Positions 1-64,000 of a stretch of DNA of 64,000 nt are shown one piece after another. The first letter of the stretch is position 1. Each line of letters opens with the position of its first letter. The notes beneath the pieces are model-generated. The model did not search any database and had not been told where the DNA came from. It saw nothing but the letters and a program-made list of their open reading frames with translations. The position numbers and the translations under genes were made by a program. This DNA comes from Mesaphorura yosii (lineage: Eukaryota > Arthropoda > Collembola > Poduromorpha > Tullbergiidae), in the NCBI GenBank assembly GCA_009869945.1, contig WIXG01000129.1, positions 124,001-188,000 of the forward strand. The letters run 5' to 3'.

Positions 1-222
1 TAAACCAAATCGGTGCAGACAAGGATGATTCCAACAATACCCCTCCATACAGGTCCATACTGGCTTTAACTAACTACTTTAGCTTTACAGAAGTTTGGGT
101 GTTAAATAGTTTGCTTAATAATGTAATCCACTCCATGGAACGAAAGTGTTTCTTGCGTTACCCCAATATCCTCCTGCTGCAGAGTAGAAATAGCAAGAAT
201 CATACATCAATTCCGGAGCGAA

Positions 223-1834
223 TTATTCAGTCACCTTACCGTTGTACAAAGGAACTCGGGCAACAGGCGCCCTTTGCCCGGAGTGGTACCTGAACCTGCG
301 TCTGGATAGCATTTCAGGATTCACGACGTATTGTGGGTTGTACTGATCATGCCGGCGGTTATTGGACCATGGCGCGTAGTGCCCATGAACGGGTGTCGTG
401 ACGAAGGGGCGGTAAATTTGCCTTGGGCTCTGTTCCAGAGCAGTGTCGTATCGGGGCCTGTAAGAGGGCCTGTAGCCGTCCATTACAAATGCGCCTTGCG
501 GAACAAATGAATAGTCGGAGTAGATGCGGTTTGTGATTGGGCGGAAATATCGTGTATCTTGTGACGAGGGAATGTAGTAGCGGTTGCTTCCGAATCCTGG
601 TCGGACGCTGCTGCCGTGGCCAGGTCGATTGAAAAGCGTTGGCTGAGTCACTTTTGGCTTTGAGTCTTCTTGAACTTCAGTCGATGACTGCTGCTCAGGC
701 TCTACCTGTACGGTGCTGTCGCTTGAGACTTCGTCTGATTCCGACAGTAACCTCCTGCTCAGTACTCCATGCTGGCCAACTGTTGGCAAACTTGGCTCAG
801 TTCTTCCTCGAAAGAGATTTGTCAATGATGAGGGAAACTCGAACCATGAAGTTGCCTCGCCTCCTTGCGGAAGTGGCTGTATCGCAAGAGATAAAGCGTT
901 TCGTTAGAAGGGAAGACCTATCTAAATCGACTGGGAAAACCATCAGTGTCACGTACCTCAACGACCGGGTACCCTGGCTGGAATCCACCTTGGTTCCCTT
1001 GCTGAAAGTTGATCGGCTGACCTTGATAGTGATGTTTGTTTCGTGGAGGCGCATTGTCTTCGTAGTACTGAGGTCGGTGTGGTGGAGGTGCATCGTCTTC
1101 GTAGTATTGAGGAGGGCCTGGTGGAGGTCCATTTTGTTGAAACTGACCGTATAGAGGTTGACCTTGTGGAAGTGTCGTATAGTACTGCTCTTGCGGAGGT
1201 CCTCTTGGCGGCGGTGGAGAATCGTCATAATCTTCGTCTTCATCTTGAGGCGGACGATTCTTCTTCTTCTTGGACTTTTTGGTTGAAATCTTTCGCCTTC
1301 TGGGTGGTCGGGGTGGTGGTGGTCCATTATCACTGTAAACCGGGTCAACACGTCTCACTGGCGAAGGTGGAGGACGCCCATGTGAATAGCCTTGCTGTGG
1401 TTGCCTCAGTCCCTGCTTTTGTGCTTTCGGCATGTGCTTCAAGTAAGCTTCATACGCTGAAGCAAAGAAAGTAAACAATTAGTTGAGCTGCATACTGTAA
1501 AATTTCTGATTCACGTCTTACAGTTTGGTCCAGCTGGGCGCCCGTCAGGATTCGGAAACAGTTCATGGAACTGCGGAAATCTGACAACACCGCCGGTTTC
1601 GTCATCTAAATCATTGTCATCGTCATCGTCATCATCGTCGTCTTCCTCTTCGTCATCCAGTTCATCTTGGTCTTTCTCCTCGTCGTCCATCATGTCTCTC
1701 AACTCCTTGTAGGAGTATTTCCTCGCATTCCGATTGGAGACCGGTGAAGTGCTTGCTTTCTTCGACGTCGAAGCTGCTTCGGCAATACTTAAAAGTATTG
1801 CTGCCGAAACGAGCAGAATGAGTAGAGACTTCAT
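223..1834 (-). CDS. secreted acidic, proline-rich low-complexity protein (3 exons, 488 aa)
   Basis: Exons 1834-1522, 1456-957 and 876-223 join in frame (1467 nt) with GTAAGA and GTACGT donors. The product opens with a clear signal peptide (MKSLLILLVSAAILLSIAEA). A Lys/Ser-rich segment follows, then a long Asp/Glu run around residues 60-85. The middle is rich in Pro, Gln and Tyr (PPPP and QYYED motifs) with a Lys/Arg patch. The C-terminal 220 residues are rich in Tyr, Arg and Pro. No folded domain is recognised. Secretion is inferred from the signal peptide. A role in extracellular matrix, cuticle or mineral binding is only a guess from composition. It is not a mucin, because Thr/Ser runs are absent. 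The ATG at 1834 is chosen because it starts the signal peptide; the frame runs upstream without another convincing start. Confidence 0.72.
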
Positions 1835-2968
1835 TCTGTGGAAATAAATTGAAGGAAGGTATTTTAAACCACTGTTCTTGTGTTTTAAAGGAATCAGTGA
1901 AAATGGGAACGCTTCTGGATTTGCCTTACAACGTTTTCTCACCTGAGACTGATCTACAACGCGATGTTTCTCATTCAACCTCTCCTGCGAAACTGAATGA
2001 TGATGAGCCGGCACAATCAATTTATGCCAGACAAAATCATAAATTTTGTAAACTTGAATATTCACCTTGAAGACGGTCAACCCCCTGCCCTGAACAAAGC
2101 CTAAGAAGACCAGTTTTCAAGTAAATCCTTTCACTCTCGTCTTTTTCTCACTTCTGCTTTCTTCGCGTCATAGAGGCAGGGGCATATAGTCTGCACTCTC
2201 CGCACACGCGGCTGTGTAGTCAATCTGGTTCCTCCACATGCGATCAGTACTATTATTATATTGCAAGGACAAGAGGTCTGCCTGTGCGAAACATGTCCGT
2301 CCTGATAAATCGTCATATTTCAGAGACTTTTTCGTTGACCGATAGTCCAATTGCTGCTGGGCTGGACTGGATCAGAACTGAAGTGAGAATTCATTTATTG
2401 TTCAGTGTCACACAAATATTTAGAAGTGAAGCTTTTAGCTTTGTAATTTATGAATTTAGTTGCTTCAGGCTGGATTCATGTTTATTGTTCAAAATTAACG
2501 AAAATAAACTTGAACTTGACATGACCACATATGCTTGGTATTTCTTACAAACAAGCTCTGGAGATTACACGAGGCATAAAACTTGGCATCAAACAAACTG
2601 GATTTTATGCGAAATCACATAGGAGAATGATGCACGAAATTATTGCTACGTAAGAGAAAGAGGACTGAACTCGCAAGGACAACCGGACCAGTTCCAGTGT
2701 GAAAGCGTTCAATTTGTAATGTTGCTGTTTCAACTGTTTATTTCTACTGATAGAAAACTTTTAATGAAGATTCAACCGCAATGATCCTGAGAATGGTGCG
2801 ATTCGTACGCGTGTCGTAGGTTGGTAGATACGTTTCTCAAGCAGACTTCTGGCATCATGAATGATTTGGCAATATTATGATTAGACTTGGATGCAACATT
2901 CGTATGACCGTACTTCTTAAAGGTTCTTTTATTTGCACCTCAATATTTTTCACAATAAAAATAGACTG
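1835..2968. other. intergenic, nothing recognised
   Basis: This lies between the start of the proline-rich gene and the stop of TATDN1. It should contain the promoter of the former and the 3' flank of the latter. Only short open frames without splice support are seen. Confidence 0.5.
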
Positions 2969-4675
2969 TCAAGAAAAGAACAATTTTTCGGTATTTTTGA
3001 TGACTGATTCCGCTAATTCTTCTTCTGGAATTTCCTTCAACGCTGCGACAACTTCCAAAATATTTCTGAAGAAAGAATTCATGCATTAGAGATGACACAA
3101 CGGGTTAAAACTTTTTGAGACTTACAGGATTGTTTGTGGCTCATTCCTCGCTTTAAACATAACCTTATCACTCCAGTCTTTCTTGGAAGTTTCAAATTTT
3201 GTCTTGCAGTATTTCGACGAGACATGAGATGGTCGTATTCCACACCAAGGTGCGTCCGTCTCTAATAGTAGGGAATCGGTCGGGATTTCTCGAACAACCT
3301 TGCAATTTTCGTCCGTCTTCAAAGAGCTGCATGTATAAATTGGGAGAATTGTGAAAATGATTTCGCGACACTGGTACAGACATTGGCATACCATCCATTT
3401 ATTCCAATATGCAATCCTAATTCTAAAAACCATTGTAATTCCTGCAAGGTCCCGTCAAACGAATGCACTACACCACCTTTCTGAAAACAGTCCTTATGAG
3501 CAGTCAATATTTCCACTAAGTCTTTCGAAGCAGCTCGATTGTGGAGAAACAATGGAAGAATTGTATACGGGCCCAATTCCGTTAGTTGCAGCTCGAAGAA
3601 TCTAATTTTGAAAGAACGAAAATAACGTAATACTTTTATGTTTAACCTACACTTGACTAGTTGTGTACCTTTATACCTTTTCTGAGTTTCGACGTCACAA
3701 AAATTTGTTCGCTCATAGTCCAGGCCAAATTCTCCCAACGCAATAATACTTTGCCTGTTCTCATCAAAAATCTTCTTGAGATCAGTAATGTAATTTGAAG
3801 GGTTGTCATTTGTTTTCGTAAGGAATTCGGAGCAGCGTGTTGGATGCACGCCGACCGTGCTGAATAGCCGCTTTTGATTCTCTGCGGACAATACATCCAA
3901 AGCAGTTAGCAAAGTATATAGGACGCCAGAGACATGAGTACGCTTACCTTGATTAAGTTCTCCGACCAATTTCGCTGCAGCACGCGACTCGTCTAGATTT
4001 CCGGCCGTCACAAATATTTTTTCCACGCCTGCGCTATTGGCCCGTTGCAAAACGTGCTCTAAATCAGGCTCGTGTTTCTTGGAGCCATTGTAAATTCCTT
4101 GATACATCTCATCCAATAAATTGGCACCTATATCTGGAAGGTTTTAATAGATGCGCATAAGTAACCTTGTTGTTGTTTACATTGCGAGTCTCATATTTCG
4201 TTGAACTCAGCTTTGTTGTGCACCAATACAAATAAATTAAAACTTTCCTACGGTGTTTGCTTCAAGTTCAACCAACTTATTTTCTGGGACCTCAGAAGTC
4301 TCAACTTGGAACTATAATTTGGTTTTTGTCACAATACAAATACAACGCAGTAATTTAATCCATCGATACCAAACATATTGATTTGCAAGCTTTGATAAAC
4401 TTCGGATAAGGATTGATCGGCGATGTGACTGATTGGCCTGCTGTAGGATACTGGTATTGCAGACTTCATACGATGGAGGCGCAAAGTGCACAACAGAAAT
4501 TAAACGCAATCTAGGAACCAACTCGAAGCCAATATTACTTTATGCAGGATGCGCCGGTCCGGACTCCATAAAATAAGTCTTCGGAACTATTTGCCCTACA
4601 TTTTAAGTATTTATTCCACTCAAATATTCAAAAATAAAGACATCTACCTATGAACCGGTACTTGTGCTTCGACAT
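2969..4675 (-). CDS. TATDN1: TatD-type deoxyribonuclease TATDN1 (6 exons, 308 aa)
   Basis: Exons 4675-4648, 4133-3948, 3881-3677, 3601-3392, 3326-3126 and 3065-2969 give one 927-nt frame. The start MSKHKYRFIDIGANL matches the TATDN1 N-terminus. TatD family metal-site motifs follow in order: VGVHPTRC, GEFGLDYER, LPLFLHNR, VVHSFDG and ETDAPWCGIR, then the conserved RNEP segment and a C-terminal helix ending in FFS. The family is a Mg2+-dependent DNase with a TIM-barrel metallohydrolase fold, reported to act in DNA fragmentation and chromosome segregation in animals. All listed motifs are present, so the enzyme is probably active. Exon 1 holds only 28 coding nt and is separated by a 514-bp intron. 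It was placed by matching phase and by completing the conserved IDIG motif across the junction. Confidence 0.93.
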
Positions 4676-5407
4676 CTTTACCGGTGAATTTGGTGACGGC
4701 CGAGGGAGCCCGGATCTTACCAATTTTCACTTCTCACACTTGCATGTGCGAGCAAACGTGCCGAAATTCTTGATTGAAGGTGGAATTTTGGGATTGTACG
4801 TACACAATGGAATAAATTGATTTACGAAGGAGCTTTCGTTATTACACCTAATCATAAAAGAAGCCAAATTGTTAGATTATGTTCAGGTTTCAGATTTGAA
4901 ACGAGTTTAGAAAATGGGACACCTGAACGAATACAACACATGTCGTTTGAAATCATATAATATTGGAATGGTTCAGAATAACCACAACAAAAGCACGTGT
5001 CATCCTTGTGCTCCCCTTGAATCTGCACGGGTGAATTTCATCTTTGAGTAGTTAAACTCTTGAAATCCAGTTCCAGTTACTTCCGCAGCTTCCATTACCA
5101 GCAATAATTAGTTCTATGTGTCAAAAATTATAAGTTCAGCTGTACTTGCTTCCAGCGCTGATTCCATTCACTTCCACAGTGTTTCGTGCCTCGATTCCTA
5201 TAAAAGAATGTACTTAATACTTCTAGTGGTGGAACACAATCCTATAAACGAGTTGTAGGAGCTTGCAATCTCTAGTCAACTATTGAGTGCCAATAATTAA
5301 TTCAGTATTATGCTAAGAAAAGGGAGAGAAAGGCTGAAGGCTCAATAACGAATGATTTTTGTCCGGTTGCAGTTTTGATCTCAATTATATCAAATCAAAG
5401 CTCCAAA
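4676..5407. promoter_or_regulatory. divergent promoter region between TATDN1 and AREL1
   Basis: The two start codons face away from each other across 732 bp, so this segment should hold promoters for both genes. A pyrimidine-rich tract ending in GCAG at about 5372 could be the acceptor of a 5'UTR intron of AREL1. No specific core element was identified. Confidence 0.5.
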
Positions 5408-8400
5408 ATGATGGCCAGCGGGTCGACAAGGCCGATTCACTATCAGCAACACAAGCATTCCAATGATGGATGGTCTTACCTTTTTGTGATAAAATGGGTT
5501 GTGCTTGCACTGGCAATAAGTTTGGGTTGTGTGTTCGTCATAGATGCAATCAAGTCAGCTTTCACGAAAACCAGCACGCCTCTTTCAGAGGCAACGACAG
5601 TGCGCTTTAATGTAGACGAGGAGATTAGGAAACTCGAAGAACACGCGAAGGCAGTTGGAGCTGGACAAGAATCGCAAAAAGAATCTCAGAAAGAACTGGC
5701 ATATTTCCTAAAGATGCAATATCAGAAATCTCACGGCAAATCACTTAATAGGGACCTGCAGTACTGGCTGATGGAAAATGAACTGGAGCTATTTTCATCT
5801 CACTTTATGGCATTAGGTAAGGAGTTGACACTGGTTTGGTGGATGCTTTTCTCAGTGCTGTAATCAAGAATGCGAAATGCGCGTGTCAGTCCATGGTCAT
5901 AATTTGTGCAATGGTCTCAGGACACTTGAGAGTAACATTCATTTTTTTCCATGTGTAATCGTTTATCGATTCGACTAGTTTCTGAGTTTCTGGCACGAAG
6001 AATTCGAGTTGGTCAATTATTCAAGTCTAGACATACTCGAAACCTACATGACCGAATTGTCATGTCATTTGTTCTTAACGTTCTTTTCCTGGACCGTGCT
6101 GCGTCGTCGTAGACAGTGTAATGTGGAATACGTTCAAACTGTCTGGATAGCTGACTTTTGCCCTGTGAATATGAATAATGGAACATTGCAACTCCTGATT
6201 TTGAGAATGCTAATTAACTGAAAAAAAGGCGCAGAATTCCGCAGATTAAATGAAATACTGCACGTACCACGTACCATATATCTATCTCATGTCAAAAATA
6301 AAGGCTTGTCCATTTGCTCGTGCTTTCGCATAACATCTGAAACTTGCGGACTTTATGCTTGTCGGTGAGTTCCGTAGTTGATATTTTTAGGCGCAATTTG
6401 ACTAAATTCGAAGGTCTAGGTCAGTAATTTTAGGAATATAATTCTCAGATTCGTCCGCTGCCTGCACACTTAAATGGAAATTTCAGCGAATTCATGGGAC
6501 ATTCTTAAACTTGACATACAATGCGCAATTAAACCGTCGTGTTACACGTACGATGCTCGAGAGTAGACGCAGCTTATATTTCTAATGATTTAAATCTTAC
6601 GTGACACATCATTAATTATGAATTGTTTGATTTTAATGATTCGCCGTTGCGGCAAGCTTCTGGAATATTACGAAAGAATAGCCTGCACTTTCGCATCTGT
6701 CAATCATTAATCATAACATGCCTGCCTGTCTTTATGAATCCACCATTTCAGTTGCCTTCACAAACTTTTCCTACGTTATGGTATTTAAAGTAACAATTCA
6801 TCCGTGACTGCCGTGACTTGAGAAATCAGTTCAAGAATTGTGTGAAGTGTGAGTGAAGACGCGATGAATTACAAGTGTACACCGGGCATAATCTGTGCCA
6901 TCATCACTATCTTCACTCAATATATAGGCATTTGGTATTGATTTTTCCTTTGGTGTTGTACTGGAATTAGAAGTCCGATATTTCTGCCGAGGTAGGCTTT
7001 ACTGCTCACATTATAGAAAACGGAATCGTACGGTTTCGTACGTCAAAATAGAACTTCGGGACTAGTATTTGCAAATTCGTACTTCGAAGATTAAGCGGTC
7101 ATACTTTCTGCCATATAAAAGTAGCTGCAATTTATTGCTGTGCTAAAACTGCCGAAGGAGAATCGCAATTTCGCAACTGCTGTAAGCCGCATTGCACATA
7201 AAGAAAAGTTTCGCCTAATGGGCAAAGGGTGGAACATTTACATGGAGAAATTTCCGCTGTCTTGCGTGTTCAGTCACCATTTAGACCTTTAGCTTTATAC
7301 TTCCACAAATCCATGCATTTGTAACTCATGCGCTAATGTGAAAGTAGAGTAATTCCCATCTACACGCGGACGAGAAATGTGCGCCTGGAATAAGAATGAA
7401 CTCTGTGTATTCATTAGCCCACTAATGGCAGGCTTGCCTGTCTGTGTGTTTTGTTTGTCCACTGGGCTAATCCCGCATTATTTGCGCTTGTTTATTTACA
7501 AAGACCAGACCTGCGACGAAAGTGCATGGTTTGCTGTTTGCTTTCTCCGCATTTCTGAATACTTGAACCGTAAGAAAAGAGAAAGTAGGTTGCCAGTTCG
7601 TTACTACTAAAATTTGACGGGAACGGCTACATAATTTTTGTCAGTATGACTTTCCGAATGGGAGCAGCAGACTATTATCATATTCCTGGGCTTGGTTCCG
7701 TTCCAACATATGCCACTTGGTTCCAGTTGCTGACTAGCGAATGTCCTTGACCATGGAGGAACCCGAACGCTCTTCCTTCACAGCCCAGTACCATTCCCTC
7801 ATTCGCCGTCCGATTTTGGTGGAAAGTTCATCCAAGTTTCAGTTTTAGTTTCGTGCTGCGGGTGTCTGAGCTCGGTGTGCAGTGCGGGTGTTTGTTTCCA
7901 GGTGCAGAGGTGCCTGGCTGCATTCCGACGTGGTTTCGGTTTCGTGTAGAAAACCGTCACGCATTTACATTCTTGATTTCATTACGGCCGTCTTTTACTG
8001 TAACTTAGTCATCGTTCAGGATTAATAAGACTGAGTTATCCCAGGTTTAATTTATGTAATTAACGCAAGCAGGTGCCTATTCCCTTATCCTGCCGAATTA
8101 AAAACTAAGCAAGAAAAAGACCGTCAGAACTTTGGAACTCAACGATGCAGTAGAAGTAACTTTCGAAATGCCTTAATGGAAAGTGTTAAGTCGCTGCCTT
8201 GCACTTATTGTATTATCTTTAAGCTTGCGCTGGCCGCAGCTTCGTTCGGTTATCCTTTATGTTCATATGTGCCGTGCACAATCTCATAGTCCACAATGAT
8301 TGGGGTTCGTCCGGTTGGCACACATGGTTAGTAATTACTAATTACCTTATTGTGTGTTTGTTTCAAAAAATTCAAAATGAATTTCCAACTGAATTCACTG

Positions 8401-11400
8401 ACCACTATTCAGCTAAAGCTGGGGGAATTGCAGTACAGAAATAGCTCAGGGACAAAAATAGCATCTATTTGTGGAAGAAATTATCAACAGCTCATTAACC
8501 CGAAAAGGATATGCGCACAATTCACAGGATTATGTAAATTACCCTGTATTTAACGAGCGTCATTTCCGCAAGTGAGAAAGGCAATAATCTCTGGTCCGGC
8601 CGATTTTGCATTCAGAACGATCCGAATGAATGAATTTGTTTGTCATGTGCTTCGGATTTCTTTGTTGAAAATGAGTCACCAACAAAGAGCTGAGAGGTCC
8701 TTTGGCCTTGATGCGCACAGGTCTTGGGCCTGTTAGGGTCTTCGGTACATGAGTCACTACCGTCCAAGGTCGTGCGTCCTCGAACTCCCTTTGACCGCAC
8801 AAAGTCTGCCGTCTGAAATAAAAATCGGAACCAGACGTGTGATGTTGATCTTGATAATGTAATTGCTGCAAATCAGAAATTTATTCTTTGCATATGCTCA
8901 AGGAAATTAAGGTTAGCATTTAGTGCAGTAGGGGCTGTGGTGCGTTTGACTCAAGACCTTTATAAAGATTGGCTAATTAATGTTTATGTCTCAATTTTAA
9001 TGGCTCGTATTTTAAGCCACCGCAAAAGTACTGAAATTCCTCCGCAAATTCACCACTCCGCAGAAATACCTACTTTCTCCCCAAAAAGATTCTTTGACCG
9101 TCCCAGAATCCAACAACATTATTTGAGATTGGTCATAAAGATATATATTTATTCAACCAAAAGCGCATTCTTGGTACCCTTTTTGCGCTAACTCTACTCG
9201 CTGTACTTTCGGCCAGTGAGTCATGTCTGTGGTTAAATATAGCTTTTTAATGAGAAAAGTGGGTTTTATGGGGAGACAAAATTAATTTTTTGCGGAGAAA
9301 TGCAGTACATTTTCTGTTGTGAGGAAGTACATTTGCGATGAGAAATATAATAAGTGAATTTTAATTCTATTTTTCGTTCTTCAACAGGTGTTGTCACACT
9401 TGTGTCTGTTGTTCAGTTGGATAGCCTAACTCAGCAAGTGCACAAACCAAATGGTCTGAACGGTGCTGGTGTACCGTCAGAAATCAATCAACATTCCTAT
9501 CAACGATCGTTGTCACTTTTGATTCTTCCTGGCCAAGACAGAGAAAGGCTGAAGCGCGCGGCCGTGATATTAAGACAGAGACTTATTCTGCGTTTGTGGT
9601 TGGATGACCAAGGGCTTTTGGAATACGCTGCCAAGTATGAGCAGAATGACATCAATTACAAATTATCCTTTGACAGGCCAGTTTACTGATCCTCTCAATT
9701 GCTAGGCTCACTGCGCTTGGAATCAACTCGTTGGAAGACGTGTACTGGTTCGAAGACGTTGCACGTCTTGAACAAACTATTGGAGACAAGATTGTTCCCA
9801 TGTGGACAGTTGCTCGGAAATCATTGCCGCGTTCTGGATTAGCAGAGTTGGAAAAGTTAAAAAGCACGCTTTGGAACCGACTTGTCAAATTGGATCAACA
9901 GGCAATTTGGAATACGTGGGGTAAGCCACTACTAGTCAAACTTGTATAAAATTAGGCTTAAGTTAACCTTTGTTTCGCAAATCTGATGCGACGCAAAATT
10001 ATCAAAATACACGACAGGAGTTAATTGCATCCTACTTCCTTTGATCGGCATTTTCCTGTGAGACAAAACAAAGGTAATGAGATACCGCCGAATTTGGCAG
10101 AGGAAATGCAACATGTGTCAAGTGCACCGGTCCTTTGTGACATGACGTTTAGGTTTTGCTACTTCGCATTCAATCTGTCACTGAAGTACATGAGTAGCGT
10201 AATTACTTGCTTGAGGACAGGTTTCACGAGTCTCAAACCTCAAAGCTCGACTCGTAAGTAAGAGTAATTAGTCATCACATTAATCCAGTGCATAAATAAG
10301 TTTTTGCTCGTCATCCACTTGAACTCGTACCCGCAACCACAACCAGAACACATATAAGCTGCAATCACAAGCAATTGCGATTGATCAACGTGCAGAGCGC
10401 AAAGTTATTCACCGTAAAAGTTAGCATTGAGCATCGAATACGGTCAGGCCAAGCAAAGGTTATTAACACCTGTGATTTTGTTTACTCTCATTGCCAGCCT
10501 GTTGCTGCAGCAGGATGCTGCGTAACTTACTGGTACAACTCAGAACGAGCCGTGCAATAATGACAAATACGTACAAGCAATAATGGGATGCATAAATTTT
10601 CACATCTCATACCGTACTTGAGCTTGAACTCGGTTTGCGGCTGGTGAGTAACGTTGCCGTGCAATAATGAACGGTCCGTTCCCGTACCCGTACCATTTCA
10701 ACAATGCCTGCGCTTGCAGTCTGTTTTCTGCAACATTGTCGCTGTTATGTATGAGTAAGAGGCTTCGAATTTTTTGTCGCTTGTTTTGCTGGCGGAGTTA
10801 TTAAACTCTCAATAACTTAAGAACGAGCAAGAGCAATGAATCCGTCCCAGCTTGTCGTCCCGTCGTTCAGTCTTTGTTATTCTCATACAGTAAGGCATCT
10901 ATTTACTTTAACGATTTGAAACAGGGTAAACGGTTGGGCACATCTCAGGCCGGTTCAGTTTTACGATTTAGGTGGACATTAATCTGTGTTATTTATCATC
11001 GAATGTCGCGATTAGTTCCTGGTGCTGTGTAGTGTTTGTGTTTTAGAGTGCACGTTGACACGATCTCATGGAATCCATACCCGTTCACCGTAGCTGATTT
11101 TGTTGCGTTCTTTCCTGTCAAATACGAGAACAGTTAGAACAGCAAAAGTTCACATGCGCCAGTTCGGTTGTAAACTTGTCTCAACACCGTTCCTCTGTCT
11201 GAAGTGACAGCAACATTAACGTTTGCATTGTTGTCCCTTCTGAGCTGAGACACTCATCGCAATGTGTTCCTCACAGGCACAATGTTGCTGGTTTCTTTAA
11301 CCATTCCTGGCTTCGCCGTCGTCGCCTCATACTTTCCGGTAAGTTATGATAAGCCACAAGGCTGATACTGATAATAGTATAAGGGAGATCTGAATTCCCA

Positions 11401-14400
11401 GAGGAGAGAGTAAGAGCGTTATGTTTACTTTTTGTAGCAAATGTTGGACGCAAGGCAAGCAATTCTCCAGTATGTTACCGGCAAGTTCTCACTAGCAAGC
11501 AATTGCCAAGTAGAATTTGACTGGGAAGACAATGCACTGGTCGGGCAAACAGTCCGCATGAAGATTCGGGTATGACATCAAACGAGACGGCGTTGCCACG
11601 GTGTCTCAATTTTTACTTGCTCTTGCCGGTTACCTTCTAATTTTTATTTTCCTTGTAATGCTGCAGTTTTTTCAACGAGGAGGACGTCCGTATCCAATTT
11701 GTGACAAGGACAATCTCCTAGTTGAAATCAAGAAGGATTCGCAAAAGATTTCTGCAGTGCTGGAATATGGAGGAGATGGAAAGGATCCAAATGACGCCAA
11801 CTTGGTGATGGTGAAATTTTCTGTACGGAAATCGGGAATGTACGCCATCCATGTTCTGGCAGAGAACAGTCACGTCAAGGGGAGTCCATTTAGAAAGAAT
11901 TTCCTGCCCGGACCAATTGAGCCTTCCAAGACGGTGTTCGTACGACACACATCCACCGTTGTCTGCTGCACGGGCACTGCTCATAAACTCAGCATCGAGC
12001 CACGCGATACCTATGGAAATTGCTGCCGAATGAGCGATTACAAGCTGGAGCATTTCAGCTTCTCTGCCACGTCGGTACGAATACATTTTCATTATGGTAT
12101 CACGATTCGCGAAAGTTCGAATTCAACAAACAGAATACATTGCTGGATTTTTTTAAAGGTGGATGATACTGAAGATTCAAAGCCGATTCAAAATTGTGGC
12201 ATTCAGTTCACGCATGAATTTGCTCCACCGTCTTCACTTGGATCGAACTCTGGTTTGGACGTTGGGAGAGTATTTCTAACGATTCGATTCCCGGAAGCTG
12301 GAGTTTTTAACGGAACGCTTCTTTATGACGGCAATCCAATTCAAAATGGCTGTTTCGAAATCATCTCACTGAGTACAGGAGAAGCCAATGCAGTTCAAAA
12401 GAGTGTTGTTTCCAAAAGTCCAAATACTTACTATGAAGGGAAGCTCTTATCACTTGGCAAAGAGGTTCAGACGAAACTACGGAAGGTGTATATAACCGTA
12501 TCATCGAAGCAGCTTGTTGTGAAGGAGTATTTTCTAAAGTTGCTTCCGATTCGTGTGGCTACGTTCCGTCTGTCACCGAACACGAAGGTAAGTTCAGTGA
12601 GTTTGACAGTTGAAGAATGCTAGTGTGGCCTTATGGTGGCCTTTCGTAATGAGAGCATGTTTGCATCCAAACAGCTCCAGTTTATCGGACTGAATAATCA
12701 GTACGGGTTGCCGATTATCATAATCGACGACGGGAATCAGCCTGCAGTGAAATTGGCATTGAAGGATGCGAAAGTAGTTGTGGCTACGTTCGCTCATTTT
12801 CTGCTACGGAACATCGGTAATTTTGACACATAAAAGTACGTTTCATTAAAACCTTCTTTCAAATTCATAATTCTAAACTGATAGGTGGGTCGGAAACATT
12901 TCACGACAAGCAGGAACACTTCTTTAAGGAACTTCGAGAGAGAACAAGAAAGTATTCCCGAGATAAGGCCAGCCTGAAAATCGAACGAGAAAACATAGTC
13001 GAAAGTGTAAGTCCTAAATCCTGAATACCCAAAGCATTACCCAAGTTTGCAAAAGAAACGAGGGCTTATTTAACTTATAGACTTGGAAAGCGACAAAATG
13101 TTTGTCATCGCACGATTGGCTACGAAATTTCGACATCAGCTTCGTAGGTGAACAAGGCATTGATTGGGGAGGTGAGTTCTTTGGTACTCAAAGTAAAATT
13201 TGATTTAATATCTGACTGTGCCTTTCCCTTATTTAGGGTTAAGGCGTGAATGGTTCGAGAAAGTTTGTGGGAAACTGTTCGAAAGTGGGAATTCTGTGGG
13301 AATGTTCGCGTCCTTTCCAGAATCTCGTCTAGTTCACCCGAATCCGAACACAAGATGGAAATGCAAGCATTACGAAATGGCCGGGAAAATCGTCGGAAAG
13401 TGTCTGTACGAATCATCGTTGGGGTCGAACTATAGACAGCTGGTCAAAGCTAAATTTACTCGATCATTCTTAGCTCAATTGATCGGACTTCGGGTGAACT
13501 ATAAGGTGAGCTCTTGATTCTGGGTTGGTTTGCTCGTAGTTCTTCCAGCTAATAATAATAATAATAATAAAGTTATAATGTTCTCAACAGTATTTTGAAC
13601 AAGACGATCCAGAATTGTACTTGCGGAAGATAAAGTTTATATTAGAGAATGACGTTGATGGAATGGAGTTAACATTTAGCGAAGAAGAGTATGACCCCAT
13701 GGGAAAATTAATCAAGGTAAGCTTTATAGTTTACTTGACTTTTGGAATTCAAAATCCTAGCTTTTCTTTTTGTCGCAGACCATTGATCTAGTTCCGGATG
13801 GATCTAAAATCGAAGTTACAAACGAGAACAAGAAGGACTACTTGAATGCTTTGGCTCAGTATCGCCTTACAGCAAAAGTGAAGTCAGAAATCGAAGCGTT
13901 CATCAAAGGTCTCAACGAAATTGTTCCTGATGAATTACTTACAATATTTGATGAAAATGAGTTGGAGGTAAAACCACAATTTTATTAACACCATTAAATT
14001 TTCTGATAGCGCCGTTTGTTTTGTAGCTGCTCATGTGTGGAACAAGTGAGTACAGCGTCACAGAGTTGAGAGAACATCATTTGGTGTGCGGTGGATCTGG
14101 GGACATGAGAAAGGTGCTCGACTGGTTTTGGACTGCGGTGGGAAATATGACAGAAGAAGAGAAAGCTCGCTTACTTCAATTCACAACTGGTTGTTCATTG
14201 CTTCCGCCAGGTGAAATTTATTTCCTTGACCTTACTTAATGGCAAAAGTTGAAGGTGTCCACTAATGTCATCGTATTCGTTTAGGTGGGTTCAAGGAACT
14301 CTCCCCATTGTTTCAAATAACGCTGTCGTCGCAATTTGGAAATCTTCCAACTGCCCATACCTGCTTCAATCAACTATGTCTACCTGATTATGACACGTAT

Positions 14401-14466
14401 GAGAACTTTGAGAAAAGTCTGCGCATAGCAATCAATGAGGGTTCAGAAGGATTCGGTCTTATTTAA
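5408..14466 (+). CDS. AREL1: AREL1-type HECT E3 ubiquitin ligase with SAM-like N-terminus (15 exons, 1068 aa)
   Basis: Exons: 5408-5816, 9388-9634, 9706-9920, 11277-11338, 11438-11569, 11667-12074, 12159-12587, 12675-12816, 12885-13006, 13081-13171, 13237-13505, 13591-13716, 13779-13967, 14027-14210, 14285-14466; 3207 nt, all phases agree. From about residue 310 it follows human AREL1: a hydrophobic helix, the FDWED segment, a filamin-like repeat with [13 protein letters not shown], and a HECT domain with [32 protein letters not shown] and LLQFTTG. The catalytic Cys sits in [11 protein letters not shown] at about residue 1035, and the protein ends GFGLI as the family does. AREL1 ubiquitinates IAP antagonists and restrains apoptosis. 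Unlike the short human N-terminus as I recall it, residues 20-45 form a membrane segment followed by two SAM-like blocks (about 120-205 and 205-265). Confidence 0.95.
5817..9387 (+). other. AREL1 intron 1 (3571 bp)
   Basis: The intron starts GTAAGG after the first coding exon and ends CAACAG. No exon or repeat with support was found inside it, although its size leaves room for enhancers or a small non-coding gene. Confidence 0.8.
9921..11276 (+). other. AREL1 intron 3 (1356 bp) with a 15-bp direct repeat
   Basis: The intron runs from GTAAGC to TCACAG. It contains two exact copies of gccgtgcaataatga at 10549-10563 and 10656-10670, about 107 bp apart, in otherwise unremarkable sequence. No coding exon is visible. 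Confidence 0.7.
13550..13571. repeat. (TAA)n microsatellite in an AREL1 intron
   Basis: Seven tandem TAA units lie about 45 bp into the intron between the HECT-domain exons ending at 13505 and starting at 13591, close to the acceptor. Confidence 0.9.
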
Positions 14467-15199
14467 GAGATCATCGTGTATTATGAAATGATTCTGAGTT
14501 TCACAAAGTATTATTCACAAACTTATTTAACATTCTGTCGATATGGTAAGAAAAGATGTGTTATACTATTAGACTAGTGTTCTTGCAGGCAACAACCTAA
14601 CGCCAAGCCAATTATTATATTGAATAAGTTAAGGTTGGCAAATCTCTTCTCGTGCTGTTCTTTTATTTCTTTTGTCGACAGATTAACAGTTTGTTCAGAT
14701 AGCTAGCTCAAGCAATTTTAATTCCATGATTTGCCGTAAAGAAACTGTACTCTTGAATTTTCAAAATAGCAATCCAACTTCCAAGGTCAGTATATTAATA
14801 TTTTATTAGGCATCTGGCTAGTTAGCCTACTACTAAAATGCAAAAATTAACATTTCATCAGACTGTTTAGTTAAGATGGATATGTGTTTAGCCGGAATAG
14901 TCACATTCTCCAAATGACGCGTGCATGTCAAGAAGTACCTTAAAGACGACAAATCGTTATCAAATCTTTATTTAATTTTGTTAACCATTGTATTATTTTT
15001 TGACTTCGTGCTAATAAATCGCAATCAAGTTTACCACGACCTTACGTTTCTTTAAGAAGATTGTTAACTGATGCTCCAACGATTATGACTGCGCTAACTT
15101 AGGAAGGAATTTTTGGTGTGTGTAGCAGGAAAGATAAAACCATTTTATGTAATTAGCAATCCCCAAATTGAAAGTTTAACATCTCGCTTTGCTTTTGTC
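14467..15199. other. intergenic, nothing recognised
   Basis: This AT-rich DNA holds the AREL1 3' flank and the region upstream of the ADAM-like locus. No further exon is supported. Confidence 0.5.
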
Positions 15200-17495
15200 A
15201 TGATGAATATCATACGAGATGAAGCAATCTGTTTATACTTCATTTTTGTCATCTTGGAAATATTGTTTGTGGCCAGTAATCAAGCGTCAAAATTAATCCG
15301 TGTTGAACCGATATACATAAACGTGAACAACGAACGCAACCGAAATTCAGAGCTTGAGTTTCTTCAGGTCAATTCACACGTGGCTCAAGAGTGGTCCGAG
15401 CTGCCCAAAGGAGGCCAGTTTGCTGTGCCGACACGGAGTGGAAACCATGCGGGAAACAAGGAGAAGTGCAAGACTAACATTCAGCTGAGGCTGCTGAAGT
15501 ACTACGTCCAGACGGTCAAGCTGTGTCTGTTCCAAGACAAAATGAAACACGAGATTTTCGAACCCGTAATGCAGTAATCGTCGCAGTCGCCCGTTTAATC
15601 CTTACGAATTTACAGCGTTAACTTGTGGTTCTTTGTTCGAATAGACAGCGAAAATCACAATTGATGACAATTCATATGACGCACCAACTATTTACTCCTA
15701 GTTGCAGCCGGTCATAGGATACGCGGACAACGATTTGACTTCTCACATGTCGGGCTACATTATCAAAAAGTAAGTGTCCAAAGGCAAATACTGCTGTCGA
15801 CTGGATGTGGTTCCCGTTGATTTCAGGTATTTCTACGGGGCAATTCGAGTTTATGACAAACGAAGCCAGTACCATGTCGTGTTCTACGTTGAATCGATCT
15901 CAAATCCAAGGCTGTACAAGAAGAACGCAATGATTAAGGAATCTGTCACCGAAAATGCATTTCTCTTCGAGTACGTCAACCACAATGAGTCGGTTAATGG
16001 TGGAGCTGAAGAGGACATGACTGCGGAGGAGACTTCTACGAGAAGGAATCGACAGCCTCACAAAACTTGACCACGACAAAGATTACTGCAGTCACGCCGC
16101 CGAGTGTCTCCAACAAGTACTCGACCTTGGAGCCCTGCAACTCAACGGACTGCGCAAATATTTCCACGTCAGCCTACTCCACGGGACACAAATATTACTT
16201 ATCCCTGGAGACCACCACATCAAAGACGCCAAGTACTTCACAGGACGCAGCACGACATAGACGTGCAATTAATTCCTATGCTCCCAAAGAGGAAGAGTAT
16301 TTAGTCGATGATGATGTTGACATTATTCAAGAATTCAAACTTCAGCCGGATTCGGGTGAAGAAGCTGACGAGTTTGAAGAAAGGTACAGACGCGTACAGG
16401 GCGCAATAAGGATCTCTTACGAGGAGGAGTTTACGATCACTGTTCAATTGTTATTGCTCCTCGTGATTTTAGTAATGAAGTCCACCTGTGCAACTTATGT
16501 GTTTGGATTCAACCAAACTTCGCCCACAAATTCGGCCTTGGCGCCGGCATGGAATACGGAGTCAGTGAAATAGTCTCCAGCATCTAGCTCATGAACTGGG
16601 TTTTTATGGGTTATGACTTCAATAAGGATGATCTCCCCGATCAGATTGGATTTGTGATCCGTGAGATTGTCGTTACGAACGAAATTAGTACTGAAAATAC
16701 TACTGCTCGCCAGCCTGGAAAGGGTTATTCCGACCGGATAAGTCGACTCAGCCCGAAAAGTGCGGTGCTGTCTGTTTGGAAGCATTTCAAACAAAGGTTC
16801 AAAGGTTGCTGCGTATCGCTGGGATTCATTTACCACAACATTGCGCCAGCGTTCGCAGCGACCAATTTACGTAAGTGTCGAGAAATGGCGGCTATTTGTC
16901 CCAATGTAACACTAGTTTGTATGTTCAGGAGATCTTTTTACAGAGAAAATGCTGGGCTTTTTTGGCTACTTACATGCCCACAAAGTCGCGAAATTTGACG
17001 TGTACCGCGGAATGATGCATGTCATGGGGTATTGTTTGGCTCGCACAATGATGTCATCACACGCAAGCGATGCTTGGACTCAGTGATGTCAGACTCACAT
17101 CAACCCTTTCATCATGCATCCGGTGCAAATTCTGAACGTGTACGTTTAAAGCTAATGACGATGCATTTGAGCGTGAGAGAACAATGCATAAACGAATGAA
17201 TGAATTCCTTTTCAGAGGATTTCGTCCAAATAGTTTCCGTGTATCAGACTGCTCAAGACTGCAGATAAGTCAATTTCTGTCAACCCTACGGCCTGGCTGC
17301 CTCCAGAAACTCCAGTCGCACCAAGTCTGTGGAAACGGGTTAATCGAAGCTGGTGAAGAGTGTGACTGCGGGTCGCCATTCGAGTGCCACACTAAAATGA
17401 AATGCTGCGGCGAACGCGATAGTTTATTGGCCTGTAAAACAATCAACACATTCAAAGGCAGTTGTTTCTTTAAAAAGACAGCACTACTAAAATAA
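15200..17495 (+). pseudogene. ADAM10-like metalloprotease, probably degraded
   Basis: The 5' part is orderly: signal peptide (ILFVASNQA), exons 15200-15565, 15708-15769 and 15826 onward, with phases that fit and a prodomain-like segment (GYIIKKYFYGAIRVYDK, FYVE) as in ADAM10. A possible HRR processing site follows. The metalloprotease start (NLCVWIQPNFAHKFG) is in another frame with no intron-sized gap. An in-frame TAG at about 16587-16589 interrupts it where ADAM10 has a Tyr-like position. Around 17013-17065 the HExxHxxGxxH zinc site is unrecognisable; remnants FGSHND and MMHVMG lie in different frames. A disintegrin-like tail follows (VCGNGLIEAGEECDCG) and stops early at 17495 without the rest of the Cys-rich region, membrane helix or tail. 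Either this is a decaying copy or my exon model misses small introns. Confidence 0.55.
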
Positions 17496-17697
17496 ATTAC
17501 AGTCTGGACACTAGTCAACAATTAAAATATTCGGGAACATCGAGACAGGTGCGAAGTGCGAACGTGCGAGTAAAATTGTTAATGACAGATCACAAATCCT
17601 AACCCTACAACTTAAAGTAACGATTCCGTATTTAGTACGAAGAGTCTTTTACGTTGTCAGTTTAGTCTATGATAGTAGTATCGATAAAACACTAGCG

Positions 17698-18738
17698 CTA
17701 CACGAGATTATGATTTATAGGAGAAGAGATTTTCACTCCATTCGTTGTTGGCTGTGCTGTATTCGCATTGTCATCAAGTTCCAGTGCCTGCACTCTCACG
17801 TACAATGCAATCCTATTTACAGACAGTTCAAAACACATTTATGAGCCATTATCGTTATGCTAGAAGTTTTCGTAATTACTTACCAAGAGCGCCATTAGTC
17901 CGATGAAAACTGCCTTAACGAGTGGATTAAGTTGACTAGCAGTGTTTAGAGTGAGTTTGGTACCGGTTCTCAGAACCCGTCCCACTTCGCTTCCGTCAGA
18001 AGCAGCAATAATCTATACAAATACAGCACGAAAAACTGTAGATGCTATTTGTTGGGCCTGATTTCAAGTTTAGCTTACTGGGTACTCTGAGGCTTTGAAT
18101 ACTTTCTCTTGTGACTTGATTATAAAGTGCAAATTCCCACTTTCGTCGTATACTTCAAAATCAGTTCGGAAGAAATTGCTTTTAGTTTTGATTATCCCGA
18201 TGGGCCTTCCAGGAAGTACGTACACGGTCGCACGCTGAAAATAAGGGATAGAATAGTGATGATGGGAATACGAATATGGGACAGAATCATTCCACTGGGA
18301 GATTTATTACCTGGGGTGGAAGAAATTGGCGTAGGAATCCTTCTGAGTGAAATTCAATTCTGAGTACTTCATCGTCATCCAGCGAGTACATGGTGATAGG
18401 TTTTCGACAGTTCCAGCCGTTAAGTTGCGTTCCGGACAGGATCTCTTCATTCGTCTCACCATTCAAGATTTTAAAGTGAGATTTCTTGCCAAACAGCTCT
18501 TTAACTGTGGAAAAATAGCAACGTTAGCTGTAAATGGTGCAATATCAGGAGCATTGCATCTACTTCTGCCAAACTTACTTCCTGAAGGATGTTTTGACAC
18601 AATCATGGGCAGATTTTCCAGTATGTCCAGTTCCTGAGGATATGCGGCATCGCTCGACTCGTAGTTACAAACGCCAGGGTCAGTTCGGTCGTCCGAGTAC
18701 CTTCCCCACTGAACATGCGTGTAGTCGTTGAATTCCAT
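17698..18738 (-). CDS. divergent phospholipid-scramblase-like protein A (5 exons, 242 aa)
   Basis: Exons 18738-18579, 18504-18311, 18234-18079, 18012-17884 and 17787-17698 sum to 729 nt with matching phases. The order of segments follows the scramblase family: an N-terminal LDILENLPMIV helix, a KSHFKILNG strand, RKPITMYSLDDDEVL, then a 52-codon exon with VYVLPGRPIGII, then EVGRVLRTG and a final hydrophobic helix (VKAVFIGLMALL). The cysteine cluster (CCGPxRPF, CCCPCC) and the acidic DADNFGI motif of active scramblases are missing. The C-terminus is a short polar tail. Membrane attachment is likely; lipid scrambling and Ca2+ response are not supported. An in-frame ATG at 18768 would add ten residues. 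The gene is convergent with the ADAM-like locus. Confidence 0.78.
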
Positions 18739-18768
18739 CGATACACTGCTTTGATTTGATAGGAGCAT

Positions 18769-21325
18769 GGTTTCTCTTCGTTTGGTTGAAAGATTTCGTG
18801 GAGAGGAATAAGGCCAACGCTTAAGTAGTGGATTTGGATTGTGGTTTGGCAAATTAGTGTAGTGAAATGTGGCACAATAGTAGAACGACCGACATAACTG
18901 TACTTGTATTTGAGCAAAATCTCGTGTGTTAGACGTATGTCTTAAAAGCTAAGGAAGGATAGCACTACGACCAAGAATTGGATTGCATATTAAATGCATA
19001 GGAAAATTGATACAATTGAACGAAGATGAGATGAGTACGTCGAATTGCTAATCACGCGGCGCAGTCGTACTCGCACGGCCGTCAAATTGATACCACTGAC
19101 GAACTAAAACAGCACCAGTACTCGCTTTACATAACAATGGAACGCTGGCACTGACACAAAGACTGCTGCTTGGGCTTCTTTAAATGACAGATTTTGTATT
19201 CAAGGGCGAATCACAAATTGTTATCTCTCCTCCACACTCGATCCTCAATTGTGAGCTACGCGAGCACAGCAATGAGTCCTCATTATTGTCCTTTTCTCTT
19301 CTCTTCAGATTGTGTTTGTGTAATTTCGTGATTAACACTTCTCGAGAAGGTTCACTAAAGAAGCACCAGCGACAGCAGTAAAGCACTGTGGTTAAAAATT
19401 GAATGAGCTTCACCGCTGATATAATTATGACTGGTTTAGTAAACAATGCCTTCTCCGATGTCTTGCACTGCGCTCCGCTCACAGCGAGACGAGACTGCCA
19501 CAATAAATGCCAGCCAGTCAGTGAGATACTGCATACACAGCAAAATCTGCACGAGAGGAAGTGTCTGTCTGTTGCTGGGAAGTCTGGGTCCGTTCCGTTC
19601 CTGAATGCAGTAAAAGCAAACGTATAAGTATGAAGGAATCAATAAAAGCAGAACCTTTAACACGGCAGCGATTTGCCGTCAGCAGTCACCATACGTTTTA
19701 TACACTGCACTGCGTCTCATGTTACTCTCTCGTTTGCGAATATTCGCAAACGCAAACGAGAATTCTGAATCAATGAAACTCATGCTTGTTGGTTTGCTGG
19801 AACCTTTGGATATGAATGAAACCTTTTAACATGAACCACAGTCAAGCCATGCTTTTTCTACACTATCGAATCTGTTTATTTATATGTGTGTGGAACGTGG
19901 AAATATTGACTTGGAAGAATGAATGAAAAGACAGCCTTATCAAATGCGATGCTTCTGCTCTGCCCTCCTACACGGTGGTGCGAAAAGCAGGAATAGGTTG
20001 TAATCATTGATCGTGATCACGGTCTCAATCACTCAACAACTCAACAGACGTCAATCGCAATTCAATATGTGTACTCAGAGTCCTTTTTCCAATTACTGAA
20101 TCTAATTAGATTTGCAAATAGCAAACAGGGCCTTGAATCAAAACATCTGCGGGCCATTGCGTTGGCTGATCTGGGATCAAGCTTTCTCCATAACTTCATG
20201 ACAGGTGGAACCGTCGGAACCTTGGACTTATTTGCTCGCCTGAGATTTGCCATGGACGTAAATCATTTTAATGAAGCTCCACTCTATCTCTCAAAAGCAC
20301 AGCAGATTCCTGGACTTACCGTTTTGTCGCAAGCCAACAAAACGAACTTATGCTGGGCACTAATCACTTGTATATACGATTTACTGGTCTCTAAATTCGC
20401 AATTTTGATGGCTCCGAACCTGCAAAGTTGTAATCAGCCTTGGCGTGAAACTATGAGCACGTTACAAGTGGTGTTATTGACTTCTCAAGAGCTTCTTCTC
20501 AACTGCGTCTCCTGCAGTGATTTTTTCTATTCTGAGCCTCTGTCTCGATTCATGCATGTATAAAAAGCAGATTTTGTTTACACTCGTCATATGCTTTCAA
20601 TTCGCCCGTGGTAAAATCCTGCAAGCAGAGCAAAGACAGAATCGCAAGTAAATGCGTGTGATTCGCGAGATTTGTGTGAGCAAGTGCAAAAGCGGAGGAA
20701 GCACAACGTGTAATGTTGATTTTGAACTGCGACCAGAAACAGAAAATTTTGCGTATTTTAGTTCCTGTAAAACGGTGTTGTGCTGTGGTCAATAGAGTCT
20801 TTGTATTTCAGGTTGTGATTATTTCTGCTTTGTGGCATTTGTAATTGACGGTTTCCACAAATAATTAGAAGCTGTGTCCTAATCATTTCTCAGCATTGAC
20901 GCACAAAGGGTTGCGTTGTTCCGGAGCAGAGTTCTAATTATTCCTTTTCATGAATCGAACGTAAAAAAGGACGCGGGGCTAGTATTATTAGTACTGTGTG
21001 TTGTTTTGGTTTAGCGTTTCGCATTTAAGTTATTTCGCTTAGCAAATGGAGCTGAAATCAATGCTGAAATTAATTGCCCACTCAAACACATTGAAATGTC
21101 AGGAAGCGGGATTTTGTAGCCAAAGTCAAGGATTCTAATATACTACGAACCCACAATTTATTCCAACTGAACACCTGAATTATGTATTATTTCATTCCAA
21201 ATAACAGTTTCCGAACGTTAATTAAATTGATCTGTACTGACTGTGACCATGTGGGCTCAATGATAATACATCAAGCCACACACAAAATAGCACAGGTATC
21301 GGTTGATGCAGCCGGAAGCTTTGAG
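18769..21325. other. intergenic, no supported gene
   Basis: A 164-codon open frame at 20069-20563 (+) begins with GTG, has no splice signals and matches nothing recognised, so it is not called. A perfect 22-bp palindrome lies at 19731-19752. Confidence 0.5.
19731..19752. repeat. perfect 22-bp palindrome
   Basis: Each half is cgtttgcgaat, meeting its reverse complement with no spacer. The downstream base run (caaacgag) repeats part of the arm. It lies in the scramblase A upstream region, about 1 kb from the start codon. Confidence 0.9.
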
Positions 21326-22765
21326 TTACGGTTTCATGCAAGCGTTGCTGAGCCGTAAGTTTCCACGCACGTTCTGAAATAAGAATGAGAAATATAAGTT
21401 TGCTTTACACCTCCAATGATCGGATGTGCAGGAAAGTGAAGTGGCAATTACCAAAAACAGGCAAAACGCTATTATCAGAGCTTTAACGCTTGGCGAGATT
21501 CCAGAATTGGCAAATCTTGTCATGAACTGTTGCCCCTTTCGGTAGATGAGCGCCGTTGTCTGGTTGTCCTTTTCTTTAATCTACACACAATATGTTAAGG
21601 GGGCAATTACTATTTCGTGGATGAGATGGTGATGTCAAGAATGCTGCATTGTACTTACAACAAATTCCGGTCCTTCACAACAGAAATTGAATTTTGAATT
21701 GACTGCATAAGTAATCTTCATCGCGTAGTCTTTAATGATGAAGTCGTTTCTGCTGCAGACCGACGAATCTTCTTGAACATGACCCAACGTAGTTCCAAAT
21801 GTGTCGACTACATGTACACCCTGTTTTCGGCAGAAATTAAATAACTGATAACGTCGACACAGATGTGGGCACTTCAATAGTTTTGTAATTTCCTTCCATC
21901 TTCGATTCGACTGAATAGAAGAATGCTTCTGCGAAACAAATTCCTCTTTCCTGGGGCAATTCACTGGGAACTTTCCTGAAACACTGTCTCTAGTCTCCAG
22001 GAACAATTATTGAGGAATGCATCAAGAATCTTCAAGAATTTTTGACATCGACATTCAAACTACTATGGCATCAGATGAATAGAAATCTAGAAAGCGTTTT
22101 CCCGTGTTTAGTTCTGCCTGGACCTAGAACAGATTGGATGTGGCACACAAAATAGACTGGCCACAAGAAGCCTGGGATCAACTCATGTATTGTGGGATGA
22201 CATTCACAAATCATAATGTCTGCCTTCCTACGGAGAAAATTCTAACTCGCTTTTTCAGGGACTTCGCGACTTGCCATCTTACTCGCAACACTGGAAAGCA
22301 GGTACTTGCTCCAGTCAGGAAATGAATTTGGAAGACCATCGCTCCAGTCTCGTCGTACATGTCGATGTTGCAGGGGCGCACGCCAAGAAACGAAAGCGTC
22401 TGCTTTCCTCGCAGAACGATCTTTGACGTTGGCGGATCCTGTAAGTCCCTCAGACCAAGATCTACCACACGATATTTTGTGCCAAGGTTCAAGATACTCC
22501 AAAAATTGTTTTTTATCAGGAGTGTTGTGTAGTGCTCCAGAGGAGGAAACACTACTCTCTCAGAATCTGTAATAGGCAATGTTAGAACGTAGAAATCTGT
22601 GTGATACAAAGGACAAAAGACGCGATGTTTACCGTCAGGATAGTCAGGAACCTGCAAACCCGAAGAAACTCCAGAAAACATTACAATTAGGTGTACTCTT
22701 GCCAAAATTGCCAATATAGTGCTGTAAAGTGAAAGCCTGGGCCTGAACTGACGCTGATTAGACAT
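21326..22765 (-). CDS. divergent phospholipid-scramblase-like protein B (about 251 aa)
   Basis: Exons 22765-22633 (least sure), 22566-22283, 21820-21659, 21580-21452 and 21373-21326 keep one frame (756 nt). The scramblase order is visible: PPLEHYTTLL, GTKYRVVDLG, VRPCNIDMYDETGAMVF, then a 54-codon exon (VHVVDTFGTTLGHVQ, FIIKDYAMK), then KDNQTTALIYRKGQQF and a terminal helix (SVKALIIAFCLFL). The exon with the terminal helix is exactly 43 codons, as in gene A. The multi-Cys and DADNFGI motifs are absent. The tail is short and basic. The N-terminus is open upstream, so the start could differ. Function unknown; probably a single-pass membrane protein. Confidence 0.7.
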
Positions 22766-24529
22766 GAACATAGCTGCTTCATCTTTTCTTAGATGTGGGT
22801 CTGAAGGTGAATCGATTATTTGCACATCTGCCTTTATTTGTTTCCAACTGTCGCACAAATCAGCTGTCCAGTCAATCCAACTCAAACTGATCTTAACAAG
22901 AACTTAACATTGTCCTCATATGATAGGACAACGGAATTTCTATCCCCAGCAGTACTTGATTGTCAAGTCCAATGTCACCTGTCAATATTCATGCCACCGA
23001 CTTAGCCATATGCTTCCTGAAGTCGGGTCTGTCTAGCCAATACATACCTCCGCAACTCCGCCGAATTAATAATTAATAATATCCTTGCTCCGCTTTCCAT
23101 TCCAATATTTATTGTGTCATTCAATACTCGGACATGTTTCCTATCGGAGTTTTTTGTACACGTGCGTGAATAATTCATGAACGATAATTGGATGACCTAC
23201 ATTATTATGAATCCACAATCAAGTAAACAGGTACAACGATACGATAAGGACACTTGTGGCTCCGTAGAAAGTCCGCTCCTATCGAGACAGGACTGCATCT
23301 TTTGCTTGTTTGTTTTCTTTTCATGTATCACGACCATGACTCGTACGCGTCTGCTTTACGTCCTTTTCCATTTCTTCAATTTTCTAAAATTACGTAACTG
23401 TAACATTAATTATGTAACTCAATGGTTTCTGTATTGGTCTTTATTTACTTTCTGGCTGCTGGAATCTCAATCCCGGTTGGTTTTGGCAAATGATTTGGAC
23501 AAACAATCAATTTGGATTTTGCACTCGCATTTCCTAGTTATCAGTGCTGGAACGGCCGTAAGGGCTTGACCTCGGTGGTCACGAGAGTGCTACCAAAGGA
23601 CAGAATTCGCTGTCGTAGGTCGGCCACCTCATATCTGAAATATCATTGCATTAATATTCTCGCCGCCTAGCTAGCTGGGTCTAACCACTATCGCTGCCTG
23701 GTTAACAGTTGCCACCACCTGACGCCCGTCCAGGATAGCCACAGCTCCAGGGAGTCGACGTGCCCAGAAAACACAGAAAGGGTGCCCAGCAAAATAAAGC
23801 CTATTCGCGCTCTCCCATGGTAGAATCACCGGCTTCAGACTTCCTCTCCTTTTGCTGCGGTCACAAGAAAGTGTGGAATTTATTGCAATTATTCTTTCAA
23901 TTATTTAGGAAAGAGCTGTTTTCACTCAATTCCATGAGCGATGAGTGGGCATAGCAAAGAATTACTGTTAAATATGAACGAGTGGCACTAAAAGTATCTT
24001 ATCAACTTGATATGATGTATTAATAATTATTCCATTTGTGTTTGTGTTCAATGCAATTTTTTAAAGATTCAATTCACAGTTTTGAAGGTACGGTCATCGG
24101 CAAATTGAGAATTCGAAATTAAAAGAGCTAAACACGGTAATTTAAAGGACCTTCAATTGAGTCCGGCAAGAGCCCAAAGAAAAAATTGTACTTGGTTCAG
24201 TAAAATACAAAAATGTCCTTGTCACAGCCAATTAATTTACAAAATAGCTGATACGGTCTGTACAGAAATTAAGGCGCTCATACAAGTCCCAGGGTGCAGC
24301 TTCAAGGGAGTCCAATAATTGTATCTTCTAACATTATTTACTTAATCATAATGAACTGCATGTCCAAAACCAATAAATTACTTGGAACAATTTTCCGCAA
24401 ATAATTTCTTCCTTTCCTAACTTCCTTTACTATAATTTAGACGTCAACAGGAATTGCAGGATTGAATAATAATACCCACGACCATGATAATAAGTGTTGT
24501 CAGCTGTGACTCCGTTGAGTAAACAGTGT
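22766..24529. other. intergenic, nothing recognised
   Basis: A slightly GC-richer stretch at about 23550-23830 stands out but has no coding support and no recognisable tRNA or transposon ends. Confidence 0.45.
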
Positions 24530-25787
24530 TTAGTTGTTATTGTTCTTTTCGAAGTACATGAAATCCTACAACGACAATAAATAGTATCAATAATTGACCG
24601 ATAAATTTACAATAAGCACTTACGATTAGAAAACACGCTCCAATTAAGATAGCCTTAACTTGGACGTGCAAGTCAACGGGGAAAGTGATACCAAAGTTGT
24701 CGGCATCCGTAAAAGCTTCTTTAATAAAGCCGCTCCATTTTTTACAGATTTTGCCAACCTCTGTGCCGCCATCGGCGGACATGACCTGCACAATGTGACA
24801 TACATGTATGATTGAAATTTTTCCATGTTCGGCACCGAATTGACGATGTTCGTAATCTAACGCTAGATTAGATACCGTACTTTAAATTCAACATCGTTAC
24901 ACATGCAAGAGCAAGTACAAAGAGGGCCATCAATTTTGAAGATCAGTCCTCCAGATGCATCCTTGACCTCAAATTTGGGGAAAAGACTCCACTTTTGTTC
25001 AATTTTTCCGATCAGTACTCCTGGAGGGGAATATACTTCCATAGCCTACGAAATGCCAAGAAAAAATTTTTCGAGTCTTTCATTCACTGTATGCTTGCTG
25101 TCATTGCTGTTTCATTTGTCGACTCCATACCTGCAAGCAACATGGACAGCAGCACGAATCACAGTTGAGTGGTCTGTTCAAGTGAATCACAGTTCGATCC
25201 TGATGATCCTTGATGTACAGATCAAAAGGACGAATCGGTCCACAGCATTGACGTGTGCAAAAGTCATTCTCTTCCTTCGCCTTGAACATAATCTCATTTC
25301 GTGCAGTTTTAATAATGTAGCGATTTTTTGTCTCACATCCAAACAGGACTGTAAATAAACGAAACCAGTTATGAAGCATGAGATCACGCTGCCGTTGAGT
25401 CTAGTAACTCAATTCGGTTATTTATTAAATTACTTTCGACCAGCTCCAGGTCTTGCTTCACAAACACAGAGTCCAGCATTGTGAGATACTCCAATCCTGG
25501 TGGAACATCATTCGTGAGTGGAATCACACTCAAAGGAATTTCCACTCCGAGTCCTCCTCCTGTGCTAACTATACAGTCAAGCAATCAAAATGCATGATAT
25601 GAATGTTCATCAATATTATTAAGCTTTATCGTAGCTCAATATTATCGTAGAGCTTTAAACATTTTAAACGTATTTTGTGGGTTAATTATGTAATCAAGCG
25701 AGTAATAAAAAATAGTTTCTTGTCCTTACTGAAGGAAACAGGTTGATTCAGCACTGGAATCTCTGAGTTGGGTCTTGACTTTTCCAT
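24530..25787 (-). CDS. PLSCR: canonical phospholipid scramblase C (6 exons, 257 aa)
   Basis: Exons 25787-25730, 25568-25434, 25348-25131, 25045-24881, 24785-24624 and 24565-24530 give 774 nt in frame. All family hallmarks are present: [20 protein letters not shown], the Cys block [14 protein letters not shown] and [47 protein letters not shown] and the C-terminal helix [13 protein letters not shown]. In mammals such proteins are palmitoylated on the Cys cluster, carry a Ca2+-binding acidic segment and move phospholipids between plasma-membrane leaflets or act as lipid-linked signalling proteins. The N-terminus is short: the proline-rich region of typical members is reduced to about 45 residues. 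It sits between divergent paralogues and gives the reference for their exon phases. Confidence 0.95.
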
Positions 25788-27641
25788 TGCAGCTGCAACC
25801 GTGCTGTAGTTGATACTAATTGTTTTGTTACAGACGAAGACGGTGTCACGCTCCAAAGCTAAACGTCTCGTATTGGTCCTGGAGCTGGAGTTTGAAGATG
25901 AAGATAGCCTCTGCACTCGCACTTTGTGACTTTAGCAGCTTGACTGACTCTCCAACAACTTAATTATAAGCGAGTGATTGAACTATGCATAGATTGAGGC
26001 TGGGTTTAGAAGGGCGCATGGGCGGCTAAAATAATACGACAAGCAGTCAAGCTCTCTTATCTACGAATTATGAAAACCCTACTTGACAAAGCTTTTGTAT
26101 TAGAACATCGATTTGATGCCGAACCGAACTCATTTGAGGTAGCAGCTTTTATCATGGGACATTATCGATATTATGGTAATTTTACATTGACATACATCGT
26201 CATCATTATATATCCCAAATGTGAAATGTGATTATGATATCTACGGCATATTAGCATCCAGCACCAATACGTCAAATGCGGCTGTAGAATTAAATTGATT
26301 CATAAAAGCAAAGCGAAACGCAACACACCACTAAATATGAAACGAACAGCAGCAGCAAAGCACTTCAGACCAGCGTTAAAGACGGATCAATAGAACACAA
26401 GCGGATTGAGTCATCCTTTAAAACCCAGAGCCAAGCTTAATCTCAAAGAAACTGTGTTGGGCTATTTGGGTATCAACAAATTGCTCTTTGTGTTTTTATT
26501 AAGAGACTTAAGAGAGGCCAATGAAACACGGAACGGATTGGAATTGCAATTCTGTAATATTCTAATGCATCATGCACCGGTTCCACTTGTATCGTGCCAA
26601 TGACTGCATTGACGGTTTGAACCATGCTGGGCATTTACGGCATTTCATGACGCGAATTAATTGCGCTGCGAGATGATTGATGCAGAAGGAATTGAGACTT
26701 TGCAGTCAATGCAAAGTCTATCTTTGCAGAGATTAGCAGTCAATGCTAATTGCAAATAAGAGCACAATACGCGAGTGAATCATAGGAAAACACAAATTTT
26801 CCTTAAATTCTCATCTGACCCGTGAAGCTCATCTCCATGTCCATGATGTCCAAGATATTTACCTGGCTTTATGATTATTAGCATAATAAAGTGTTACTGT
26901 AATCACATTATGCTAAAAATTAAGCATAATGTTCAAGGTCTCCCGTCAGTCGACAATGCAAGGCGCGACACAAAGAGAAAAAAGAGAACAGGTTTGCCTA
27001 TATTTTATTATGCGTCTTCCTGCAAAACATTCCTTCATTTCGCTATTTCGCACGGCACGACCGAAGTGAAGGCTGCGTAGCGTACTCCGTACGACAAATG
27101 ACTTGCCAAGGCTGGCCAAGCGGTGAGCTGCTGGAGAGCTGTAAAGCACGACAAAAAACTCGCTCAGTTACATTGATACACACAGGACCAGTGAACATAA
27201 AATTCAATGTCTCACAACTCTCAGGAATAACCTCGAAGGATTTATTTCACGACCTTACATGACGCTACATGGTAGCAAATTTTATAAAAGCTAATAAAAT
27301 CTAATTTTGATTGTCAAATCGCATTTAATAATTGATTTCGAATTTTGTAAAACTTATCTGATTGTAATGAATTCACTTATTGACATAATCATCTTAGAAT
27401 TGATTGCACAGGAATTGATAAAGGCAGGATTGGCGTGGCTGCATCTTTTACGTCGTTGCATTTTGCGAAGGTGTGATTGACTTATGTGGTGTGAGTCTCT
27501 CGTTAAAAAGGCACAATATTGCTGCTGATAAGAGTTGAAATATCTGCACAAGCAATTGGAAAATAAAAATACAATTGTAAATATTTTCCAGGTGCGTAAT
27601 TTAATTCCTTCGCGGTAGGTGATTGCTTACCAAATCCGGCC
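25788..27641. other. intergenic, nothing coding recognised
   Basis: AT-rich DNA upstream of scramblase C and downstream of PMP3. It holds short direct and inverted repeats around 26690-26760 and a clean inverted repeat at 26905-26932. Confidence 0.5.
26905..26932. repeat. 10-bp perfect inverted repeat with 8-nt loop
   Basis: Arms acattatgct and agcataatgt flank an AT-only loop. A partial third copy (agcataat) lies just upstream at about 26879. No gene model overlaps it. Confidence 0.85.
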
Positions 27642-27910
27642 TTAATATTTGAGAATGATGTAGCAGGCGTGTATGATTCCAGGAATGAACCCGAGGAGAG
27701 TCAATCCGATGTTGATGAGCAGATCCACTCCGCAGCCCTTCTCGGCTAGAACACCAAGTGGTGGGAAAATGACCGCCAGGATAAACTTGCAGATATCTGG
27801 AAGAATCAAAGAGAGCGGATGTTAGATTAATTAAAACCAGCAGGATGCAATTCGTTCTTAGCACAGGTCGTTAGTTTGTTCTTGACGTAACCTGTGCACG
27901 TTAATGCCAT
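27642..27910 (-). CDS. PMP3: PMP3/UPF0057 membrane proteolipid (2 exons, 57 aa)
   Basis: Exon 27910-27892 (MALTCT plus one base) joins 27796-27642 across a 95-bp intron. The product follows the PMP3 family from end to end: DICKFILAVIFPPLGVLAE, KGCGVDLLINIGLTLLGFIP, GIIHACYIILKY. Two transmembrane helices are separated by the charged AEKGCG loop, and the length equals the family norm. These proteolipids sit in the plasma membrane and affect membrane potential and salt tolerance in fungi and plants; their role in animals is poorly known. The donor is GTTACG, weaker than others here, but it completes the conserved Asp codon exactly. Confidence 0.92.
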
Positions 27911-29800
27911 TTTGCTGCAGGACCGTGAATTTTCGTGTCACAACTGGCAATTCACAAAATGCGAATGCTGTTGGAGATTTGCGTTGTCGATATAAACAGC
28001 CACTCCTTGAGTCTCGCTTGCTTGGCGTCGCGTTCGCGTGTGAGCTGTTACTGAGTCTTTATATTTAAACTCTGAATAGATTTAACACAGTCTCGCTTGC
28101 GATGTATTCGAGAAGAACAGAATACCCACGTGAGCATGCGATTTCAATAAGATTCATTTGAATATGGTACTGCGAATGATAAACAGTTGCCTGGGTACAT
28201 ATCGAGTACGGGGAACCTCGAACCTGAGGCTATCCGGACTCGTTGATTAAATAACGTGGTAATCTGCTTAGTTGGGCCGTACTTTACATAGAGTACACAC
28301 AAAGCTCGACTGTAGCTGGAAAAATCATAAAAAGTGAGTCAAGTATTTAATGTATGGCCACATGGGTTGGGAGGAGAAAAATGTGCCAGTGCAGTGCCAA
28401 GCACTGAGTCATTCTTGTTACATCAACAGGACGAGCTCCAATGTACTATTCGCGTTGATGATACCATCTCATTGCCTTGCTTTATTTGATTTTACCCTTT
28501 GCTTGGTATTATTGCATCGGTAAAGTTGATGCAGTTGGTACTGGTACTAGTTTACTTACTCATCAAAAGTACTAAGCATACTTGTATGCCTAATGCAAGC
28601 AGAAGTCTTCGTCATCAACACGCGTTTCTTCTTTTCTTCTTGCGACGACGTAACACGTAATAGGTGACTCAATGATTGTGATGATGCACCCAGCAAGGCT
28701 GAATAATGACGGCATGGAATGATTCAGAATCACGAAGGACTCCATCCCATCCTGAAGTCCTTGTCAAGCCATGGTTGAATTCCTGCCGTCATACTTAACT
28801 GTAAGATGTAAATATAGCCCCTTGATTAAATTCAATTTTTCATGGCAGGCAGCATAAAGGCGAATGTTCGATTCGGAACATACGTAACGATGGTAAGACC
28901 TACGTATCTGCTGATGAGAGTTGAGCACATATTTTATAGTCGTAATTGTAAATCATTATAATCATCATAGCAGTTTAACTGTTGACTCTGTGCACACAGA
29001 ATGGTTTATGATGACGCTAGAATATTCGTCACCAATAACCAGTATGTGAATATTAATCACATTTTAGCATTTCTGTCATGTTCGCTTCTGCGAAAACTCT
29101 GCCGGCTTTGCGGCAGGAAATGTGTTTCCTGAAGCAAACTCGGCCACATATGGACGAGGATACGGCCACGAAGGTCTGGGTGAGTCTAGTTTTGTTCCAC
29201 ACGTAACCTCAACCTCATCTGATATCAGATTGTGTATGACAACGTGCGAATTGAAATTGAAATTAAATTTTCTTGCGCGAGTCACAGAGGAGGAGACTTT
29301 GAGAGATCATCGGGACGCAGTATTTCCAATTTCCGTCATCTGAGTTATCACTTGAGTTTCTTCATTATTCCGTTGTCGAGCATAAATGGTTTTTACAATG
29401 TAAATTCGAACAATTTAAAGAGACCTGGAATAAGTACGCATTGATCGCGGCGTAGAAGGTTTTGGAGGTTCTTATCGTATTTTGTGGATTATGGTTAGTT
29501 ATCACAATACACTTGAAATGACGATGACACAATTTGCAACACATTTATGCATAAAGGCATGAGCGACATACGAGATGTCCTGTACGTCGTCTGTTGGAAT
29601 GGAACTCATTTGGTCAGTCATTAGTCATGCGGTAGGGATTTTAAGAGCCGGCTTGAGTGTTTTTAAGGAATCACGGAAATGTGCTTATTAAAGCATAAAC
29701 ATATACATAAAACGACATACTCACATCATTTAATTGCCAGCATTTAATTTAATTATTCATTAATTTGCTAATATTAGGATAGGAATTGCGAAGTATTAAA
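27911..29800. promoter_or_regulatory. divergent region between PMP3 and Kir channel
   Basis: The start codons of PMP3 (-) and the Kir gene (+) face apart across 1.9 kb. Promoters and any 5'UTR exons of both genes should lie here. No coding exon or specific element is recognised. Confidence 0.4.
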
Positions 29801-31332
29801 ATGAACATACCAGACGTAAACAAGTTTGATGTACCTGAAAGAGAAGAATGCGAGGCACTCACTAATAACTCAGCAAATCCTCACAGAAGGCTATCGTCGC
29901 CGTTCTCAAAAATGAAGTCCAACATCCCAAATCGAATTGGAAAAGAAATTGAAGTGAGCACGGAAGACGCGGACTCGAAATCATTCGCAGACGTGCAAAT
30001 CAGGTGCGAAAAGTTTCTACAAAGTCAAGAGTCTCGTTCGTTTGAACTTGCATGTAATTTAATCTTCTCAGGCTGAAAAACTCCGACAAACGAATTATGA
30101 GTAAAAATGGACACATTAATTACGCCAGGGAAGGCATAGACAGAAAACAGTGGAATTATTTCATCGATATCTTCACGACTTTACTCGAGGCGAACTTGGG
30201 CTGGACGTTGTTCGCTTTCATTGTCACATATTTTGGAAGTTGGCTGCGTGAGTTGACTTCAACATTAATCGCGTTGGAGCAAACCGTGCCATTGTCTTCT
30301 TCAGTCTCAGCTTTTGTGTTTCTTGCTTACAGTGTTCGCTGCTGGTTGGTACTTAATTCAATTTCTGCATCATGATCTGGACCCAGTGAACGTCGTAAAT
30401 GCCAACAATGGAACGTGGAAAGCTTGTGTGATAGGAATTGACAGCTTCACAAAAGCATTTTTGTTTAGCGTAGAAACTCAGCACACAACGGGTAACGAGT
30501 TGGCATTTGCATGGTGCAACTTAGCAGGTGTTTGGTTGCGTGCAAGCCAATAATTCAAGAAATTATGCCCTAGTACAGGTTATGGGTTTCACGAGTTAAC
30601 TGATGAGTGTCCTCAAGCCATACTCTTGTTCTGCATCCAGTCGATTGCTGGCATCATCTTGGAAGGCATCATGGTTGGTCTCATCTTTGTAAAAGTGTCC
30701 AGGGCCAAGAGACGACGTGCAACGCTGATGTTTAGCAGACATGCGGTAATCTCAGAATGTGATAATGGAAAACTATGTTTTATGTTTCGCGTGGCGGACA
30801 TGCGAAAGAACCCGCTGATCGAGCCAAGAATCCGTGCCCAATTCATCCAGAAGCGATTAACGGCTGAAGGAGACCTTCTGCGAACCAGTCAGACGGAGTT
30901 CCCAGTGAGTAAACAACATTAATTCAGCATTATTACTGTCTTTCCTGGAATCCTTCCAAAATACATTTTGCTTTCCAAACGCTCCAGGTTCACGGTGAAG
31001 GTGAATGTTCAAATCGATTGTTCCTACTGTGGCCAGCTACGGTCATCCATGAAATCAATCCTTCGTCGCCGTTTTATCCAATGGTTATGGAAGAGTTCAG
31101 TGGCGAAACTTCAAAGTTTGAGGTTGTGATCATTCTCGAGGGTACATTGGAGTCTACAGGCCAGCCGACGCAGGCTAGGACTTCGTATTTGCCAAATGAA
31201 ATCCTTCGGGGACACTACTTTCAACAATTGTCAGAATTCTCTACAAAGTCGCCCGAATCCGGGGAACGCGTCATCGACTACTCAATGTTTCACAAAACAT
31301 TTTGTCCGAGTGAACACGTTGCCAAATTCTAG
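29801..31332 (+). CDS. inward-rectifier potassium channel, Kir family (5 exons, 402 aa)
   Basis: Exons 29801-30003, 30072-30247, 30333-30491, 30579-30904 and 30988-31332 total 1209 nt in frame. The Kir layout is complete: a cytosolic N-terminus ending YFIDIFTTLLEANLGWTL, first helix, pore helix SFTKAFLFSVETQ, selectivity filter TGYGF at residues 179-183 (split by intron 3), second helix with Glu208 at the rectification site (Asp172 in Kir2.1), then the basic SRAKRRRATLMFS lipid-binding linker and the cytoplasmic beta domain (RFHKT-like DYSMFHKTF). The channel should pass K+ inward and set resting potential in plasma membranes. The filter entry reads ETQHTTGYGF where I recall TQTTIGYGF, a His and a Thr substitution. 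Confidence 0.94.
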
Positions 31333-31696
31333 TCCCAAGACGCGGCACGATGCTGAGCCGTTGAGTTGAGGCATTAAGAAGTTGTTTATCACTGACGATT
31401 ACTGATGTCTGCGCATTTATTCTAATCTTCCATTAACAATATAACTTCCTGTTAATCCTGTCATTTAAGTTGTCTACTTACACGATACAGTAAAGTAGTA
31501 TTGAGTTACAAAGGTCACCAAATGTTGCCTTCGTTGGAGTATTCAAGTCTCGCAATCTTTTCATACTCCAGCTATCAGCCAATGGCCAGTATTCCAAGCA
31601 AAGGACCAAAAGTACAAATTCGATTACTTCTAAAGATATCTCATGTCTGAGTATTCTGAGCTTATAAAAGTAATTGACTAGAATTAGAATTAAGCG
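31333..31696. other. short convergent intergenic spacer
   Basis: Spacer of 364 bp between the stop codons of the Kir gene (+) and scramblase-like D (-). Nothing else is seen. Confidence 0.5.
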
Positions 31697-32642
31697 CTAC
31701 GGTTTCGGGTTCGGTTTATTGCTCGGACCCCAATAAGAGCTTAAGGTTAAACCAAATATTGTGAAACAGCCGACTAGAAACGGAGCAAGGCAGATGCATC
31801 TGGAGCAACTCGCTTCACAGTGGACTAATCCCTGAAATCCAAAATAGTCACCATTAGCCTTAATGTTTATCGGTATTTGCACGAGAATCCAGTTCACGAC
31901 GTGTTGAGTCACTTACCAGAGTAATAATTAATGAAATAAACAGTGCTTTGTTGGCGGAGCTAATCTCTTCAGTAAACGTCAGCGTATACTTTTGTGATTC
32001 GCCAGGATGTCTCTTTTGAACATTGACTATTGCCACAATTGTACCGTCCGCACCTTTAATCTGTAAACATGTCACACAAAGTAGTCAGTCTCAATGAATA
32101 ATAAAGGTAGACAGATGAACTTACTGATATATCAGACTGTGACATGAACTGGACTGCGTACGTCTCTCCTTCCAGCGCGTTCAAGACTTTTAATGAATGC
32201 TTTAATTGGCCAGCCTCAAACATGATAGCACCAAACGGATTCTCGTACACGGGAGAAAATACAGCAAAGCAGCGTTTTTCCTACGATATAACCAGAAAAC
32301 TCCGTGTCACATTTGCAATCCGTTGAAAAAATCATAAACTTGATTCGAAACAAGTAGTGCTCACAAGTTCATTTTCTGGTTAAAAATTACTCAACAGTAA
32401 GATACTAAATCTAGACCATCTCATTTAAGGTGACTGACTCACCTCAGAGTCGCATTCACAGATTGATGGCGTGAATTTGACTTGAAACAGACAATCATCA
32501 TTCAAGTCTTTGACTTGAACCATTTTCATCTTCGAATCGAATGGACAGAATAGTTTGGTCGTATTTGCTTTGAGAAAGAGGTCTCCCTGTAGGTTGAAAA
32601 CGCGGAATCCTGGGGAGCAGGTGTAACTTCCAGACAACAAAC
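31697..32642 (-). CDS. divergent phospholipid-scramblase-like protein D (5' exon not found)
   Basis: Exons 32642-32443, 32280-32125, 32060-31917 and 31831-31697 read through in one frame to the stop; the first begins in phase 1, so at least one upstream coding exon is missing. Segments follow the scramblase order: GSYTCSPGFRVFNLQGD, VQVKDLNDDCLFQVKF, a 52-codon exon (FAVFSPVYENPFGAIMF), GADGTIVAIVNVQ and the helix ANKALFISLIITL. The Cys cluster and DADNFGI motif are gone. The last exon adds a Cys-rich stretch (CEASCSRCICLAP) and a second helix (FLVGCFTIFGLTL) before a polar tail, unlike classical scramblases with one terminal helix. Membrane location likely; activity unknown. Candidate 5' coding sequence near 32750-32830 could not be joined with confidence. 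Confidence 0.72.
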
Positions 32643-35090
32643 CTGTGGGAAAAAGGACACACGTGTCAGTGCTTCGCATTTACAGTTGATTGGTCCAAGT
32701 TTTATAATAGTTTTAGTTGTAGAATCTTCTCGTTGTCTATCTGCACATCGCCAATATTTTGTCAATACGTGACCCGTTGTTATTGACGAAATCCTCTTCC
32801 CTGGCTTTGCAGGCAAGTTCGAAAAGCGTTTTCTTATGTATTAAAGCCTGGTACTGCCAGTACACGAGCCGAAGTGTTGAGAAAAGTTTTATCATTTTCA
32901 ATGGATAATTTAATTCGTTTTTGTGCTAGAGCCATAAATTCTGATGGGATAAATTGCACGATCTCAATTTCAGCTTCTGATAAACAATCAAAATGCGGAT
33001 GACAGCAAATATTTATTCCTCACGAGCACGATAAAAGTTGTTAGCAAAGTGAAAGCATGGCGGGCACGATGGCCGTGAAGGATAAACAGGAAGACAATGC
33101 GCAGGTTGACGTGAGATTTAATATTTGGCTGCCGTCATGCATTGTCGTGCATCTTGACACCGTTCACCAGCACCAGCACATTCGACAGACAGAGCCAAGC
33201 GTGGAAAGGGAAAGCTTTCCCACGTGCCACGTCTCTTTTTGTGCTGCTGAACTGACGAACTCCGTCCAACTTTACAAAAGTTTCAGGGCTTCCACGCACA
33301 ATGGCAATCAAGCTCATGTGACAAAGTTTAGGCTCCAACTGGTTACATCTTCATTTGCGGAGGCCGTAACAAATCTCATGCATTATTCATTCACGCTTAC
33401 TGTGCAAGCGTTGCATGTGACACATTTGTCAAAAAAAACAGAACGGTACGGATGACTCCGTCATGCTTAAGGTCAGGCAGACTTCAAAGGAAAAGAATTC
33501 GTGTTTTGTACTTCATTGACAGCGACAATGGAAACCGTACATTTTGAATTTTTCCTCCCATTCATAATTAATTTCAAACAAATTACAAACCCGAAGCGAA
33601 AAAAAAGTACCTTAACGGTCACCCCGACTTTCCAGGAATTTAAAAAGATCGAGCCGAAGTCAAATTCAAAATAATTAAATTATGCATTGCGTACGACGCA
33701 GGTCACATCACTAGACAGCATCGGCTAGGCTCCGGCTCGGATTTTATATTCCGTCCTTGTACCGATATTTCAAGTGCGCTGAAGTGTCTCGAGTAAACAT
33801 CCAGCATTCCAGCCAAGTTTAAGTTTGTGTTTCTTTCAGTCTGATGCCTTCAGGCTAGAGATTCGATTACATTCTCTCTTTGCGTTCTATTTGCGCCAAA
33901 CATTCCAGTAAACTGGAAACTTTCCGTCTCGTCAAATTGAATAATCTATGCAAGAAGCAAGATATTCCGACTTCATTCAGCGTGGTGTCACTTCAAGTCG
34001 TGTCACAGGCTAAAAGTATTCTTGGTACCGAAAACCTTCAACTGCCTTCACGCAATTCAATGGAAAGAGACAGAATGCAGAATGGAATATTGATCGACTT
34101 TTACGTATCTGTGGGTATTTGGTGACAAATCTTTTTTTCCTACTCCTGTCTTTCACGTTAACATGAGCACTTCTTCTCTTCTCAGTGACAGCATTCTCGG
34201 AAATGGAAATCTGAATACATTTGTGGGCACGAGAATGAGTCGGAATTGGGCGTGGTTTTGATTACTTTGACTTCAATTTATTCAAAGTCATATGAAAAAA
34301 GTTTAATAAAGTTATGCCATTCATGTGTACACACATTTCATTGGCAAATGCATAGCTTCAGGCACTCCGGAATGCTGCAATCCTGCTCCCGTAACTTTCT
34401 GTAGATGATGATGATTATGGCCACGGGAAAAGTAAAAAAGATAAAGGTACACACTTCCAAGGACAACATCAACAAATGAAGTGTCTTGCTTTCAGTTGTA
34501 TGACTTTTTAAATTAAATTTCTTTCGGGAAGTCAATTAATGAAAATGCTTTCATGGTTATTATTGATACCAGAGCCGAGAGCCGAGCGGGTGCATGCGGC
34601 ATTTGCATGCGCCATCCTACCTGCCCCTGGAGACGGGCGGACGGCTCAATTTACTGGATGAAATTTGGCGTATGGGCCGCCTACTGTGACACTGTCGCCG
34701 TCCTTTCTGACATTGCAACAAAACTTGCAAAAACAAGCGCCATCACTATCTATCCTCTTTATCCCCGAATTGTAACAATATTAAATAACGAGCACCCAAG
34801 CTTCTGTCAAGGCCAAATGCGGCAAATGGCAAGTAAAACGCAAGAAATGACTCATTCCAAAAAAGTACAGAAATAGTCCGGCAATACAGTTGACTGCACG
34901 CTCTGAATAGGTGTGTGTCCACTTCATTGACTTTATGCCCACCATAAATTCTAGGTGGACAGCACATTAAATTGCAAATTGTCAACAAGTCGTTGTAGAT
35001 TTATGAGCTGACCCACTAAGGATGATCTAAAATGTGGTCGGTAACGATTTACTGGGACTAATGTACTGTGTCAAATTAAATGGGCCTTAC
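32643..35090. other. gene-poor region; unplaced 5' exon of D expected here
   Basis: The missing first exon(s) of scramblase-like D should lie just above 32643. A minus-strand open frame at 34338-34535 encodes a strongly hydrophobic stretch (FIFFTFPVAIIIIIYRKL), but no splice partner was found. Confidence 0.4.
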
Positions 35091-35471
35091 CTGCGTCTTG
35101 TATTCTGAAGAACGCTAAGCTGTCTAAGATTTCCAGCCCCTGTATCGGGATTCCAAGGGTGTGTGGGTGTGGAAGCATCGGCTGCTGGCCGTGTTGTGAG
35201 GAGTGATGGTGATGATTCATCGAGTTCATATTGAGTGAGTTCATGTTCATCATCTGAGGTGGTAGAGACGGAGGAGAAAGCGACGGCGGTCTCCCAAATG
35301 TCGGCAATCCAGCAGACGAGGTTGAGATTTGAGACCCAAACGGCTGCATTGGCTGCTGTGTAATCACGTCGTTACTCGCAAGATGATGATGGTGCAGAGA
35401 TGGAAACCCGCCATGCAGACCGTCGGAATTGCGAAAGAATTTCGCAAAACTTGCAGAAAGTAAATCAATGT
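35091..35471 (-). CDS. orphan internal exon, His/Met/Pro-rich (gene unidentified)
   Basis: A single exon with strong splice signals: acceptor GTCGTTTTCCAG, donor GTAAGG, phase 1 at both ends, 127 codons fully open. The peptide begins DIDLLSASFAKFFRNSDG and turns low complexity: LHHHH, QQPMQPFGS, PSLSPPSLPP, runs of Asn/Met/Ser and a second HHHH. It ends IQGLEILDSLAFF. Such composition is usual in flanking regions of developmental transcription factors, but no DNA-binding domain is present, so the family cannot be stated. Partner exons must sit beyond long introns in the flanking gene-poor DNA. Confidence 0.5.
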
Positions 35472-38400
35472 CTGGAAAACGACATGAATGCATTAGTGCG
35501 TGCTCAAGTGGGAACCGGGATTGTGATAGCGATGATGGGAAATGGCCTGCTGGCAAAAAATTATTGCTTTTGTATGCAAAATAGCGGAATGAATTTGCAC
35601 TGTCGTCTGCCTGCCTAAATATGTCCGAGGGTCTGCCACTTTGCGTGCTAATGTAGAACATAAGTCCGTTTAAAATACGACACACTTCACTGTCATGTTG
35701 AAAATGTGGTGAATAAAATCATGGAATTTCATTTCATTCGTCCTAGCTAAATGAAGAGAAGATCAAAGAGATTAATCACAAAGCCAATAATGGAGGCGCC
35801 TGAGACGAGACATAGTGGCAAAGGCAATTTTAGGATATCCTCTCCGTCGCTAGCGAATTAAATGCCCTGGGATATCATGTTCAAACGATCAAACATCATA
35901 TCATATGCATTCATGTAAGCAAAATGTGATTTACTATGAAAGCCCAGAATCAGGATATTCGCAGAAAATCGCAATATTATAAAGATCAAAAGCGACTGCA
36001 ATTCGTAGATATCGAACTTATTTATGCAGATTCTATACGTGGACGTGGGATCAGGATTAAATTAATGTCAAGGATCAACACGAGTCTGGACTAGATTATT
36101 AAGAATCTATCAGGATTAGGCTGCCAACAGTAGCACGAATTTGCTCAGTACACAATTATTATGATCGCCTACAAAGGCAACTACGAACTCGGAACTTCGA
36201 TTCCGAGAACATGAAAGCGGATTTAGAAAATCGAAAGCGGAAGCGCCTACTTTTCAGGAAACATGTGATAAATACGTCGAATTGCTGGATCGTCCTTAAG
36301 TTTTGCTTTCATGCCGAACAGACTGAGCTCATAATTCATGTTGAAATGCTCAGCCTCTTTCATGTTGGTTGTCTCCGCTTCGTTGCAATTCTACACTGCA
36401 GCAACGGGATAAATATTTAAGCTGTATCAGTTTCTTCTCAAGTGGGTTGCAGTCACGTCGTCAGAGCAGAGGAGCAGTGGTGTCAAGCGTCAGGTGCATT
36501 GCCTAATTGGTATTCTTACCAGGTCCGCTCGGCGGTCGCACGTAATAATTCTCAGCCATGATATCCGGGTCTTCTCGAATCACAGAACGGTTAAAGTTGA
36601 GATCCTTCTTCCGTACGCCAGGGACAAGTGCTTAAAGCTTATTCACATTCACATCACAGCACTTCCTCATTTTCACTTGAGCACTTCTCAAACACTAACT
36701 GCCTCAACTTTATTTCGCCAGAAACTAGAAAATGTGAATACGGAGAGGTGAAGAGTGCATGAATATCAAAACCAAGTTTCCGTGTGAGAGTTTTGACTCG
36801 AGTTGGGGCGACGGGTGGTCTCCGTTACCTCCGAATCCTTCTGGCACGACTCGGCGCGTTTTCCTGACTACCAGCAGCAGCAGCTTCCAGTCACTACATT
36901 CGGCGTTAAAATATATTGTACTTCACAACCGAAACTTTTACTTACTCTTGCCGTTATGAATGCCTGTGCCCTGCGTGGCAAGACTCAAGAGAGAAGTGCG
37001 AACTGGAACGCAGAGGCGATGGAAAGAGCGAAAAGTGAAAAAGCAGCGTTTGTCATTAGTATTTAAATCTCAATTCATAAATCGTTTCTCGCTCCGCGCT
37101 CAGCAGAGTGCAAAGCAAAAATACTTTTGTGACTAACAAACCATTGCAAGATAAATCGGACTCAACTTCAACTTTTGTGCGCTGGAACTGCACGGTGAAA
37201 GCGAGCGGCGAGCACTTTCACTGCGCGGTACGGCACGACGAGAAGTGGAGTAGAATCGTTGGAGTTGGTAGAATGCCAAAAGTATCTGCAGAATGTGCGA
37301 GAGACTGCACGGAGGTGAGCACTGCACAACAGATAACGATTCTCTGAGTCAGAATTTGGCGGTCCAAGTGGGAGTGTTTACTACTTTATAAGAAATCTTC
37401 ATTTTCTCTTTCCTCCTTTCGGCTCCTATTCACCTTTCGCTATTACACTTTGATGATAATGATGACGTTACTTACGAGTCACAATCAGCGAAGTAGCGAA
37501 TACGACAGCGCTCCTCCGATATTGGAAAAGATTACTTTTGGAATAGTTTCACCATGTTTCTATTACGCACGCCATTACTGCACTGGTACTCGTAGTTTTG
37601 ACGGTCACTGTGGGTTTTTGCTGCTCATTCACGTTGATGATGAAGTATTGGAGAAATAAATTAGGAAAAAGTAGACCGAAAGTTTTCAGGACACAGACAC
37701 AGACTCCGAAGAATGGAGGTGGAGGAGCGCGAGGTAGAGCGAAAGGAATGCTCGTGGTTGACTGACCGGCTGCACTCAACGTTGCTCTCTCCCGTATATG
37801 ATTTGGACATGGAATTGCTCCCGTGCCTTCTGTCTGTGCGGAGGAGAAGCCAAAACTGCTTGAGTTTGGAGCAGGAGCAGAGACAGGCGGATGAATGATA
37901 GAGAGGAGAGCCAGCAGCCGAATAATGGAGAGGACGAGAATCCGATGAGAAAAATGTGCACGGTTTCGTATTCGTTGCTTGGCATGCACTGAGGAATGGG
38001 AGAAAGCTATTAACGTACTCCCTGCATGGTGCTTTCGCCTTCTCCTTTCCTCTTTGTGCTTGCAGTAGAATGGTAACAATAATGATGAGGATGGGAATGC
38101 AAGAACCACTGCTACAACATAGAGTCTGAAAAAACACAGCACTGAAACCGGAGAAAGTTCGTCCATTTGGAAGCAGGAAGGGTTCAAAATGGATTTCTGT
38201 TGTGCTATGCCTCTACATCTCGTTCTCAACTCTTGAGTCTTCCTCAGTTAACAGTGACGGCTTTCTCCTAGCCACACTCCAGCCGTTAAGCAGAAAGGGC
38301 GTGCGGCATAAGGAAACGGGAATACAGGCGTACTTCTTCGTTCTTTCCATCCAAATTTGACGTCCCGCCGTCTCTTTCTCTGCCGACTACAGTTGCTTTC

Positions 38401-41400
38401 GCTTTTACTCTATCATCAGAGTTTTGTGGAATGCGGCGTGAGTTCTTAGCTTTGCCACAACAAATACCGTTTCCCAAAGCAAGAAGGACGCAATTTCGAC
38501 GTGCCCCTTGCGCAGTCGGACATTTCGAATCGAAAACAGATAAAATGATCACGCTTGGCTGCTAAGAAACTAAACATAATGTTCCAATTTCAATGGCGGG
38601 AGGGCATCAGCAGCGCTCTTGACACAATAAATTTCATGATAACAATTTCTCCTGGGCTGGGACCGGACCCGGCCTGGAATAGAAGACGCTGTTGTTGGAA
38701 GAATGAATAGACGAATTAAGACAAGCTTCGATGGGCAACAATAATAGCTTTTCTGACATTATTTTCATTACAAAATGTAGAACAGTTGAAAATGAAATTC
38801 GTTTCTCTAACCTTGATCCCTGTGCATTATATTGAACAAAAGTGGTTGGAAAGGAGTACGCGTTGTGCTGCGCTGTGCAGCGCTCTGAGCTCTTCGTTTG
38901 TTGATGAAGAAGCAAGCAGCAAGTAGTAATAATGATGTTAGAATGATTTTAGTGTTTGTCTTTCAACTTCAACTACCTAGGCCATGGAATGGAAGGCAGG
39001 AGGCCTGGCAAGCTGGCCTTAATGCCTATTCACCTTCTATTTCGCTGTTTCGCTTCCGATGGATGGTGCATGCATTTCTTACTCCCGGATCCTCTCGCAT
39101 TCTCTCCTCCGAACGAATGGGAGAGATCGATAACGCGAGAGCGCGAGACTCCTCTCACAATTGGTCTTGATGCTTTCTCCCGAATTGCAGAAAGTGCTCG
39201 CATTCTTTGCTGGCGTGGGATGGCATACCTGAGAGGAAATAACCATCGCAGTACCTGAAAATATCAAATCGAACAAGTGCCTGTCTTCCTGTGTTTCCAA
39301 TCTACGAATTCCTTTTCATTTTGATTATTGTTCGTTTGTGATGGTCATAAACCTTGAATTTCTGCCCAAACATGGAAAAATAAACCTCCATAAATGCATC
39401 TCATATTGTACCATGCCATTATTGTATTGCAATATAATGATACTCATAGACAAAGACGCTGATTGCATCAGAAAATCGGATTAATATCGGATCCAAACAC
39501 AAACGTATGCACCAACACCCTGCGAATTTTGTGAAATGAAAATACATAAATCGCACAGCGGGAGCGGCACAGCTCCAATTCAGTGATCTGGCCAGAATTC
39601 TGTTGCTATATTTCATTTATACACTCTGGCTCTAATTTACTCCGCGCGGTAATGTAATGGAAGCGGTCGTTTCATTATCTTGTTTTTTGCGGTTCCGACC
39701 GGGTGCGAGCAGAAGATGCCGAAAAAGCAATTTACGACTATCACTACTACTGTGGTTGGCTGCTTGGATAATGGGCCTCGAGTTGCAACGCAACCAGCAG
39801 GCAATTAGGCACCGGTGCCTTTTTATACTTTTAGTAATACTGTCCTTGACAGGGATCATTGGGTCCGTACCCAACGCAACTCCAAGCCGGATCTATTTCA
39901 CTTACCGTATTTGTGTGACATGCTTGTACTGGTTAAGCAGGATGCGATTCGATTTAATGCAATCACAAACAATCACATTTTGATTCACTACTCTAACAAA
40001 CTCGTATTCTCATTCTCATTAATTTTGCTTCGTTGGGACAGGAACTTGGGACATCGCTTGCTCAGCAGGTGCTTTTACAGGAGTCCGTTCATAATGCATT
40101 TAAAGTGGATTATTATACAAGAAGAATGTTCAAGATGATATTATTCTGACTTTACGTTCAAAGTCCTCCCATTTTTTTTCCAGAAAGCAGAGTAGGAATG
40201 AACAACATTTTCCGAATCCGGCAAATTACTATACTCCAATTTACTTCACTGAACTGTAGTGGCTGTGGATTACGCCCACTGGACTCAGAGTATGGACACA
40301 TTGTCAAGGGTCATCAGTCATCAGGTTCTTTTATCATTTCCCGTGCACCACAAAAGGAATCAAATATGATTGAAGATGGTGGCGGACGTGCGCTACGTGC
40401 AGCGTGCCGTTGCTTTCGCTGATTTCGTTCGATCGTCTGACGTGACGTGGTTTGTTTGTTCGCCGGTAATAAGATAAGACGAGATTCGGACGCACCACAA
40501 TGGCTGCCTCGAAAATAAGTCGAATTCACAGAAACAAGAATGAATGCCATGTCAAAATTCGATAGTAAAAAAGCAACATCAATTGTGCGAAGGAGAAAGC
40601 TGGAAACAAGATAAAAGACATCGAAAGCAACAATAAGGGCAAGTGGGACACTTTTACTGTGTGCTCTTTTCTCTGTCCTGCGGAATGAGAATGGAGTTTC
40701 ATTTTACTGCCTCCTGTAAAGAGGACCTTTAGCATCGCCTCCCGTTCTGTTTCTTGTTCCTTCTCTTTGTCATTCTACACTACAGCACGAAGAAAGTACA
40801 TTTTTATGTATTTCCATAAATTTTAAGTGCGTGTTTTCATTTCTATTGTTGTCAGCCGTCTGTTTGCCGTCCTCAGATCGAGGCAGAAACTTGTATTTCT
40901 GAGGAGCAATAAATAATAGAAAGAACGATGAGTCGTCGATGCGGATGAGAAACGGCCAGGCCAGAGCCTGAACCTCGGACACTTTGGATACTTCTAGGAA
41001 TAACGAGCACAGTAGACAGCATAGCATTGTCCAGGTCCTGTGCTCTTTCTGCCGCTATCGAGTTGAGTGAATGCAATTATGCGTCGTCCTCGGCTGAACC
41101 ACTTTCTCCACTTAACTCAGCTGGCCGCTCAAGCGTCCCATTCAGGCGCCTTGAATGAATAAGATATACGCTTCAGAAACTCACCACCCATGCAAGTGAC
41201 AAATGTGCGTCATTAAAAACGGACGGGCAAGACGTTATTCAGTTTTAAGGAGTGTCGTGCTGAGTGTCACTTGCCAGCCCAAGCTAAAACTTGGGTCCAG
41301 AACGAGCCCTTTTTGAAAATCTGAATTAAAGTATCGTTATACTACGCCACATGCTCCATGCGTAAAATCCTCAAATGCTTTCCCATCTGTCGAAGTCACA

Positions 41401-44400
41401 AACTGCTTCATCAAGTTGACTCACAGTGAGCGGCTATATTAAGCAAAGCTCACCTGGGTACGAGATAGGGCGAAGTGAAGTCGCAGTTCAACTCATATTT
41501 TATTAAACGATCTCTTTTTCGCGCGATTTGACTACTCACCTTTTACACTTAGGAATCTGCAAAACACGCACTGCGACAAAGCGAAAGTTGGTCGAGAAGA
41601 GAAAGCTTAAATACACGCGACAATCTAGCCTAATTGATTTAAGTCGTGAGCCGGCTGGCTAACTGGGATCCGGTGTCAGGATCGAGCCAGAGTAATTTCC
41701 TGTGTGCAAAGTTGTACCGTCGCAGTTAGCAGTTATTGAATTTCATTTTTCAACCTCCTTCTTACCTTATTTGTCGTCTACAGGACGTGTATTAAGTGCT
41801 TCTACGGGGCTCGGTTGATCTCTACACAGTGTGCACTGGATTGTCCTGCTTCTTCCGAGCGCGCAATAGAACTTATTCGTTTTATTCCCAATTCCCATGA
41901 TGTCAAATGAAAAATTATATTAAGCTATCAAGTTATCATTCACTTCATTTTCGTTGCTCAGCTACACTTCGGAGTAACGTTAAGGAAGAGTATCGGCTTC
42001 AGTATTACAGCGAATTCTAAATTTCGCAAGCTAATCAATACATGAGTGAGGGAAGTTAAGGATTCAGTTCAGTTGAGTTCCTGGAAGCACATAACGCAAT
42101 ATCATTACGGCTACTTAAATCTGTTATTAAGTCTGTTATATTGCCATGATAAGCTTGCCATGCCTGCTCTTGGAGTGTGACAGCATAATGAGCCCGAGCC
42201 CTCTCTATCAATTGCCGGCTCTGCTCCATGCCAATGACTACGACTGCTAGACTGTGTCTCCCAAGTGCCATGTTCCACTTCTTTACTTCCAATGCAGCAT
42301 GCAAAAAGTATAAAGTTTGAACCATGATTTTTAATATTTTTATCTTCCAGGCTGCCCAACCCACAGCGAACATTTTGAAGGGCACTTAAGCGCCAGGGTC
42401 GGTAGCGCTCGCATTTTCCGAGCTGCATTGAATTTCATGAGCAAAGTTTCTAAGCAGACAAGTTCGAACCGCGCCGTGTCAGGTCGGGTCTTCTATTTCA
42501 CAGATAAAAATGCACTACCCAGCCAGAAGAGAGAATATGTTTTTGTTCTTGATTCTCAGAATCTCGTTGTTGCTTTTGTCGTGGTCATTAACTCTGCATT
42601 TAGGATCATCGCACATGGCCGTATGTGGCGTACGACTGTACTTAAATTTAATATCCTGTCGTTTGGAATGCCTTTTCTCCGCGCGAGATAACACTCTCGT
42701 CTTTCCCATTGTCTTGCTTGTAGTTAACGTGTCATCATAAAAAGAAGAATCGCAGAGTGCCGCTTGCTTTCTCTAGTATTGTCCTAAAACCAAGTACTTG
42801 CGCGCTGTATTTAGTTTGGAGAATCCTAAAATTAATGAGGTGCGAACAAAGTTGGTCTAATTGAGCATCATTTGTGAGGCTAATGCAGATGGGGATTGAA
42901 GAATAAGGATGTCAGAGACGATATACAAGGTTCTAGCAGCTAAAGCTACGAGCTGACACCATGAGACCTCCATAAAGTCAATGGAATTGAATTTACTGAA
43001 ATCCGAACAACACTTCTGCTTCTTACAAGCTACCATAATTGCTGATCCAATTAAAGTAACAGTGCACGTGAATTAAGACAAATAAATGTGCAGGGTTTCC
43101 TCATTTGTCCAAAACAACAATGTAAAGTGAGATCGGTACAAACTTGTTAATGGATTAAATTCGCTTCTCCCACGCTTTTGCAGTTCAGTTCACTCAATGT
43201 GCCTGCCACCTCCTGGGACAAACGTCCACGTGCGTAAAGTGCCCTGAACATATTTATGGCCTCTGTACCTAACATCTCCTGATCACGAACGAACACGGAA
43301 CATTTAGAAGCACATAAATTTAGATTAAACTCGACATAGGTTCGCATGCCGGTAAAAGTGCATCGAGCTAAAGTGCTTATTTTTCAGGATTTCTTTCACT
43401 AAAGTTAGAGACTTGGTCGCTTTCTCTGCCATCCCACGCTTTCGTTACACTCGGCTCTTATTTTAGAGCCCCTGGTGTATTTACGAAAGCAATCTTGCAG
43501 CAGCGACACAGAACTCGCAGTTTAGCTTGGGATTGTGGTAGTCTTAAACGGCAAGCGTCATCGTACCGTACCGTCGTTCGCTCGCATGCTTTGTGCTTTT
43601 GTAGCACGAAAACAGAGACCGAGGCAGGGATCTGCCAGATACGACAAATTAGGTGATTTCACTTCGACGTCTTTTTTGAGAGGTTTACAAAGTACTACAA
43701 TTAGTGGCTCGAGAGCACACGCGCGAGGGACGAACACAGCGAGGATTCACTTTCCCATATAAAATTTTAGTTTATTAAAGCACAAAGCGAGTTTCGCGAA
43801 TTATACGCAAAAGTGAAGGAAACACAGGAGAGAAACAAAAGCGCAGCGCAAAAGTGGAGGTAAAAAAAAACAAGTTCGCATAGAAGCCGAAGAAGCAGGA
43901 ACTTAAGTGGCACACTCGAACGAGGACACGTGCACTAATTGGCAACTGTCAGGCATGGAAATCTTTCATAGCTTGGACCAAGTCTTCATGGGTTCAGGCA
44001 TTGTGTAACTTTGTCGCACTGCGGTGTTGAAATCGAAATCCACATTGTTCAAATCCAGTCATTGAATAATGAATGTGGAAACTTCTTGGTCACAATTCGC
44101 GAAGCACAACGATCCTCCCAAACATTGCTGTACGTATTGTTTGCATTAATAATAAAGGTTAAGACCTGCCTCATCTCTTTCTGTGTATTGTTTCTTCCTG
44201 ACCTTCAACAGAAGGGAGGTCACGAACGCCAGTATCCACGCCTTGCGATGATATTTACTACGCTTTAACCTCAGAATCCAGTCCTGGAAGCAATATTTCA
44301 GCTTGTTTGACTAAAGCCTTTGAAGTTGACGTGTATTGATGTGGTGAGAGACCATACTCCTGTCACTATTTTTGAGGCGAACGAACAGCAAAGAAATGAG

Positions 44401-45889
44401 ATGGAAGTTTGAGCTTGAGCGAGTAACTTCCGAAGCAAATCAAGTAAAAGCAACGTAAAGCTTGATCCAGCTTCCAGCGAAGCTTTCTCATCAGCTTCCT
44501 TCCCTCGTCTGGAAATGACTTCTTTTATACTGCCGCTATAGATCGGTGCCTTCAGTCGAAGTCGCACGCTTTGATTAATTAATCAAACAGCAGAGCAAGA
44601 TGAATTATGTTTGTTCTATAAGTAAGATCAAATTCGACGAAATCAAAACATGCCAGGTCAAGTCTACACCAATGACTTTCGGTTCTTAAAAGAATGTTTA
44701 CCATTTTCCTAATTGACCCCTTTTACCCATCGTGAGTAATTGAGACTCGGAGAGCTCATTTCTAACTCGTTACTCGTTATCAGGACGCGAATTTCTAATG
44801 AAAGAGATGAAAAAGGATAATTACGACATGAAGATTTGGGAAAGTTGAACCTTCGACCTTGAGAATGTATTTTCCCCATTGTGAGTCATAATGCTCTGTC
44901 CGAAACGCATTTTCTTCAAATGAATCATGGGAACTGGATGGTATAACATAAGCGATCTTCATCCAGAATCACGGAGATGGAAATGTGATTTATTTAAGTC
45001 CTTTCCTATATGGGCTTCTGGTTCTCCTTTCACAAAGGAATTTGATATTTGAAACTCGGAAGGAAAATACGAAGCACAGCACAACTTGGACTCGTCGTTT
45101 TTCAATGCAACTCTTGAGCATTGTTGCTGCCCGTGCTACTCAATCATCCAAGTTCCAAGGCTGCCACTCTCCTCACATTATGAGCACACAAGATTGATTA
45201 AGAATTGAACAGTGCTGACGTACTTTCTTCGAGGTTCTTTCCCAGGCCACGCGCGTACGCATCGTCAAGATTACGATTTTATGTTCGTAATCCTCTGGGT
45301 TAATAAAATAAATGGAAGAGAACGAGCGAGTCCAGGGCCAGACCGGCCAAGTTTGATACACTTTCAAAAAGAGAACCTACCGAAGTCGAGACTGAGCAAA
45401 GGTAAAGTGTAGGTTTAAGTGTCCACGTGTTTGTACAACTTCAATTAAACTCGTTCTTCGGAATGTGAGCTGGTGCTTCTACAAAATCAAGTGTTCGCTT
45501 CTACGCAGCAGTGTCGAAGCCACTTCGATCTTATGTCCTGCTGATCCAATTCCAGATGAAAGTGGTAGTAACCAGTTTTTGCAGGAAACTGAATCGAATG
45601 TAATTATTTTTGCTAATGCTGACGGGCAACAATACCTCACTTTCTCCGGTACTCACCTCTTTATAAAAAGAGTTGGCAGTTTTTATTGTTGACGTAAGTA
45701 GAAAATTGAATGGGTGAGGAAGATAACAATAATTACAAGACCGTGAGGTGAAGGAATTGAAAGGCCATGAAGAAAGGAAAGGACAACAACGGGCAGGATA
45801 TGAACGAATATATTTGCCTGAATAACAATAAATTACTCTGTTAATCTTAGTAATAGACCTTCATGCAAATTCTAGTACGTTTTTGTCTG
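35472..45889. other. 10-kb region without supported genes
   Basis: No exon with family support was found. The part at about 36800-39200 is GC-richer than its surroundings and keeps two overlapping minus-strand frames open (37549-38229 and 37661-38137), without homology. The whole could be long introns plus promoter of the gene owning the 35.1-35.5 kb exon. A minus-strand frame at 43147-43347 is open but unrecognised. Confidence 0.4.
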
Positions 45890-48661
45890 TCAAGTGAATT
45901 GAATAATAAAGAAAATGATAAATGTTACGAGAATTGCTGACACTGCGAAGAATACGGGGAATATTTCCGACTCGAGCCGTGCTGAAGCCTGCAAAGAACA
46001 CAAGAGAAGGAGTTACAATAAAATTCGAACTTTACGAAAACCAAAGTGAAAGTAAAGTTTTCGCGAAATGCGCACGGCAAGACACACACGCGAAGGAGAC
46101 TGGAAGTATAAATTATCATTATTGCGCCAGCCCTCGCTCTCTGCTCCTGTCAACTCTAATTTACGGTTTCTTAACATGCAAATGATCGTGCAGGATTACT
46201 GGTACTTTATCGCTCACCGTGTCAGAAAATTCTTTGATTCTAATTAATCTCATAATTCATTTTCAATTAGACTCCTTTGGGATACCGAAATATAGTACAA
46301 GCAGCAAAACAGCCGTAGCATTGCGCTATACGTTGTACGAGGAGTCGAAACCTACTTCCAATTATGAATGCATGTTAAACGATAAAAGGCAACTAGCTTC
46401 GGTACTTGTGCTCCGTCAATATTTACAGTGACTTACCAGTGCCAGAAGGAACCCAAGCAGCAGAATTTGATTTGAAATTGAAATTTCTTGAAGAAACGTT
46501 AATCGGTAAACACTCTTCCACCGATGGCCAATATGCACTTTCACATCAGCAATAGGCGGAGTAGTGATCTCGTCTCCATTCTCGGAACCACCACCAGAAG
46601 CTGCGGTTGTTTTCGGAACAAAAGTAATTTTCCAAAACTGAAAGAAGTATACATTTTTCTTGCAACAAATTTTCGATTAACGTCAAACTCGGGTCGTCTA
46701 GCTTCAGTACACTCTGCCGTAGAGACATTGCCTTGCTACACAACGGACAAGTTACAAGATGGAAGTTCGCAGAAATAAAATCTGCTCTATTTTGTCTTTA
46801 GATTGAGTTTCTCTATTAAAAATTGGGACTGAACGGGGACAGAGGTCATGGCCGTACTCAGAGGCTCCTGAAATAGCCAGGAAAGCAAAGTAAGTCTTTA
46901 TTGGCTACGACTGTTATGGCCAATAAAACTTTCATACATCCAATGAAAAGATTCTAGATTCCAGCGTGCGCTCAGAATAACAATAAATTGTAATGCAATA
47001 TCAACATAAGAAAATTGTTGATATGAGAAGATAGCACACTGTCACTTGAATCTCAATCAGGGCTCAAACTAAAACATATCATCATCATTCTCCATTCTCC
47101 AAAGCTAGACTTGGCAATAATCTTCTTTGTAATAGTGAGACAAAAATGTTTATTTCTGGAAGAATTTTGAGCTCCAACGACATGTTCTTAAGCTGTACCC
47201 AAGTATACGCTAAAATTACTTGAATAATGACACACCAGACTACATATTAGGATTTATGCTCAGTGTGTGGCGTGGGTTCGTTTCTTTCCTACGTCTGTCT
47301 GGTTCATTTTACGCTTCATTACTTATAAATGCTGGCGAAATGCTTCGACTCTGGTCCATGAAATCCATGAAATATTTGGAAGATTTCACAGTCCAGAACG
47401 TTAATATTCCACGCTCTGTTTCTTTTCCTTACCTTGACATCACCTTCTCGCTCCACAGTCACGGAGTAGATTTCCCCAGTTAATTTATTTTCTATTCGGG
47501 CAGGTAATTTGAATGTTTGACGCGCGTCACATTTAAGGCTCCCAATGTAATGTTCGCAGTTTGTATAAAAGTCGAAATTCCTCACGTCCTGGAAGGAGCA
47601 AAGCGGAGACACGAAAAAGGCGAATATTAGCTAGAGAAACCGCAGGATCAAAAGCGCTTCATTTGCATATATCTGTGGCGTAATTCGTATTGCGTTTTCT
47701 TATTCCTCAAGACTGCACTTAAGTGTCGCAGTTTTAATTTTCTTACCTCGACTATGCTGGAATGAATCCGTAAGATATTCTCCGCATTCAGTTTGCGTAT
47801 GAATATTTCATTCGCATTGGTCACGCTCAACGAGCAGTACTTGCTTTGAACTGCCTGAAACAACTCCGTCCTCTCATCTTCCCCGTTGCATATTTTAAAA
47901 TGAATCCAATCTGCAAAATTGTAGAATCAAATTGAGTCAGCATTCCATCCGCCTTGAATTAGCTAAACTGGCCATTGGGATTAACCTACCTAAACACATC
48001 GAAATAGATTTGAGCTGTCGAAATATTTCAAATGGTTTGAAATTAATAAGCTGAAGCTGGCTTAGACGATTAGCCGACGACTTTCTAGAAGATTTCCTTC
48101 TTTGACTATGCTTGCGTATTTTCACACTCCGCGTGTTTGAGTTTGAGTCGGTGGTGGCAACGCCACCATTGGCCCTCAACGACGGCCTTTTTTCGGCGTG
48201 ACCTTGTTTTAATGTCTTTATGATTGGATTCGGGCTTAAATGGCTTTTGCCTTGAGTGTCGGATTTCATTTTCATCTGCTCTGTTTCTCTGGATGAGTTG
48301 TGGTTGTTATTCAACTGATCTCTTTGATCTTCTTTCACGCGAGCGTCTCTTGCGTAGCTGACATCATTAGCGAATTTCATAGCTGCCTGCACACTTTGAT
48401 CACTGTTGCAGCACGGATCAATCGCGTTAGGAACAGATATGCTAACGGAAGTTGACGGAAGAGCTGCTGGAGTTTTGCGGTTCTCTTCTGCAGCATCGTT
48501 GCTCTCGACACTCTGCTGCTTTCTTCTCTTTGTCCCTATTCAATAAAATATTCATCGCAGATTAGAAAACGCTCCAACCAGCTCAAAGCTGTGATTTAAT
48601 TGAAACCATGCGGTTCAGTTTATAACGTACTTTGCGGGACTTCCGGGCCAGCATCGTCCAT
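45890..48661 (-). CDS. divergent scramblase-like protein E with long basic N-terminus (6 exons, 398 aa)
   Basis: Exons 48661-48631, 48535-47990, 47910-47747, 47588-47433, 46637-46437 and 45988-45890 total 1197 nt with every phase agreeing. Residues 1-175 are polar and low complexity, ending in a Lys/Arg/Ser patch (KIRKHSQRRKSSRKSSANR) that resembles a nuclear-localisation or membrane-binding patch. The scramblase pattern follows: LINFKPFEIFRQLKS, DWIHFKICNGED, KYCSLSVTNANEIFI, a 52-codon exon (CEHYIGSLKC), HRWKSVYRLTFLQEI and a helix ILLLGFLLAL. The last exon adds a second helix (IFPVFFAVSAILVTFIIFF) and then stops. Cys cluster and DADNFGI are absent. An insert rich in Gly/Ser/Thr precedes the helix exon. 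Function unknown. Confidence 0.8.
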
Positions 48662-49876
48662 TGTTAATTGCTATCACTTGTTTGGATATTGTGAAGGCGA
48701 AAGATTACACAAAAACACGACACAACCACCGAGCACAAGAGAGCCGCGTCAGTCTCAGCCCAAATACCAAATACAAAAGTATTCCAATTATGACTTTCAA
48801 CACGAAACAAACGTGCTAAACATTATGCCAAACTGTCTGCGTCGGATGAGGCCATGGGTGTCTGCGCCTTGTTATGATAAACAGTACCAAGAACACGTGA
48901 AACGACCTTACGTCCTGGTTGACGTGGTGGGTTGGGAAGAAGTTGTGAATTAAGTGCTGAAATTAGTTTTGAGATCTGTGATCTTGAAACGTGATGCACG
49001 GCTGCTATTTCTTGTCTGCCCCGTCCAAATTCAAGGGAAACACGGAAATCTTTTCACGGGAGCACATCTTCTGATCCGCTGCTTCTGTAAGCTGTCCTTT
49101 TGTTTTATTAAAAGAATGTCCCAGCTAATTTTAGACATGGTGCAATCTATTCATAGCATATTTACGTCATCAATGCAATATATAATCTCCTGATGCGTGG
49201 AAGCCCTCTACGAGTAAAGCATTTTGGGCGCTTCTGCACGTTTGCATATCTCCGTTTTTTGGCAACCACTCCACTCATCATTTACGTGATTTCATCAAGC
49301 TGCGAAATGTGAAACACAAAAAGTGTTTTCATAAGTTCTGTTCCTGTGATTATAAATATCATGCCTTTCACGTTTGGGACGTACGAACATTGTCTACTGG
49401 CGTACGTGGTTTGATTATGCGAAGATTGAAGTGAATCAAATGATTGCAAGTTGATGTCATTTTTGTCGCATGATACATAAAATCTTAGACCGAAAGACAC
49501 TTATTTTGATTGCATTACAGACGTAACAAGCCAACACCGCGTGCACGCCAAATGTGATCCCTCGAGATTTAAATGTTACAAGACATCGTAAATTTAGCAC
49601 AATCCCAAAAAACCTGACAAAGGAAGCAATGGAAGAATAAAACCAAAGCAACAACAGAAATACTCGTATCAAGATCCATCTGGATTCATGAAAACTTTCT
49701 GCAGTGTACCCTTCTTTCCTTTCTTATTACATGATCATATTCGGAAACAGAACGCAGAAAATATGTCCATTGTATTTTTTCGGTCCAGCATAACAATTAT
49801 GGTTCATCAGATAAAAAGATTTAGATACAAACAGTAGTCGCGGCTGAAATGATTCACATGATGTGTTGATTTCAAC
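48662..49876. other. intergenic, nothing recognised
   Basis: Spacer between scramblase-like E and NIP7, both on the minus strand; should hold the promoter of E. Short open frames here lack splice support. Confidence 0.5.
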
Positions 49877-50711
49877 CTACGTCAACGTATCTTCACTGCG
49901 AATGTACTCGCCAATATCAGCTTGGTGAAAGCAGACGATTGTAGAAGGATCAACGTGACGACAATCGGAGGTAGACTTTGCAGCGGTACCAAATCCCTAT
50001 ATTGCAAATTACAATTGTCAATTATAGAAGACAGGACATCACCGCCCTGCTCAAGACAACTCACGTATGAACTTACCAATGGCAAATCGTTCATGGAATA
50101 CACAACAATTCCCGAATACTTCTCGACCTCTTCTGATATTCTGCCCAGACCAGATTTTGATACATTATGTCCATATAGGAATTGTTGTTCTGCAGAAGGC
50201 TTCAACCAGATCTTAGACTGAAATGAGAACAAGCAAACACCATTTAAAAATTTTTTATATTGAGGTAATGTTGTCGGCACATCAGTGTGGCCTAATTTTA
50301 AGAAACACCTTCCTTACGATCATCAGCGTACTGCAGGACAAACTTACCTTTGCATATGGTGCCAAGTAATCCAGTGCGGTTATGTGCAGGTGGAATTTCT
50401 TAGATTTCGTAAACTTTCCCATGCATGTTCCTAATGAGAGCAACTTGTCTCTGCAAACGTTTCCAGCCTTCTTCATTATTTCTTCCGAAACATAGTACAC
50501 ACGATCGTTATGCAGCCGAAAACAATAGGGGCCATCAGGACGATCAATTAGGTTCTTGATGTTCTCACCAATGCTGGAAATTTAAAGAACTGCATTATGA
50601 ATACATTCAAAATTCGTAAATCCCTTACAGTCAATCACAATGAGTCGTTACTTACAACTTGGCCAGCTTCTCGAAAAATATCTTCGTTTCCTCCTGTGTC
50701 AGCGGGCGCAT
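49877..50711 (-). CDS. NIP7: 60S ribosome biogenesis factor NIP7 (4 exons)
   Basis: Exons 50711-50656, 50573-50348, 50217-50077 and 49996-49877 give one frame of 543 nt (180 aa), the exact family length. The product follows NIP7 throughout: [68 protein letters not shown], then the PUA domain with [39 protein letters not shown] and the end [17 protein letters not shown]7 binds pre-rRNA through its PUA domain in the nucleolus and is needed for 27S pre-rRNA processing and 60S assembly. No oddity; this is a well-conserved housekeeping gene. Confidence 0.97.
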
Positions 50712-51460
50712 ACTGAAGCAATTATTCGATTTTATTCGATCATTAACTTGCAAATTCCCTAAATTTCAGATTATGGACACTCGGCTAAACAATGACCAAC
50801 TGTATATTCGTTAGCTCAGCACGTGTTGAAGCTTCAAACGACCTTTGAGTTTCCCACTCACCGCTTTTCTATGTTAAGCCAAGCAGCTTGCGAGTGGAGC
50901 TCAGCTCCAAAGTGCATGCAACGAATCTCAGTACAAATTAAATGAAGGTAATTAGTAATTAGTTAATTGTTCATTTCTGTAACATAACATAATGCAATAT
51001 CTGGTATGATGGTGTCGTTAATTTGTTTCAACCTGACCAGAACCTGCATTAAAGAGGTGCACAACATACAACGTGCCTCCTGGACTGAGCCCATCCCGGA
51101 ATCACGAGGGTCTTTCTTATCATCTTATTAACAACAGCTTTATTCATTCCCATGTTTGTTCGTATTGCTAAAATACAAAAATACAAAATCCACATACATG
51201 ACCACAAGGAGATCTGAATCTGAATGGTTATTGCGGAATTAACAATTAAATTGCATATCCATTTTGGTAAATCGTGAATATTATAGAAGCTTGAAGTTGG
51301 GCTCTAATCAGCAGGAGGCTCTTCTTTTCGCTCAAAGCTGGAACTACGGTATTTGTCAAGATGGTCTCCACGTGAAGTAGATGCACCCAGCCTTTGTAAA
51401 ATATTACCACCACAACCATTAGTAGTGCATTTTCGAACTCATTCACTGTCTTCAATTCTA
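50712..51460. other. spacer between CEP135 stop and NIP7 start
   Basis: This 749-bp stretch contains the NIP7 promoter and the CEP135 3' flank. No further feature is visible. Confidence 0.5.
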
Positions 51461-54400
51461 CTACGGCGTGTCAGGAGAGCTTGGTGTCAATTGAAATTCA
51501 ATCTGGGGTGATTTATAGGAAGTCGATGTGGAAGGAGAATTTGGCCTCCCCAAGGCACTTGTGAGTAATAAGTTCGTGCTGGACGTATTTAATTGCTGCT
51601 GCACTCTGAAATATAGGAGCAATAGGTTCAACTTTCATTTAGCGACTCAAGCGTTATTTGGAATACCGTATGCAATCACCTTCGAAGCTCGTCAACTGCA
51701 TTGTCTCTCTCCACCTTTTCATTCTCTAGTTGGCGTTGTAAAGTTTCCCAATCCGCAAGTAATTGCGCGCATCGCAACCTGTATCTTTCGCTTTCTTGAT
51801 TTACAATTTCCCTACGCAGGAATCAATCGACAACAGTTTAAATTGATGCATGTCAGCGCAGCGGCAATATATTATTACATCCGAAGCTTACAGCTTTGTG
51901 CTCGTAGTCGAAAAACGAGTTGACATTTCTTGCTTTTCAGCGATTAAATCCTGAATGCTTCGCTGCAAAGCATGCTCCTTATCCCGAAGTTGTGTAATCA
52001 TTTCTTCCAGTTTACTACACTTGTCTCGTTCCTCTGCTATTCCGGACTCCAAGGTGCTAATGTGAGCTCGCAGTTCCCAATTTCCAGCTTCAGTCTAAAA
52101 GAGGAGATTTGTTAGACACTGCAAACGAAAGCGACAATCCCGTATGACTTACAGTGATACGTGCGCTTTCTGAATTTGCTAGCTCCAGTCTGAGCTTAGA
52201 CAAGCTGTTCTCTAACTTCATACACAAATCTCGCGAAATCGTAGCGTCCGTTTGCATTGTCTTGTCTGAATCAAGAGCATTGCTCAGCTGAATTTCCAAG
52301 TTCGCGATTTGATGGGTCAGCCTTTCAATTTCTACAAACTCCGGTAAGTCAGAAGAAATTGAGAAAGAACTGTCAGAATGCTATCATTATGACATACCTT
52401 CTTCGTATGATTTTGTCAAGGTATCTTGAGACGCAATTCTAGCCCGCAATGTGTTATTTGTAGCTAGTGCCTCACGAACTTCCTGTTTGATCGAGTCAGT
52501 TTCACGCTCCAGAGAAGTACGAGTAAGTTCTAAGGTCGTTCGTTCTGCTGAGAGGGTTCTGTAGTGCTCCAGAATTGCATTGTACTCCTCTTCCTACAAG
52601 AACAAGATTTCAAATCGCATGATCATAATTTTTTCTACTATCTGAACCTTTACTGGTTTACTCCCCACCTTTTGCTGTAGGAGATCTTCAATTCTTCGAA
52701 CTTCGTCAACATACCGCTGAACTTGTCTTCGAAGGTCATCGCTCTCACGAGTCTTACCCTCCAACTCCCCATTCAAATTTCGACGTTCCATTTCAAGCAT
52801 TGCGTTTGATTGTGCAACATTACGAATTTCTTTCCGAGCATCATCGCGTTCTCTGATCATTTGTTCCAAATCCTCTCGCAAACTGCTGATTTGTCTTTTC
52901 TGAAGAACAACTTCCCTTTCCTGGTCTCGAGTTGACTCACTGCTTCGTCCAAGGTGTAATTCGGCGTTCTTTAATCGGATCTGAAGCTTTCCCATTTCAT
53001 CTAAATTCTGGTTCAGTTCTTGCTGGAGTCTGTATAGCCTTTCATCTTTGCTGTCTAACTCCATCCTCATTTCGTCTTTATCTTTGTCTAAAGCCTTCAG
53101 TGCAAATTTTAAGCTGTTAATTTCTCTTTCCATATCCTGCTTCTCATGGTCAGCAGAGTAGCTGTAGTTGGGCGTCCGCATAGTTTCTCTGATCTAAAGA
53201 AGAAATAAACCCAAATCCTACAATATAGTGAGAATTCAACAGCCACATTTCTTAAAGTCATATTTACCTGTGACGATCTTAACCTTCTTTCGAGTTCTTC
53301 GTTATCTTTCTTTAAGGTGTCAATTTCATCTTCTTTTTGGTAAACGTAATCTCTCAACTTGCGTACTTCTTTTCGATAAGTTTCAATACTCGAGTTTACG
53401 GATAACCAATCTGTTCTGCTTGGCCTTTCTTCAACAACTTGCGGAAACAAAAGACTTTCTCTCGATTGACTTGGTGGCACAAGAATGTTGCCGGAGGCAT
53501 CTGACCGAGGTGACCTTTTAAACACGTCGTAGGCATCGAGAGAGGCTTGAGCACTTTTCCGTCCAGAATAAGACCCAGTTTCTTCACCATCACGGCCATT
53601 CTCAGGTGTCAGTTCTTTTCCCATTACTCTTTCAGCACTTTTGGTATCTTCTAATCGTCCCTCAATGACGGTCCGAACACTACCGTTTTGTTGTGTTGAA
53701 GGTCTTGCTGCACTCGAGTTACTCAGCTCTGTCTCCAACTCTTGATTCTTGGTTTGAAGTTTTTCTATTTTATCGAAATTGTTGGACAATTCCGTCTCAA
53801 GTTCTTGAACCTTCTTCTCGCTCTTGGATAATTTAGCTTGCATTTTTTCTTTTTCTTGAGCAACATTATTGATTGAATATTTCAAATTTTCGATTTCCAA
53901 TTCCATGTCTTGCTCACGATGGCTTGTACTCGTGCTCTTTTGATCCTGCTCACTTGCGGCCTTAAGTAGAATTATTAATCGTTGAGTCCAATGGCTACTT
54001 ACTAGTCAGTCACCATTTAATATGCTTAAACTATCTTTACCTGATCTTCAGCTATGCTCAGTTTTTGCTCAAGATCGCGATTCCGCTTTTCCAAGCTACT
54101 AATTTCTTCCTGCTTCCTGTAAAGACAAACACTTCTAGTTAACGTCAGAACAGAAGAAGGTCTGAAATTCCAGCGCACCTTTTGATTTCTTTTCTGCATG
54201 TTTCAAGTACATTCGGTTGAACATTCTCAGAACCAAGAGACACAGTCCGTGTCCCACTACTCCCTTTTGAGATGTCTTCCTGCTTCTCATCAATTATCTC
54301 TTCTTCAGACTGCACCTCCCGGTGTTTCGATATCTCCCTCGCAAGTTGAGTTTGCAGTGGCGCACGCCTTTCTTTGCTTCGTCCGTTAGTTTTCTCAGTG

Positions 54401-57400
54401 AATTTTTCATTTGTTATCACTTCAGGCCGGTAGTCGTCCTGAATGTCCTCTACTTCGTCTGGTGTAAGTTCGTCTCTCCACGTTTTCCTGCGCCCGACTC
54501 TCTGACTTGGTTGTTTCTCAGCCGTCACCGGCAATTGTCGAGCAAGAGAGACAAGTCTGCTTGGTTTAGCTCTTCTGGTGACTTCAGGTGTTTGTTGCTT
54601 TGGTTGTGCTTTATTGTCAGAACTATCCAGTTTCTTTCTTAATGGCTCATGGCTTCTGTTTGCCTTGACCGGTGCAACATCAGCCGGAGTTGCTTTTGTC
54701 GGCATTGAAGAGGTGGTCTGAGACCGGTCCGTTTTACTCAGTCCAGGACGTTGAATTTTCGCTTTGGAGTTTACTTTCAAGTTCCCCAAACTTTTGTCTT
54801 TACTCTTCTGAATTTCGGGTACTTTGTTTCTGGAATCTTGCTGTACTTCCAATAAATTTACCTTGTTTTCTTCTTCGCTAGACTCATCTGAACTTGATAA
54901 TATTATTGCTTCACTTGTACGAAGATCATGTTTTCTTACGTAGTCCTTGTTTTGAGCCCGAAGTTTTCCTGTGATGTGTCCGTTCCGTTTGCCTACGTCC
55001 TTTCCCTTCGTCGCGATTATTTTAGTTGGGGACCGAGTAGGCTGGGCACTTCTCATCCGGGACACACCAACCGTTTCTTCTGTTGGCTTCTCTGCACTGA
55101 GCCTGACGTGTGCTGGACTTCGGCGCGAATGAGAGTTTTCGCTTTGCTTAGGCGGGTGAGACGTGATTGGCTCCCCATACTTCTGCTTCGCATGCCAAAA
55201 TTCCCTGGTGTAGCCTTCTCCTCCCCAGCCATCATCTCCATCTCCGCCGGGAATCTCGTCAGCGTCCTGGACTTTCCCTGTCCTTTGCTTGTTCATAGTT
55301 CTGTCTTCTTTCTTGCTGTCGTTACCATCTGGACGATCCGAAGTTCTTGCTGGGCTTCGGGCAGCCGGTGTATTAAAATGCTTCTCTCTTGTCTCACATT
55401 CCTCGAGTAAGAGCTTCAATCTGGCTTTTTCTGCACAGCAGTGGGAAAGTTGAGCTTCAAGTGTCTCCACTTTTTCTTGTATCTTGACAGCATCATAATC
55501 AGGATAGTCACCAGAAATTGCGCTTTGGGCTGACAATTTTCCTCCAGCTACTTTCCCGCGGCGATCCATAACTGAAACGAATGAATATAAATGCTTTCAA
55601 TATTTTAAGACAGGAAATATTGGTTGGATTGAAATGAAGGGTAGCCAGAGAAATTCTAAGTCCCAGAACACATGGGACTGCATTAGTTAGGTTAGGTTGC
55701 GTTCGCCAACACAACACAACCAACATTGTGCAATGCGGCGCACCGTGGACTGGCTACACTTAACTCCAATTCAACCGAAAATATTGACAGCTATATGTTT
55801 GCTCCCACCGATGCATGTCTGTAATTTTCTCTCCAGCTGCATATTTCTGATCTGTAAAATGTTGAGCTGCATCTGCGCTGCTTTCAGTGCCACTGCCAAA
55901 TTTTCACCGCCGTTGGTTTCTGCTTCCTTCGGAATACCCCCAGGCTTCACCTCAATGATGCCATGCAGTTTAGTAATCTCCTCTTCTCTTCCCTCCAGTT
56001 TACATCTCATTACTGTAATTGCGTTAATTAACTCGTGCTCCTTTTTCTTCATGTGACGAAGTTGAAGTTGCAAGGCTTCGATCCTACTATCCGCAAGCTG
56101 AAAAATCAGTTAGTATCAACTTCTAATATTCCAACACTCAATTAAGATTCAGTTACTTCAGGATTACCTGTACGTAATCCAAAGTCCCTGGTTCTTTGGC
56201 ACGATTTCCATACTCGACGAAGTTTCGAATACGGACACAATGAGGACAAAATTGCTGACCATTGCCTGAAATTTCCATCTTCTGTCTTCTGCTTGGCAAC
56301 GGAAGAACTTCTCCTCCTACAGGCAACCAAATTCTATTTTATTCTGACCATGCATGATTATGCTTTCCAATGAACAGAAGCATACCTGGTCCTACAATCT
56401 GAGCCTCAAGATTTCTTTCTTGCAGTAGCAATATTTTCGTTGTCTTTCGTTTAACATCAACTTCCTGTTCGTGTACACGAGCCACGAATTTATTCAAAAG
56501 CTGCTTCAATTCTTTGTTTTCAGCTTCCAGGTCTTGTACTCGTAAGCTTTTGCCTGATTCGGCCAAAAATAGAAACTTATTCTAACCGCCAGTTTCATGT
56601 AGTCAAATATTCCATTACCAGCTATCTGTTCCTCGATACTCTCATTTGCTCGAAGCAGGGATACCCTCAGCGTGCTGTTTTCCTTTATAAGACGAACGTT
56701 CTCTTCCTTAAATGGTGCGACTCCATCCTCCAACTCTTTCGCAATCTGTGAAATTGATCACAATTCACTTTGAAATTCGATTTAGCAGGACTATAACAAA
56801 ACAGAGCTGAAATGACGACTGCTCAATCGCAATCGAGTATAAATCGTAGTCAGTCAGTTTGAAACAGCAACTATGGAGATCATGAGCTGATGGCGCACTG
56901 GTTGGGACTGGAAACAATTCCCTTGGAACAACTATTCGAAACAATTTTCTGGAAACAATTGTCCGAAACCTGGAAACAATTCTCGCAAACAATCCCCTGG
57001 AAGAACCTTTTAGTGTATTCCCACTCTTGGTCGATTCGCACTTGTAATTTTGCACTGAAGGTAGTTCGAACTCATGATACTCATGATAACTGGTGACATG
57101 ATACGGAGAGAACTGAGTTGAGAAAGGCCAACTCAAGGGTCAAGAGGCATGAATCTGTGCCAAAGCCTGGCTTATGCAAATCACATACAGAAAGAAGTAT
57201 GCGAACAAACTAAAAAAATGTGCCGCAAGAATAGACAGCTTTCTGTGCCTGCTTTGTAGTCGAAGAGTGAAACTGAAAGTGCCTTAGTGCCTAAGCACCA
57301 GAATGATAGAAAGCACAAACTAACGGACAAGAGCGGTCATGCAGAAAGAAGAAGTCAGCGGACGCATTGCGTGTTTGCGTGCTTAAGAAACATGTGATTG

Positions 57401-59253
57401 CGATTTCGGGAATACTTTCTGTGCGTGAGTGAATAATGCATACTTCTGACCTGCTTTCCAGCCAATAATTGCGGTCACATCAAGTAAGAGTCCCTGCTTT
57501 CAAGAACCGTCTCTATTTATGGTAATGCAAAATACAAGCTGTAAGCCAGAAGTAACAAGCGGGAACTGGAATTATTAGAACTTGACGTGTGCACGTGGAG
57601 TGAACAATCCGCTTTCACAAAATCGAGCAAACGTTGAAAGCACGAAGTATAGAAAACGGAAACGGAATTTTGGTCAAGGTGCACCTTCCACTCACATACC
57701 ACTTCACCGTCCAACCCCCAAATTAAGCTGTTCGCAGCTCGAATGCTAATCTCAGACTGACACAACTTTCTCCTATCGCATCGCAAGGCCAAGTTGTCTT
57801 ATGTAATGCACGAGTCACACATGAACTCATTCAAATAAATTTATCGATAATATTGATTCGCTTGAGTGACAAAATGCTACTGAAATTGCTTTCTCTCGCG
57901 TGTTTTGGCCAAGCAGCTTGAAACCCAAAATTTGCATGCTTACAATCAGAGGCAAAGAGAAAGCTGAAAGTTACATGATTAAGGCAAGACGCCAGACCAC
58001 ATGTGTACAAATAAGAACCCCCTGTGAACTGCTGTTTTATTATGTAATCACGCACAACAGAAATAATGGCCGTAAATATAACGGAGCAAGACTCAAAAGT
58101 CCTTCGCTGTCGTGAGTGAAAGCATTTATTAGCCGAGAGACAAAGGAAGGAAAGTGGACAAAGAGGAAATGACAAATGACAGTTTTTGTATGAAGTCGTT
58201 TTTGATTCTTGGGTCTGCAGTATTCCAATTCCAGGCTACGCAAAGTTTTCTAATGTCATGTGCAAAGAGTAACAAATAATTCTGAATGTAAACAAATTAT
58301 CTTTGGAGAAAGCATAGCGCATGCTCGTAATATGACATTTCGTATATACTTCAACTAGTGACGCAAGGTACTCTGATCTACTATGCTGAAAGAGCAACTT
58401 CCTACAATTAGTTGTGTGTCTTCCCATCATTAAGTGCATCCGCCTTCTCATTTTATTTTATCGACTTGAGTTGACAAGCACTGAAAATGGAAAGAGAGGA
58501 AGTGCTTGTAATGATATGTTATTATTCATTCCAGTGGGCATCAATTGTGTTCCAGTGCCAGGTTAAGTGATGTGATCAGCGATAGTACCAGAGAAGGAGA
58601 ATAGAAGGCCGCAAAACATGCGATACGCAAATACGCGGAACACAAACTTCAGCAAACACGGCACGGAAAGGCCTGCATAATGGACAAAGTTGTATCGATA
58701 AATCAAAGCCCCAAGCCCAGCTTGGCCTGCCCGCCAGGAAGTTCTGTGGTAATTGGTGGCGAACAAATTCTGAGGCTGGATGATGACAATGCGGAATGCG
58801 AATGATGTATTTGACACGCAGAAAGTATAACAGCAGTACAACGGGTCTTTCCCACTAATTTTGACTGGAGCAGATACAAAAATTATAAAATATCAACAAA
58901 TAATTTAGACATCAATGCGTCCATCTAATCCCTGAATCATGGTTATGTGAAAGGCATGAGCAGATCCACCAATGAATCTATGGTATCAACCATTAAGTGA
59001 TCTCCTATCTCCATTTGTTGTAAGTTCACATTACTGCCATCGAACATATCACGCAAGAACCCAAAATTACCTTTTCGAAGTGGTCCGCCTTCTTGGTTGT
59101 GCTTGCTAGCTGGCCTGAGGCAACAATTAACTCGTTGAATATTTTTTCAACCAGCGGAACTGCGTCAACGGGTAGGACGTCTCTGTATCCTTTCGCATCC
59201 AGCCGTTTCCTTAACTGAATATACCGAGTCTCCATTTTCTCAGTTACACCCAT
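51461..59253 (-). CDS. CEP135: centrosomal protein CEP135 / Bld10 (14 exons, 1485 aa)
   Basis: Exons: 59253-59071, 56745-56619, 56553-56386, 56316-56168, 56097-55809, 55571-54179, 54116-54041, 53960-53268, 53193-52669, 52593-52398, 52331-52153, 52094-51892, 51811-51680, 51605-51461; 4458 nt, all phases agree. The N-terminus (METRYIQLRKRLDAKGYRD, VPLVEKIFNEL) matches the CEP135 microtubule-binding coiled coil. Further matches: PFKEENVRLIKEN, a SRRQKM segment and the C-terminal coiled coil near REIV, WETLQRQLENEKVERDNAVDELRR. CEP135 links the cartwheel hub to triplet microtubules and is needed for centriole assembly. It is longer than human CEP135 (about 1140 aa as I recall), mainly because exon 6 adds about 460 low-complexity residues. 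Intron 1 is 2.3 kb. Confidence 0.93.
56909..57008. repeat. degenerate minisatellite in CEP135 intron 1
   Basis: Five or more imperfect copies of a ggaaacaatt-centred unit follow each other at roughly 15-20-bp steps, joined by cgaaac or ccctgg-type linkers. It is not part of any exon. Confidence 0.7.
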
Positions 59254-59896
59254 CGTGGGCAAATCGACACCAGCTGGTTCGTTTTCTCTGATAAATCACA
59301 ATTGCATGCAAACGGATCCCATTTCACCAAAACTTTCAACTACAAATTAACAAATTCTGAATTCTTTGTGTTTACCACAAATCTAGAATCGCAATGCGGT
59401 TTTGACAAGAAGTTAAAGCAGTAATGGTGATCTAGTGCAGTGAGCATTTTAACCATGCTTCTTTATGCTGCTCATATTGAAGGCACAGCACGGCGATAAT
59501 TAAATAAGTCACTTCACTGGCTCAGGTGACTCACTGTCACTGCTCAAGTCCTAATCGATCACAATATTGAAAGTTGTTTGTTTCGGTTAGATATTAAACG
59601 AGCCGAATCCCTCGCTTTCCGGCAAGAGCAAACACCAAGCAGAGTCAATACTTGTTCTCTTTGTTTCTCCCACAGTCTGAAGCGAGGTGCATCTGAAACC
59701 TGCACAAACGCTGCCCAACAAGATCTACAAGAAACCGATCATCCGGTCACTGCTCACAAAATACTGAATACAGAATCCATTTCTTTCAGGATTCAGGAAA
59801 TCAAAACGGTACGCTATTGTATTAAGTCGTAAAGATATTTAGTTAGAGTTTTATATGCAGCAGGGTATTTATTCTCATTCTATTACACAGACATAC
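59254..59896. promoter_or_regulatory. upstream region of CEP135
   Basis: This spacer of 643 bp lies between the CEP135 start codon and the stop of the EGF-like gene, both on the minus strand. It should carry the CEP135 promoter; no element is recognised. Confidence 0.35.
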
Positions 59897-61088
59897 TTAC
59901 GCAGTCGAAGGCGAGGCACGCGTAACTGTTGCAAACAAATAACTTACAATACAAATGACTAGGTGCACAAAAATCAATCCTGACGACTTGAAGACATTCC
60001 CACGATTGAGTCCCTTGCAAGTGCCATTTTTTCGAACCCACTTTTCGTGCTCTTTGCATATGCATCGATGGCCAATATAATCTTCTCCTTGTCGGCATTC
60101 AGCGTTGGGAACACACAAATTGCTGCCTTTGCCATTGTTTTCCGATGAAATGTATTGTCCATCTGAAACGCAATACAACATGAAAAGCTAAGAAAGAAAT
60201 TATGTTGTGAGTAATAATTTATGCTTACCAGGAATGAAGCATCCGCCGTTGAAGTTCTTACTACCCTATATGTAGACCGCTCGATCGCCAAGAGTCCGTG
60301 AGCAAACACATTTTCCGTTTTCAAACAATTCAAATTAAGTTAGAGTGACACTCTATATTGTGAGAATTCGCACTGTAGAAGTTGAATTTACCATAAGACG
60401 CTGGTGCAATGGTGGTCTCGGGATTTTGTGTTGCCGAGGCCGATTGACGACGTCGACGTCTGCGTGTCTCACTTGGTCTTTCTGTAGGTTGTTGGTGAAG
60501 AGGTACACATTCCAGGCGAAGAGCGAGCTTGCACATTTCTGGGGAAATTGCTTCTACTTTCTTGGAGACAAACTCGTTTGATATTTGAATGCGAGCAAAG
60601 TCTGTTCCGTAAAATGAGCATGGCTCGCTATATCCCTAAAACAAAATATCCCAGCAGCTACTAAGATTCATTCAAAATGCGCCCAAATAGCTAACATGTT
60701 GTGTTCCTCATGGAAAACGAACCTTCGATAGTTTGTTGTCTGGAAAAGCAAACGGTGTTAGTTCAGTCAAGGGTTCAGTGTGATCGGGTTCTTGCTCGAA
60801 AAATTCTGCGGACAACACTTAGCAAGTAGCAAATTAAGTTTGTGATCATTATCGTGCCTGCATTGGGATTAGAAGCGTTACCGAAAGTATAGTCGGGTTG
60901 TCTATTTTTCCTGCACGAGCTTCTAACATTTGTTCATCTTCAGTAGTAGGCTCGGCTCCACCTGCATTGGGATCTGAATCCTCTTGTCGAAATCTTGCGC
61001 CATTTCCATCCAATGGTGATGAATCCACCTGAAGCAGAGTGGCGATTAGGCCCAATGTAATCCAAAACATGCACCCATTGCGCGTCAT
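59897..61088 (-). CDS. small secreted EGF-like protein with C-terminal hydrophobic anchor (splice model incomplete)
   Basis: Exon 1 from 61088 encodes a signal peptide (MTRNGCMFWITLGLIATLLQ) and an acidic stretch. Exon 60805-60723 encodes EPLTELTPFAFPDNKLSK. Exon 60635-60392 (GYSEPCSFYGTDFARIQ, then a run of Arg at RRRRRRQS) fits it in phase. The last exon 60156 or nearby to 59897 carries a cysteine module CVPNAECRQG, YIGHRCICK, GTCK like EGF or EB repeats, then a hydrophobic end (SGLIFVHLVICIVSYLF) suitable for GPI attachment or a membrane anchor. A small exon near 60227-60271 (NFNGGCFIP) would complete the EGF module, but its phase does not match my upstream exon; the exon 1/2 joint also conflicts by one base. 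The Arg run is a candidate furin-type site. Function unknown. Confidence 0.62.
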
Positions 61089-62040
61089 TGTACACTGCAC
61101 GTTAACAAATACACAGAAATTAATTCTAGGATTAAACTCAGTCAGCTAGAGGTTGTTCATCCTTTCCCAGTATTATCCGAAGCCTCTTTTGGTTTAGGGA
61201 AATCAGCATCAATGGAAGTGTCCAAACGCCTGTTTATTGAATTTTTATTGTCCATATCCACATCAAGAAGCCTCATTTCCAGGGTTAACTCCTTAGCCAA
61301 TTCGTCACAGGCTTACTCGCAATCTAAGAGGAAGCTTTGCGTGACATCACGGAAAGAAATTGATCGCAATCAATTGTGCAGCATGGGTACACCTAAAGCA
61401 TTAGTATTTTTATTTAGTTAATTCATAGTCCAAACAATCGAGGCAGAGAAGGTTCAAAGACGGCAACAATTACGTAGTCCTGTCGTAGAAGAGCACAGAG
61501 TTCAAAGGCGCAGTGCACTATCGCAGTGTGTTTCTATCACTTCAAATGTCACAGTAAATGGTAAACGTAAATAGACAACAAGTACGAAAAATATGCAAAT
61601 CAAGTTGCGCTTATACAGTGAAATAAATTACAACTACAATAATTTAGCACAGTAGCAAGCACTTCAAGGAAGGCATCTTTGAAGCTTCTATTGAGAAACG
61701 CGCGGTTTAAATTGTTCCATAGTTAGAAGCTCGAAGGTATTTCTATATGCTCAACGCAATCACTTTACCCTAATTATCCTTAATATTAGCTTAACTATTA
61801 TTTGCAGCAAGAAACTAGAAGCTAGAGGCATGAAGGAGAATGAAAGAAGCAATCGCACAAGAATGCTTTTCAATATAATACATGGAAAGGTTAAAAGTAT
61901 GAGTATGAGTATCTTTCGAGGTAACTAATACAAACTAACTCCGAACTCTGCAACCAAATTCAGGCTGCCTGCATTGAACATTAAGCACAGCTCCTTTTCG
62001 ATTTACGCTTATGCATGTATCCTCTTCAAAGATGAACAGC
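61089..62040. other. intergenic, nothing recognised
   Basis: Spacer between the EGF-like gene start and the scramblase F stop, AT-rich, without supported exons. Confidence 0.5.
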
Positions 62041-64000
62041 TCAAAGCATTCCGATTGTATCCCCTTCTTGATTTCCAGATTTTTCAAAAAACATGAAGTC
62101 CTGCAACGCAATGCAATTTCTCCGATAGATACAATCTTCTAGGTTGGAGTTTGAGGTTAGGAATCAGAATAACTTACAATTAGAAAACAAGCACCCAGCA
62201 TAACAGCTTTCATCTTGACGTCCAAATCCATTGGAAATTGAATTCCAAAGTTGTCAGCATCCGTGAAGGCTTCTCGAAGCAGACCACTCTGACAAGCAAA
62301 GCAGAAATTAGACAACCTCGGTGTTAATTGTAGCTCTATTAGTTAACTTACCCATTTCTTGGAAATTTTTCCAACCTTTGCAGAACCATCTTTTGATAAA
62401 ATCTGGAATATGAAAGATGTGAATTCAATTTCAACCTCATCTGATTAATTCCAAGGATGTAACCTGAAATTCCACATCTCCGCAAATTGAGTATGTACAG
62501 AAAGGCCCTACGATCCGAAGGACGACTTCGCCAATAGAATTCTTCACGACGAATTTTGGTTCGCATATGCTCCATTCTTGTTCTACAGTTCCAGCAAGTG
62601 AACCCGGTGGTGAAAATACTTCGAGCGACTAAGAACCATAAGGAGTTTTGTTACAAATACAGATTACAATTCAAGTATTAAGAACGTACTTGCAACCAGC
62701 AAGGACAAAAGCATGAAGTGCAAGCAAGAGGTCTTGTCAAATGAATGACTTCGCGATCACTGCCATCCTTAATGCTAATGTTGAAGGGTCTCAAAGGGCC
62801 GCAGCAATTTCTTGTACAACAATCTGCAATATACACGAACATTGAATTAAGTTTCTATAAAGATTTGCGCATTTAAAATGGAGAAGTCCAAGGGTAAACG
62901 ACTGACCTGTATCTTCTTTTGCGATAAAGAGGTCCAGTCCCGCAGAATTTTTAATTTTGTATTTGTTGTTTGTCTCACACCCAAGAAAGGCTGTAAAAAT
63001 ATGGTCTGTGAAAAATACAAGATGCTAGGGGTTGCATCGAAGTTAGTAATTGCTTGCCTTCGAGTAGCTCCACTTTTTGTTTTACGTACAGCGTATCAAC
63101 CTGAGTTAAGTATTCTAGACCAGGTGGCACATTCAAGGGCACTCCAGGACCTCCGATGTAGCCTGCGATATTTAAGAAGTTGTTTTAAAACACATGCCAC
63201 ATACTAAAGTCGGTGGTGAAAGTCATGCAAGCATCATCAGTATTGACATTTTCTACTGTGCTAAAGAAGTGTGAATAACCTCTGAAGAACTGAAACTAGA
63301 TTAAAACTTCTACATCTATTCTATACCAGAAGTCATGCATCTTCGGTAGATAAATCGCATATTGTATTCATGCAGTAAAGCGAATAAAGTGTGCAATATG
63401 CATGCTAATAAAGTCGTCAGCACAAACCTCTTTGTATATCGTAGAACGCTGTTTCCAGTAATATTGTGTAATGTAGGATTAGGGTTCAGACAAAAACGAT
63501 AGACAGAAATATTGACAAGTTAGTATTAGTTGTGAATCAATAAGGAGTTCGAACGTCCGGTCTCCAAAGAATTCACACCAGTAAAACAGGATGTACGTAT
63601 GATAATGAAAGGTTTTAATGCACGGTCGTACGCTCCTTTAAAAAATTGTAAATTACTTGATCAGATGAACATAACTTACCAACATCACCACCAGCCCCCA
63701 TTGGCTGATTTGTTACCGGTATAGTTCGAGGATCCACTGGCACAGGCAAGGGTGGGTACCTGCAAGGGCGACGTCAAACAAATAAGTCTGATGAGCGCAT
63801 CTTTTAATTCAAATTATATTGCGGTAGCCACTCACGAGTAGCCTGGTGGTGGCCCGCTGCTGTACATGTTGTCCATGTATGGCCCACTTCCTGATCAAGT
63901 AAATTTCCAATTAGCAAATTGTGCGAACAATGTCTCCTTGATTAAGAATGCTTGGATTTGCATCAGACATTAAATTACCTGGAGGTGGTGCCGGTGGGTA
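62041..64000 (-). CDS. PLSCR: canonical phospholipid scramblase F (5' end outside window)
   Basis: Ten exons are inside: 64000-63979 (cut), 63890-63836, 63759-63680, 63162-63058, 62990-62907, 62823-62690, 62628-62464, 62402-62352, 62288-62178, 62100-62041; 867 nt, 288 residues, all phases agree. The proline-rich N-terminus ([25 protein letters not shown]) is typical of scramblases and binds SH3/WW partners in known members. Then come [42 protein letters not shown], the Cys cluster [65 protein letters not shown] and [15 protein letters not shown]. All parts needed for a classical Ca2+-responsive scramblase are present. The intron after 63058 begins GC, not GT. More introns than in paralogue C. 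Confidence 0.96.

Follow-up and report, generated by a model that had tools for sequence, protein, structure and literature searches.

The question raised by this stretch of the genome of the collembolan Mesaphorura yosii is what becomes of phospholipid scramblase genes that have lost the cysteine (Cys) cluster and the calcium motif, whilst the exon architecture and the C-terminal helix appear to be kept. The window analysed is a stretch of 64,000 nucleotides (positions 124,001 to 188,000 of WIXG01000129.1, here C129), part of a 191-kb contig in a genome of 93 Mb held in 1127 contigs. It carries six scramblase-type genes, A to F, all on the minus strand and spanning 45 kb. C and F are canonical, and the others are read as paralogues in a tandem group that have diverged within a known family, a moderate variation on it; A and B belong to the family firmly, D probably and E possibly. 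The reading we prefer, to which a probability of about 0.55 might be given, is that tandem duplication of a gene of the C/F type produced A, B, D and E and that these paralogues have been retained, with products that would serve as barrel modules and not as scramblases.

The gene models (Table 1) were made by reading the minus-strand stretches frame by frame. A, B, C and D had been described in a preliminary description as lying together on one strand within 15 kb, which is correct apart from the right-hand end being slightly short, as they run on the minus strand from 17,698 to about 32,950, the point to which D probably extends through an extra 5' exon (32,950-32,866) with a weak donor, GTGTAC. 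The last exon of B was not found in model building. No further members were accepted in the remainder of the contig (C129:1-124000 and 188001-191135), where the best scores with two profiles were 25.0 and 23.1, about the level of the controls.

Table 1. Scramblase-type genes of the window and their exons (positions are those of the window)
Feature	Position	Strand	Basis or remark
Gene A, motif-less scramblase-like	17698..18768	-	PF03803 is best Pfam match; hhalign 97.7%
Gene A exons	18768-18579, 18504-18311, 18234-18079 (52 codons), 18012-17884	-	start codon tentative
Gene A last exon, tentative	17751-17698	-	
Gene B, motif-less scramblase-like	21452..22651	-	PF03803 21.6 bits; hhalign 96.0%
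Gene B exons	first ends 22283 (5' end unsure), then 21820-21659 (54 codons), 21580-21452	-	
Gene C, canonical scramblase: Cys-rich segments and [11 protein letters not shown]	24530..25787	-	PF03803; first exon tentative
Gene D, probable motif-less scramblase-like	31917..32950	-	spliced profile; intron column
Gene D exons	32950-32866 (weak), 32609-32443, 32280-32125 (52 codons), 32060-31917	-	
Gene E, possible motif-less member, relative of D	46437..48059	-	pairwise match to D; exon phases
Gene E exons	48059-47990, 47910-47747, 47588-47433 (52 codons), 46637-46437	-	
Gene F, canonical scramblase: Cys-rich segments and [11 protein letters not shown]	62041..63162	-	PF03803; 5' end not fixed

Against the Pfam scramblase family PF03803, which has a gathering score (the Pfam cut-off) of 25.4 bits, genes C and F are matched at 240.8 bits (E 1.4e-71) and 234.7 bits (E 1e-69). 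The same family is the top Pfam match of A (18.8 bits, E 0.0011, or 19.7 for the domain alone) and of B (E 1.5e-4 at the score in Table 1), in both cases below the gathering score, and no match is given to D or E. The attachment of A, B, D and E to PF03803, which the preliminary description had left to such a search, was thus recovered for A and B, as best match if below the cut-off, and not for D and E. As two of the genes are sub-threshold and two have no match, standard searches miss all four of them, as had been foreseen for searches by the Cys motif. When A and B were each compared by hhalign with a profile built on 13 members of the family in the same genome, the similarity extended over nearly the whole domain, with E values of 1.5e-12 and 3.9e-9 respectively; neither has a match in NCBIfam, which is a prokaryote library. 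A second, weak match of gene A (E 0.01) is to LOR, a related tubby-like fold. The LOR (PF04525) or Tubby C-terminal-like fold is reportedly common to scramblases, as Bateman is said to have described in 2009, and the likeness of A to it, compared by sequence alone, is not significant.

A spliced profile aligner was written for scanning the window, the first profile being made without A, B and D. The best scores after C and F were those of B (46.7), A (38.2) and D (28.0), with some 5' exons of the A and D paths differing from the final models, compared with a maximum of 23.8 in 52 reversed stretches and 23.0 in 100 stretches taken elsewhere on the contig. The claim that A, B and D resemble scramblases beyond chance stands on these scores, with the qualification that D fails when the profile is built solely from A, B, C and F, its score then being 24.7 and that of the control 24.9. 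Judged on their sequences, A and B are scramblase homologues, in which the N-terminal helix and the hydrophobic C-terminal one are ordered as in phospholipid scramblases such as human PLSCR1. No scramblase was found in sequence searches of solved structures, either with the 13-member profile or with C as the query.

How far D and E reach the family is a matter of smaller scores. Taken singly and compared as profiles with 7 family members they gave E values of 0.15 and 0.55, neither of which is significant, and taken jointly against 13 members the value was 0.074; against 17 other members the pair scored 22.6 (E 0.011), a score that was reached in none of 100 column shuffles, the best of which gave 19.7. 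The two resemble each other clearly, with z about 10 and none of 200 shuffles as high, a figure to be read with the fact that the last exon of E was found using a profile that contained D. With a profile lacking only D, the spliced score of D is 29.7 against two controls at 23.2 and 25.6, whilst E stays within the noise, at 20.0 with the profile made without A, B and D and 21.8 in a second scan. The weaker link of D and E to the family would run only through exon architecture, their mutual pairing and marginal profile scores, and it is mainly exon architecture that makes the membership of D probable.

Of the first four genes it is indeed C alone that keeps the Cys cluster and DADNFGI; over the whole cluster, in which F is also canonical, four of the six genes are motif-less. 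In the aligned Cys-cluster segment there are no cysteines in A or E, one in B and three in D, compared with six in C and four in F, and DADNFG, which is found in C and F as TDADNFG, is missing from the other four genes. The C-terminal hydrophobic helix that follows the last strand is present in all of them, with a mean hydropathy of 1.72 to 2.70 in A, B, D and E, 2.49 in C and 2.06 in F. The segment between the last hairpin and this helix, which holds the calcium loop, is 29 residues long in A and B and 34 in D, whereas C and F have 40, and it measures 36 to 46 residues in 12 other loci of the genome, the exceptions being 22 in C219, which is mis-spliced, and 43 in E, which has an insertion.

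A search of the whole genome with PF03803 gave at least 23 matches, representing at least 14 loci outside the contig together with C and F. With A, B, D and E included there were 20 candidate loci, 19 of which (all except C1032) were used for the comparison of motifs. A Cys cluster of at least four cysteines, a threshold of our own choice, is found in only three of the 19 members (C, F and C651), the other 16 having fewer, and DAD is present in five (C, F, C651, C705 and C540). Loss of the Cys cluster is common in this genome and is not special to A, B, D and E, so its treatment as a distinguishing mark of these genes had been overstated. It is the shortened calcium-loop segment that more specifically sets A, B and D apart. 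Five loci (C946, C109, C182, C242 and C392) are like the motif-less genes in having a degraded Cys cluster and calcium motif, but unlike them are above the PF03803 cut-off, have a loop of 36 to 46 residues and are without the intron of the cluster described below. Searches of the genome with the four motif-less genes as queries, at E values up to 10, gave no close copy outside the cluster, the best other matches being A to C540 (E 0.38) and E to C211 (E 0.48), with none for B or D. Searches of the genome for the nematode spliced leader, COX1 and two telomere repeats were negative, as was one for the TTR-52 family, in which the controls gave no signal either.

The exon architecture of the six genes is a further source of evidence for their origin. 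It had been claimed that an internal exon of 52 to 54 codons is conserved with its phase in A, B and D, and this is so; the exon counts 55 codons in the canonical C and F, 54 in B and 52 in the remaining three genes, with phase 0 at either end in all six. Introns were mapped onto an alignment that was made blind to them. The intron 3' of the internal exon falls in column 220, in phase 0, in A, B, C, D and F; the corresponding intron of E lies ten columns off, in a part of the alignment that is gappy. None of the 13 other scramblase loci of the genome has the column-220 intron, a count in which two of the comparison models, C219 (apparently mis-spliced) and C705, are imperfect, the latter having a doubted, aligner-placed intron of 36 bases nearby, in column 227 and phase 1, within an open frame. 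Other introns are shared more widely, as a phase-1 intron past the N-terminal helix has the same or a nearby place in A, C, D, E and F and in eight other loci, and the intron 5' of the internal exon has the same or a nearby place in several loci. Being confined to genes of the cluster, the column-220 intron is characteristic of it and speaks for a local origin by tandem duplication.

Such an origin is weakly supported by the tree. Membership of the cluster, treated as a label on the tree, takes two changes, compared with a mean of 5.3 when labels are shuffled, and none of 500 shuffles was as low; the cluster is grouped as one in 30% of 200 bootstrap trees, and only one of the 17 inner branches is well supported. 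Local tandem duplication, as proposed in the preliminary description, is the favoured origin of the cluster on these comparisons of intron position and tree. The further proposal of a separate subfamily is not supported by the tree, in which D and E form a pair (88/88) that A and B do not demonstrably join, and the tree program warned for A and B of long branches meeting. Selection on the fold, and not on palmitoylation or Ca2+ binding, which the preliminary description had also proposed, may have followed the duplications.

The motif-less genes might be decaying pseudogenes, left over from tandem duplication of C/F, and their strong divergence, together with the absence of D and E from the Pfam matches, would fit with decay. 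So would the codon usage, in which the true frame has the highest log-likelihood of the six frames, by a weak margin in A, B and D and barely in E, and in which a score restricted to synonymous choices does not favour the true frame in any of the four; however, the canonical C and F do no better in this synonymous-only test. An open frame upstream of E has a non-coding look by the same measure. What makes decay improbable is that the four multi-exon models contain no stop in 751 codons (A 181, B 189, D 184 and E 197), despite end branches of 1.2 to 2.5 changes per column; by our own arithmetic the probability of finding no stop at saturation is roughly 1e-20, a figure that is biased because the models were built open. 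The splice sites of these models are mostly consensus-like. A different division of the cluster would take A and B as true scramblase paralogues and D and E as an unrelated gene pair that lies amongst them by chance, the two being alike yet without a significant family match when taken singly, lacking any PF03803 match, and D falling below its control with the profile of A, B, C and F. Against this, the intron column and phase of D are those of A, B, C and F, the 52-codon phase-0 exon of the pair is as in A, the spliced score of D is above controls with two other profiles, and the joint profile scored higher against the 17 other members than any shuffle of its columns; on balance an unrelated pair is unlikely, if less so than decay.

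It can also be asked whether A, B, D and E are scramblases that work without the classical motifs. Most members of the family in this genome have lost the Cys cluster, and the hydrophobic helix has been retained, both of which would suit a working enzyme, but A, B and D are short of part of the calcium-loop segment, and scrambling by human PLSCR1 is not rescued by the 5-Cys mutant or by F281A (PMC10371867), so that working scramblases are the least probable of the explanations considered. Some observations weigh against the preferred reading of retained barrel modules as well, in that D and E singly are not significant against the family, E is off the diagnostic intron, the tree is poorly supported and codon usage only weakly favours the true frame.

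If the preferred reading of retained paralogues is followed, a C/F-type phospholipid scramblase gene would have given rise to the tandem copies A, B, D and E, which were retained, and their products would still form a tubby-like barrel around the C-terminal helix. Loss of the cysteines would prevent palmitoylation and place the proteins in the cytosol or nucleus, and loss of the loop would prevent Ca2+ binding and lipid scrambling. The most likely role of the proteins would then be that of barrel modules for binding or regulation, for example as partners or competitors of C and F. That they are soluble, Ca2+-independent barrels is suggested because of the analogy with human PLSCR1, by which A, B, D and E are most likely unpalmitoylated and Ca2+-independent. 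A narrower version, that they are lineage-specific pseudo-scramblases with the loop cut back and the anchor lost, the barrel and its buried helix kept, and a function as soluble Ca2+-independent regulators of C and F, is put forward only tentatively.

A study of human PLSCR1 (PMC10371867) reports that the barrel is needed for one of its functions whilst lipid scrambling is not, that the C-terminal helix is predicted to be buried in the barrel, and that scrambling activity is weak. According to a review (PMC12003403), a Cys mutant of PLSCR1 relocates to the cytosol and nucleus, and the C-terminal helix is a membrane anchor, so that loss of the cysteines need not release a protein from membranes. 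The human analogy cuts both ways in a further respect, as the F281A and 5-Cys mutants, in which scrambling was not rescued, also lose the anti-fusion function, according to the former study (PMC10371867).

The chief role of PLSCR-type proteins is unsettled, with the weak scrambling reported for human PLSCR1 being separable from another function of its barrel (PMC10371867). Natural paralogues that lack the calcium loop and the cysteines, and are still open, would offer a direct test of the barrel alone, and if the narrower version above is true they would represent a natural separation of the barrel function of the family from lipid scrambling. No description of a cluster of motif-less scramblases was found in the literature searched, the coverage of which left out most subscription journals. 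Annotation at the level of Pfam undercounts the family in this genome, where it recognises 16 of the 20 candidate loci above its cut-off.

Beyond the tandem cluster of genes A to F, the scramblase family is dispersed through the assembly analysed, with at least 14 further loci found on contigs C109, C134, C182, C219, C242, C392, C450, C537, C540, C651, C705, C808, C946 and C1032, and across these loci the classical motifs (the Cys cluster and DADNFG) have been lost to a graded extent.

An inward-rectifier potassium channel gene is flanked by genes C and D, both coded on the strand opposite to it, and a small membrane protein of the Pmp3 type is also present (see table). In the lower part of the window the filamin repeat scores 24.0 bits, below the cut-off of 26.9, and together with the start of the HECT domain that comes after it resembles AREL1-type ubiquitin ligases. 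The disintegrin match may be where an ADAM-type gene ends.

Features of the window other than the scramblase domains
Feature	Window position	Strand	Match
TatD-type nuclease	3322-4143	-	PF01026, E 5.8e-25
Weak filamin repeat, then start of HECT domain	11562-13514	+	filamin 24.0 bits, cut-off 26.9
Weak disintegrin match	17136-17492	+	E 0.0053, under cut-off
Small Pmp3 (UPF0057) membrane protein	about 27640-27800	-	PF01679, E 5.1e-23
Inward-rectifier potassium channel gene	30058-31329	+	PF01007, PF17655
Ser-, Lys-, Arg-rich open frame upstream of gene E domain	48533-47990	-	

Codon usage gives no support for the open frame upstream of gene E being coding; a stretch resembling a nuclear signal, judged by eye, lies within it. 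In gene F the N-terminal phase-1 intron (window 63058 to 62990) appears to have a GC donor (GCAAGC) rather than GT.
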